Shown: positions 1-64,000 of the stretch, piece after piece | Layout: every line of letters starts with the position of its first letter | Numbering within the stretch: the stretch's first letter is position 1 | NCBI GenBank assembly: GCA_023374045.1 | Contig: CM041780.1 | Span: 36,905,030 to 36,969,029 of the forward strand | Reading direction: 5' to 3' | Length of the DNA: 64,000 bases | Source: Limonium bicolor | Taxonomy: Eukaryota; Streptophyta; Magnoliopsida; Caryophyllales; Plumbaginaceae | Position numbers and translations under genes: made by a program | Notes under the pieces: generated by a model | Database searches by the model: none | The model's input: the letters and a program-made list of their open reading frames with translations, nothing else | Told to the model about the DNA's origin: nothing

Positions 1-1312
1 AAGAACAATACCAAATTCTCTATAGTTACCGCATCTTGACAAAATAATGAAAAAACAAATCCCAAATATCCCTCGTTTATAAAATAAATTTGTATCATCT
101 TTTGAACGGATGATTTTACGTGTGTTGAAACTTCACGATGTCTCGGTTTAACTTAAAAAGAAATTTTAAAATCATTTTCTGAAAAATGATTTCCCAAAAA
201 ATAAGTGAAATCGTCTTTTAAATAGATGATTTCAGCTTCTTGAATTAATAAAATCGTCTTTTGAATAGCCGATTTCTCCAGGAGTGTTATTTTACGAATT
301 AGTTTCGGATGGACGTTAACAACATACACAGTTTGCACATACAGGTTAGTTTGTACTTTTTTCCAAAATAATGTCAAAAGTTTTTCTTTTGAGACCCCCT
401 TTTTTTCTTTCTGCTATGATTGTTTTCAACCGTATGCCAAAAGATGAGCCAAATGTTTGATTATGGGTGAGTTCGCTCAATGCCATCAATCGCAGCTCAA
501 GCTGCGTTTTCTTTAAGCTAACTATAGTTAACCTATGATATATTGACATGTGTATTTAGTTACAATATTATCCATTCATAAAGCAATATTTGTCTTCAAA
601 ATAATTCAAAAGTTGCTTTAAGTTTGAATCCTACATCAAACGGCCCCTATAGCACAACATCAAGACTAACCAAAATAAACCAAAGAAAATGACGTGACAC
701 ACGATGCATTTTTTTATAATATTAAACCTATTGTTGATCAAACCCAATCCGGTCCGCTGACCTGATCTGACTCAGCCTGAAAAAAAAAGCATGAAAAATC
801 AGGTTTGAAAAATTTTTTAGACAGACTTAGATAAAAGACTCGGTCTGAATAAAAAATTAGGTGGGATCTCGGCAAAAGTTTGGGCTAAAAAAACCTGGCT
901 CGGCCCTAATTTATAATATAAATAATATACAATTAACATAACTTTATATAAATTTTATTTAGAAGTTTAATACTTATTTTAAATTTTATTTATAGTTTTA
1001 TTATTTATTTATAAATGCATCATTTATTTAAAATTTTCTTATTTATTTATAAAAAACAATGAAAAAATTGAACTAGGCGGATTGGGTATCGGTAGAGTCA
1101 AGAAAAAATCAGGTTTGGCCCGACCTGACCAAAAAAATAAAACACTAGGCCTAGACTATAGAATAGGCCCGTCGAGCCTACAATTTTTTTCCAGGCCTAG
1201 CCCAAACCCGGACCGCCCGTCGGATTTAAACCTCATTCTATACCAAAAGCAAATTAGGGGATTACATACATATTCCCAAAACCTGTGACTAGTTTGAAAG
1301 AATGAGAACATC
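1..1312. other. A+T-rich flank, no gene seen
   Basis: No coding region is supported here. Near 90-275 a short motif of the form ATCGTCTTTTGAATAGATGA recurs three times in imperfect form. From about 735 to 1225 two G+C-richer blocks with CCCGACC/GGCCTAG words flank an A+T-rich core, which looks like a decayed transposon, but no ends or target duplication could be fixed. The stretch is the left flank of the LTR that begins at 1313. Confidence 0.5.
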
Positions 1313-1969
1313 TGAAATACCTGTGATTTTCGAGTTCAGAAATGCATATTATTTATTTGAAATTAGTGAGTTAATCCATAAAATAGGTCGGTTCTGGAGT
1401 TATTGGGTTAGTCCGAGGTTATTATTATTATGGGGCCCACTGAAGTGAAAATAACCATTCTACCTTTCCTTTTCTCCCTCTAAATTAATTATAATTATAA
1501 TACAATCTCATTTACCTTCTTTTAAATTATTTAGTATTAATATTTTCATCTTTTACCAACATACAACGATTCCCTTACTTAAATTAATTACCCAATATTA
1601 ATTTATCCCTTTTAGATAATTATCTCTCCAGATAACCACGTTCATTATTATCCCTTCCTGATTTATCCATCAATTTTACTTCTTACTTATCTAATTCCTC
1701 TTTATTTTCCTTTGTATTGGTCACTTACTAATAATTTATTCTCTCTTACAAATAACTTACATTATTATTTATTTAATATCTTCCCTTGTCCTTACCAATA
1801 ATAGTCTATTTATATCACGATCCCCACCCCCTTCTTCTTCATTGATATCGCAACGCTTCACGCACTCACCTTCCCCAAAATACAAATCTCTCGTCTCTTC
1901 TCTGTGTTCTTCAAGTCCCTTCCCTGGTGCCGAATTAGTATTGGAAGGGTAAGGTATTCTACCTATGTT
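1313..1969 (+). mobile_element. Element D 5' LTR, segment 1 of 3
   Basis: The LTR begins TGAAATACC, the same start used by the other gypsy LTRs here in element orientation. A TATA-like word (CTATTTATATC, about 1807) is followed by a pyrimidine-rich leader, and a good splice-donor-like GGGTAAGG lies near 1948. The segment is cut at 1969 by element X and resumes at 40917. The assignment rests on the TG start, the X duplication ATGTT on both sides, and the LTR end plus primer site found at 57313. It is inferred by joining the flanks, not seen as one piece. Confidence 0.6.
1965..1969. repeat. Left target-site duplication of X (ATGTT)
   Basis: ATGTT directly precedes the X LTR start TGTAACACCC. 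The same five bases follow the other X LTR at 40912-40916. Confidence 0.9.
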
Positions 1970-2696
1970 TGTAACACCCCTACCGCTAATACTGTCATTA
2001 CCGTCTAATCACCTCGTACTTACATACCTTCGCAGCGGATACTTTCTTACACAACGGTGGGTGATACAATGCTGTTAGCCACCCACGTGACTAACAAGGC
2101 CTACTACTACTTACAGCATCGGTCTGATGGACCGGACTACCCGAGCACTACACAATTACAATCTATACTCCAATTACCAACCGAGTACTACAATTCTCCA
2201 TTCAAAAGAATACTCCATTATTACAATACAATATACCGAGTTTACTAAGATCCAAATCCAAATACAACGGTTCTTTCAAGTTATACATACTCACTAAGAG
2301 TCTAGCATCTACCCATTCCTCATAAACTACATACTTTCCGAATACATAATGGTGTACCCCTTGGTAGGTACACCGACACTTCAAAGGCTACAAGCCTTTT
2401 AAAATTCTCTACTATCTACAATTCATTCCTAGCTATCTAAGCATAGCCGCCGGTCTCTTACCATGACCATAACTGCATCGGGTACATGTACAATAAAAAC
2501 AGTGCCCCAAGGGGCTTAGCTTAAGCTGCATATGAAATCCGCATACCCCGCATACTAGCGAGGGTACGCTGACCACTTGATCGAATACATGCAGTTCATT
2601 TTACTCATACATACATACATGCTTTCATTCATAATATTACAATACGTCACAAAGCATACATACCTACATTTCAATACATACAAGGAAGACATTACA
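1970..2696 (-). mobile_element. X left (3') LTR, outer part
   Basis: On the + strand it starts TGTAACACCCCTACCGC, and it aligns over its full length with 37353-38079. It stops at the Y target duplication TTACA and continues at 28144. Confidence 0.9.
2692..2696. repeat. Left target-site duplication of Y (TTACA)
   Basis: TTACA precedes the Y start and recurs at 28139-28143 after the Y end. The intact X LTR (about 38075-38082) has the uninterrupted sequence ACATTACAAGT, which confirms the insertion point. Confidence 0.92.
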
Positions 2697-5600
2697 TGTA
2701 ACACCCCGCCCAAAGCCAATCGTGGTTATCGCAAAACTTAATAACTTAATCACAATGATCGCAGCGGAATAACTAACACTGGGACCTTGCCACGGTCTGA
2801 TCAAAAGAATATACCGAACTTTACAAATTTACAACACTTATCCAAATATACATTCCATCCAAAATGCCCACCAACCGAGTTTTGAGTATCTCAAGTGACA
2901 ACATAAACTTCCAACAGTTTTAAATATAAACAGACGGGTGCACATACGCAACCCGTGCTCAAAAATAAATAACCCATCCTAGGTCTAACCGCTCCTACTC
3001 TCGTGGTGTGACTTCATGGGCCTCTTACCTGCAAGTGTAAAACAGCCCCCAAAGGGGGTCAGCACGAATGCTGGTACGACCCTCTCGTGGCCCCCAAGCT
3101 AACGGGACTACGATGACTAATTGTCGATAGCATGGAAATTGATTAGATACACAATCATAATATGAAGTGCAATAAACAACCATCCACAGATGAACATACA
3201 TAGTTCACACATAAATGAATGACTCAAGCGTTCCCTTACCAAGTGGGTTAGTAATAACCTCCTCCAGATCTGATTCCACTTAACCTCAGTTCACCTTAAC
3301 TTACCTCAGTCTTAACCTTATCTTAAACTTAGTATACAAACCGTTTCTAGAATGGGAATGGTTGTATCTTATCTTAAACTTAGGATTTAGGTGATCCTAC
3401 CACACCATCTTAATGCCACCTACCTTGGACGGGAGTCCAGTGTAGCTGAGCCGGCAACCGACCCTAGGCAACAAGTCCGAAGACAAGTCCTTAAGCGGAG
3501 GGCGGATCTGATTCAGATACCGACCCTCTTTCCTTAGCATGCATGACCGAAGTCAGTCCCGGGTTCCTCACTCCCCCCTTAAGTTCTAGTTAGCGAAAAT
3601 CTTACAACCATGTGTTAGTTAAACCTTAACGGGTATTAACCAACGGACACCAATAATTAACTCCCTTTTCTTAACTCAATAAGTACTAAACTTAGTTAGT
3701 AACAATCTCAAGTCTCGCGGGTTAGTGTAAAGAAAACACATTCACAATGAGAACAAGTATAACCGGTTGCATGCTTTATCTTGTTTTAGTCATAGCAAAT
3801 AAACAGATAGCACACAAGCCGAGGGACACCTCGTTAGCAAGCAGGTCACAAGAAAGAATGTACCGTTCACCGTCGACTGTCGTTTGTTTAACCTTCTCCA
3901 GGGTCCCAATTCACAAACCTAAAACATTCATTCATCTTTAGGCCATTAGTTATTTGAACCTTACTTAACTCATTTAGTCCCTAAAAATTCCCATCCAATA
4001 CTCTCTTAAGTCCTTACCACTTAACCTTATAAACTTAACTTTAAACTTAAGGTTTATACTTACCTTAACTTAATTCCTTAGGTTCTTAGGTTCCTAATCA
4101 TTATTACCCTACTAATGGCATACCTTATTACCAATTAACATCTTTAGAATTTAAAATTTCTCTTTTTTTTTTGTTTTTGGCTCGACCGACCTTACCGACC
4201 GACCTTACCCAAGGTCGGTCCATTCCAGGACATATTACCGTTTGAAAATTTTACCCCGACCGACCTTGCAAGTCCGGTCCCCAAGGTCGGTCCATTCCCG
4301 AGAGTTTTCCCCGTGGAAAATCTAAGCTCGACTGACCTTGTCAAGGTCGGTCCCAATTTCGGTCGATTCTAGAGACCAATTCCCGTACAAAATTCTAGGC
4401 ATGACCGACCTTGTAAGTCCGGTCCCAAGGTCGGTCCATTCCAGAGACTCAATTCGTACACAAAATACAAGCCCGACCGACCTTGCAAGTCCGGTCCCCA
4501 AGGTCGGTCCATTCCAGAAAGTCTTTCCGGTAGTGTAAACTGAGTCGACCGACCTTGCAGGTCCGGTCCCTAAGGTCGGTTGGCTCTAGACCTTTGTTTC
4601 TAAATTCCCATTTGACTCCAAACTTCACCCCATATATCCTAGTATGTTCTAACCTCATTTGGGCACTTCAAATACACCTTAAGCCCTCCACTAAACTCAT
4701 TAAATCACTCACCAATATCCACCTTAGTCATTATGCATTTTCCTTATAATAATCTCAACACTTGTAATGTTTTTCACTAGGCTTCTAAGTGGTGGTTCAT
4801 ACCTATTATAACCACTATGCCAAAATGTTTCCTCACCACTATAACATCATCTCCCAAGCATCTTTCACCATCTAAAATTCCTTTATGCAACTACTTAAAG
4901 TTCCTACACAAGTTTATGCCTCCTTCTTCCAACACATTATTTCCTTCCTACTTGTTTACCAATATTTGCCTAATTCCTAAATACACAAGTATATCCCAAG
5001 ACATTCATTTGATTCCTAAATCCTCCATGATGATGCCTAAGTTATTCTAACTCATGAAAACACTTTAAACTCACCCTTCTTCATCAAAACGACTCCTAAA
5101 GTTTCTTAGTACTTCCTTAGTCATAAAATCTCCTTACACATCTTAAACACTTAGGTTCTTCACTAAATTTCGACATGGGTTCTCTAGTATATTATTACAC
5201 CAAAACATTTAGTTTTTCACCATCAAATAGCTATCAACATTCAAACTCTCATTAAACCTCCTTAGCACACATCATGCACCAAAACTACACTACATCACAA
5301 TATAGTGCATAAACTTAAATTGCTTGGCACTTAGGCCCTTAAATGACTTGGCTCTTAGGCCCTTAAATGCATAAATCTTAAACACTGAATTTCCTCAATA
5401 TATAGCCTTTGACCTAAAAATACACACAACAAGGCTCTCATTGCAATTTAAATGCTCTTATAATTCACCTTGACATTCCTAAACTACCTCCTTTTCTCAT
5501 TTGCTCCTTAGTCACAAGTTCACAAGTATAATAATTTTCTTTCTCCTAGGTTTTATAACCCTTTCCCAATGTAAACTCTACACTAAACTTATCACATATC

Positions 5601-6918
5601 TAAATCCCATTCCCTTAAACTATAAAACACCTCAAGGTAAGTAATTTACCTTGTTCTTTTACAAGCTCACAAACTTTCCTCCTTAGCCTTTTTCCTTGAA
5701 CAACCTCGGTCACCACTTAAACTCCCCTTGCCAATGTTCTAACCAATATCCAATGACTCTAATGAGTGCTAGATAATACATTAACCTTAAGGAACAAACC
5801 CTAAGTTAAAAATGTGCTTTAAGGTATTAAATTGATTGTTTTACCTTGGTCTTAGAATAGGCTTGGATATGAAGCAAGAAGGACCTCCTCTATCCCTTGG
5901 AGAATAGAAAACAAGCTAGAACAAGGCATAAACATGAAGCCCCATGAGTATAGATTTTCGGTTAGGAAAAATGGTGGAAACCTAGATTTTCTTACATATT
6001 CCTTACCTTAATAGAATGGAAAGCTATGAACTCCTCAAGCTTATTTTTCCCCTTCCATGGAGGTTGCACTTGGCACCGAATGAGCTCTTGGAGATTTGAA
6101 AGGATAGGAAGAAAGAGCTTGAGCTAACTAGAGATCTTATGTGCTTGGTTTGATTTTGGAGCTTAAATAGCAAGTAGTGGTCAAAAGAAGGTGGAGCAGC
6201 ATGAGGTTTCTTCTTACGTGAAAGAGAAAAAGAGAGCAAGAGAATCAGTGAAGAAGATGAAGAATGAAGAAAGTAGGAGAGAGGTGGTATAAATGAGATA
6301 TTTGATTTCCTTAAAAGCAATAGTAAAACCCACTTACTTTTCCTCTTTTTCTTCTAACATTAGTTGGCTACTCTTGGTGACTCACACCTTAGAAAACCGG
6401 CCCCCTCATTAATTAGGCTAGTTCATGGTCTTTTTTAACCAATTAATTAAACTTAGGTTGATTAAGACTAAACTAGGCACTATTTGATTACTATTCACAA
6501 ACTAGTGCACATAATTGTGAAATTTTTGATTTCCCATTAGTTAGACTGTCCTAATGTGATAATAATTAGTACACCAGTGAATTAAGAAGTAATCATGAGT
6601 ATTTAGCCACTTAAACCCCTTTCTAAACAAATTTTCAAAAATGTGCTTTAAGAGTCCTTAAAGCACAATTTTGGGTTTTAAACTTGTTTTTGAGCTTGGT
6701 TTCTTGGTAAGACTAAAATGACATTAGGATATTACTAAGGTCTTAGAATGATCTTTGGGCTCACCCAAGTCTCTCCAGCTTAGAGCACGTTTTTGCTTAA
6801 ACTGCTCTTTGGTGTTCCCTATGTTTCGATTAAAAATGTCTCTTATGTTTCTAAGGCAGTATTTAGCCTCCTATATCTGCTTATCACTAAACACCATACT
6901 AAGTTGGGGTAAGTTTCA
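2697..6918 (-). mobile_element. Y 3' LTR (4222 bp)
   Basis: In element orientation it starts TGAAACTTACCCC, directly after the polypurine tract, and ends GGGTGTTACA. It aligns along its length with 23881-28138, with scattered substitutions and small indels. Open frames inside it are short and not conserved between the two LTRs. An array of palindromic 72-bp units lies at 4181-4592. Confidence 0.93.
4181..4592 (-). repeat. Palindromic 72-bp array in Y 3' LTR
   Basis: About six units of 71-73 bp, each holding an inverted repeat of the type GACCGACCTT...AAGGTCGGTC around an inner AAGTCCGGTC, followed by a CCATTCCAGAGA-like spacer. The same array is at 25367-25778 in the other LTR. Read on the element strand it matches the B array at 43986-44392. 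Confidence 0.9.
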
Positions 6919-6935
6919 ATCTACCCCCCTTAAAA
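6919..6935 (-). promoter_or_regulatory. Y polypurine tract
   Basis: On the minus strand TTTTAAGGGGGGTAGAT abuts the LTR start TGAAAC. This is the expected plus-strand DNA primer of the element. Confidence 0.9.
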
Positions 6936-7231
6936 GAACTTGCCCCAACACACGTGTACTAAATCATTCAGGGTACTCAATTTCCTAATCTTAATACCAC
7001 ATCTTATATTCCATCCACACATCTCAAGACTCAAAGGTTACCACAATACAATACATAAGTATTATACATATCTCAAACTTACCACCAAGGTGTAATAACT
7101 TACACAAACTTACACAGACCACATCTTACACCCAACCAAACAAAACGACAAACATGTTCGTTTACTAACTCAAAAGCGAGGAAGCTCTACCCCCTTAAAA
7201 AGGGGTACTCCCCGTACCCTATACAGACTAT
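6936..7231 (-). other. Y 3' untranslated region with second polypurine tract
   Basis: The region between the pol stop and the polypurine tract has no coding signal. A second purine run, TTTTAAGGGGGTAGAGC on the minus strand (7184-7200), lies just after the pol stop and resembles the functional tract. B and X have the same second copy. Confidence 0.7.
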
Positions 7232-9925
7232 CTAGTCGGTAAACAAAGAAAGGTACTTCGACCTCATCTTATCCTCTAATTCCCACGTGGCCTCTTCGGC
7301 ATCTTGGTTAGACCAGAGAACCTTCACCAGTTGTACTGACTTATGGCGAGTGTCCCTAGTCTTACTATCCAAGATCCTCTGAGGAATCTCCACGGATCTC
7401 TTATTTGGTTCTAACATCAACCTCTCAGGTTCCAACACATGGGAGGGGTGGTGCATATATTTCTTTAGCTGTGAAACATGAAAAACATCATGCACTTTAC
7501 CCAGTTCAGCAGGTAAATTCAACCTATAAGCAACTGGGCCCACCCGCTCCGTAATCTCATAAGGACCAACAAACTTTGGGCTCAATTTGCCCTTCTGCCC
7601 AAATCTGAATACACCCTTCATCGGTGAAACTCGCAGAAATACCCGGTCACCCACTGCGAACTCCAGGTCTCGTCATTGAACATCAGCATATGACTTCTGC
7701 CTATCTTGAGCAGCTTTCATGTTCTCCCTGATTTGCTGAACTTCAGCCTTAACTTGATCTAGATATTCTGGTCCTATATGACCGTCTCACTCGACTCATC
7801 CCAGCAGAGCGGTGTATGACATGGTCTACCGTACAACGCTTGAAAAGTTGCCATCTTGATCGAAGCGTGATAGCTGTTGTTGTATGAAAACTCGATCAGA
7901 TGTAACTTGTCGATCCAACTACCCTGGAAGTCTAAGGCACATGCTCTCAGCATGTCCTCGAGTGTCTGAATCGTACGCTCAGTCTGACCATCTATCTGAG
8001 GATGGAACTCGGTACTCAGCTTTAGTTCTGTACCCAACGCTTCTCTGGTAGTTCTCCAGTACCTCGAAAGGAATCTGGTATCTCTATCTAACACTATGGT
8101 CTTCGGTATCCCGTGATGTCTCATAATTTCCTTTTCAAACAACTCAGCTAATTTGGTCACCTTCCAAGTATCCTTCATCGGTATGAATCGGGTTACTTTG
8201 GTAAGGCGATCCACCACCACCCATATCATGTTGAGACCTCCCCTAGCAGGTGGAAGTCCAACTACGAAGTCCATGGAGATATCATGAAACTTCCACTCCG
8301 GAACTGGCATCGGCTGTACCATTCCGCCCGGGCGTCGGTGCTCAAATTTCACCTTCTGGCATGTGAGCACCTCAAGACGAACTCGGTAACATCTGTCTTC
8401 ATCCCCGACCACCAGAAGTATCTCTTCATGTCTTTATACATCTTAGAGGCTCCCGGATGGATGGAAACTGAAGAACAGTGTGATTCTCTAAATATACGGT
8501 CTTTCAGATCCATGTTCCCCCGTGGTATGCATAACCGGCCCTTAAGTCTGATCAGATCATCGTCATGAAGTCTGAAGTCATATTTTTGACTTTCATAGGT
8601 ACCATCTGTCAGCTTCTGTCTGACCTCCCTCATGTACTCATCTGTCCTCTGAGCCTCTCACACCTCATCAACCAAGCTGGAGAAAGAAACTAGCGAATGG
8701 AGTGAGTGTGCTCGACGACTCAGGGCGTCCGCTACAACATTGGCCTTTCCCTCTTTGTATTGGAGGTCAATTTCATAGTCCTTCAGAAATTCTAACCATC
8801 TCCTCTGTCTAAGATTTAACTCCTTCTGAGTGAATATATATTTCAAGCTCTTATGATTGGTGTAGATCGTCACACTAACCCCGTATAAGTAGTGGCGCCA
8901 TATCTTCAAAGCGAAGACTACAACTCCCAACTCTAAATCATTTGTGGGGTAGTTCTCCTCTGTTTCTTCAACTGGCGTGAGGCATATGCCACCACCTTGC
9001 CATGTTGCATGAGCACGCAACCCAGCCCTCTGGCGGATGCATCACAGTAAACCTCAAAGCCCTCTGTACCGTCTGGAATAGTCAGAACCGATGCAGTGGT
9101 CAATGAGTCCTTCAAACTTTGAAACGAACTCTCACAATCAGCCGTCCACACGAACAGTGCATCTTTCTTCATCAGACTGGTCATCGGCTTCGCGACCTTG
9201 CTGAAATCCTTAACAAACCTCCGGTAATAACCTGCCAGACCGAGAAAGCTCCGGATGTCGGTAACAGTCTTCGGTCTTGGCCAAGTATGCACGACATCAA
9301 TCTTTGCTGGATCCACTGAGATCCCAACATCCGAAATGACATGACCTAGGAAAGAGACCTGGTCAAGCCAAAACTCACATTTGGAGAACTTAGCATATAG
9401 CTGGTTCTCCCTCAGTATCTCTAATACCCTCCTCGGATGTTCCTCATGTTCAACCTTCGATTTCGAATATATCAATATGTCGTCGATGAATACCACAACC
9501 GACTTGTCCAGCTGCTCCCGGAACAAGCGGTTCATCAGATCCTTAAATTTCGCCGGTGCGTTCGACAAACCGAACGGCATCACTGTGAACTCATAGTGGC
9601 CGTATCGTGTCCGGAATGCCGTCTTCTCAATATCCCCCTCTTTAATGGCTATCTGATGATACCCCAATCTGAGGTCAATCTTGGAAAACACAGATGCCCC
9701 CTTCAACTGATCGAAGAGATCATCAATGTGGGGTAGTGGGTACTTATTCTTCACTGTCACTGCATTCAACTCTCTGTATTCGATGCAGAGGCGGAGACTA
9801 CCATCCTTCTTCTTCACTAAGAGAACTGGCGCTCCCCATGGTGATACACTTGGTCTGATAAATCCCTTATCTAACAAGTCTTTCAACTGATCCTTTAACT
9901 CATTCATTTCTGCCGGAGCCATACG
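7232..9925 (-). pseudogene. pol: Y pol, 3' part: RT, RNase H, integrase, chromodomain
   Basis: This is the C-terminal two thirds of Gag-Pol, cut at its N-side by the CACTA element. From right to left: RT (about 9300-9920) with the core text [20 protein letters not shown] and the catalytic FIDDIL; RNase H (about 8700-9060) with FEVYCDASA and the ending ADALSRRAH; integrase (about 7774-8560) with an HHCC zinc-binding stretch, the DDE-type residues in SMDFVVGLP and LDRDTRF and the E in QTERTIQ; and a C-terminal tail with VLWSNQDAEEATWELED, the chromodomain-like ending of chromoviruses. Frameshifts lie near 8950, 8370 and 7780, and a TGA stop near 7675, where B has CGA or CAA. It would copy element RNA and insert cDNA; this copy cannot make the full protein. 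Confidence 0.92.
9923..9925. repeat. Left target-site duplication of CACTA (ACG)
   Basis: ACG lies before CACTAG at the left end and again at 20537-20539 after CTAGTG. A 3-bp duplication is diagnostic for CACTA elements. Joining the flanks reconnects the pol reading region around the PYRMAPAEM motif. Confidence 0.93.
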
Positions 9926-9941
9926 CACTAGTAGAAAAAAG
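9926..9941 (+). repeat. CACTA left terminal inverted repeat
   Basis: CACTAGTAGAAAAAAG; it pairs with the right end at 20520-20536, imperfect after the first seven bases. Confidence 0.9.
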
Positions 9942-9942
9942 A

Positions 9943-10290
9943 TTTAAAATGACGCACTTTAAACCACGGTTAAACAAAAAAACCGTCGTTTAAACATTAT
10001 AAACCACGGTTCCAGGACGAACCGTCGTTTATATTGCACGCCTCATCAGATAAATGACGGTTTCGTAAAGAACCGTCGTTTATAATTACACCGTTTAGAA
10101 GAAAAAACGATGGTTCTAACTCAACCGTCGTATAAAGTCTTTATAAACCACGGTTCTCAATGAATCGTCGTTTTATATTAAGCTCCAAAAATTTAAAATC
10201 ATGGTTATTATTATAACCGTCGTTTATTGTTATCGCCGCATAGCCTTTAAACGACGGTTCCTCAATTAACCGTCGTTTAAAAGTATTTTA
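9943..10290 (+). repeat. CACTA left subterminal repeats
   Basis: More than ten copies of two related motifs, AACCACGGTT and AACCGTCGTTTA, in both orientations, so that neighbouring copies form short palindromes. In En/Spm such subterminal repeats bind the element's TnpA protein; that role is inferred here from position. Confidence 0.9.
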
Positions 10291-10299
10291 CTAATACCC

Positions 10300-10650
10300 C
10301 CGACGCCCCATTTTCTTCTTCCTCCCGACTTCTCTCTCGATTTTCCTGTGCGATTCGTCTTTCCCCTCGAGCCATTCACATCCGCCGTCGCCACTGGTGC
10401 TAGCCCCTGTCGCCGTCGCCGTCGACTTCTCCTCCGCCGCACTGTTCGATTCCCGTCTTCCCCCAGCCCTAGCTCGACATCGTCGTCACCTGAAGCCGCG
10501 CACAGACTCCATTAACGCCGCCGTCTTCCCCCCCGCCCCAACCGCTGTCGGTGTCGTCGACGAGTCTGAAGCCGCGCCAGAGCTCCACCATCTCCGCGAG
10601 CCACCACTTGCCACCGCCGCGCGCGCCGCCCAGCTCGAAGGTAATATGGT
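10300..10650 (+). other. G+C-rich segment, possible leader exon or captured gene piece
   Basis: A sharply G+C-rich block (many CCGCCGTCGCC words) follows the subterminal repeats. A 96-residue frame opens at 10397 (alanine, proline and arginine rich), and a splice-donor-like CGAAGGTAATAT lies at about 10640. It may be the first exon of the transposon transcript, or a host gene fragment taken up by the transposon, which CACTA elements are known to do. I recognise no protein family in it. Confidence 0.4.
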
Positions 10651-13088
10651 TCATTTTTTTTTCTTCATTTGTCTAACCGATACTTAATCGATGTTAATAT
10701 ATGTCTTGCTCCTTTGGATTTGGTTAGGAAATTATGATAAACCACCTTTGCTTATGCTGGTTTGGTTTGAATCTGCCATGTGCTATACATTGGATCACCT
10801 CAATATATTTTTTGGAATGTCAGTTTGATTGGTGATGATGTTATCGGGGAAATCAAACAAAATCTGCACACCAATTTGGATTGGTCCCGCATTGGGTTGT
10901 TGGTATTGGCTCAAAATGATGGTTAACCTGTTTTCGCTTAAATCCAAGATCGACATATACAACGCAATTGTAAACAAAAGAGGAATATTAGTAACTAATG
11001 AAACAGGTCGGTCAAATCCCCATTACGCTTCCTTATCCCCATATGAGTATATGATACAGCACAAAGCCTGCCACAAATAGTTAATATATAAACACATGTT
11101 TATTATCATAATTAATCTAGTAGTATTCGGTTGTTTAATTGTTTTATTGAACCATACATTTATTTTGTTTATTAAGGGGATCTAGTAAGATTCGAGAGAA
11201 TAAAATTCTGGCCAAAAAGAATCTAGATCGATCGGTCAATCAATCAATCCCTGATGATTAATTATATTAATGAAGAGATATGTCACAATAAATGAGGCTC
11301 ATACATGTTCAAATTGATCACTTCCTTTATTTTTTTCATTTCCTAGTGTACTGAACGCATGCATATATTCTTGTGAGTTTGTTATGGATCCCACATCTTG
11401 ATGCGTTTAAGTGTTTTGGGCTGGTCCTATTGTGTTTGTTTCTGCTTAAAAAAAGTGTGGAGTCTGTTGCAATACGCAAAGGTCATGCCCAATTTTTTCC
11501 AGAATTAAACCTTATTCTTATTTTATTGGATAGGTATTACTACGGTTGAAAAATTCCTCTTCCATCCCATTTCCGAGTTGACCATCACTACTCACTAGGT
11601 TTGTATTTTAAGAATGATTCAAAAATTGGTTTATTCAAAATTTATTCGTTTTTTCAATTATTCATGTTTTTTTAATTATAACCTTATCATAATATCATTA
11701 GGTGTTACTGCATCACGTTTCTTCTTCCTCTACCTCCCGCCAGCTGACCATCAGTACTCATCAGGTTGGTATTTTAAATGTTTCAAATTTATTCTTGTTT
11801 TTCTATTAAAGAATGGAAAATCAATTCAAACATAGAATTACTCACAGTTTTATTTTTTTTCTTCTCTTGCACAATACCATTTTTAATTTTTTTATAACTT
11901 TTAAGATGAACTTATCATTTCTTGATTGAAGTCACAGTCTTGAATTTCTGACGAGACCGGTTGTCGCCCTAACTGCTGCCACGCACGTCAACCTCTGCCA
12001 CCGGCTTTCCTGATCTGAACCCACGGTAGTATTCTGGCATAGCGCTAGCAATTAATTTCTTTTTTCTTGTGAACTAAAACTTACTTATTTTAGATTCAAT
12101 GATTAATTATCTTGACCTAAACCAAAACATTCCAATTGATTATTTTTTAATATATCTAAAGCTACATTTTTCTGTAGTTGTTACCTCCTCATTGCGCTAA
12201 CTATTTTTTTAACTGGCGATTTCTAGGTTGCTTCGAGCTCGACCAGAATCAGACTGAAGATGCGAGGGGAGCAAACAGATCGAACTGGTATAATACTCGA
12301 ATTTAATTATGATTCTGGAAGTTCTATATTTTAGTGGCATGCTTACTAATTTGAGTGATCCACTATAAACTGCTGCTGCTTGACATAAATATAATATGCA
12401 CGCTTCCCATTCTGATGATGTCTATTGTGTGCGTTTTGCTGAGAATGTTGTTATTGTGTTTGGATTTGCATATATAAAAAAGTGTGGAGTACCTAAAAAT
12501 ACGTAAAGGTCATGCCAAATTTTTTCCAGAATTTAACCTTATTATTATTTCATTGAATAGGTGTCATATACTACGTGCAAGAACATCTGTCTACTTGTCT
12601 CTTCTCTATCTTGTGTTGTGCGCTAGCTGACCATCCAGTACTCATCAGGTTGGTATTTAAAATGTTTCAATTTATTTTTGTTTTTCTATTAAACAATGGA
12701 AAATCAATTCAAACATAGAATTACCTGTCTGAGATTTACCTGATAGAGGTATGTCTTAGATAGTCCCTGTTGGGACTGTCCAATGACCTTTGAGCTCACC
12801 ATCTAGGTTGTGAATGAGTTAATAATATACAATAGTTCAGTGATAATTTCAGCAGCATTACCCTAGTGTTCTTCTAGTGTACATATATATATGTGAATTG
12901 AAACGATTCATATATATATATATATCTACACTAGGAGAACTGTAGGGTAATGCTGCCGAAATTATCACTGAACTACTATATATTATTAACTTGTTCCTAG
13001 GTGAGATCGAAGGTGATTGGATAGGTTTAGGTTGTTAAATCTGTAAATAAAAAAAGAGGAGATCAATGGAACGAGTTCACGACATCTG
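10651..13088 (+). other. CACTA 5' noncoding region with internal duplication
   Basis: No coding signal. Two segments are repeated in order: about 11445-11560 matches 12477-12575 (AAAGGTCATGCC, TTTTTTCCAGAATT), and about 11740-11840 matches 12620-12722 (AGCTGACCATC..AGTACTCATCAGG, CAATTCAAACATAGAATTA). This is a diverged tandem duplication with roughly 1-kb spacing. It probably represents leader introns or spacer of the transposon. Confidence 0.6.
12817..12993. repeat. Foldback element (hairpin of about 175 bp)
   Basis: The left arm AGTTAATAATATACAATAG, then GTTCAGTGATAATTTC and CAGCATTACCCTA, recurs reversed on the right with few mismatches, around an AT-rich core (TATATATATG). The arms are about 75 bp. 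It looks like a small MITE-like foldback element that landed in the CACTA transposon; no clear target duplication was fixed. Confidence 0.75.
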
Positions 13089-16000
13089 GTGTGTGTTGAA
13101 AAAGGAGATGGAGCGCTCGTGATGTACAGTGACAGATTGGACATCAAGTACCTAGAAGGGGTCAATAAATTTTGCAAAGTCCTTGTTGACAATCTTAAAC
13201 CAAGGGATAAGGGATATATTCGATGTCCTTGTGTCGATTGCAAGAACGACTTCAAATACCGAGGTGTGGACAAGATTAAGGATCATCTGATTCGCAGAGG
13301 GTTTACAGATGATTATGAAGCCATAACAATACTGCATGGTCAACATTCAGTACAAGTGTTTGAATGTGCTGATAACGTCGTTGCAGAACAATCAGAAATG
13401 GATGCTTCACACGATTTTGGGGATACTCAAGATGATTCACTAGGTAGTGATTCAGATGATCAGGAGGACCTTAATGCAATGATGGAAGATGTTGAACAAC
13501 ATTTTTCCAACAAACCCAAATCATTCGAAAATCTGATGCAAGCATCAAAGGAACCGTTGTACAGTGGATGTGAAACGCAAACACAAAACAAATTGAGCGT
13601 TGTCCTAAAACTATTCAATCTGAAGGCGAGACATGGATGGAGTGATGTCAGTTTTACAGATCTTTTACAACTGCTGAAGGATGTACTACCAAAGGACAAT
13701 GTGATACCCACAACAACTTATGAGGCAAAGAAGTTAATGTGTCCGATGGGTATGGAATATAAAAAAAATACATGCTTGTCCAAATGGGTGTATGTTGTAT
13801 TGGAAGGAGAATGAGTTGGATGACCATTGCTCTGAATGTGGGGAATCACGCTATGTAAAAAAGGGTGACAGAAACCACATAAGCACTAAAGTGGGCTCTC
13901 CTGCGAAGGTGTTGTGGTATCTACCATAATTCCCCGATTCAAACGTTTGTTTGCAGTTCAGAAAGATGCTGAGAACCTCCGATGGCATGCTACCCATAGA
14001 AAGGATGATGGTAAATTGAGACATCCAGCCGATTCACCACAATGGAGAAACATTGACAGAATATACCCTCAATTCGGTACAGACCCAAGGAACTTAAGAC
14101 TTGGTTTATGCACTGATGGGATGAACCCTTATGGCACTTTGAGCAGTATACACAGTACTTGGCCTGTTTTATTGACAATATACAATCTGCCGCCATGGTT
14201 GTGTATGAAACCCAGACATATTCTCCTCTCTCTGTTGATATCGGGTCCAAAACAACCGGGAAACAAAATTGATGTGTTTTTGCAACCACTTATTGACGAT
14301 TTAAAATTGTTGTGGAATGAAGGTGCGACGGTGTATGATTCATATGGTATGGAAAACTTCACGCTCCGGGCTATGTTGTTTTGTACGATCAATGATTTCC
14401 CTGCATACGGTAACCTCTCGGGATACACAATTAAAGGAGCTCTAGCGTGCCCTATATGTGGAGATAGAACTTGCAGTATACGGTTAAAACACAGTGGAAA
14501 AAATGTGTACATGGGCCATCGGAAATTCCTCCCTAAAGGGCACAAATACCGTAAGATGACAAAAGAGTTTGATGGAAAAACGGATCATGCAGTCGCTCGA
14601 CCACCACTATCTGCTGCTGAGACTTACAATCAGTTGAAGAATGTTGTGAACAACTTCGGTCCACCAATTAAAGCCACTGAAAAGAGCATCTGGAAGAAAA
14701 AATCAATATTTTGGGAACTTGAATATTGGCAACATTTAGAGGTGAGACATTGCATTGATGCTATGCACGTGGAGAAAAACATTGGTGAAAGTGTATCTGC
14801 GACACTACTAAACGTGAAAGGAAAGACAAAAGACCATTTAAAGGGTATAAAAGATCTGGTTGAATTGGGTATACGAGAAGAACTCGCGCCACAACAAAGA
14901 GGGAAAAGAACATTCTTGCCTCCCGCTTGTCATACATTATCCAAAGAAGAGAAAATAAGTTTTTGTAGTTCTCTTCGTCATATTAAAGTGCCATCCGGTT
15001 ACTCATCGAACATATCAAGTTTGGTATCAATGTCTGATCTTAAATTGGTAGGGATGAAGTCTCACGACTATCATGTGCTGATGCAGCACTTACTTCCGGT
15101 TGCTCTCCGTGGAATCCTTCCAGCTGATGTCAGGAAAACTATTACAAATTTATGTGTTTTCTTCAAAGGAATTTCGTGTAAAGTGCTTGATGTGGAGACG
15201 CTGGATAAACTACAGAATGACCTTGTGATCACCATGTGTCAGTTGGAAATGTATTTTCCTCCTTCGTTTTTTGATATTATGGTGCATCTACTTGTTCATC
15301 TTGTTAGAGAGATCAAACATTGTGGTCCGTTATACCTTCGATACATGTATCCGTTTGAGAGATATATGGGTATACTGAAAAAGAAAATGAAAAACCGTCG
15401 GCGTCCAGAGGGAAGCATAATTGAAGGGACAGTAACAGAGGAGGTAGTTGACTTCTGCACTCACTACTTACACGGTGTTGATGTTATTGGATTACCGAAA
15501 GCAAGACATGATGGCAGGCTTAAAGGGGTTGGCACCTGTGGGAAAAATTATACAGAGTTGATATTGATACATTGAACAAGGCACATCTGGTTGTGTTGAA
15601 TCATTCAGATGTTGTTGAACCGTATTTCGATGCACACCTAGCGTACCTCAAAACAAAACACCCAACGATGAGTAATGCCAAATTAAAAAAGAGCAGAATG
15701 CAACATTTGTTAAGTGGTTCAGACAGAAGGTGTTGTATGAAGATTCAAGGAACGTGGATGAAATGATCAGTTGTTGGCACTTGGTCCAAATCTCGATGTG
15801 TTGTCGTATGAAGGATATGATGTAAATGGATTTTCTTTTTACACTGCACGTCAAGATTGTAAATCGACAAACCAGAACAGTGGTGTGCATCTTATCGCTT
15901 CACAAGACATTTTCACAGGAACAAGTCGTAATACACTGAAGAACGAATATTATGGTGTTATTGAGGATATTTGGGTCTTGAATTACACTAGTTATGAAAC

Positions 16001-16348
16001 TTGCGTATTTCGTTGCAAATGGGTGGACAACAAACAGGGATATCGTGAGGAGGATCATGGTATGAAGCTAGTTGATTTAACGACAGCGGCTCCTACTGAT
16101 GAACCCTTTATTGTTGCATCAAAGGCAAAACAAGTATTCTACTGTCGTGATCAGTCTAATCCCAGATGGTCTATTGTAATGCAGAGTAAAAGATCGATAG
16201 TTGGGATTGATATATTGTTGATGAGGATGAATACGACTGTGAAGATGAAACAGATGTACCTATTCGGTTGCCGATGGAGGTAGATAATGTAACTAATTTT
16301 GAATATCGAAGGTCCGACCACAATGAAGGATTGTGGATTGAACGATGA
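13089..16348 (+). pseudogene. TnpD-type CACTA transposase (broken)
   Basis: The protein would cut and join the CACTA ends in the nucleus. In order: a Transposase-associated domain (YLEGVNKFCKVLVDN..CPCVDCKN, about 13140-13330); an acidic linker; a Cys/His segment after 13760; the Transposase_21 core (LRWHATHRKDDGKLRHP, GLCTDGMNPYG, CIDAMHVEKNIGES; about 13970-14900); DUF4218 (about 15060-15470, YMYPFERYMG); and DUF4216 (about 15950-16100, YYGVIEDIWVLNY..KWVD). The frame is lost at an A-run near 13760, regained near 13925, and shifts again near 15555, 15690 and 15770. The intact core from 13914 to 15575 spans 553 codons. The exact start is uncertain; 13089 is the first ATG of the open frame. 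Confidence 0.9.
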
Positions 16349-16466
16349 AATGTTATTTTGTAAGTTTGGTTGACAATATTATATTATTTCATTTTTGTCA
16401 TGTTTCAATATTTGATTCAGTAGATGTTCGTATTAACCTTGTTAATTGTTGATTATTTTTCAGATT
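16349..16466 (+). other. Spacer between CACTA genes
   Basis: A short A+T-rich gap ends in TTATTTTTCAG just before the ATG at 16467. It may be an intron of a long transcript or the promoter region of the second gene. Confidence 0.4.
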
Positions 16467-19400
16467 ATGGATCCTGACGATAGAGTCGAAGAGGACTTAC
16501 TGTTGGGGTTGGATGATATTGAGGATGACGTCCCTACTGAAGAACCACCAGCTGCATCTACTGAAGAACCACCAGCTGCATCTACTTCGCAGAACCCTGG
16601 AAGGGACGTGGACCGACCCGTGGGTTGAAGGAGAAGAGATTCTCCCATCGATTTGATCTGGGACAAGTACCTCCGACATCGTGGTGGGTCGAAGCAGCAG
16701 TTTGCTTCCTACTTGGGATTGATGGTAAAATCCCATTGCTCGATTAATAAGGATTGGAAAGATCAAGAAAAGGCAGACAAAGACATCATGTGGCAGATGG
16801 TGCAGAAGAAGTACAAAGTCGCGATGAACTTCGGACGAAGATTGAATCACTTCTAGCGACATCACTGCGACAGTTCAAGCATCGGTTGGTAGATGGCTGG
16901 ATTACCAAACCGGGCTCCAAGAGGTCACCGCCGGGTAGGTATGATGGTATGATCACGGAGGAGGACTGGAAGATATTCTACGACCATCGCCAGACTGAAG
17001 AGTTTAAGGTACTTTTACAATTATTCTTTCTTAATTATTTAAGGAATAAAATTTAACAAATATTTTTTTATTATGTATAACTTACAAATATACAAATTTT
17101 GTAACAGTTACGTCAAGAACAAGCGAGACGTAACCGGGCGAAGAATATCTACAAGCACTTCATGGGGCGAGCTGGATACACGGGGCGGTTGGAGAAGTGG
17201 AAGAGCGAGGGCTTACTGACGAAAACTAATGAAGACGGCACTCAGTCAGTTATTGATGATGTTGACGATGCAAGTAGGGTGCAGACATTTATGCTGGGTC
17301 GCATGAAGAAAAATGACGAGGGAGTATATGTGTTCCCGCAGAGCGAGACTGCTGAGTTGGCGTCCAAGATTGTAAGTATATATATTTAAAAGTTGTTTTT
17401 TACTAATTAGTAAGTTCATTTCTAATATTTTTGTTAATTTAAAATAGTCTGGCTCTACTGAGCGATGGGAGATGGTTCCGGCCCCTCCGTCTCAGGATGA
17501 TCCACTGAATAAGGCCCTTGGGCAAAAGGATCATCCAGGACGAGTGCGGGGGCTTGGAGGGGAAGTTCGCCAAAAAGACGTGTTTCCTACGTCTTGATCG
17601 AGAGTACCACAGGCTGAAATGATAGAGAGAATGGTGGATGAACGGGTGCATGACCGGTTGGAGGAGTCGGAAAGACGTCACGCTGAGTCGGAAAGACGCC
17701 ACGCTGAGGAGCGTCAAGCCTACGAGGAGCGCCTGCGAAGACTTGAGGCTTTAGTATTGGGCCAGGTACATGCTCCTACACCGACACCTACTTCTACACC
17801 GGTGTCTACTCCTACCGCGACAGCGGATAGATCGATAGTGGCCGCGTCTCCTACACCGGCACCTACTGCTAGACCGACGTCTGCTCCTACCACAACGGTG
17901 GATACTGTCGATGATCCTACACCGACGTCTGCTCATACCACGACGGCGGATACTCCGATGGTCGATCATCCTGCACCTTCTTCTCCTACCAGAGACACAT
18001 TTCCTTATCAAAACCTTTCGGTTTGTTCTTTTTTCCTCCTTAGTTATTTTAACATTACTTTTAAAACAATATAATTTTATTAGCTTGCTTACTGTTGTGA
18101 GTTGATGTAGGTGGATAAATCATGTCATTTGTTTCAAGTGTTGGATTGTGGGACTGTGCATGTTGCATTCGGTCGGGTTTTACAGACCGGACCGAACACT
18201 GTAGTACATTTCAAGCCCATCCCACCTCTCCACGCTCGTGTGATGGTAGACGATATTGTGCAAGGTCATGAGGACTCTCCCCTTCCGTTGGAGTGGAATC
18301 AGTGGAGTAAAATAGGTCAAGCAAAACCTTCAGTTGTTCCATGGCCATATTCTCTCATTGATGTTAGTGGCAAGGTAAACTATTTAATTACATGCTTACT
18401 GTTTAGTTTTTAACATGACTGTTGACTAATATGTTTATTATTTAAATTTTGTATACTATTAGATTGATAAGGAATTAAGACCGGTTAAGAAGAGAAAAGT
18501 GGATAAGGGGAAGGAAGTTGTGAAATCAAATGAGGAGAGTTAGAGTATGAGAAAGGAAGTGGTCAAACCTTTCGATATGACTCCTAGGAGATCCCCTATT
18601 CTAACACCCAAGTATCTGAAGAAGTTGACAGACAAACAAAAAATGCTGTATGACTTTTTCATGACGAAGCCGCAGTCTGTCACCAATTTCAACATGAAAG
18701 TGTCTAAGCATGTTTTCCACTCCCCCGAGCCCAGAGATCTGATGATTACCGTGAGCGATCTAAGAGAATTTTTGATGGGAGACATGCTTAACATCTCTGT
18801 GATTCAGGCCTATTGTGTGTAAGTATCTTTTAAATTATTAAATTATCTTTCATTTTTTTAAGCTATTTAACATATCTTATGAAAAAATGATGTTTAGGTG
18901 TTTGACTACTAGACTGATATCGAACAAGAGATTATCTTCCATCTCTTTCTTGTGCCCGCAATTGATGTCAGCAAATCAGGCCGCATTGGATGCGCAAGGA
19001 TGTGCACAGCACGTGAGGCAGGGATTTTGTGCTGCGGTGCGAAGAAGAAGCAAATATTTGCTGATCCCATATCATCAGATGTAAGTACACAATAACAGGA
19101 ATTTTTTGCTTCCTAATTGTGATAATTAAAAATATTGTTCTACAAAACATTCTTTGTTTTATCTGTGGCAGCAATCATTGGATGTTGATGGTGTTGTGTA
19201 TCGACACCTCATGCTTGTTGATACTAGACCCATTGGGCGGCCTTGATGACCTTCGAGAGATCGCTGTAGAGAAATATTTGAAGGAGTGAGTATTCAAAAT
19301 TTTAATGCATTCTGTATTTATTTTAAGCTTGTCCTAGATTATTGACAATAAATGGCTTCATTTTAAAATGCTGTATTTATGCAGGGGTCATAAGTTTGGT

Positions 19401-19849
19401 TTGAGTGATGCGAAGAAACCATTCTCCATCTTGGACTTCCATTACATACATGTAAGTAATCATTTAATTTATGCATTTTTGTATTAAAGTTAAACGTTTA
19501 ATTTTTTGATCTATCTAAAGTTGGCAATCCATGGATGGTGTGATGACAGTGTCCTCAACAGCCTGATTCACGAAGCTGTGGCTATTATGTGATGTGGTAC
19601 ATGTTCGAGATTGTACAAAATATTGACACGCTTGGTGATGATGACAAGGTAAACCATAACAATCAAAGTTTTAGTTAAAGTTATTGCATTTGAAATAAAA
19701 TTGTGTACTAATGATGATCAGTTTCTTTTTATGGACAGATCGTTTCTTTTTTCACAAAAGCAGGGAGCACGTATTCCAAAGTGAATCTCGACTTTGTAAG
19801 AGATCATCTATCGCAGTTTTGGTGTAAAAATTACTTGAGTGTTACTTAG
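16467..19849 (+). pseudogene. CACTA second gene: Transposase_24-like region plus Ulp1/C48 protease-like domain
   Basis: A multi-exon gene with readable GT-AG junctions. Approximate exons: 16467-17008, 17108-17371, 17448-18020, 18111-18374, 18463-18818, 18898-19080, 19172-19285, 19385-19451, 19550-19648, 19739-19849. The N-terminal half has EEPPAAST repeats, a helical region and the Transposase_24-like text QTFMLGRMKKNDEGVYVFP, then a Glu/Arg-rich coiled coil (ERRHAESERRHAEERQ) and a Thr/Pro-rich linker. The C-terminal half is a Ulp1-type cysteine protease: catalytic His in NHWMLMVLC (across the 19080/19172 junction), Asp in LILDPLGG, Gln and Cys in CPQQPDSRSCGYYVM. Frameshifts near 16630 and 16830 and TAG at 18541 suggest decay in the N-terminal half, while the protease residues remain. 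The substrate is unknown; family members remove SUMO. Confidence 0.8.
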
Positions 19850-20150
19850 ATCTTATCCTAGTGTAGTTAGACTTACACTTTTGTTTGTGCTGAAGCAACG
19901 TAGACTCTCAAAGAGCTTGTAAAGTTCAACTCTCTCTTATTTTTGAAAGTTTTGTTTTGCAATTCGTTTTCAATGTTGCAATTCAAACTGGCAACTTGGT
20001 TTATGGTCATATATATAGTGTGGTTGGTTATCAAAGGGCAATACCAGTTGGATGCCCTGTACAGGTTGTATATATATGATTGTAAATTGGGTTGTGTTGG
20101 AAAACACATTGTGGTAGAGGCTAGAAAAACAAAAAAAACTAAAAAAAAAA
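19850..20150 (+). other. CACTA 3' region
   Basis: No coding signal after the stop at 19849. It ends in an A-rich run (20125-20160) before the right subterminal repeats. Confidence 0.5.
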
Positions 20151-20154
20151 GAAA

Positions 20155-20515
20155 AAAAAACCACGGTTATGTAAAAACCGTGGTTTTAAACACAATGGAA
20201 CGACATTATAAACCACGGTTTAGTAGCAAAACCGTCGTATAAAATTCAATGGAAACGGTAATATACCACGGTTATGTTCCAGAACCGTCGTATAAAAGGC
20301 TTATATACCACGGTTATCAAGTCAAACCGTGGTATAAAATCGGTCTTTCCCCGCGACAGAAACGGATTTAAACGACGGTCGCCGTACAACCGTGGTTTTT
20401 ACTCTAGCGTTTAAACGACGGTTTTGAACCGTGGTTTATAGTCATTTTTGAATATACGACGCGCGTATTAACCACGGTTTGGAACCGTGGTATATAGGCA
20501 AAATAACTATGGTAA
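20155..20515 (+). repeat. CACTA right subterminal repeats
   Basis: Many copies of AACCACGGTT, AACCGTCGTATAA and AAACGACGGT in both orientations, matching the left-end set at 9943-10290. Confidence 0.9.
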
Positions 20516-20519
20516 AAAA

Positions 20520-20536
20520 CATTTTCTGCACTAGTG
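20520..20536 (-). repeat. CACTA right terminal inverted repeat
   Basis: Reversed it reads CACTAGTGCAGAAAATG. It is followed by the duplication ACG at 20537-20539. Confidence 0.9.
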
Positions 20537-20539
20537 ACG

Positions 20540-21221
20540 GTATGGTGCCTTGGCTATTGGTGGGTACCAGGTAGCAGCTCAATGGTGAACTCTACCTCCC
20601 GCGTGGGTGGCGTGCCAGGCAGTTCCCGTGGAAACAGATCGGGGAACTCCGACACTACCGGTAAGTCAAGGTCGAACTCGGGGTCCCTCTCTATGTCCTG
20701 GACATAGCAGAGATATACTTCTTCCTTCCTCCTCAACTCCTTATACATTGCCATAGCGGTGATGATCTTAGTCGAAGGCTCTCTGGGCCTCTGGCGGTAT
20801 GATATTGTTACCCCAGATGGACTCCTGAGCAGCAGTCTATGCTCGGCGCAGAGGATACGACCCTTGTGCCGCTCCAACCAATTCATCCCAAAAATCAAAT
20901 CAAATCCCAACTCCTTAAACTCAATACAACTGACTGGAAAATCTTCCCCCTTAATTCTGACAATGGCTCCTCGGTTGTAACGAGTGCAACGAACCTTCTC
21001 TTTAGACGGGAGCGTAACCGTGAAGTCGGGTAGCTCATCCGCGTCTAGCCCCAACCTTCTTGGAAAAGATGCCGAGACAAAGGTATGCGAGGCCCCTGAG
21101 TCGAAGAGAACAGATGCCTCAATCCCATTAATCGGAAAGGTGCCGGTGAGGATAGTACCGCTGGCGTCGGCTTGTGCCTCTGTAAGTATGCTTAGCGCAC
21201 CTTCCGTACCGAGTCCATAAC
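20540..21221 (-). pseudogene. pol: Y pol, 5' part: aspartic protease and linker to RT
   Basis: The exon starts after the far splice acceptor (ACAATTAG, ending at 21222) and reads in frame from the gag exon 3 donor: the split glycine codon gives GYGLGTEGALSIL. Protease is at about 21060-21130 with the active-site text [11 protein letters not shown] linker with [20 protein letters not shown] leads to VVSEFPDLFPRELPG, the usual entry to RT. A one-base deletion near 20562 breaks the frame shortly before the CACTA insertion. The protease would cut Gag and Pol in the particle. B has the same region at 48724. Confidence 0.9.
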
Positions 21222-21379
21222 CTAATTGTATTCACAAGCTTCATGAGTATTGATGGTATAACAAGAGTCGTAACAATTAATATGAACAACACTATTATTA
21301 TATTCATAACCATCCTGTTTACAACATGTGCTTCTTCCTTACATCTCAATTCCTACTTCATACTTAATACGTTACATGG

Positions 21380-22119
21380 CTAATATTGTCTAAAAGTTTG
21401 GTTCAATCTCCCTGGTCTCATATGCGTCGCATTGATTACTGCTGATGGTGCTGTATTCAGCTTGATTCTCTTAATCCCATGGTATAACATCCTTGATTTT
21501 CCTCCCATAACTAATACATACCCTGACTTAAGTATTAGCTTATTAGCACGGTCTGCACGCTTCTGCTCGCCGTACAAGAATTCAGCGTCATCCCCAATGG
21601 ACCAAGACACTACGGGTATCCCCCTTTTGAGAGACTCCGTTGTCTCGTCCTTATCCTGATGTAGTCCAAGTCGCCCATCTTTCTCATAGAAGTTTACAAT
21701 ACAGATGTCCGCTTGTATGTCTGGAATCGGGTCAGCTTCCAACTGATGAGCGATCTCCACGACTTGTGTAATAACTGGATGGAACTCTTCGGGTATTCCC
21801 GGTGGTGAGACTCCATTTTGTATCCTCGTGGTTTGGTAGGTCTTGGCATACGGATTCCAATCCTTGCCAAAGCTCATCATCTTTAACTTCATTCTTGTTC
21901 CTCCTGGGTACTCCGGTGTATAGAAACCTCCCGGTCACACTCCTAGTTGACTGCATTTCCTGATGATGGCTATTTGTGCTGCTGGTGTCAGGTATCCCCT
22001 TAATAAAATCATACCTGGGCGGATAACCTGACATTGTTTGGTTGGAAAGTCTAGGGTTTCGATGTCGGTGTACTCCGGGTTAGGCGTTAAAGGCATTGGA
22101 TAGCATATGTTGAAGTTTC
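21380..22119 (-). pseudogene. AlkB-type Fe(II)/2OG dioxygenase exon in Y (one internal stop)
   Basis: This exon of about 246 codons lies between gag and protease. It starts after the near acceptor CACCTTAG (ending at 22120), in the phase of the gag donor, and ends at its own TAG (21380-21382) after QTFRQY. Known AlkB residues are present: HxD in LGLHQDKDE (His codon 21659-21661, Asp 21653-21655), the distal His in RMLYHG (21479-21481), and the two arginines of RLNQTFR that hold 2-oxoglutarate. AlkB enzymes oxidatively remove methyl groups from DNA or RNA bases; the substrate here is unknown. The text is closest to the bacterial AlkB/plant ALKBH1-like type, as far as I can judge from memory. 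One TGA (21936-21938) breaks the N-terminal part; the catalytic half is open from 21892 to the stop. By eye it is clearly similar throughout to the B copy. Confidence 0.88.
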
Positions 22120-22250
22120 CTAAGGTGGTAATTGGTCATATCTTACTTAAGTTCTAATCTTATCTTATTCTCACTTAACTAAATTATTTACCAAACATGC
22201 ATGTAATGCGGTAAGCAGGCAATTTTATTACTAAGTGGTTATAGCAGTAC
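22120..22250 (-). promoter_or_regulatory. Y intron 3, short form (donor to AlkB acceptor)
   Basis: The donor GGCCAG/GTACTG and acceptor CACCTTAG/GAAACT, both phase 1, lead into the AlkB exon (131 bp). A second acceptor for the same donor lies at 21222 (long form, 1029 bp), leading into protease. Either choice keeps the reading frame. Confidence 0.75.
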
Positions 22251-22592
22251 CTGGCCTCGATGAGGGTTCAGGCTCATCGTCCCGGTCCACCATGTGTAGT
22301 GTGGGTCCCGACTTCTGGGCTACCCGTGGGTTCTTATCTGCAGCTTGCTGTACCCTTCTCTAATTGTCAGATCCAGCTCCCTGATCAGTCTTGCCCTTGC
22401 CCTTCAACTCGGGCCTAAAGGCTCTGCTAGCGGGGTTCCGGAAGCACTCGTATGCTTGGTGCCTGTATACCCCACAATAGTTGCACTCCACCTTGTTCCC
22501 CTTACAATCAAGCCCGGGGTGGTCCTTGTGACACCACTGACAGATGTAGCGTCGCTGGTAGCCACCACCGGCTCCCTTATCAGTCTCAGATC

Positions 22593-22672
22593 CTGATCAT
22601 TTACAACATTAGTACTCATATCTTAAACGGTTGCTAATTGTCTCTTAACCCACTCAATATTAACCTCTTTAC
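22593..22672 (-). other. Y gag intron 2 (80 bp)
   Basis: The donor CCAAAGG/GTAAAG and acceptor ATGATCAG/GATCTG, phase 1, match the B intron at 47260-47342. It joins RAPKG to SETDKGAGG, the lead-in to the zinc knuckles. Confidence 0.8.
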
Positions 22673-22925
22673 CCTTTGGCGCCCTTGAGCGGAGGGGCTT
22701 AGCTGCATATGCATACGTCAACTTCAGTGGCTCTTCTGGAGCCTTCTCTTTTTCCTCCTTCCCTTTTTGGTTCTGACTTTTCTGAGCTTGAGGCTGGTAC
22801 TTCTGTTTCTTGTACCCACCTTGCCCTTGGTTCTCCATGCTCTTACCGGCACTCTTCCTCTTAGCATTTTCCTCGTCCCTCATCTGGACGGTTATCTCAA
22901 CCTTAGCAGCGGCATGATAGCACTC

Positions 22926-23011
22926 CTGCTTACCAAAGTATTAGTTACTCTTATTTCTCACAATCTAAATCTTACTCATTTACTTACTCATATCTCAACC
23001 ATTCCCATTAC
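22926..23011 (-). other. Y gag intron 1 (86 bp)
   Basis: The donor CTTGCAG/GTAATG and acceptor GTAAGCAG/GAGTGC on the minus strand match the B intron at 46876-46981. Removing it joins TTLQ to ECYHAA. Confidence 0.8.
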
Positions 23012-23647
23012 CTGCAAGGTAGTATAGCTCATCGGCCCCATGCCGTAGCGGAGTCGATGGCTAAGCCCGCCATAGAAGCGGTCCACCAGTATCTGGTCTG
23101 AATATCCAAGACCTGGCAGAAGACAGAGCAAGGCGGTGAACTCTGAGTAATACTCGTCCACCGTCATCTTGTCGGTCTGCTTAAGCGCATCCAACTGCAA
23201 GCGCTTCTTCGTCTGGACATGGGCGGGGTAGTACTTTGCTCGTAGCAATGCGGTGTACTGCTCCCAGCCGAACTCTGGATTGGCCACATGCTCGGCCCTC
23301 ACCAGCTTCCACCAATCGCCTACCGCCCCTTTCAAGTAGAACGCAGCCAGGCGCACCTTGATCCCAGCAGGGACATCAAGGGTCTTGAAGGCGGTCTCCA
23401 ACTCAGAGATGTACGCCTCGAGCTTGGTGGGATCAGTCTCCCCCTTAAAATGTGCGGGTCGAAGGTCTGCAAGGCTCTTCACCCAATTTGGTTCCCGAGG
23501 CTGTGGCGGTGGAGGTGGTGCACCAACACCAGGCTGATAGCCCATATGCCCTAATGCGGCAGCCACGATCTCTTCGATCGTCTGCCCTTCCGGTATCTCT
23601 GAAGCGTCGCCGCCTCTGCCACGGCCTCAGCCTCTCCTTCCTGACAT

Positions 23648-23880
23648 CTGAACAATCACAACTCACATTAGGTTCGCATTCACCACTGTTTCGGTTAACG
23701 AATTATAACGTCCGTAGACGGAAAGACGATCCACACTAAATAGTGGTCATCTGACTCTACTCACTCTAACAGCACACACCCTTAACCCATCACTTATTTC
23801 TTAACTTATATCCTAACTCGATGGTCACTTATGTCCGGAATTTCTTGATCAGAGCGTAACTACGCTCTGATACCACTTTT
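23648..23880 (-). promoter_or_regulatory. Y leader with primer-binding site and hairpin
   Basis: The primer site TGGTATCAGAGC (minus strand, 23864-23875) is complementary to the 3' end of initiator-Met tRNA and lies 5 bases from the 5' LTR end. It forms one arm of a perfect 24-base inverted repeat at 23848-23871 (ATCAGAGCGTA and its reverse). Confidence 0.9.
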
Positions 23881-26800
23881 TGTAACACCCCGTCCAAAGC
23901 CAATCGTGGTTATCGCAAAACTTAATAACTTAATCACAATGATCGCAGCGGAATAACTAACACCGGGACCTTGCCACGGTCTGATCAAAAGAACATACCG
24001 AACTTTACTAATTTACAACACTTATCCAAATATACATTCCATCCAAAATGCCCACCAACCGAGTTTTGAGTATCTCAAGTGACAACATAAACTTCAAACA
24101 GTTTTAAATATAAACAGACGGGCGAACATACGCAACCCGTGCTCAAAAATAAATAACCCATCCTAGGTCTAACCGCTCCTACTCTCGTGGTGTGACTTCA
24201 TGGGCCTCTTACCTGCAAGTGTAAAACAGCCCCCAAAGGGGGTCAGCACGAATGCTGGTACGACCCTCTCGTGGCCCCCAAGCTAACGGGGCTACGACGA
24301 CTAATTGTCGATAGCATGGAAATTGATTAGATACACAATCATAATATGAAGTGGAATAAACAACCATCCACAGATGAACATACATAGTTCACACACAAAT
24401 GAATGACTCAAGCGTTCCCTTACCAAGTGGGTTAGTAATAACCTCCTCTAGATCTGATTCCACTTAACCTCAGTTCACCTTAACTTACCTCAGTCTTAAC
24501 CTTATCTTAAACTCAGTATACAAACCGTTTCTAGAATAGGAATGGTTGTATCTTATCTTAAACTTAGGATTTAGGTGATCCTACCTCACCATGTTAATGC
24601 CACCTACCTTGGACGGGAGTCCAGTGTAGCTAAGCCGGCAACCGACCCTAGGCAACAAGTCCGAAGACAAGTCCTTAAGTGGAGGGCGGATCTGATTCAG
24701 ATACCAACCCCCTTTCCTTAGCATGCATGACCGGAGTCAGTCCCGGGTTCCTCACTCCCCCCTTAAGTTCCTGTTAGCGAAAATCTTACAACCATGTGTT
24801 AGTTAAACCTTAACGGGTATTAACCAACGGACACCAATAATTAACTCCATTTTCTTAACTCAATAAGTACTAAACTTAGTTAGTAACAATCTCAAGTCTC
24901 GCGGGTTAGTGTAAAGAAAACACATTCACAACGAGAACAAGTATAACCGGTTGCATGCTTTATCTTGTTTTAGTCATAGCAAATAAACAGATAGCACACA
25001 AGCCGAGGGACACCTCGTTAGCAAGCAGGTCACAAGAAAGACTGTACCGTTCACCGTCGACTGTCGTTTGTTTAACCTTCTCCGGGGTCCCAATTCACAA
25101 ACCAAAAACATTCTTTCATCTTTAGGCCATTAGTAATTTGAACCTTACTTAACTCATTTTGTCCCTAAAAATTCCCATCCAATACTCTCTTAAGTCCTTA
25201 CCACTTAACCTTATAAACTTAACTTTAAACTTAAGGTTTATACTTAACTTAACTTAATTCCTTAGGTTCTTAGGTTCCTAATCATTATTACCCTACAAAT
25301 GGCATACCTTATTACCAATTAACATCTTTAGAATTTAAAATTTCTCTTTTTTTTTGTTTTTGGCTTGACCGACCTTACCGACCGACCTTACCTAAGGTCG
25401 GTCCATTCCAGGACATATTACCGTTTGAAAATTTTACCCCGACCGACCTTGCAATTCCGGTCCCCGAGGTCGGTCCATTCCCGAGAGTTTTCCCCGTGGA
25501 AAATCTAAGCCCGACCGACCTTGTCAAGGTCGGTCCCAAGTTCGGTCGATTCCAGAGACCAATTCCCGTACAAAATTCTAGGCATGACCGACCTTGTAAG
25601 TCCGGTCCCAAGGTCAGTCCATTCCAGAGACTCAATTCGTACACAAAATACAAGCCCGACCGACCTTGCAAGTCCGGTCCCCAAGGTCGGTCCATTCCAG
25701 AAACTCTTTCCGGTAGTGTAAACTGAGCTCGACCGACCTTGCAGGTCCGGTCCCTAAGGTCGGTCGGCTCCAGACCTTTGTTTCTAAATTCCCATTTGAC
25801 TCCAAACTTCACCCCATATATCCTAGTATGTTCTAACCTCATTTGGGCACTTCAAATACACCTTAAGCCCTCCACTAAACTCATTAAATCACTTACCAAT
25901 ATCCACCTTAGTCATTATGCATTTTCCTTATAATAATGCCAACACTTGTAATGTTTTTCACTAGGCTTCTAAGTGGTGGTTCATACCTATTATAACCACT
26001 ATGCCAAAATGTTTCCACACCACTATAACATCATCTCCCTAGCATCTTTCACCATCTAAAATTCCTTTATGCAACTACTTAAAGTTCCTACACAAGTTTA
26101 TGCCTCCTTCTTCCAACACATTATTTCCTTCCTACTTGTTTACCAATATTTGCCTAAGTCCTAAATACACAAGTATATCCCAAGACATTCATTTGATTCC
26201 TAAATCCTCCATGATGATGCCTAAGTCATTCTAACTCATGAAAACACCTTAAACTCACCCTTCTTCATCAAAACGACTCCTAAAGTTTCTTAGTACTTCC
26301 TTAGTCATAAAATCTCCTTACACATCTTAAACACTTAGGTTCTTCACTAAATTTCGACATGGGTTCTCTAGTATATTATTACACCAAAACATTTAGTTTT
26401 TCACCATCAAATAGCTATCAACATTCAAACTCTCATTAAACCTCCTTAGCACACATCATGCACCAAAACTACACTACATCACAATATAGTGCATAAACTT
26501 AAATTGCTTGGCACTTAGGCCCTTAAATGACTTGGCTCTTAGGCCCTTAAATGCATAAATCTTAAACACTGAATTTCCTCAATATATATAGCCTTTGACC
26601 AGCAAATACACACAACAAGGCTCCCATTGCAATTTAAATGCTCTTATAATTCACCTTGACATTCCTAAACTATCTCCTTTTCTCATTTGCTCCTTAGTCA
26701 CAAGTTCACAAGTATAATAATGTTCTTTCTCCTAGGTTTTACAACCCTTTCCCAATGTAAAATCTACACTAAACTTATCACATATCTAAATCCCATTCCC

Positions 26801-28138
26801 TTAAACAATAAAACACCTCAAGGTAAGTAATTTACCTTGTTCTTTTACAAGCTCACAAACTTTCCTCCTTAGCCTTTTTCCTTGAACAACCTCGGTCACC
26901 ACTTAAACTCCCCTTGCCAATGTTCTAACCAATATCCAATGACTCTAATGAGTGCTATATAATACATTAACCTTAAGGAACAAACCCTAGGTTAAAAATG
27001 TGCTTTAAGGTATTAAATTGATTGTTTTACCTTGGAGTCTTAGAATAGGCTTGGATATGAAGCAAGAAGGCCTTTTCTATCCCTTGGAGAATAGAAAACA
27101 AGCTAGAACAAGGCATAAACATGAAGCCCCAGGAGTATAGATTTTCGGTTATGGAGAAAAATGGTGGAAACCTAGATTTTTCTACACATTCCTTACCTTA
27201 AGAGAATGGAGAAGCTAATGAACTCCTCAAGCTTATTTTCCCCCCTTCAATGGAGGTTTCACTTGGCACTGAAATGAAGCTCTTGGAGATTTGAAAGGAT
27301 AGGAAGAAAGAGCTTGAGCTAACTAAGAGATATATGTGCTTGGTTTTGATTTTGGAGCTTAAATGAGCAAGTAGTGGTCAAAAGAAGGTGGAGCTAGCAT
27401 GGAGGTTGCTTCTTACGTGAAAGAGAAGAAAGAGATCAAGAGAAATTGGTGGTGAAGATGAAGAATTAAGAAAGGAGGAGAGAGGTGGTATAAATGAGAT
27501 ATTTTGATTCCTTAAAAAGCAAATAGTAAAACCACTTACTTTTCCTCTTTTTCTTCTAACATTAGTTGGCTACTCTTGGTGACTCACACCCTTAGAAAAC
27601 CGCCCCCTCATTAATTAGGCTAGTCATGGTCTTGTTTGACCAATTAATTAAACTTAGTTGATTAAAGACTAAACCAGGCACTATTTGATTACTATTCACA
27701 AACTAGTGCACATAATTGTGAAATTTTTGATTTCCCATTTATTTAGACTTCCTAATGTGATACTAATTAGTACACAAGTTAATTAAGAAGTAATCATGAG
27801 TATTTAGCCACTTAAAACCCCTTTCTAAGACAATTTTTCAAAAATGTGCTTTAAGAGTCCTTAAAGCACAATTTGTGTTTTAACTTGTTTTTGAGCTTGG
27901 TTTTCTTTGTTAATTGACTTAAAATGACCATTAGGATATTAATAAGGTCTTAGAATGATATTTGGGTGCTCACCCAAGTCTCTCCAAGCTTAGAGCACGT
28001 TTTTGCTTAAACTGCTCTTTTGGTGTTCCCTTATGTTTTCTTTGATTAAAAATGTCTCTTAATGTTTCTAAGGCATTATTTAGCCTCCTTATATGTTACT
28101 TATCACTTAAACACCATATCTAAGTTTGGGGTATTTCA
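23881..28138 (-). mobile_element. Y 5' LTR (4258 bp)
   Basis: TGTAACACCCCGTCC on the + strand to GGGTATTTCA. In element orientation this is TGAAATACCCC...GGGTGTTACA. It matches 2697-6918. No conserved open frame. A palindromic array lies at 25367-25778. A weak TATA-like CATTTATACC on the minus strand lies near 27490. Confidence 0.93.
25367..25778 (-). repeat. Palindromic 72-bp array in Y 5' LTR
   Basis: About six units of 71-73 bp with GACCGACCTT..AAGGTCGGTC inverted repeats; the counterpart of 4181-4592 in the other LTR. Confidence 0.9.
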
Positions 28139-28143
28139 TTACA
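28139..28143. repeat. Right target-site duplication of Y (TTACA)
   Basis: Matches 2692-2696. Confidence 0.92.
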
Positions 28144-29135
28144 AGTTGACCATTCACACTTACCTTCACGGAAATACACTTCTACAATACATACACAATG
28201 CTTGTTAGCTTCTTTTACCCACCCGGGTTAATCGGATGTACATTACTCTTTTACTCAAGGTCATTGACTTACACTAGCCAAGACCATTACTCATACAATA
28301 CTTTACTTACTTACTTACTCAAGTTAAGTCCTAGTGACCTCCGGGCAGGTACTACACCGTCCCACCACCGGGCTTTACTGTGGCTCACCAATCTAGGATG
28401 CTACCCATTTAAGGGATTTGGTCCATAGAAAGGATTCAGGCCAGGAATCGGATCCAACCTCTTGTGTCTCCTCATCCTCACGCGTGGCCGAAACTATATC
28501 GGACTTCTACTCATTCCAATTTATTCAATACTCAAGTTAGGAGTTAGATGGTTAGGAATTAGTAGAAGTCATCACATCCATACCAAGGAATAATACATTA
28601 CACAAGTACACCACAAGATACATACACACTTCATTCTCATCCATTTATTTCATGAATTATACAAACTAGATGTTCAAGGCAATATAACAAGAACAATATA
28701 AACAAGCAAAACTAAGTGCATTAAAATCCGATTCGTGCATTTATCTTATTTAGGTGATCAGATAAGCACACAAATCGGGGTAACCAGGTTAGGATACAGA
28801 GCATAAGGAAATCATACCACTCACCGTCAATTTGGACTCACCGACTCCTCTTCGGTGTTTGACTAATCAAATCCTATCACATACATGCGATCGAGCGGTT
28901 AATTAACTATAATTAACTTAACTCGTTTCATCTTTTATATTTCCTGACTTATAGTTACTATGTCTTTACCATTCTTACACTTACACATTGTTTACTTACT
29001 CTTCACCACTTTTAAAATTTCTTCATACCCTTAATGACCTTTAAACCTCATTAATTAATACTAATTACCTTACACTATCATTACCCATCAAGCCCTACAT
29101 TAAAATGGCATTAAAATGATTTCTGTGAAGAAAAT

Positions 29136-29398
29136 GGGGTGGTCCGGGTTTGTGTCCGGGTTCATAAACCCGGACCAATGTGTTTGATCCGTCTCAGGTG
29201 CGATTAAGGAAAGGTTCGCGTTTAGGTCCTAGTTTACAAACCCGGACCATTACTTCTGATTGCTCTCGGGTGTGAATTTGGGGTGGTCTGGGTTAGTTTC
29301 CTGGTTTGTAAACCCGGACCACTCCACTGCTACTACATTCTGTTGCGTTTTATGGCTGGTCCAGGCCGGTTTATAGACCCGGACCAGTTGCAGTAATG
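29136..29398 (-). repeat. Palindromic 72-bp array in X LTR
   Basis: Four units of 72-74 bp with GGTCCGGGTTT..AAACCCGGACC inverted repeats (11-bp arms in the first unit). The sequence is unrelated to the Y/B arrays, but the period is the same. The other X LTR keeps only three units (39070-39256). Confidence 0.88.
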
Positions 29399-30846
29399 TA
29401 AAATATGTATGTTTTTTATTATGTTTGAACTTCAAACTTCTACCAACTTCTTCCTCTACTTTCCTACATATAATCTAGTATGTTTTAGCACTGATTAGGC
29501 ACTTTAAACTAACCTAATACAATCTTTATAATACTATGTCAACTTACAAAATTTCACTGCTGTTTTCCTCTCCTGTTACAGTTTTTCTTCTTTAACAGAT
29601 GCTACAGATTTTTCCTTTCTTCTTCCCATTAGCTAGATGATTCTCAATCTAGCATAACTTAGTTAAACACCTCACATTACTCCATTTCTAGTTCTACTTA
29701 ACTACACCTCTTCCTTCTAAATACAAACCCAAGTGAAAATCTCATATTTTCTTCTCTGTACATCTCCCTATTCTTTCCTGTCAAACAACACTCAAGTCCA
29801 CTAAATTTCTAACCAAAAATTGACAGAGTATCCCTACATTTCTAAGTATTCTCACCACATCAATTACTCATCAATACAGTTTACAACCTGCTCAATATAT
29901 TCATTATCAGTATACACACTAAACACTCATTTTAACTCCTGCACTAAACATCCATTCCCATCTAGGTTTATACAAGCTTTTAAATGTCTTTTGAAGCTTT
30001 ACAACATTCTGGTATTCTTCCACATTATGCCACTACTCAATACCATTTACAATACTCATTTCAAGCTACTAAAAATATGTTACAATAAGCATACAAAGGC
30101 TACACAAGGGGAGTGTAATTTACCTTGTTCTTTCTAGCCTTTCTTTCCTTCTCCTTTCTTCCATCCTTCTTCTTTCCTTTCCTTTCCTCTCCTTCTTAAG
30201 CCACCGGTTATGGAAATTCAATGCCTACTGCTAGAGCCCATTACGTAACACCATTTCAATACAACCTAGCCCTTAAATCATCTTTAAGCTTTAAGGTACA
30301 TTTTCAGGGTTTAGGAAATGCATTACCTTGCAAGCATGTAGAAGGAGTGTAGAATAGCAACAAGAGCAAGATTTTCACTCTCCAAAAGAAGCCAAAATTG
30401 GCTGGGAAAACAAGGAATAGAAGTTCAAGACTTGGAAATCTCTAATTACAAATAAGAGCAAGAAATGCTAGTATTTTCGAATTTCTTTTTACCTTAGACC
30501 AACAAGGTGAAGAAGGGGCTTCTAATGGTGGTTTTCATCTTCAAAAGCAAGAACACCCATGGAGATGAAAATGGGTATTTTCAAATTTGGAAAAGAGGGA
30601 AATGTTCTCCTTGACGAGAAGAATACAATGGTACAAATTTTAAAATTTTTGGTGGAGGTTTGAGTGCTCAACAAAAGGAGAGAAGGGAGAGTGCTGGAGG
30701 AGTTTTGCAAATCGCCATGGAAGGGGCTGCTTGGAGAAGAAATAAAATGAGAGAGAGAGGTGCAGTACGGGAGAGTGTGAAAGAAATGAGGGGGAGTAGG
30801 AAAGAGAGGGTAAAAGTAAGATTTTTACTTTTTGATTTACTTTTTG

Positions 30847-30855
30847 CCTTTTATA
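30847..30855 (-). promoter_or_regulatory. Possible TATA box in X LTR
   Basis: TATAAAAGG on the minus strand, the transcription direction of X, upstream of a purine/pyrimidine-biased leader. The other X LTR has TATAAAAGAC at about 40320-40328. Inferred from sequence only. Confidence 0.45.
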
Positions 30856-31431
30856 AATAAGGGGGAATTAAGAGAGTGAGGGAGAGGGAGCAAATCGGCT
30901 CACACACTGCACACACTCACTTTTTTAATTCCTATTTTCAATAGTGGACACACTAGTTTAGTTTATTTACACTCTCACCCTAGAACTCCCGTTTTTTTTT
31001 ACTATTTTCTTGTTTAATTGATTTTATTGGTTCTAGACCTTCATTAATGTTTATTAATGACTATTTGGTTGACCAAGATTGTTATAAGTCTATTTAACCC
31101 ACTTAAAGTCGCGTTTTTCCGGTTTCCTCGAAAAGCGCGCTTTAAGGTTCCTTTGTGGTTTTAATCAATTTTATGGATCCGTTTTCTTCGGGAATTGTTT
31201 CTACATACTAATTAGGCATAAATAAGCCTTAGGAATCCACCCAGGATCCTAGTCGTGGTCACATAACTCCTACAGTTAAGTAACACTCATTTTTACATTT
31301 TTCGCTTTTTAAGCATTTTCTTCATTTCTTTTGGATTTATTTTCCTTACCAAAATTACTTAGCCACTATTAGGCCCTTAAATACTGTGTTAGAATGATTT
31401 TAATCACTATTTTTAAGTTCGGGGTATTTCA

Positions 31432-34400
31432 ATCTACCCCCCTTAAGGAACTTTACCCTCAAAGTTGTTCAAGGTTGTAGGATTACGATACTTACTCTGT
31501 CAGACACATCTAATGCCAAAAGTCATACATTCCTCCTCCTTACAAATTCCCAAATCCGTTACTCAAGGTCTCTAGATACCATACCATGCAAATATACTTC
31601 AATCACTCCGATCCGTATTACAACCAACCATCTAGTTTTACTCTACAAGGTTTATACGTATACACAATGCAAAGCTACCCCCAAGGCAATGGAATACACA
31701 CTACGATCCCGCAGGCACTCAGGTCATCTAGACACAGGACTCCTCTACGTCCCGCTGCCCTTGGAATAATATAACATGATACACCACCACTGTTCTCTGG
31801 TATAGGCTTCAACCAAATCCTTATTCTCAAGTCTGAAGGGAAATCCTTTCACAACCACTAGTTAGAAATCTTTATAAAACACAACAACTCCAAGTTCCAA
31901 TTTACGTTCATTACATCTATTCTATGCATGATTCTTGTGACCACTTGAGGGGAGCTTCAAGAATCATTCGACCCTGATGTGATCAGCATCAGTGTTGAAC
32001 TATCTTTCCACCCCAATTTCTATTCAGTTTCCCTTGATCGGATCAGGATCAAGTTCGACTTCCCACATCAGTTTCAAACAATCAAACAATCCAAATATTT
32101 CCATTTTCTATCTTTTTACTCTTCCTAGTCATAATTATAAATTCACACATCTCCAAAGGATGGAATTCAGTCCATCAATCATCCTCAATCTACTTCCAAA
32201 TACTTTACTTTGAGATTCAATGCCTAAGGGCTCATTTCATCGACTTTTGATACTTTCGTCCATTACTCTCCATCATCTCCAATAACCTAACTAAGAACTA
32301 CAATACTTGTAGAATTTAGTTGTCCTCAATTTACTTCCAATGACTTACCTAGGAATACACTACTTATGGACTCCATTCAGCGATTACTCTCAATCATTTC
32401 GTACGATTCCTTTAAGGGTTACAATACTTGTGGGGCTCCGTCCACTACTCATTCTCAATTGTCTCAAAACAATCGCCTAGGGAACTCAATTTCCTCTAGG
32501 TTCTACATCGGTTTTATACCGACTCATGCATCGTAATGCCACGTCTAACTTCAAATAGACATACACTATGGGGATTATCATTTCCCCAGGAGTTTCTCTA
32601 CTCTTCTTTTCTAATACTCTCACACAGGAGTTACAAGATAGGTAAATTCATCTTGTGGTATTTGCATCTCTCGTGCCTAATTACCCTAATTACAATATGA
32701 ATGAATACGTATGTTTATTTAACATAAGTACCAATCATCAAATCAATACTCATTTGTGCTATGGACATCATAGTTTACGTGTTTTATATGTGAAATTTAC
32801 ACTAAGCGGTTTTTGCTCTACCCCCCTTAAAAGGGATTACGCCCATGTAATCTACCATATGTTATCATTGAACATTGGTTTACTAAGTTTGGGAATTCTG
32901 AAGTGTTTTAGCTTCCCTACGATCTATTACTCAATGTATTCTAGTCAAAGGGGCTTAACCTACTAACGGTTTAGTCCCTGCACCAAAAATTCCTATTGGA
33001 GTTTATTTAACTCATAATCAATTCGGTTCTAGCCTATCAGGCTTTAAGGAATTGATAGCCATTCTCTCATACTTACTGGGTGTATTAAACCTCTTAGCTA
33101 GGGCCCACTAGCTTCTGCTGCGCGCCCCTGATTACTTTAGTGTTTAATTTGCTCTTTGGTTATTCCAAATGTGCTACACATCGCCTTTTTATCCCTCTAT
33201 TGTGGGAATAAGGTTTATTAAACAAGTGTGGTATTCTTTTACAGTGTTTGAACTCAATGTTTTTTAGATTTATAACCAGCTCTCTGGCAATCTATTATAC
33301 ATACTTTTTGTACTCCCATGATTATTCACTAAGTTCCTCCGACTTATTGTCGGGCGAGGTTAAGTCACTACTTAGTTGTAGTGCTTCCTCTATTGTCTAT
33401 AGCTTCTGAATTGTAATAGTTCTTCTGGTTCAGTACAGGTGTTCTTTACTTGTATGACCTTGCATTTTCTATGCGTCGGTTCTAGTGACTTTCTTAAGTC
33501 TCCTTCCATTTTTTATTCCACTAGAATTCACATCTTATGGTTGTTAGTGTGTTTTACACTCTTCGTGCTTCTTCGGCCTTAGGATGCACGGTTGTTTCTA
33601 AGCTTTTGCTCGACTAGCTTATGCCATGTTCGTTAGTGAAAGAAGAATTTACCACGATTTACATTTTCCATATTCCTAGCTATCCCACTAGATCATTAGC
33701 TGCACAAGTGCAATACTAAACACTCAGTCCTATAGAGTGTAGAGGCGTAAACGCTTGGCAGTAAATCTCTTATGTGGTCGCAATAGGAATAAATACTTCT
33801 ACATGTCATTGTCTAACTACTTCCTCATAGCGGTCGCTTGTTGCGCACCATATTCTCACTCATTATACAACATCGTTTTTACGATCTCTGTTACTATGGT
33901 AGCATATCATTACTCATTGCCATTGTCGTTGGCACCATTCCTTATGGTATGAATACACCAAGGGTTTCCTATGTTCGTGTGTGTGACGGTTATCGTAGCA
34001 TACCGTAATGTTATTATCTTTCCATTGCGGAGATGTTTTATTCCAATTTAGGTTTCATGTGTAGGTTAGCTTACGTCACATTCCTTTATCATTGATGATA
34101 TAATTTACCAAGTATCTTGGTTGACCAAGGATGAAGAGATCCGTTGGTCACTAACTCCTTTGAGCTTTGGTCATTCAATGTCAAAATGTGCATTCACATT
34201 GATTGATTTGACATTCACTTCCTCCTAAATCCTAGCATTGGATATAGGCTCTAGCTGTGCAGTTTTACTTTTGTATGTACCCACCAGGACATCCCAAGGG
34301 CTTCAAGGGTTTTCTGGTCCCGTTCTCTAATTGAAGAGTATTCTATCATTGATAAGTTAAGGTTCTTGTTGAGGGGTTTGTTTCCACTCATAAGTCTCAT

Positions 34401-37352
34401 GAAAAGGTTTACTAGGTTAGTCTCTGTTTATGTACTTCCGCCATTCATATAATGGTTCACCATATGCTTGGTTGCATATGGAGTATACCTACTCCTTCAA
34501 GTCTCTATGCTCTTTACACGATGTGCTTCTACAGTCCACATTATACACATTTCGTGTTTGCTTCTCAACCGACTCTTCTTCGGTTTTCACAGTTGCTCTC
34601 AAAGCCTCTTTCTAGGTTAGTGGTTTGGAAGTCTTATCTTCTTATTCAATTGTCTCTTGGCAATAACTACATGCACAAGTTTTGTTGTTAAGGTAGATGG
34701 AAGCCTTTTGTAAGGGTTCACATCATCACCGCATTGATGGTCTTCGGCTAACGAGGGGTACCCTCCCTCGGATTTCTCATAGTATCCAAGTGTGGACTAG
34801 GCCAGTGTTGGCATTATCACGATTCTTATGCCTCTGTGCTACCATTGCTACAGAAGGCATGAAGGGTAATTAAAAGCTTCGTCAACTGTATACTAGACTG
34901 ACGTTCTAGTGACAGTGACACTGAGGTAGCCATTACTCCAAGCCACTCATTATGCTGAGTTCAAATTGTGCGATTCGATTGTCCCTCTGCTCATTGTAGG
35001 GAATAACATTTATCTTTACCATTTCCGGCAGTTATTCTTATCATTTAACATGGGTTTGTAACCACTTAAATGTACATGACGTAGTTGGTTCATGGCTTTT
35101 AAGCCTTATTGTTGCGAGCCATGCTCCTTGCAGGCCGTCTATGCATGTTTCCACCTCCATGTATGCCATCATAGGGTTGGAGGTATTTATTAGGCTCCAT
35201 GGCAAGTTGTTGCATCACACTTCCGTTCATGGGAGGCCCTTTAGGCAATCTGGTGTTAATCAGTGCCTTTTAGTGGTTGAGGGTATTTCCTGTTAGGCGA
35301 AATCCCTTCGGCGTCTTAACCGAGTGTTCCTTCTAGCTCCCGTGCTCTTATCTTGACGCTTTGTTCGACTGTTGTTAACTCAGACATCCTTCAAGGATTG
35401 CTCCTGGGTGTTGTTAGGTTATGCCGTTACGTCCCACTAATGTTTGTGATATGTTATGTCCACTATACCGCCTTGTGGTATCGTAATTTGAGCTATCCCC
35501 TTTAAGGTTATAGCGTCTCCCATTCTTGGGTAGTCTTTGCAATTGTTCTTGGGAACTCCGCCCCGTTTGTTGAACGTCGTTATTTTCACGTTAGGCATTT
35601 GCCTTACTATGTTTAGGTTGGATATCTCTTCCAGCTGTCATGTATTTGCTTGAAGTGTTTGAGACATATCCAATGTCTATACTTACTAGTATGTGCTCTT
35701 TGCACTTCCTAATCCTCATTCCTTATCTTCAGATGGATTCTTTGAGTTCTTTTATGCTTATTACCTAGCCGAGATCCTTCGCCTTGATCATCTGAGGTGT
35801 CCAGCTGTTCTGGTTTAAACATACTCATGGTCCGTAGAACGAAGTTGACTACTTCCCGTGTTTCGTACACTACATGTATACATACGTGGGGTACCTTGTT
35901 GGTACGTTACCACTTACCCGACTATCTGTCAGGCCTGCAAGCTCCTTCGGAGTGCGGTCGTCCCACATCCCGTATTTGGGTACACTCTTAGTGCTCGTCA
36001 CACGCCTAGGTGAAGTATTCTATTGTCAGCTCCTCTTGTATCATTCTATGATACTCACCGTAGTTTTGTTGGTTTGGTTTTAAAAATCCGAGGTTTAAAA
36101 GAAGGGTTGTGGTTTGAAGAAAAATTTTGGTTTTGAAATAACAGTTAGGTGTTAAAAGAAGTTCTTCATGGTGTGGCCATGCCTGAGGTCCTGGCCAAGT
36201 CCAGCTTCTCGCTGATTGGTATGTTCTTAATACAATGGTCAGGCCGTTAGGCCTTTCCAAGGTTCCATTCTTCCAGTTTTTAGGATGTGTGATCCTGTAG
36301 TCGCTTCATTGCGGTCACGGTACATTACTAAGTACTTGTGGCGTGTTAGGGTTCCTCTACATGTTCGTGTTCTTACTGCACTTGCCGTGGCAAGTGAGTG
36401 GTACTGGTGGTTTTTGGGTAAACCTATACCGGTCACGGCATGGTTTCCACTCGTATTAGGTAGTCTTGTCGACCCTTTCCTTGATCAATTGATTTATATT
36501 TAGGATACTCGACCCTTTAAGTAACTTCTCTGTGATCTTGACATGACTGTCGTTGACCGGGGTACTTCTCCAATCCTTGGAGATCCTTGTTTATTTTTTA
36601 TGTGTTTTTCCTTGTTGCTCGTTCCCACACGTGTACCGTGGTCACCGAGCCTTAGCTTGTTTAGGCACTACTCTGTAGTTATGTTGGATTATACCCCGTG
36701 AAGGTTTTCGTAGCTGTCTGAGCTATGTCAGCCAGGTATTGTAACCTCTTGGCAATACAGTTTTGGAGTTAACCACTCCCGACTATGTCCTTAGTCAGCT
36801 AGCATACCGTTGGTGGTGTTATTTAGCTATTACCGTCCCGTAGACTTATGTCTCGGGTTTTATTACTGTCCCTTTTTCCGTCTCGTTACATGGTGCGTGC
36901 TTCCCTTCCTGCTGCTGGTTGACTAGCCAGGTTTCGTGACTGTTAAGCATGTCGCCCCATGTTATTGCAAGTTGTAGCCTCCTTATGGTTGGAGTACTCG
37001 TTCTACCGCTATTAAGTGCGGGTATTGTTGTTCAACTGGGAACCATCTCCAGGACTTCCAATTCTTGGGATCCACTATATGTCAGGTTCTTTCCTCTTAT
37101 AGGAATATCTCACTACTGTCAGATCGGGTTTCCCCGAGTATGAGAGGACTTTCCTTCTCTCTGGCGTTCTTTCCCAAGTTATACAATGGGGGATGCGGTG
37201 GGCGGGACTGATATTGTAGGTATCCGGTACACACCGGTGGTTCCTAACTAGCATATCTCTAACGCTATCACTCAGCCCTTAGCCCTAAGCTTCTAATTCC
37301 TAACTCGGTATTTCCTGTCATCAGAGCGATACTTCGCTCTGATACCACTTTT
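31432..37352 (-). other. X internal region, no recognisable coding
   Basis: From the polypurine tract AAGGGGGGTAGA (minus strand, 31432-31446) to the primer site TGGTATCAGAGC (37336-37347). A second purine tract TTTTAAGGGGGGTAGAGC lies at 32815-32832. The two ends match the 3' untranslated region and leader of Y and B, but the centre has only short open frames without family motifs, and no trace of the AlkB HxD or RT FIDD text. The hairpin ATCAGAGCGA..TCGCTCTGAT (37320-37343) holds the primer site. Confidence 0.75.
37336..37347 (-). promoter_or_regulatory. X primer-binding site
   Basis: TGGTATCAGAGC on the minus strand, initiator-Met-tRNA type, 5 bases from the LTR end. Confidence 0.9.
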
Positions 37353-40300
37353 TATAACACCCCTACCGCTAATACCGTCATTACCGTCTAATCACCTCGT
37401 ACTTACATATCTTCACAGCGGATACTTTCTTACACAATGGTGGTTGATACAATGCCGTTAGCCACCCACGTGACTAACAAGGCCTACTACTACTTACTGC
37501 ATCGGTCTGATGGACCGGAATACTCGAGCACTACACAATTACAATCCATACTCCAATTACCAACCGAGTACTACAATTCTCCATTCAATACAATACTCCA
37601 TAATTACAATACAATATACTGAGTTTACTAAGATCCAAATCCAAATACAACGGTTCTTTCAAGTTATACATACTCACTAAGAGTCTAGCATCTACCCATT
37701 CCTCACAAACTACATACTTTCCAAATACATAATGGTGTACCCCTTGGTAGGTACACCGACACTTTAAAGGCTACAAGCCTTATACAATTCTCTACTATCT
37801 ACAATTCACTGCTTGCTATCTAAGCATAGCCGCCGGTTTCTTACCATGACCATAACCGCTACGGGTACCTGTACAATAAAAACAGTGCCCCAAGGGGCTC
37901 AGCTTATGCTGCATATGAAATCCGCATACCCCGCGTACTAGCGAGGGTACGCCGACCATTTGGTCGAATACATGCAATTCATTTTACTTATACATACATA
38001 CATGCTTTCATTCATAATATTACAATACGTCACAAAGCATACATATCTACATTTCAATACATACAAGGAAGACATTACAAGTCGACCATACACACTTACC
38101 TTTACAGAAATACACTTCTACAATACATACACAATGCTTGTTAGCTTCTTTTACCCACCCGGGTTAATCGGGTGTACATTACTCTTTTACTCCAAGTCAT
38201 TGACTTACACTAGCCAAGACCATTACTCATACAATACTTTACTTACTTACTCAAGTTAAGTCGTGGTGACCTCCGGGCAGGGACTACACTGTCCCACCAC
38301 TGGGCTTTACTGTGGCTCACCAATCTAGGATGCTACCCATTTAAGGGATTTGGTCCATAGAAAGGATTCAGGCCAGGAATCGAATCCAACCTCTTGTGTC
38401 TCCTCATCCTCACGCGTGGCCGAAACTATATCGGACTTCTACTCATTCCAATTTATTCAATACTCAAGTTAGGAGTTAGATGGTTAGGAATTAGTAGAAG
38501 TCATCACATTCATACCAAGGAATAATACATTACACAAGTACACCACAAGATACATATACACTTCATTCTCATCCATTCATTTCATGAATTATACAAACTA
38601 GATGTTCAAGGCAATATAACAAGAACAATATAAACAAGCACAACTAAGTGCATTAAAATCCGATTCTTGCATTTATCTTATTTAGGTGATCAGATAAGCA
38701 CACAAATCGGGGTAACTAGGTTAGGATACAGAGCATAAGGAAATCATACCGTTCACCGTCTATTTGGACTCACCGACTCCTCTTCGGTGTTCGACTAATC
38801 AAATCCTATCACATACATGCGATCGAGCAGTAAATTAACTATAATTAACTTAACTCGTTTCATCTTTTATATTTCCCGACTTATAGTTACTATGTCTTTA
38901 CCATTCTTACACTTACACATTGTTTACTTACTCTTCACCACTTTTAAAATTTGTTCATACCCTTAATGACCTTTAAACCTCATTAATTAAGTACTAATTA
39001 CCTTATAATATCATTACCCATCAAGCCCCTACCTTAAAATGGCTTAAAAATGATTTCTGTGAAGAAAATGGGGTGGTCCGGGTTCACAAACCTGGACCAA
39101 TGTGTTTGGTCTGACTCTGGTGCGATTTAGGTGTGGTTCGGGTTTAGGTCCTAGTTTACAAACCCAGACCATTACTTTTGATTGCTCTCGGGTGTGAATT
39201 TGGGGTGGTCCAGGTTAGTGTCCTGGTTTGTAAACCCGGACCACTGCACTGCTACTACAACACTCAAGTCCACTAAATTTCCAACCAAAATTTGACAGAG
39301 TTTCCCTACATTTCCAAGTATTCTCACCACATCAATTACTCATCAATACAGTTAACAACCTGCTCAATATATTCATTATCAGTATACACACTAAACACTC
39401 ATTTTAACTCCTACACTAAACATCCATTCCCATCTAGGTTTATACAAGCTTTTAAATGTCTTTTGAATCTTTACAACATTCTGGCCTTCTTCTACATTAT
39501 GCCACTACTCAATACCATTTACAATACTCATTTTAAGCTACTAAAAATCTGTTATAATAAGCCTACAAAGGCTACACAAGGTGAATGTAATTTACCTTGT
39601 TCTTTCTAGCCTTTCTTTCCTTCTCCTTTCTTCCTTCCTTCTTCTTTCCTTTCCTTTCCCCTCCTTCTTAAGCCACCGGTTATGGAAATTCAATGCCTAC
39701 TGCTACAGCCCATTACATAACACCATTTCAATACAACCTAGCCCTTAAATCATCTTTAAGCTTTAAGGTACATTTTTAGGGTTTAGGAAATGCATTACCT
39801 TGCAAGCATGTAGAAGAAGTGTAGAATAGCAACAAGAGCAAGATTTCCACTCTCCAAAAGAAGCTAAAATCGGCTGGGAAACAAGGAATAGAAGTTCAAG
39901 ACTTGGAAATCTCTAATTACAAATAAGAGCAAGAAATGCTAGTATTTTCGAATTTCTTTTTACCTTAGACCAACAAGGTGAAGAAGGGGCTTCTAATGGT
40001 GGTCTTCATCTTCAAAAGCAAGAGCACCCATGGAGATGAAAATGGGTATTTTCGAATTTGGAAAAGAGGGAAATGTTCTCCTTGATGAGAGGAATACAAT
40101 GGTACAAATTTTGTAATTTTTGGTGGAGGTTTGAGTGCTCAACAAGAGGAGAGAATGGAGAGTGCTGGAGGGGTTTTGAAAATCGCCATGGAAGGGGCTG
40201 ATTGGAGAAGAAAGAAAATGAGAGAGAGAGAGGTGTAGTACAGGAGAGTGTGAAAGAAATGATGAGGAGTAGGAGAGAGAGGTAAAAGTAAGATTTTTAC

Positions 40301-40911
40301 TTCTTGATTTTCTTTTTGTCTTTTATAAATAAGGGGGAATTAAGAGAGTGAGGGAGAGGGAGCAAATCGGCTCACACACTGCACACACTCACATTTTTAA
40401 TTCCTATTTTCAATAGTGGACACATTAGTTTAGTTTATTTACACTCTCACCCCATAACTTTCCGTTTTTTTTACAGTTTTTACTATTTTCTCGTTTAATT
40501 GATTTTATTGGTTCTAGACCTTCATTAATGTTTATTAATGACTATTTGGTTGACCAAGATTGTTACGAGTCTATTTAACCCACTTAAAGTCGCGTTTTCC
40601 CGGTTTCCTCGAAAAACGTGCTTTAAGGTTCCTTTGTGGTTTTAATCCATTTTATGGATTCGTTTTCTTCAGGAATTGTTTTTACATAATATTTAGGCAT
40701 AAATAGGCCTTAGGAATCTGCCTAGGATTCAAGTCGTGGTCACATAACTCCTATGGTTAAATAACACTTGTTTTTACATTTTTCACTTTTAAGCGTTTTC
40801 TTCATTTCTTTTGGATATATTTTCCTTACCAAAATTACTTAGGCACTATTAGGCCCTTGAATACTATGTTAGAATGATTTTAATCACTATTTTTAAGTTC
40901 AAGGTATTTCA
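37353..40911 (-). mobile_element. X right (5') LTR (3559 bp)
   Basis: Aligns with the split left LTR. Its start is TATAACACCC instead of TGTAACACCC, a G-to-A change in the terminal TG. It lacks about 450 bp present in the left LTR; the join ACTACAACACTC suggests a deletion at a short repeat. It ends AAGGTATTTCA before the duplication ATGTT. Confidence 0.9.
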
Positions 40912-40916
40912 ATGTT
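40912..40916. repeat. Right target-site duplication of X (ATGTT)
   Basis: Matches 1965-1969. Confidence 0.9.
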
Positions 40917-42144
40917 AGACTTATTTGGTTTAGTCATGAATTAGGGAAATTTTGATTGATAGTTGTTGTGATTTTAGACCCCGAGTTGGATGACGGGCGT
41001 CACCTATGAATCTGCTGAGCTATCTTCTTACTGGTGTGTATATCCAGGTAAATCTTTGTGCTCATGACTGATTTTGATTCATGGTTGCAATTATCGAAAA
41101 ATATTTTGACATGTTGTTTTGTGAGTATTGGGAGATTATTTAAAATCCTGATTAGGGATTTGGAAATTGGAATTCTTTCTCACGTATTGTGAATTGATGA
41201 TTGAGGTTTATCAATGGAGATTCTATTATGTTTTTTGGGAGCCTTTCACAGGAATAATTGCTTTGTCGATAGGACCCATAGGTGTCCCATATGGATTGTT
41301 GGTATTCGTACCTTTTATATATATATGTATATATATTGCGTTGTGAACAGTGAAACACAGTTAAGCTCTATGATTTACTCTATGGACTGATGATTCATAG
41401 GGGGTGTGCACACTTAAAGACTTAGGGTGAGGTGGTGTTTGACGGTCCCATAGGTGACTGTCCTTATTTGAGTTGTGGGTGTTTCCTGATGAAAGCTCTC
41501 TCGCTATTCTCATTGATTTACTCATCTACTAGGAAAACAGTTTAAATTGTTGGTTAATATTTATCTTGATCAATTGATGAATTGATAAAAAGGAATTTCA
41601 AAACGTATTTTACATAGTGTGGTAAGTTTTACTCAGTTTCACTGATTTACACAGTCCCTTATGTGTTTGTATATGGTTTTCTGATCGCAGGTATGGATTG
41701 GTGAAGTTAGGGTTGGGATTAAGCCATCACATAGATGTAGAAGTTGGAATAATTTCCGAGTTACAATATTTTGAGATACGAGGTTTAAATATTTAATTTT
41801 ATTGAATTGTTAGAGGTTTAGTCTGAGCACTTGAAAGTAGAGTATGGCGGTAGCACTCTGGATTTGTAGTATTTTATGTTTTGTTTTTATGGTAAACCTT
41901 CACTACATATGCCTAAAAACATTCACTTTCTATTGGCATTAATATTGTGGTCATTTTGTACTCTTTCTAAAACTGTTTTTGTTTTGATTTTCACAACTTT
42001 GGACCTATCTGAACGTTCGTCTGGACATCCATGTTCGGACAGGCCCCGATAGCATTTTAACTTTTCATAGTTTTGGTTTGTCCGAACATCTGTCCGAACA
42101 TACATGCATGTTGTGCGTGTCTGAACTGTAAGTCTTGGCATTGG
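40917..42144 (+). mobile_element. Element D 5' LTR, segment 2 of 3
   Basis: Continues the D LTR after X. From about 41398 on it is nearly identical to 57501-58250 in the tandem copy. No coding region; short TA-rich run near 41320. It ends with ATTGG (42140-42144), the target site of the B composite. Confidence 0.7.
42140..42144. repeat. Left target-site duplication of the B-TRIM composite (ATTGG)
   Basis: ATTGG precedes the B LTR start and recurs only after the TRIM right end (56907-56911). The uninterrupted duplicate near 58252 has CATTGGTCC. Confidence 0.9.
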
Positions 42145-45100
42145 TGAAATACCCGTAATTAAAAATAGTGATTAATTAGGCTAATGAATAATTTAGAAGC
42201 TTAATTAAGTATAAATAATCATGAGGGAACAAATCCCGAAGAAAATGGATCCTTAAAACGGATTAAAATCACTAACGAACCTTAAAGCGCGTTTTTCGAG
42301 GTAACCGGGAAAACGTGTCTTTAAGCGGGTCAAATAGACTCGTAACAATTTTGGTCAACTAAATAATCATTAATAAATATTAGTGAAGCTTTAGAACCAA
42401 TAAAACGGGAAATTAGTAAAAACTGTCAAAAACGGGAAGTTGTGGGGTAGAAGTGTAAATAACCAAAACTTATGTGTCCACTTTTAAAATAAAAAGTGAA
42501 GTTGTGTGTGTGTGCTAATACCAGCCGATGGCCCCCCCTCTCACACACTCTATTAATTCTTTTCATTTGCAAAAAGACAAACAAAATTAAAGCATAAAGT
42601 AAACTCCCTCACTCACATTCTCTCTCTCCTCTACCCATTCCCTCCTTCACTCACGTCTACACACTCATCCCCACTCTCTCATTTCTTTCCTCCTTTCCCT
42701 GCGACAGCCATGGAAGCTTGAAACAACTCACAAAAATGTCACCTTCTCTCCTCTTGTAACCCCCTCAAATCTCTTCCAAAAATTACAAAAACTACACCAT
42801 TGGAATCCTCTCATCAAGAGCTACGATTCTCTCTTTTCAAAATCCGGAAAAGAGCATTTTCGTTCTCATGAGTATACCCCATTTGGAGCTTGAAGACCAC
42901 CATTAGAACCACCGCATTCTCCTTGTTCTTGTGAGGTAAAAATCTCCTTGAAACTCCTTTGTTTTTCTAGCCTTAAGGGCAAAACGAATTTTAGACTAAA
43001 CCCTTGTTTGGTCCCTTGTGTTCTAGCCGATTTTGGCTTTGTTGGAGGAGAGGAAACATTGTTCTTGAGCTAACCCAAACAGCTCCTACACCCTTGGAAG
43101 GTAAAATAAATTCTAAACCCTAAAATCTACATTAGAACTCAAATAATGTTTAAGGTTAGTTTAGTATTGAAAATATGTATGTTGATGGGCTGTAGCCTTG
43201 GAGGTTTGGTTTGCAAACCGGTAGAGAGAGAGAAGGAAGGAAGAGAGAAGGAGCAAGAAAGAGAAAGAGGAGTCTAGAAGAGAAACAAGGTAAATTATAC
43301 TCTTTTATGTAGCCTTGTATATACATGTATGTAACAGATTTTTAGGAAGCTAAGATGAGTATTGTAATTAGTAGTGTAGTAATAGTGTAATGTGTAGGAG
43401 AACATAAGTATTTTGAACCTTTAAAAGACATTTAAAAACTATTGAAATTTTAATGGGAATTGAATGTAATGTGCAGGAATTTCTAATGTTGTTAGAGTGG
43501 TATTTGTGTATGAGAGATTGAGCATATTTGTATTGGATTTAAACAGGTGGAATAGATCATTTACATGAGTGAAACAATGTGGTGAGAATATAAGATTTCA
43601 GGGGAGGTTATGGCAAAATTTGTCTAGGATTAGAACACTTAATGAGTTAGAAACTAGGTGAATATGTAGGTTGTAACAGATTTTGATTGAGGAAGATAGA
43701 GGGTAAGTTGAGAGAGATAGTTAATGTAGTTATAATGTAGAAGAGGAGTGTAAGTGTTAAAATCTGTAGCATAATGCAACTAGAGAAGAAACTAGGTGAG
43801 TGTGGAAAAGAAACTTGGAAAATTATGTGAGTGAATTAGTATAGAATTGTGTAAGGAGTTAAGGAGTGAACTAGGGTGTATTAAGAGGTTTAATTAGTGT
43901 TAAAACATGTGGGATTAAGTGTAGGAACAATGGGGAAGTAATGGGTAAAAGAGAGGACTGAAAACAGAAATAAAAATGCAAATACTGGGCCGGACCGAAC
44001 TTGCGACCGGACTTGCAAGTTCGGTCGAGCCCAGATTTACAAAGACGGGAAAGCTTCTGGAATCGACCGGACTTGCGACCGGACTTGCAAGTTCGGTCGG
44101 ACCAGAAAATTTCCCCGTCTGAAACCTACTGGAATCGACCGGACTTGCGACCGGACTTGCAAGTTCGGTCGAGCCAGAAAAATTCCCCGATGAAACCTTC
44201 TGGAATGGACCGAACTTGTGACCGGACATGCAAGTTCGGTCGGCCAGAAAAATTCCCGTAATGCAAGCTACTGGAATGGACCGAACTTGCGACCGGACTT
44301 GCAAGTTCGGTCGGTCCAGGAAAATTCGGTAATGTGAGCTACTGGAATGGACCGGACTTGCAAGGTCGGTCGCAAGTCCGGTCCAGTCAAAAAAAAAATT
44401 ATTTAAATTAAAACATAATTATATATATATATATGTATACCCACATATATATATATGTACATGTATGTAAGTATGCCAACATTAAGTAAGAAAGTAAAAC
44501 TTAAGTAATGAAAAATAAGTAAGTAAAGTGTAAGTGTAAGAAGTATAAGGACATAGTAAGTAGGAGTTAAGTTGATGGTAGTTAGATTAATCATTCAATT
44601 GTATGTATATCTTAGGATTTGATTTGTGACACCGGAAGGACGTTTGGAAACACGTACGACGGTGAACGGTATGGATTCCTCATGCCCCGTATGCTATCTT
44701 GGTTACTGTGATTTGTGTGTTGTGTGCTAATTGATCACCAAATAAGATAAATACACGAATCGGAGTTATCATGTTTACTTGTGAATATGTAGTGCTGTAT
44801 ATTGTCTTCAAATTTAGTTTGTATAATTCATGAAATGTTTGGATGAATATGAATGTGTGCATGTATGTTGTATTGTATCGTGACCGATTGTGAATGTGAA
44901 TGGACTTCTAACTTATTCCCAACGAGCTAACCCGCATAACTTAAATTGGTAATTAAATTGGAATGAGTAGAAGTCCGATATAGTTTCGGCCACGCGTGAG
45001 GATGCGGAGTCACGAGAGGTTGGCTCCAATTCCTGACTCTTAAACTGGTCCGTGGCCCAAATCCCTTAAGTGGGTAGCATCCCGGATTGGTGAGTCAAGT

Positions 45101-45984
45101 AAATCCCGGAGGTGGGACGGCGTAGTCCCCAGGGCCGGAGGTCCCGACGACTTAACTTGAGTATGAGTAAGTAAGTAAGAATGAGTAAGTAAAGTAAATG
45201 GAAGTAAGTATAAGTAAGAAAAAGTAAGTAATGAGTAAAAGAGTAAAAGCATTCCGATTAACCCGGGTGCATAATTTGGCTAACCTTGTGAAGGTAAGTA
45301 TTGTGAGCATTATTATATTGTTGCCTTGGAATGATTAATGTACTGTGAATGAATGTATGTTGTATGCAAGCATGTATGTATGAAATAAATGAACAGCATG
45401 TTTAGTGGACGTCAAATAGTCGGCGTGCCCTAGCTAGCACGCGGTATATGTGGAGTTTATACGCAGCGTTTGCTGAGACCCTTGGGGCACCATTTTTACT
45501 ACACACAGGTACTCGGGAATGATGAAGATGTGAAGACTTAATTTTATTTCTTTATCTTCTTTTTGGATGTAAACACTGAATTATGATGGTGTACTGAGTA
45601 GTACATGGCTATAGCTTTTTGATTAGCCGGTGTACCATGGGGTACACCTTTTTGGATTTTGATAGAATGGGAATTGGTATAGATGAGTAGCTGGTAGAAA
45701 CTCACTCTTTTGGAACTTAGAAAGGATGTAATTGAATACACTTAAATACTCGGTGATCCAGGATGTAAGTATTTGACATATGATATTTTGGTAAGTAATT
45801 TAGTAGCTCGGTATATTATGTTCATCAGACCGTGACTGTAAGTAAGGTAAGCCTAGCTAGCCGTATGGGCGGTTAGCGGCGTTGTACCACCCACCGTAGT
45901 AAGTAGTAATATTTCCGCTGCGAACTCGTAGGATTAACAGGACGATTAGATGGTAAGCATGGGATTAACGGTTGGGGTGTTACA
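42145..45984 (+). mobile_element. B 5' LTR (3840 bp)
   Basis: TGAAATACCCGTAATT...GGGGTGTTACA; nearly identical to 52554-56452, so insertion was recent. A pyrimidine-rich leader (about 42605-42700) resembles a transcription start region. AT microsatellite near 44414-44455. The palindromic array is at 43986-44392. The open frames within are not genes. Confidence 0.93.
43986..44392 (+). repeat. Palindromic 72-bp array in B 5' LTR
   Basis: Six units of about 72 bp with the perfect 12-bp inverted repeat GACCGAACTTGC..GCAAGTTCGGTC around GACCGGACTT, followed by a CAGAAAAATTCCC..TACTGGAAT spacer. Homologous to the Y array. Confidence 0.92.
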
Positions 45985-46211
45985 AAAAGTGGTATCAGAG
46001 CGTAGTTACGCTCTGATGTCCATAGTACCGAGCATAGGGGATTACCGAGTTAGGATTTCAACCGTCTTAAGACGGATACTTAGAAACCTAACTAGGAACT
46101 ACCGTTGTTAACGACGGATACCCTTGACGTTCTTAGGAACGATACTTTGCTTAAATTCCAAGACCTTTGAGTCATATCTTGCGGATCCTAACGAAACTGT
46201 TAAATATTCAG
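45985..46211 (+). promoter_or_regulatory. B leader with primer-binding site and hairpin
   Basis: Primer site TGGTATCAGAGC at 45990-46001, five bases (AAAAG) after the LTR. A perfect inverted repeat at 45994-46017 (11-base arms, 2-base loop) includes most of it. Confidence 0.9.
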
Positions 46212-46875
46212 ATGTCAGGAAGAGGTCCAGGTCGCCCTAGAGGAGGGGGCAATGACGGACCCGGCGCGCAGACGATATCTGAGATCGTCGCCGCCACGGT
46301 AGCACAGATGCTACCACAAGTTATCCAAGCCGTGCAACAAACCCAACAGAACCAACAAACTCAAGCGGGGCCAATCCCTCCCCCGCCACCCAGAGAAGCG
46401 AACTGGGTAAAAGCTGTAGCGGAACTCCGCCCTCCCTGCTTTAGGGGCGAGAGTGATCCAGCTAAGCTCGAAGCCTACATCTCCGAGATGGAGACGGCGT
46501 TCGAAACCCTCGAAGCTCCTGCTGGAGTTCGAGTCAGAGTTGCTGCTTACTACCTGAAAGATGTAGCCATGGATTGGTGGAAGCTAGTCAAGCACGAGCA
46601 CGTCAATGACCCCACGTTCGATTGGGAGTCCTTTGCATCTCTCCTCCGTTCAAGTACTATCCGAGCATGTGAAAACTAAGAAAAGGCTAGAGCTGGACGC
46701 CTTTAAAATGACAGAGAAGATGTCTATTGACGAGTACTACCGCACTTTCACTTCTATCCTCCATCTCCTCCCTGATCTAGGATACACCGGCCAGGTGTTG
46801 GTCGATCGCTTCTATGGCGGTCTGAGCCATCGCCTTCGGTACGGTATGGGCTACACGAGATTTACCTCTCTTCAG

Positions 46876-46981
46876 GTAAATATCAATTAACCCTTAATAT
46901 CAATTCAATTCTTTGAAATTCCTTGAATCTTTTCCTTATCCTTTCCTAAATGAGAATCCCGGCTAATACCTGAGATTTCAG
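46876..46981 (+). other. B gag intron 1 (106 bp)
   Basis: CTTCAG/GTAAAT to ATTTCAG/GAGTGT. The matching exon edges ECYHAA continue the gag text as in Y. Confidence 0.8.
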
Positions 46982-47259
46982 GAGTGTTATCATGCGGCTT
47001 CTCGCGTTGAAATCACTTGCCAGTTAAGGGATGAAGAGACCGCTGAAGCGCAAAGCCAACAATAAAAACACCAGTACTGAGGAGCAGAACCAGGGGAAGA
47101 GCTAGAAAAATAAGAAGGGGAATTTCTTTCAGCAATCCCAAAAGAAATCCCCAGGTGAGAGCAGTGCCCATGCTGAGCAGGGCAAACCAGTTGAGCTTCT
47201 TCAGCTTGGTTATTCTGCACCGGTGGCAGCAAAGCCACTGAGATCACACCCACCTAAGG

Positions 47260-47342
47260 GTAAACTCCAAATCCAATTCGTATTCGTGTAAGTACTATAT
47301 CTAGTATATCCACGCACACATGTGCTAACCCTCTGACCTCAG
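47260..47342 (+). other. B gag intron 2 (83 bp)
   Basis: CTAAGG/GTAAAC to ACCTCAG/GTTCTA, phase 1; same place as Y intron 2 (80 bp). Confidence 0.8.
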
Positions 47343-47687
47343 GTTCTAGCTCCGGTTCCGCCAAAACCTTCTCTGATGGCCGCACCTATGTGTGCAGGAA
47401 ATGAAACCAGGACCATCCTGGTAAGGACTGTTATGGGAGGGAAATCAAGTGCTATAGCTGCCAAAAACCCGGTCACACAGCCAATAGATGCCCAGAGAGC
47501 ACCAAACCAAAGGGGAACTTCCAAAACTACAAACAGAGGGAAGGCAAGGAGGTTGCATCTGGCGATGCACCGACCCAGCAGGCACCACAGGGACTGGGAT
47601 CCCAGGGACCTCCGCGGGGGGCACCTCAGAGGTAGCCTGTCCTTCATGTGATTGACCGTGATGGGTCCGGTTCTAAGTCCGGCCCAG

Positions 47688-47841
47688 GTAATTATCTTAA
47701 CCTTTAATCCTTGAAGTAGCATGTCTAAGTATTGGAGTAACTGTATAAGTGAATGCATGAGTAAATAAACTGAAGTGTGTATTAGCATGAACGAAGTAGT
47801 TTGAAACTAGTACTCACCGTAGATGAAATTTATAACCTTAG
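47688..47841 (+). promoter_or_regulatory. B intron 3, short form (donor to AlkB acceptor)
   Basis: Donor GGCCCAG/GTAATT to acceptor AACCTTAG/GAAGCT, 154 bp, phase 1 on both sides. The competing acceptor at 48723 (CCAATAG/GTTGTG) gives a 1036-bp intron that removes AlkB and enters protease in frame. Confidence 0.75.
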
Positions 47842-48583
47842 GAAGCTTTAGTATCTGTTATCCGATACCGGTAAACCTGAATCAAGAAGAGATCGACATC
47901 ACCAACCACTACTACACCAACGAACAGTGTCAGGTCATCCGAACAGGTATGATCTTATTAAGGGGATACCTGACACCCGAAGCACAAATTTCAATCATTC
48001 GACGATGCAACGAGCTAGGAACGGGTCAAGGTGGATTTTACACACCCGAATTCCCCGGTGGAGCGAAGATGAAGCTAAAGATGATGTGCTTGGGAAAGGA
48101 CTGGAATCCTTATACCAAGACATATCAAGAGACACGAACACAAGATGGAGCGACGCCACCGACAATACCACGAGAGTGTTTTAGACACTCGTCACACAAG
48201 CAGTAGAACTTGCACGACAATGTGAACATGAACCGATCCCCGCACTTAAAGCGGACCTCTGTATCGTCAACTTCTACAAGAAAGAAGGACGACTTGGGTT
48301 ACACCAAGACAAGGACGAGATAGCGGAATCTCTTGAACAAGGAGTGCCCGTAGTGTCTTGGTCCATTGGTGATGACGCCGTATTCCTGTATAGCGAGCAG
48401 AATCGTGTGGACCTCGCACAGAAATTGGTATTGCGATCAGGAGATGTCCTAATCATGGGTGGAAACTCTAGGATGCTGTATCACGGGATCAACAAGATCA
48501 AGCTGAATACGGCACCGCCGGCAATAATCAATGCCACACACATGAAACCAGGACGCCTGAACCTTACCTTTAGGGAGTATTAA
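47842..48583 (+). pseudogene. AlkB-type Fe(II)/2OG dioxygenase exon in B (one frameshift)
   Basis: Counterpart of the Y AlkB exon, of nearly the same length (742 bp versus 740), ending FREY and TAA at 48581-48583. The catalytic half holds HxD in LGLHQDKDE (His 48302-48304, Asp 48308-48310), the distal His in RMLYHG (48482-48484) and RLNLTFR with Arg at 48554-48556 and 48572-48574. The N-terminal half (CQVIRTGMILLRGYL, GGFYTPEFPGG, KDWNPYTKTYQETR) is open here where Y has a stop. A frameshift lies near 48175-48190. Neighbours: gag upstream, protease downstream after a 140-bp noncoding stretch. Conserved catalytic residues in two diverged elements point to past selection; the enzymatic role is inferred from the family. 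Confidence 0.9.
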
Positions 48584-48723
48584 ATTCATAGTATCATGTA
48601 ATCTATTAGTAACGTGTATTAGAGACACGGTATGTATGATGGTTGGTTTATCAATAAATAGCAGTGTTTATTTAATTCCACTTGTGTCCACCATCGATAC
48701 TTATCCAATTGTGAATCCAATAG
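48584..48723 (+). other. Stretch between AlkB stop and pol acceptor in B
   Basis: Noncoding; it ends in a pyrimidine-containing tract and GTGAATCCAATAG. The Y counterpart (21222-21379) ends GTGAATACAATTAG, so the acceptor region is conserved. Confidence 0.7.
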
Positions 48724-51700
48724 GTTGTGGACTCGGTACCGAAGGTACCCTGAGCATCCTCACCGAAGCACAAGCCGGCAGAAGCGGCACCATCTTAACG
48801 GGAACCTTCCCAGTAAATGGCATTGATGCCAATGTGTTATTCGACTCCGGCGCCTCTCACACTTTCGTATCACCATCCTTTGTGAAGAGGTTGAAGCTAG
48901 ATGCGGATGAGCTACCGAACTTCATGGTTACTCTCCCATCGAAGGAGCGAGTAAAGTGCACCAAATACTACCAATCAGCCACCATCGAAATCAAAAGTGA
49001 AGCGTTTCCCATTTCCTTCACCGAGTTCAATGGATTGGGATTCGACTTAATCATTGGAATGAATTGGTTGGAGCGGCACAAGGGTAGAATCCTCTGCGCC
49101 GAGCATCGATTGCTGCTCAAGAGTCCTTCTAGGGTTACTGTATCTTACCACCAGAGACCGAGAGAGCCTTCGACCACACTAATATCTGCTATGGCTATGT
49201 ACCGGGAGCTTAGAAAGAGCCAAGAAGTATATTTGTGTTATGTACAAGACCTGGAGAGAGATCTAGAGTTCAGTGATGAAGTACCCATTGTATCCGAATT
49301 TCCCGATGTATTCCCTAAGGAGCTACCCGGCATGCCACCACCGAGAGCAGTGGAATTTGAAATTGATCTATTGCCAGATACCGGTCCCATTGCCAGGGCA
49401 CCGTACCGCATGGCACCCGCAGAAATGACCGAACTAAAAGAGCAGTTAAGAGACCTTCTAGACAAAGGGTTTATACGCCCGAGCGTATCACCCTGGGGAG
49501 CACCGGTTCTCTTCGTGAAGAAGAAGGACGGTAGTCTCCGACTATGTATTGACTACCGTGAGTTAAATGCGGTCACAGTCAAAAATAAATACCCACTACC
49601 ATGTATCGACGACCTATTCGACCAGTTGAAAGGAGCCTCAGCCTTCTCCAAGATCGACCGCCGTTCAGGGTATCATCAAATCGCTATCAAAGAACAAGAC
49701 ATTGAGAAAATGGCATTCCGTACCAGATATGGCCACTACGAATTTACAGTGATGCCATTCGGTTTGTCAAATGCACCAGCTAAATTCATGGACCTCATGA
49801 ATCGATTATTCAGTGAGTAGTTGGACACTTCAGTGGTTGTCTTCATCGACGACATACTTGTACACTCCAAATCGGCAGAGGAACATGAAATTCATTTGAG
49901 GAAAGTGCTAGAGACACTGAGCGAGAACAAGCTGTATGCGAAGTTCTCCAAATGCGAATTTTGGCTAGATCAGGTATCATTCCTTGGTCATGTCATCTCG
50001 AGCGCAGGTATCTCAGTGGACCCTTCTAAGATAGAAGCTGTACAATCATGGCCTAGACCCAAGACTGTTACCGACATTAGGAGCTTTCTTGGTCTAGCCG
50101 GTTACTACTGGAGATTTGTAAGGGACTTCTTGAAAGTCGCTAAGCCCATGACTACACTGATGAAGAAAGATGCACCATTTGTATGGACACACGAGTGCGA
50201 GCTATCATTTCAGAGCCTTAAAGACTCATTTACCTCAGCGCCCGTCCTTACACTTCCAGAGGGCACAGAGGGATTTGAGGTATACTGTGATGCATCAGGC
50301 AAAGGAATGGGATGCGTACTCATGTAGCATGGCAAGGTTGTTGCTTATGCCTCCCGCCAGCTGAAAAAGCATGAGGAGAATTACCCGACTCACGACTTAG
50401 AGTTAGGAGCCATTGTCTTCGCCTTGAAGATATGGCGACACTATCTCTATGGGGTAAGCATCACCATCTACTCCGACCATAAGAGCTTACAGTATGTATT
50501 CACACAGAAAGAACTGAATTTGAGACAGAGAAGATGGATGGAATTTCTTTCAGATTATGACATCAACTTGCAGTATAAGGAAGGGAAGGCAAACATCGTA
50601 GCCGACGCCCTGAGCCGTCGAGCACACTCGCTCCATTCACTACTCGCTTCTTCTAGCTTGGTTGACGAGGTGCGAGACGCTCAGTTGAGCGACCCTTACC
50701 TAACCGAAATCAGACACAAGATCGAGAATGGTACATTCGAGAAGAAAAAGTATGACTTCAAGCTACATGAAGATGGTTTGATTCGGTTGAATGGCAGGCT
50801 ATGCGTCCCCCGAAGCAATGCTGAGCTAAGGGATCGCATCCTGCGAGAGTCACACTGTTCCACATTGTCAGTCCATCTGGGAGCCTCCAAGATGTACAAA
50901 GACATGAAGAGGTACTTCTGGTGGTCTGGAATGAAATCAGATGTGACGGAATTTGTATTGAGATGCTTAACATGCCAAAAGGTGAAATTTGAACATCGTA
51001 GACCGGGCAGAATGGTACAATCTATGCCAGTTCCGGAGTGGAAATTTCATGATATCTCCATGGATTTTGTTGTAGGACTCCCACCTGCCAGGGGAGGACT
51101 CAACATGATCTGGGTTGTAGTCGATCGCCTTACCAAGGTTGCCAGATTCATACCGATGAAGGACACCTGGAAGGTAGTAAAGCTAGCTGAGCTATTCGAC
51201 AAGGAGATTATCAGACATCACGGAGTCCCTAAGACTATAGTATCTGACCGCGACACCAGATTTCTTTTGAGATACTGGAGAGCTACAAGGGAAGTGTTGG
51301 GTACAGAATTGAAGTTGAGTACCGCCTTCCATCCTCAGACCGACGGTCAGACAGAAAGGACCATCCAGACACTGGAGGACATGCTTCGGGCATGTGCCTT
51401 AGACTTTCAGGGGAGTTGGTTAGATAAGCTTCATCTTATCGAGTTCTCGTATAATAATAGTTATCACGCCTCGATTAAGATGTCGCCTTTCCAAGCTCTA
51501 TACGGTAGACCTTGCCGTACACCCTTGTGTTGGGATGAGTCAAGTGAAGCGGTCATAATAGGACCGGAGTATCTTGAGCAAGTGCAAGCTGAAGTGCAGC
51601 AAATTCGAGCTAACATGATGGCAGCCCAAGATAGACAGAAATCCTATGCGGATGTGCGACAACGCGACCTTGAGTTTGTTGTGGGCGACCAAGTGTTTTT

Positions 51701-52102
51701 ACGCGTTTCACCTATGAAGGGTGTCTTCAGATTCGGCCAGAAGGGCAAGCTTAGCCCAAAATTTGTACGGCCGTACACTATCACCGAAAGAGTTGGATCC
51801 GTAGCCTACAGGTTAGCACTACCTGAGGACTTGGGGCGTGTCCATGATGTATTTCATGTGTCACAACTCAAGAAGTATATTGCTGATCCTTCTCACGTCT
51901 TAGAGCCCGAGAGACTATCCATCGAGCTGACTATGCGATATGTTGAAACCCCAGTGAGAATCCTGGAAGGAAGACCAGAGACACTCGCCATAAGTCTATA
52001 CGAATGGTGAAGGTCCTATGGTCAAACCATGATGTCGAAGAAGCGACATGGGAGCTGGAAGATGCCATGAAGGCTAGGTACCCACAGTTATTCATAGACT
52101 AG
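48724..52102 (+). pseudogene. pol: B pol: protease, RT, RNase H, integrase, chromodomain
   Basis: The exon begins after the far acceptor, in frame with gag exon 3 ([13 protein letters not shown]). Protease: [10 protein letters not shown] (about 48840). [28 protein letters not shown] (about 49845). RNase [12 protein letters not shown] to ADALSRRAH (about 50275-50630). Integrase: HHCC with [16 protein letters not shown] residues in [17 protein letters not shown] and QTERTIQ (about 50840-51560). C-terminus: [10 protein letters not shown], then in another frame VLWSNHDVEEATWELED, the chromodomain-like tail that can direct insertion to heterochromatin. Two TAG stops (49818, 50325; both probably CAG originally) and a frameshift near 51975 are the only breaks seen, so it is better kept than Y. 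Confidence 0.93.
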
Positions 52103-52553
52103 ATAGTCTAGTATTTAGCAATACGGGTACGGGTCGTACCCCTTTTAAGGGGGGTAGAGCCCTTTTGCTTTTGCATTGCTTCGGGGTAAGCATTGCACAG
52201 TGTGTAAGTATTGTAATAGATTTTGTATGGCACATGTAGTGTAAGTGAATTTGGTATGTGTATGTATGTGTAATGTGTAGTGTATGAATGTATTTGTATG
52301 ATGGATGATGTTGTGTAATGTGTATTGTGGATTGTAATGGTGTATGGTGTATTGTGGAATGGTATATATGGAAAATGTTGGATTGTGTATGATGCTTGAA
52401 GTGTGTATGTTTGCAATGTGGAATGGAGTAAACACCTCATAGGTGGTAGTAAGACACAGACACATTAGTTGAATTGGTTTGCCTAATGAGCAGAATTACT
52501 AAACTATTAACCTTGAGCAACTTTGAGGGCAAAGTTTCTTAAGGGGGGTAGAT
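52103..52553 (+). other. B 3' untranslated region with two polypurine tracts
   Basis: After the stop, AAGGGGGGTAGA occurs at 52147-52158 and again at 52541-52552, the latter abutting the 3' LTR. Between them is TG-rich simple sequence; frames on the other strand there are low-complexity and not genes. Confidence 0.85.
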
Positions 52554-55500
52554 TGAAATACCCCGTAATTAAAAATAGTGATTAATTAGGCTAATGAATA
52601 ATTTAGAAGCTTAATTAAGTATAAATAATCATGAGGGAACAAATCCCGAAGAAAACGGATCCTTAAAACGGATTAAAATCACTAACGAACCTTAAAGCGC
52701 GTTTTTCGAGGTAACTGGGAAAACGTGTCTTAAAGCGGGTCAAATAGACTCGTAACAATTTTGGTCAACTCAATAATCATTAATAAATATTAATGAAGAT
52801 TTAGAACCAATAAAACGAGAAATTAGTAAAAACTGTCAAAAACGGGAAGTTGTGGGGTAGAAGTGTAAATAACCAAAACTTATGTGTCCACTTTTAAAAT
52901 AAAAAGTGAAGTTGTGTGTGTGTGCTAATGCCAGCCGATGGCCCCCCTCTCACACACTCTATTAATTCTTTTCATTTGCAAAAAGAAAAACAAAATTAAA
53001 GCATAAAGTAAACTCCCTCACTCACATTCTCTCTCTCCTCTACCCATTCCCTCCTTCACTCACGTCTGCACACTCATCCCCACTCTCTCATTTCTTTCCT
53101 CCTTTCCCTGCGACAGCCATGGAAGCTTGAAACAACTCACAAAAATGTCACCTTCTCTCCTCTTGTAACCCCCTCAAATCTCTTCCAAAAATTACAAAAA
53201 CTACACCATTGGAATCCTCTCATCAAGAGCTACGATTCTCTCTTTTCAAAATCCGGAAAAGAGCATTTTCGTTCTCATGAGTATACCCCATTTGGAGCTT
53301 GAAGACCACCATTAGAACCACCGCATTCTTCTTGTTCTTGTGAGGTAAAAATCTCCTTGAAACTCCTTTGTTTTTCTAGCCATAAGGGCAAAACGAATTT
53401 TAGACTAAACCCTTGTTTGGTCCCTTGTGTTCTAGCTGATTTTGGCTTTGTTGGAGGAGAGGAAACATTGTTCTTGAGCTAACCCAAACAGCTCCTACAC
53501 CCTTGGAAGGTAAAATAAATTCTAAACCCTAAAATCTACATTAGAACTCAAATAATGTTTAAGGTTAGTTTAGTATTGAAAATATGTATGTTGATGGGCT
53601 GTAGCCTTGGAGGTTTGGTTTGCAAACCGGTAGAGAGAGAGAAGGAAGAGAGAAGGAGCAAGAAAGAGAAAGAGGAGTCTAGAAGAGAAACAAGGTAAAT
53701 TATACTCTTTTATGTAGCCTTGTATATACATGTATGTAACAGATTTTTAGGAAGCTAAAATGAGTATTGTAATTAGTAGTGTAGTAATAGTGTAATGTGT
53801 AGGAGAACATAAGTATTTTGAACCTTTAAAAGACATTTAAAAACTATTGAAACCTAAATGGGAATTGAATGTAATGTGCAGGAATTTCTAATGTTGTTAG
53901 AGTGGTATTTGTGTATGAGAGATTGAGCATATTTGTATTGGATTTAAACAGGTGGAATAGATCATTTACATGAGTGAAACAATGTGGTGAGAATATAAGA
54001 TTTCAGGGGAGGTTATGGCAAAATTTGTCTAGGATTAGAACACTTAATGAGTTAGAAACTAGGTGAATAATGTAGGTTGTAACAGATTTTGATTGAGGAA
54101 TAGAGGGTAAGTTGAGAGAGATAGTTAATGTAGTTATAATGTATTAGAGGTGCTAGAAATGCCAATAGAAGAGGGAGATGTAGAAGAGGAGTGTAAGTGT
54201 TAAAATCTGTAGCATAATGCAACTAGAGAAGAAACTAGGTGAGTGTTGAAAAGAAACTTGGAAAATTATGTGAGTGAATTAGTATAGAATTGTGTAAGGA
54301 GTTAAGGAGTGAACTAGGGTGTATTAAGAGGTTTAATTAGTGTTAAAATATGTGGGATTAAGTGTAGGAACAATGGGGAAGTAATGGGTAAAAGAGAGGA
54401 CTGAAAACAGAAATAAAAATGCAAATACTGGGCCGGACCGAACTTGCGACCGGACTTGCAAGTTCGGTCGAGCCCAGATTTACAAAGACGGGAAAGCTTC
54501 TGGAATCGACCGGACTTGTGACCGGACTTGCAAGTTCGGCCGGACCAGAAAAATTTCCCCGTCTGAAACCTACTGGAATCGACCGGACTTGCGACCGGAC
54601 TTGCAAGTTTGGTCGAGCCAGAAAAATTCCCCGATGAAACCTTCTAGAATGGACCGAACTTGCGACCGGACATGCAAGTTCGGTCGGCCAGAAAAATTCC
54701 CGTAATGCAAGCTACTGGAATGGACCGAACTTGCGACCGGACTTGCAAGTTCGGTCGGTCCAGGAAAATTCGGTAATGTGAGCTACTGGAATGGACCGGA
54801 CTTGCAAGGTCGGTCGCAAGTCCGGTCCAGTCAAAAAAAAATTATTTAAATTAAATCATAATTATATATATATATAATATATATGTATACCCACATATAT
54901 ATATATATATGTACATGTATGTAAGTATGCCAACATTAAGTAAGAAAGTAAAACTTAAGTAATGAAAAATAAGTAAGTAAAGTGTAAGTGTAAGAAGTAT
55001 AAGGACATAGTAAGTAGGAGTTAAGTTGATGGTAGTTAGATTAATCATTCAACTGTATGTATATCTTAGGATTTGATTTGTGACACTGGAAGGACGTTTG
55101 GAAACACGTACGACGGTGAACGGTATGGATTCCTCATGCCCCGTATGCTATCTTGGTTACTCTGATTTGTGTGTTGTGTGCTAATTGATCACCAAATAAG
55201 ATAAATGCACGAATCGGAGTTATCATGTTTACTTGTGAATATGTAGTGCTGTATATTGTTGTATATTGTCTTCAAATTTAGTTTGTATAATTCATGAAAT
55301 GTTTGGATGAATATGAATGTGTGCATGTATGTTGTATTGTATCGTGACTGATTGTGAATGTGAATGGACTTCTAACTTATTCCCAACAAGCTAACCCTCC
55401 TAACTTAAATTGGTAATTAAATTGGAATGAGTAGAAGTCCGATATAGTTTCGGCCACGCGTGAGGATGCGGAGTCACGAGAGGTTGGCTCCAATTCCTGA

Positions 55501-56452
55501 CTCTTAAACTGGTCCGCGGCCCAAATCCCTTAAGTGGGTAGCATCCCGGATTGGTGAGTCAAGTAAATCCTGGAGGTGGGACGGCGTAGTCCCCAGGGCC
55601 GGAGGTCCCGACGACTTAACTTGAGTATGAGTAAGTAAGTAAGAATGAGTAAGTAAAGTAAATGGAAGTAAGTAAGTATAAGTAAGAAAAAGTAAGTAAT
55701 GAGTAAAAGAGTAAAAGCATTCCGATTAACCCGGGTGCATAATTTGGCTAACCTTGTGAAGGTAAGTATTGTGAGCATTATTATATTGTTGCCTTGGAAT
55801 GATTAATGTACTGTGAATGAATGTATGTTGTATGCAAGCATGTATGTATGAAATAAATGAACAGCATGTTTACTGGACGTCAAATAGTCGGCGTGCCCTA
55901 GCTAGCACGCGGTATATGCGGAGTTTATACGCAGCATTTGCTGAGCCCCTTGGGGCACCATTTTTACTACACGCAGGTACTCGAGAATGATGAAGATGTG
56001 AAGACTTAATTTTATTTCTTTATCTTCTTTTTGGATGTAAACACTGAATTATGATGGTGTACTGAGTAGTACATGGCTATAGCTTTTTTATTAGCCGGTG
56101 TACCATGGGGTACACCTTTTTGGATTTTGATAGAATGGGAATTGGTATAGATGAGTAGCTGGTAGAAACTCACTCTTTTGGAACTTAGAAAGGATGTAAT
56201 TGAATACACTTAAATACTCGGTGATCCAGGATGTAAGTATTTGACATATGATATTTTGGTAAGTAATTTAGTAGCTCGGTATATTATGTTCATCAGACCG
56301 TGACTGTAAGTAAGGTAAGCCTAGCTAGCCGTATGGGCGGTTAGCGGCGTTGTACCACCCGCCGTAGTAAGTAGTAATATTTCCGCTGCGAACTTGTAGG
56401 ATTAACAGGACGATTAGATGGTAAGCATGGGATTAACGGTTGGGGTGTTACA
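52554..56452 (+). mobile_element. B 3' LTR (3899 bp)
   Basis: Near-identical to 42145-45984. Differences are a few indels (for example about 46 bp near 54140-54185, and a longer AT repeat near 54857-54915). It ends GGGGTGTTACA. Confidence 0.93.
54426..54833 (+). repeat. Palindromic 72-bp array in B 3' LTR
   Basis: Six units, counterpart of 43986-44392, with a few substitutions. Confidence 0.92.
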
Positions 56453-56461
56453 AAAAGTTAG
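56453..56461 (+). other. Junction between B and TRIM (AAAAGTTAG)
   Basis: The first five bases equal the B bases between LTR and primer site (45985-45989, AAAAG), normally removed from the cDNA end by integrase. TTAG then leads into the TRIM LTR. Confidence 0.8.
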
Positions 56462-56906
56462 TGTGATACCCAGTGTAGGGGTCGCCTCCCACATCGATCG
56501 GGAGAGCGCACGAACCACACCTTATTGGTGTGGGGATACTCTTGCCTTGTGAGAGGCCTTTTGGGGATGGTACCCCGGAAGCAAAACCGTGCGGGCTGCG
56601 GCCGAAAGCGGACAATATCTCACAAGTGGGTTGATTACTGGGCTGTTACAGTTGGTATCAGAGCCAGGCCAAGGTCGGTGTGCCAGCGGGGACGCTGGGC
56701 TCCCAAGGGGGGCAGAGTGTGATACCCAGTGTAGGGGTCACCTCCCACATCGATCGGGAGAGCGCACAAACCACACCTTATAGGTGTGGGGATACTCTTG
56801 CCTTGTGAGAGGCCTTTTGGGGATGGTACCGCGGAAGCAAAACCGTGCAGGCTGCGGCCCAAAGCGGACAATATCTCACAAGTGGGTTGATTACTGGGCT
56901 GTTACA
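56462..56906 (+). mobile_element. TRIM: miniature LTR retrotransposon (445 bp)
   Basis: Two 189-bp LTRs (56462-56650 and 56718-56906; TGTGATACCC...GGGCTGTTACA) enclose 67 bp that hold only a primer site (TGGTATCAGAGC, 56653-56664) and a polypurine tract (AAGGGGGGCAGAG, 56705-56717). No coding capacity; it must use another element's enzymes. The two LTRs differ at a few bases. No target duplication of its own flanks it. Confidence 0.92.
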
Positions 56907-56911
56907 ATTGG
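56907..56911. repeat. Right target-site duplication of the B-TRIM composite (ATTGG)
   Basis: Matches 42140-42144; the flank then continues as TCCGAATTTACATG, like the intact copy near 58252. Confidence 0.9.
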
Positions 56912-57313
56912 TCCGAATTTACATGTTCAGACCAATGTTCCGACCACGTACTTAGGTTTTATCGGAACTTGTGTTCCAACTTACATGTTCACATCTTCAA
57001 ATGTCTATATTTTTAACTCTCAACTTGTGTCTGAACATCAATGTCCGGACACAAGTTCAGACTCTTTCACCTTTTGTTTGCAAACTCTCAACTTGTGTCT
57101 GAACATCAATGTCTGGAGACAAGTTTGGACACTTTGTATTTCTCAGCACGATTTCTCTCGACTTGTGTCCAAACATCAATGTCCAGACACAAGTTTGGAT
57201 AAACCTTCTTTCTTAATTTTAAGACTCGTTTGAAGACCGTTTTCAATTCCGTTTGCAGCGTTAGACCCCAATCGACACGTTCTTTCATTTGAGGCAAAAT
57301 CTAGTGTGTTACA
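56912..57313 (+). mobile_element. Element D 5' LTR, segment 3 of 3
   Basis: Ends CTAGTGTGTTACA. It holds about four units with CTTGTGTCCGAACATCAATG and CGGACACAAG, a palindromic array of roughly 70-bp period (56921-57205). The net D LTR length is about 2.3 kb after removing X and the composite. Confidence 0.65.
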
Positions 57314-57500
57314 AAGTGGTATGTGAGCATGGTTTTTGAAATAAGATAAGAGTTACTTATAAGGAATTAAAATTTGGGGTAAGCCGTCTTGAGGAATTGT
57401 TGTTGTATGATATGTTATGTGTTGATTACATAATGTTTGGATGTGTTGAATTATGTACTTTGAGTGTGAATTATCATATTGGAATGAGTTGTGATGATGG
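57314..57500 (+). other. D primer site and leader
   Basis: TGGTATGTGAGCATGG from 57317 is a worn Met-tRNA primer site (expected TGGTATCAGAGC). The leader runs to the tandem junction near 57500. Confidence 0.6.
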
Positions 57501-58852
57501 ATAGGGGGTGTGCACACTTAAAGACTTAGGGTGAGGTGGTGTTTGATGGTCCCAAAGGTGACTGTCCTTATTTGAGTTGTGGTTGTTTCCTGATGAATGT
57601 TCCCTCATTGTTCTTATTGATTTACCTGCCTACTAGGAAAATTGTTTTAATTGTTGGTTAATATTTATCTTGATCAATTGATGAATTGATAAAAAGGAAT
57701 TTCAAAACATATTTTACATAGTGAGGTAGGATTTACTCAGTTTCACTAATTTGCGGGATCCCTTATGTATTTGAATATGGTTTTCTGATCGCAGGTACGG
57801 ATTGGTGAAGTTAGGGCTGGGATCAAGCCATCACATAGACGTAGAAGTTGGAATTATTTTCGAGATACAATATTTTGAGATACGATGTTTAAATATATGG
57901 TTTTGTTGAATTGTTAGAGGTTTAGCCTGAGCACTTGAAAGTAGAATGTGGCGGTAGCACTCTGGATTTGTAGTAATTTATGCTTTGTTTTTATGGTAAA
58001 CCTTCACTACATATCCCAAAAAAAAATTCACTTTCTATTGGCATTAATATTGTGGTCATTTTGTACTCTTTCTAACCCTGTTTTCGTTATGATTTTCGTA
58101 ACTTTGGACCTGTCCTAACGTCCGTCCGGACATCCATGTTCGGACAGGCCCCGAGAGCATTTTAACTTTTCACAGTTTTGGTTTGTCCGAACATCTGTCT
58201 GAACATACATGTTCGCACAGCATGCGAGGACGTGTCTGAACTGTAAGTCTTGGCATTGGTCCAAATTTACATGTTCAGACCAATGTTCTGACCACGTACT
58301 TAGGTTTTATCATAACTTGTGTCCGAACTTACATGTTCACATCTTCCAATGTCTATATTTTTAACTCTCGACTTGTGTCCGAACATCAATGTCCGGACTC
58401 AAGTTCAGACACTTTCACCTTCTGTTTGCAAACTCTCGACTTGTGTCCGAACATCAATGTCTGCAGACAAGTTCGGACACTTTGGATTTCTCAGCACGAT
58501 TTTTCTTGACTTGTGTCCGAACATCAATGTCCAGACACAAGTTCGAACAAACCTTCTTTCTCAAATTTAAGACTCGTTTGAAGACCGTTATCAATTCCGT
58601 TTGCAGCGTTAGACCCCTATCGACACGTTCTTTCATTTGAGGAAAAATATAGAGTGTTATAAGGTGGTATCGGAGCATGGTTTTTGAAATAAGATAAGAG
58701 TTAATTAAAAGAAATTAAAATTTGGGGTAAACCGTCTTGAGGAATTGTAGTTGTCTGATATGTTATATGTTGATTACATTATGTTTGGATGTGTTGAATT
58801 ATGTACTTGATTGTGAATTATCATATTGGAATGAGTTGTGATGATGGATGAT
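57501..58852 (+). repeat. Tandem copy of D LTR 3' half, primer site and leader
   Basis: About 1.35 kb repeating 41398-42144 plus 56912-57500, with scattered substitutions. LTR end TGTTATA near 58661, then TGGTATCGGAGCATGG. The palindromic array recurs at 58256-58556 (GTGTCCGAAC..GTTCGGACAC). This copy lacks the B insertion and so shows the empty target site. Confidence 0.8.
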
Positions 58853-59269
58853 TGTAGCACCCCAACTATTAACAATGTGATTATCGGTTAAAAATTCATG
58901 CCCTTATAGTAATATCACAGCGGAAATTCATACTAAGTTGGTGTTACCGCAGTTAGTCACCCACGTGACTAACTAGGCCTCTTCAATTTCAAGTCGCGGT
59001 CTCATGGTCCAGAATATACCGAGCATAAATATTTACAACACTTAAACCAAAACATACCAAGTATCAAGTATCTCATACAGCTAATACAAGTCTACTACAA
59101 CTGTTTACTTATTTACAATCATGAGTGTACATACATAACTCATGTATCAAAATAAAAGAAACCAAAGTATGTCTACCCGCTCCTTTTAGGGTGAGTCGTT
59201 TTCCATCTTTTACTTGAAAAATATGGTAGGCCCCGAGGGGCTCAACACCTTTGCTGGTATGATAAATGC
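58853..59269 (-). mobile_element. Truncated LTR F (outer end only)
   Basis: Starts TGTAGCACCCCAACTATT, with ACAGCGGAAA and CACCCACGTGACTAAC blocks shared by the gypsy LTRs here. It is interrupted at 59269 by LTR G; the rest must lie beyond the window. Confidence 0.7.
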
Positions 59270-60163
59270 TGTAACACCCTGACTGCTAATCCCGTCATTA
59301 CCGTCTAATCGTCCCAACTTCTATACAATGCAGCGGATAAACCATACACAACAACGGGTGATACAATGCCGTTAGCACCCACGTGACTAACAAGGCCTAC
59401 TACCAATACAGAATCGGTCTGATGGACCGGAATAACCGAGTACAACAAATACAATCCAAATTCAAAGCAAGTATACATGATTCTTCATTCAAACCATACT
59501 TAAGTTTACAAACCAAGATACCGAGTTCCTAAGGTACAAATCCAAAGTACAATACTCCTCGCGAGCTTTTACAAACTTATCAAGTATCTACCCTCCTACC
59601 CACGTTCTCACAATTCTACATGTTCTCAAGTACATGAGGGTGCACCACTTGGTACACCAGCAATTTAAATGGGCTACAAGCCCGTAAACAACAATTCAAT
59701 ATCCAAGGTAATCCCTAGCTAACTAATCACGACAGTCCAATCTCACACTCGACCTCTTCGCTTTGTCGGATACCAGAACTAAAAACGGTGCCCCAAGGGG
59801 CTCAGTAAAAGCTGCATATGACTTCCTCATACCCCGCGTACTAGCGAGGGTACGCCAACTAATTGGTCGCCAACATGTGGTTCATTTTATAATAACAACA
59901 TGCTAAATAACCGAAGCATAAGCATGCATGACAACAACAATCTAGGAATATCAATCAAGGCACAAGTCTCACAATCAACAACCAAGGTCCATCCTCAATC
60001 AAGCTTCACGAGGGGTTAGCCCAATTACCATCCAGGTTAATCGGATGTTATCAATTCTTTACTCAAGGTCACCAACTCAACAAATCCAAGTCATCCTCAA
60101 TCAATTTCCCATCTCTTACCAATTCTCAATTTAAGTCGGTATGACCTCCGGACAGGGATAAGG
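59270..60163 (-). mobile_element. Truncated LTR G, related to X
   Basis: TGTAACACCCTGACTGC; along its length it is recognisably similar to the X LTR (CAGCGGATA, CCCACGTGACTAACAAGGCC, CATACCCCGCGTACTAGCG). It is cut at 60163 by LTR H. Confidence 0.8.
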
Positions 60164-60691
60164 TGTAACACCCATACCGGTAATCACGCAATTAACTTCT
60201 AACCCGTCTCAATTACCAACAACAATGCAGCGGAAATTCCAATACAACCAGGGGTGAAACAATGGGTCTTATACCGAGTACTCTATACAATGATACATTC
60301 CACTTCCTTAAACAATTCTCAAACCAAATACAACCTTTCAATTACAATTTATACAAATACAATCTCCATACTGTTCTATACTGAGTATCTACAATTTCCA
60401 AGTCTATCAATGACCTTTCGGTCTTACAAATCCACAATACAACAAATACAAGTTCTTAAACGACCACCCATATTCAATAGCAACCCTGTCCTACTCTCGA
60501 ACGGTAGACGGCTTTAATGTACCTGGAAAATAAAAACGATGCCCCTAGGGGCTCAGCAAAATTGCTGCATATGACTTCCGCATACCCCGCGTACTAGCGC
60601 GGGTACACCGACTATTTGGTCGAGAGCATGCGGTTCATTTTAGTTCAAACAGCATGCAAGACAACAATACATTATATACGTATGTCAACAC
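60164..60691 (-). mobile_element. Truncated LTR H
   Basis: TGTAACACCCATACCGG, with the GCCCCTAGGGGCTCAGC and CATACCCCGCGTACTAGCG blocks of this group. It is cut at 60691 by LTR E, of opposite orientation. Confidence 0.75.
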
Positions 60692-63600
60692 TGAGATACC
60701 CCAAACCTTAATATATTAATGAACTATCTAATTAGGATATACTAAGGCTAGAACGTGCCTTATAAACATTAGAAGAAGTGTTAAACAACAATTTACACCA
60801 AAACATGCTTTTGGAACAATTAAAGCAAAAGGTGTTTTAAAGAGTATAAATAATTAGGGAACTACCAATAAGTTCCCAAGAGATTTTAAATGTGAAATAC
60901 CTCTAAGATTAGTAAAACACATTAAGCGGAATTAGCGTTTAAACAAAAACGCACCTTAGAGCACAAAAATGTGCATTAAAGGAAAATGTGCTTTAAAGGA
61001 AAATGTGCTTTAAGCATGTATACATGGAACTAAAAGGCTAGTGAGCCTAAATACCAATAAGGAATAAGGGAACAACAATAAAATGGTCATAGGAACCATT
61101 ACGTGTACACACAAAATAAGTATACAAGTCCACTCAAAAACCGGTACTAAACTGACGAAAGTCAAGAAGAAACCACTAAACGATTTGGTTTAAATTGGAA
61201 TGAGCAACATGCTATTTCACGAACAAAGTATCTAAAGGTTGTAAATGTACTAATAACACATTTAAACTAGCCAAAACAAATTGCATAATCAATGTGAACC
61301 CGGAAGCACATAAAATGTGTTTTAAGGCATTTTTGGCTATGTAACATACCTAACACATGGTATAAGTCATTATGAACGAGTTTAATGCATAAAATGTTAC
61401 ATAAATACAAGGAAAAACAAAAAAAGAATCAGGTAAAATGAGACCCTATGCTGCCGACATCAAGGATGAGTCACCAAGTCCAAAATACTTTAATTTCTAC
61501 TATTTCAACAACCAAGACTTCCTTGAATTGCCAAATCATCTTGTCCCCTTGGTGAACCATTAATCAGACTCTTACCTGTCATATGAGAGCTCCCAAATTC
61601 GTGGCTCATCCTCTCTTTGAAGAAACAACACCAAAAAACTCAATGTTCTTAGATTTGAGCCTTAAAGAACACCTTGCCTTGTAGAAATCATAACATTCTC
61701 GTCCTAACTCCAAATCACAAGCTTGATAGCTCGTTGGAATCCTCTTTTCAGTAGCTTTACAACCATAGCTCATGATCCCCCAGATTCGTAGGAAAAACCA
61801 CGAATAAGTGCCTTTGATTCTCGAGGTAAAACATTGCCTTCTTGAAAACTTCTTGTTCTTTGGTTTTTGTTACAGCCGATTGGCATGGGATACTAACCCA
61901 TCTTATTCTTCATCTTGTTGTATAATTTTGGAGCCAATTTCTCTAGCAAATTGCTGTCAAAATTTCTAAGAAAATCAAGCTTAAATATTAAGCTAATGGT
62001 TAATATACAAGGTAAATCCTACAACTACCTATTTCAAGGTTCTAATTGTTGATCTATATACGATCTAACATATTGTTCATCTTATTATTTATTGCCAAAA
62101 TTTTGGTGATTAATATTCAGTTTTTAGCTTATTAAAAGTTAATGTTTATTAAATCTAAGAATAGATTTATACCCCTTATGATATAAGCTTCAATATAAGC
62201 ATCATAATATACAAGAAAAATTCATAAACTATGGTTTATATTATGGCCGAAAATTAAGGGTATTAATTGAGTTAGAAAAAATATCTAACTTAGTTAAATT
62301 AAAGGAATTAGTATAATTAAGAGTAATATGTAAAATTTGAGAAGTTTTAGTTATATATTATAATTGCCGAAAATATATATGAGTTATTATGAAATTTAGA
62401 TGATGAGAAAATAATTGTAGAATTATGTTTACAATTTATAAAGAGTTTGTGAGTGTTATAAGGAATTTATATGATTTTTGGTATATTTAAGGATAATAAA
62501 AGATGGTATTTATATACTATAACATTAGATAATTAAATCTGGTGGTTTAGAGATGTTTAAAATGATTTTTGATGTTCAAAAATTTGTAGGAAAATTAGCT
62601 ACGAAAATTAGAAATTAATTGGAGTTAAATTAGTTAATAAATGAGTTAGGATAAAAGAAAAGACCACAAGGGTAAAATGGTAATTTCCCTGGTCAAACGT
62701 GGTCAAACTTGGTCAATGATAGTTTATAAAATGTTTAGAGGAGCTAGAATAAGATTTGTAGCAAAAGATGAGATATTAAAAGGATAAAGGAATAAAAAGT
62801 TAAGTTAAATTAACTTTAGGGGTAATATTGTAAATTATGGAAGGTTAGGGGGTTTGACCATAAAAGACTGGTCAAACTTGGGTATATTTTGGTAATTGAC
62901 CAAAAGTATAAAAGAAATTAATTAAGTATGACTTTGGAAGAAATTAGAAATAAAAAAAATAACAAGTTTAGAACTTATTGTGAGTAAAATAGAGATTATG
63001 AGAAAACTATGGGTAAATAATGTAAATAACACATTTTTATGTGTTGAGAAGGTTAAGGAAATTAAATAAAGAATTTAGAAACAAGTTGTAAAAGAAACAG
63101 AGTTAAGACAGGGTTAAACGAGACCCGTATATAACTTCAGACATACGAGGGGTATACCCGTAATTTAATAAGTGTAGGAGAAATCAATACTTAGAGTATT
63201 TTTAATGAAAGTACAAGTTATATTGGAAAAAAAAAAATACGTATGATACGTAGTATCATACAGACGTATACGAAAAATTTTAGTGTACATGAATAGTACT
63301 CGTATACATGAATAGTATACATATACATGAATAACAAATACGTATACATGAATAGTAAATACGTATACATGAATAGTAACTACGTATATATGAATAGTCA
63401 AATACGAGACGTATACGTGAATAGTGAAATACGGTGAATAGTAAAATACGAGGCCGTATAAATAAATAGTGGAATACGAGACCGTATAAATGAATAGTGA
63501 AATACGGATGAATAGTGAAAAATACTAAAACCTAATACAAGGTCTGTATAAGTCTAAAGTTGCTAACTGTGCAACTACATAACTGCTAACGACGTTAGTA

Positions 63601-64000
63601 TGTTAATGAATTGGAATTGAGCTCGAAAACGCTCCTAAATGAACGAACCCGTTTAACGGTATACTATTATACCCGGGTTAACCTAGGAAGAGGTTTAAGT
63701 TGAAAAGAGAACCAAATTAGTTCTAAGACACAGGATACTAATACTAGTTTTGGTTACAGATCTAGATAAGTCAAAGGCGCTCGGTGGATTAGGCGAACGA
63801 GGGATTAAGAGCTAGCCAGTCTCCGGTGTACGGTATGGGATTCTTGTAGCTTGTTTGCTAACGAGGTCTACCTCAGTTTGTGTGCTATGTGTTATTGTGA
63901 TATGACTAAGCAAGATTAAGCATGAAACCGATTTATTGTATTGTTATTGTGTGTCCATTGCACACTAACACGAATTGATTCAGAGCTTGTTCATTAACAA
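60692..64000 (+). mobile_element. LTR E, runs past the window edge
   Basis: Starts TGAGATACCCCAAACC, the + orientation start. It has long A+T-rich stretches with no coding signal; a CGGTGTACGGTATGGGATTC block near 63823 resembles GGTGAACGGTATGGATTCC of B (44662), supporting the LTR assignment and orientation. An internal short-period array is at 63233-63520. The right end is not in the window. Confidence 0.65.
63233..63520 (+). repeat. ATACATGAATAGT minisatellite in LTR E
   Basis: About ten copies of units of roughly 20-30 bp, such as TACGTATACATGAATAGTAA, with a palindromic TACGTA or GTATAC core. It sits in the LTR at a place comparable with the arrays of X, Y and B. Confidence 0.85.

What the first reader, a model, noticed from the sequence alone, without database searches (positions are those of the whole stretch)
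21380..22119. AlkB-type dioxygenase carried by a Ty3/gypsy retrotransposon (element Y)
Seen: between gag and protease lies an exon with all AlkB signature residues (HQD of LHQDKDE, distal His of LYHG, and R-x5-R of RLNQTFR). Known: AlkB enzymes demethylate nucleic acids, and AlkB domains occur in replicases of some plant RNA viruses. Inference: the element captured a host ALKBH1-like gene and may use it to repair its RNA or cDNA, or to remove methyl marks (such as m6A, m1A or 6mA) that would restrict it. I cannot recall a described LTR retrotransposon with this cargo.
Basis: partly seen in the sequence, partly recalled or inferred. Interest (0 to 1): 0.93.

Follow-up and report, generated by a model that had tools for sequence, protein, structure and literature searches.

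The report
Jumping gene splicing AlkB onto Gag
A plant jumping gene present in thousands of copies carries its own AlkB-type demethylase exon, which leftover spliced copies in the genome show can be joined to or skipped from its capsid gene, and the resulting Gag-AlkB protein would likely clean methyl groups off the element's own RNA or new DNA.

Summary
The exon at 21380-22119 (- strand) is a PF13532 AlkB domain (E=8.7e-39). It sits between the Gag zinc-knuckle exon and the protease of a Ty3/gypsy element, and again in element X (47842-48583). It is not a two-copy oddity: its catalytic codon motif has 17,107 places in this 2.9-Gb plant genome, and 20 of 20 copies picked by a protease motif carry the exon. 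Closest relatives are plant ALKBH1C/D and rice OsALKBH1, not ALKBH5. Purifying selection acts on it. New here: the AlkB exon ends in its own stop and is an alternative 3' exon. A donor after the zinc-knuckle exon can join either AlkB or protease. Rare genomic copies record both choices: 22 zinc-knuckle|AlkB and 21 zinc-knuckle|protease junction places, backwards controls 0 (6 of 43 read). This looks like a separate acquisition with a different enzyme clade and expression route. Enzyme activity, substrate and particle packaging are untested.

The parts
21380..22119 (-). Element Y exon 4: AlkB (ALKBH1-type) alternative 3' exon, acceptor AG|GAA to its own stop codon; holds a premature stop near 21935
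   Evidence: PF13532 E=8.7e-39; borders read; fold
23012..23647 (-). Element Y exon 1: Gag capsid region, donor CAG|GTAATG; copy has a stop near its start
   Evidence: PF03732 E=1.9e-16, PF19259; donor and phase; stop seen
22673..22925 (-). Element Y exon 2 (end of Gag), acceptor AG|GAGTGC, donor AAAGG|GTA
   Evidence: read from sequence; introns 1 and 2 precisely absent in L055 and L057
22251..22592 (-). Element Y exon 3: CCHC zinc-knuckle exon with the shared phase-1 donor GGCCAG|GTACTG; copy has a stop
   Evidence: spliced forms of this donor
20537..21221 (-). Element Y exon 5 start: protease, acceptor AATTAG|GTTATGG; continues beyond the CACTA insert at 9925
   Evidence: PF08284 E=4e-25; acceptor motif has 11,343 places in the genome
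7774..9925 (-). Element Y reverse transcriptase, RNase H and integrase part of exon 5 (broken)
   Evidence: RVT_1 E=1e-35, rve E=1e-4 under its cut-off
23864..23875 (-). Element Y primer-binding site TGGTATCAGAGC (initiator-Met tRNA type, recalled)
   Evidence: read from sequence
23881..28138 (-). Element Y 5' LTR
   Evidence: self-match 96% with 2697-6918; K2P 0.039
2697..6918 (-). Element Y 3' LTR
47842..48583 (+). Element X exon 4: AlkB alternative 3' exon (frame break inside)
   Evidence: translation; acceptor; tblastn status
48653..48658 (+). AATAAA, candidate poly(A) signal about 70 bases before the protease acceptor in X
   Evidence: same spacing (-70 to -85) in 31 of 33 aligned copies; use untested
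46212..46875 (+). Element X exon 1 (Gag), donor TTCAG|GTAAAT
   Evidence: Ty3_capsid hit of its first part under the cut-off
46982..47259 (+). Element X exon 2
47343..47687 (+). Element X exon 3, CCHC knuckle, shared donor GGCCCAG|GTAATT
   Evidence: X-like copies spliced to AlkB in L054 and to protease in L056
48724..52125 (+). Element X exon 5: protease, RT, RNase H, integrase and a tail resembling the chromodomain stretch of L011 (frame breaks)
   Evidence: PF08284, PF00078, PF17917, PF17921, PF24626; tail read, not scanned in X
42145..45990 (+). Element X 5' LTR (match limits), followed by the primer-binding site 45990-46001
   Evidence: 97% match with 52554-56458; K2P 0.012
52554..56458 (+). 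Element X 3' LTR (match limits)

Best explanation
This is a Ty3/gypsy retrotransposon lineage whose AlkB (ALKBH1-type) exon lies between the Gag zinc-knuckle exon and the protease, genomic copies of spliced RNA show that exon both joined to Gag and skipped in favour of Pol, and the Gag-AlkB product is predicted to enter the particle and likely strips methyl groups from the element's packaged RNA and single-stranded cDNA. Shown: the domain, its fixed place in the copies examined, copy number, coding constraint, one donor with two in-phase acceptors, and precise spliced footprints for both choices. Inferred: the unspliced RNA is the genome; spliced RNA makes either Gag-zinc knuckle-AlkB (ending at the AlkB stop, perhaps at the AATAAA behind it) or Gag-zinc knuckle-protease-RT-integrase; tethering to Gag puts the enzyme beside the template. 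The bases it demethylates (1mA/3mC-type lesions or 6mA/m6A) are unknown; the ALKBH1/AlkB clade and the ssDNA activity reported for the rice relative make ssDNA or RNA likely.
For: PF13532 and fold. 17,107 places of the LHQDKDE-type codon pattern, control 0. 20 of 20 copies picked by the protease motif have the exon; 18 of these 20 keep a GT donor at the end of the zinc-knuckle exon (read). Junction places zinc-knuckle|AlkB: 10 and 12; zinc-knuckle|protease: 21; up to 2 mismatches, backwards control 0 each. I read 6 of the 43: L052, L053 (intron 3 gone), L054 (introns 2 and 3 gone); L055, L057 (introns 1, 2 and 3 gone, AlkB skipped), L056 (AlkB-containing intron gone). L021 lacks introns 1 and 2. 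Acceptor phases agree in 19 of 22 (AlkB) and 21 of 22 (protease) loci. dN/dS 0.08-0.28 by distance bin in copies not chosen by AlkB (11 usable of 20), 0.04-0.09 between lineages over the core with saturated dS. The stretch from the acceptor to the first Met is also constrained (pN/pS 0.39 between lineages), as expected if it is read as part of a fusion.
Against: No RNA or protein data. No activity test. No poly(A)-tailed retrocopy of the Gag-AlkB form in the main family (0 found), so use of the AATAAA is unsupported beyond its position; L009/L013 lack it. The zinc-knuckle donor is in phase 1 in 14 of 22 loci by my motif; 7 give another phase (indels or another knuckle matched) and 1 no knuckle. 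Two of the 20 copies have lost the donor or its surroundings (L039, L036). Only 5 of 20 copies picked by the protease motif have an unbroken AlkB frame, one of them with the first iron His changed. Among the 11 usable copies the first His (10 of 11) and first Arg (9 of 11) are not invariant, against a mean column majority of 0.85. The closest characterised relative, rice OsALKBH1, is nuclear (PMC10469495, passages), which does not point to a particle.
Confidence: 0.6

Rival explanations
1. The enzyme works in the nucleus on host DNA: like rice ALKBH1 it removes 6mA (or opens Polycomb-type chromatin), so the element weakens silencing of itself or of its target sites.
For: Closest relatives are plant ALKBH1C/D and rice OsALKBH1. 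Rice ALKBH1 is nuclear, has in vitro 6mA activity on ssDNA and counters PRC2 (PMC10469495, passages).
Against: Splicing joins AlkB to Gag in the same phase as Pol, which points to the particle; no nuclear signal was looked for.
Confidence: 0.2
2. The exon is an m6A eraser for the element's RNA, as proposed for the orchid element: it keeps the RNA out of stress granules.
For: Precedents: the Phalaenopsis gypsy enzyme demethylates m6A in vitro (PMC9289625); AtALKBH9B demethylates ONSEN RNA (PMC12786077 passage).
Against: Those are ALKBH5-type. This one matched no ALKBH5 chain by profile even at E<=10 and its fold is far closer to OsALKBH1/AlkB (TM 0.91/0.80) than to ALKBH5 (about 0.50).
Confidence: 0.15
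3. The exon matters mainly as a switch: its stop (and poly(A) signal) ends the Gag-rich form so that Gag outnumbers Pol; catalysis is secondary.
For: Ty1/Copia EVD makes a spliced, early-terminated shGAG for this purpose (PMC8892269 passages; PMC12786077 passage). The layout here is parallel.
Against: A stop alone would do. Instead five of seven cofactor-site residues are invariant in the 11 usable copies picked by the protease motif (the others 10 of 11 and 9 of 11), and the AlkB exon's dN/dS is of the order of that of Gag and protease, if higher (0.146 against 0.071 and 0.097).
Confidence: 0.1
4. A dead passenger: a host gene fragment swept along without function.
For: Both window copies are broken, and 15 of 20 copies picked by the protease motif have stops or frame breaks.
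Against: Purifying selection within and between lineages, no stop inside the matched stretch in 149 of the 150 top-scored copies (chosen by score out of 38,325 candidates), fixed place in 20 of 20.
Confidence: 0.03

Closest known systems
Phalaenopsis Gypsy_Pa_2799 (Tat/Ogre-like) with paALKBH5-like ORF2 (Alvarado-Marchena et al. 2022, PMC9289625)
   Same: Plant Ty3/gypsy LTR element that took up a plant AlkB-family gene and multiplied with it; cofactor residues conserved
   Different: Orchid: ALKBH5-type, in a separate ORF2 of a 25-kb element, Tat lineage, single gag-pol ORF. Here: ALKBH1-type, between Gag and protease, chromodomain-like pol tail, alternatively spliced to Gag. Their screen of 121 plant genomes saw the domain only in two Phalaenopsis.
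Rice OsALKBH1 (5xeg/5xoi) and plant ALKBH1C/D genes
   Same: About 45-55% identity, same fold and catalytic residues
   Different: Host genes with introns (L064 has two breaks in the AlkB region); element AlkBs lie outside them in the tree
EVD/BARE1 shGAG strategy of Ty1/Copia (PMC8892269, PMC12786077; passages)
   Same: Alternative splicing, with early ending, gives a Gag form besides Gag-Pol
   Different: There the short form is Gag only and the full form is unspliced; here the short form ends in an enzyme exon, and the Pol form needs splicing too
AlkB domains in plant RNA virus replicases (mentioned in PMC9289625; otherwise recalled)
   Same: A mobile RNA-based element with its own AlkB
   Different: Different replicon type and place in the polyprotein; not compared by sequence here

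Membership tests
AlkB / 2OG-FeII_Oxy_2 (PF13532) | Profile match over the domain with H-x-D...H and R-x5-R | tested here: met
   E=8.7e-39; of 29 usable of 42 copies: first H 28/29, D 29/29, second H 29/29, first R 27/29, second R 28 of 28 (18 of the 29 are from score-chosen or window copies)
ALKBH1-type (plant ALKBH1C/D) | Nearest solved relative and tree place | tested here: met
   5xeg E=4.8e-83, no ALKBH5/2/3/FTO chain at E<=10; beside plant ALKBH1C/D with bacteria outside. It lies outside, not inside, the angiosperm gene clade (98/100).
ALKBH5-type m6A eraser (orchid case) | Groups with ALKBH5/9/10 | tested here: not met
   No ALKBH5 chain by profile; fold TM about 0.50 to ALKBH5 against 0.91 to OsALKBH1. 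No ALKBH5/9/10 row was in the trees.
Ty3/gypsy | LTRs, gag, order PR-RT-RH-INT | tested here: met
Chromovirus | Chromodomain after integrase | tested here: inconclusive
   PF00385 E=2.4e-4, 21.4 bits, under Pfam's cut-off 25.1, in L011. No RT tree with named reference lineages was made.
Tat/Ogre | Second RNase H beside the first | tested here: not met
   One RNase H region then the integrase zinc domain in the 825-aa frame of L011, one copy scanned
Alternative 3' exon | One donor used with two acceptors | tested here: met
   22 and 21 junction places, control 0; 6 of 43 read; both choices found in the X- and Y-like families, only the AlkB choice could be searched in the main family
m1A/m3C/6mA/m6A demethylase | Demethylation of a methylated base | not testable with these tools
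   No assay

The most novel reading that the evidence does not exclude
A retrotransposon has turned a captured nucleic-acid demethylase into a Gag domain by exon choice: one splice donor decides whether each Gag carries an eraser or a polymerase, so every particle is stocked with an enzyme that cleans the genome RNA and first-strand DNA during replication, an arrangement kept through several diverged element lineages since an old capture.
Probability: 0.5. Interest if true: 0.88.

Novelty: new variant of a known kind. Interest (0 to 1): 0.74.

Why it matters
AlkB capture by gypsy elements has now been seen with two different AlkB clades in two element types, which argues that base methylation or alkylation is a recurring obstacle for plant retrotransposons. 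The exon-choice layout, with both outcomes preserved as DNA copies, gives a direct way to ask what an eraser does inside a retroelement particle and how Gag:Pol ratios can be set by splicing in gypsy elements.

Tried and rejected
Host-gene insertion into two elements: rejected, since 20 of 20 copies picked by the protease motif carry the exon. Bacterial origin: not favoured; bacterial AlkBs fall outside, plant genes beside. ALKBH5 origin: rejected. Recent capture from this plant's own gene: not favoured; L064 groups with other plants' genes. The element AlkBs as one group are only moderately supported (94/93 with P0001-P0005; 89/57 without P0003). A test that this genome's 9 element rows alone form one clade was rejected (p-AU 0.0004) because P0001, P0002, P0004 and P0005, from contigs of unstated origin, nest among them, so other sampled DNA holds related elements; I could not name it. 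Poly(A)-tailed Gag-AlkB retrocopies: none (main family only). Viral contigs gave three remote AlkBs of 29-36% identity, not used. The zinc-knuckle|protease junction of the main family could not be searched. The species of the genome was not identified. A pattern meant for the host gene had 21 places; I looked at 8 of them: L058-L063 and L065 read as one-exon element-type AlkBs, and only L064 looked like a host gene with introns.

Full report
What is there. The window lies in a plant genome of 2.92 Gb (G000:C5:36905030-36969029; 'plant' is my reading of the elements and of the host ALKBH1-like gene). Two diverged Ty3/gypsy elements lie in it: Y on the - strand (LTRs 2697-6918 and 23881-28138, K2P 0.039) and X on the + strand (LTRs 42145-45990 and 52554-56458, K2P 0.012). 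Both read Gag, a CCHC exon, an AlkB exon, protease, RT, RNase H, integrase. It is PF13532 at E=8.7e-39; its predicted fold (pLDDT 90.8) matches rice OsALKBH1 at TM 0.91-0.93. A chromodomain-like stretch follows integrase in L011 but stays under Pfam's cut-off, so 'chromovirus' is likely but not secured here.

How many, and is the place fixed? The degenerate LHQDKDE-type codon pattern has 17,107 exact places (8653+8454), backwards control 0. A protease-exon motif that knows nothing of AlkB has 11,343 places (5771+5572) with up to 2 mismatches, control 0. I took 20, spread over the 100 listed (all exact matches, all on the first 24 Mb of contig C1, so not a genome-wide random sample), and all 20 have AlkB-coding sequence directly upstream. 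The exon occurs in several diverged lineages: the main family (L011 and others), L009/L013, X-like, Y-like, and L058/L059, whose element context was only glimpsed.

Selection. In 16 score-chosen main-family copies the AlkB dN/dS is 0.146 (120 pairs), against 0.071 for Gag (7 copies, mean dS already 0.95) and 0.097 for protease (9 copies). In the 20 copies picked by the protease motif, 9 had frame breaks or indels and were dropped; among the other 11, dN/dS is 0.28, 0.25, 0.20, 0.12 and 0.08 for pairs of rising distance (1, 11, 13, 2 and 27 of the 54 computable pairs; dS saturated in the last). Between lineages it is 0.04-0.09 over the core with saturated dS, 0.05-0.13 over the second half where X can be included (one pair not computable). 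Five of the 20 are open through the exon, and one of these five has lost the first iron His. Five of the seven cofactor-site residues are invariant in the 11; the first His is kept in 10 and the first Arg in 9, against a mean column majority of 0.85. The pattern is that of a gene kept while elements replicate, decaying after insertion.

The exon is alternative. In the four lineages read for it (main, L009/L013, X, Y), the CCHC exon ends in CCAG|GTA; the AlkB exon starts at AG|GAA and ends in its own stop; the protease exon starts at AG|G further on. Of the 20 copies, 18 keep a GT donor there; L039 has lost it and L036 has other sequence. The acceptors complete the same phase: 19 of 22 loci for AlkB, 21 of 22 for protease; the donor is phase 1 in 14 of 22 by my knuckle motif, 7 reading another phase and 1 without the motif. 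If this is real splicing, retroelement copies made from spliced RNA should exist. They do. Patterns spanning the joined exon ends, up to 2 mismatches: zinc-knuckle|AlkB 10 places in X/Y-like families and 12 in the main family; zinc-knuckle|protease 21 places in X/Y-like families; backwards control 0 in each. I read 6 of these 43. L052 and L053 have lost only intron 3; L054 has lost introns 2 and 3; L055 and L057 have lost all three introns and AlkB, with the primer site still in front; L056 has lost only the AlkB-bearing intron. L021, a copy with intron 3 in place, lacks introns 1 and 2. These footprints show that the donor has been used with both acceptors in vivo. They are rare, as expected if the unspliced RNA is the usual genome.

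An AATAAA lies 70-85 bases before the protease acceptor, behind the AlkB stop, in 31 of 33 alignable copies (9 rows dropped because a border motif failed) and in 19 of the 20 copies; L009/L013 lack it. A search for main-family copies ending in an A-run behind it found none, so its use is not shown. The stretch from the AlkB acceptor to the first Met is under coding constraint (pN/pS 0.39 between lineages, core 0.22), as a fusion would need.

Origin. Protein searches and trees put the element AlkBs beside plant ALKBH1C/D, with bacterial AlkBs outside. The plant's own ALKBH1-like gene (L064, C3:703000-704500) has two intron breaks in the AlkB region, one inside LHQ|D, and the element exon has neither: capture from spliced RNA is likely. 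The host gene groups with other plants' genes, and the element AlkBs lie outside that whole group (98/100), so the capture looks old, or the element copies evolve fast. That all element AlkBs stem from one capture is only moderately supported (94/93; 89/57, where P0003 is unplaced). P0001-P0005, from contigs of unstated origin, belong with or beside the element AlkBs.

How it would work. Unspliced RNA would be packaged. Spliced RNA gives Gag-knuckle-AlkB or Gag-knuckle-Pol. Tethered to Gag, the enzyme would sit with RNA and single-stranded cDNA. Rice ALKBH1 acts on 6mA in ssDNA in vitro (PMC10469495, passages only); the E. coli enzyme repairs 1mA and 3mC (recalled). I therefore favour cleaning of the element's own RNA/ssDNA over m6A erasure, without proof. 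The nearest working parallel for the expression route is EVD's splicing-coupled shGAG (PMC8892269 passages).

Known or new. Ten paper searches were made, restricted to open PMC papers without preprints. In the listings and passages I saw, the only AlkB-bearing LTR element is the Phalaenopsis one (parts 1-5 of 7 of PMC9289625 read; a 2025 review, PMC12786077, cites it, passages). It differs in lineage, enzyme clade, place and expression. Hence: new variant of a known kind.

Noticed in passing
window 9926-20536: A CACTA-type DNA transposon (tnp2 transposase PF02992 E=3.1e-93 at 13890-15575, Transpos_assoc at 13047-13814) sits inside Y's pol, with ends CACTAG... and ...CTAGTG and a likely 3-base duplication ACG.
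   Followed up: partly
G000:C1:1430340-1461717, 4328133-4348960, 7387137-7418973, 497439466-497469727: AlkB places at regular 10.1-10.6 kb steps, as in head-to-tail elements sharing single LTRs.
   Followed up: no
window 43993-44395, 54435-54839, 4175-4590, 25362-25774: About 72-base tandem repeats inside the long (about 4 kb) LTRs of both elements.
   Followed up: no
L055, L057, L021: Spliced daughters: L055 and L057 are fully spliced, AlkB-less copies that still have the primer site and LTR end; L021 lacks introns 1 and 2 but keeps AlkB.
   Followed up: partly
P0015, P0016, P0019, P0020 (Paspalum notatum): 205-aa (P0019: 191-aa) AlkB proteins, one a cluster of 42 member sequences, in a grass, grouping with grass ALKBH1 genes; may be another mobile carrier. 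No DNA context available.
   Followed up: no
window 20554-23647 and 46212-48724: The gag-to-protease region is split by three introns kept in most copies read; a review passage (PMC12786077) calls introns exceptional in plant LTR elements.
   Followed up: partly
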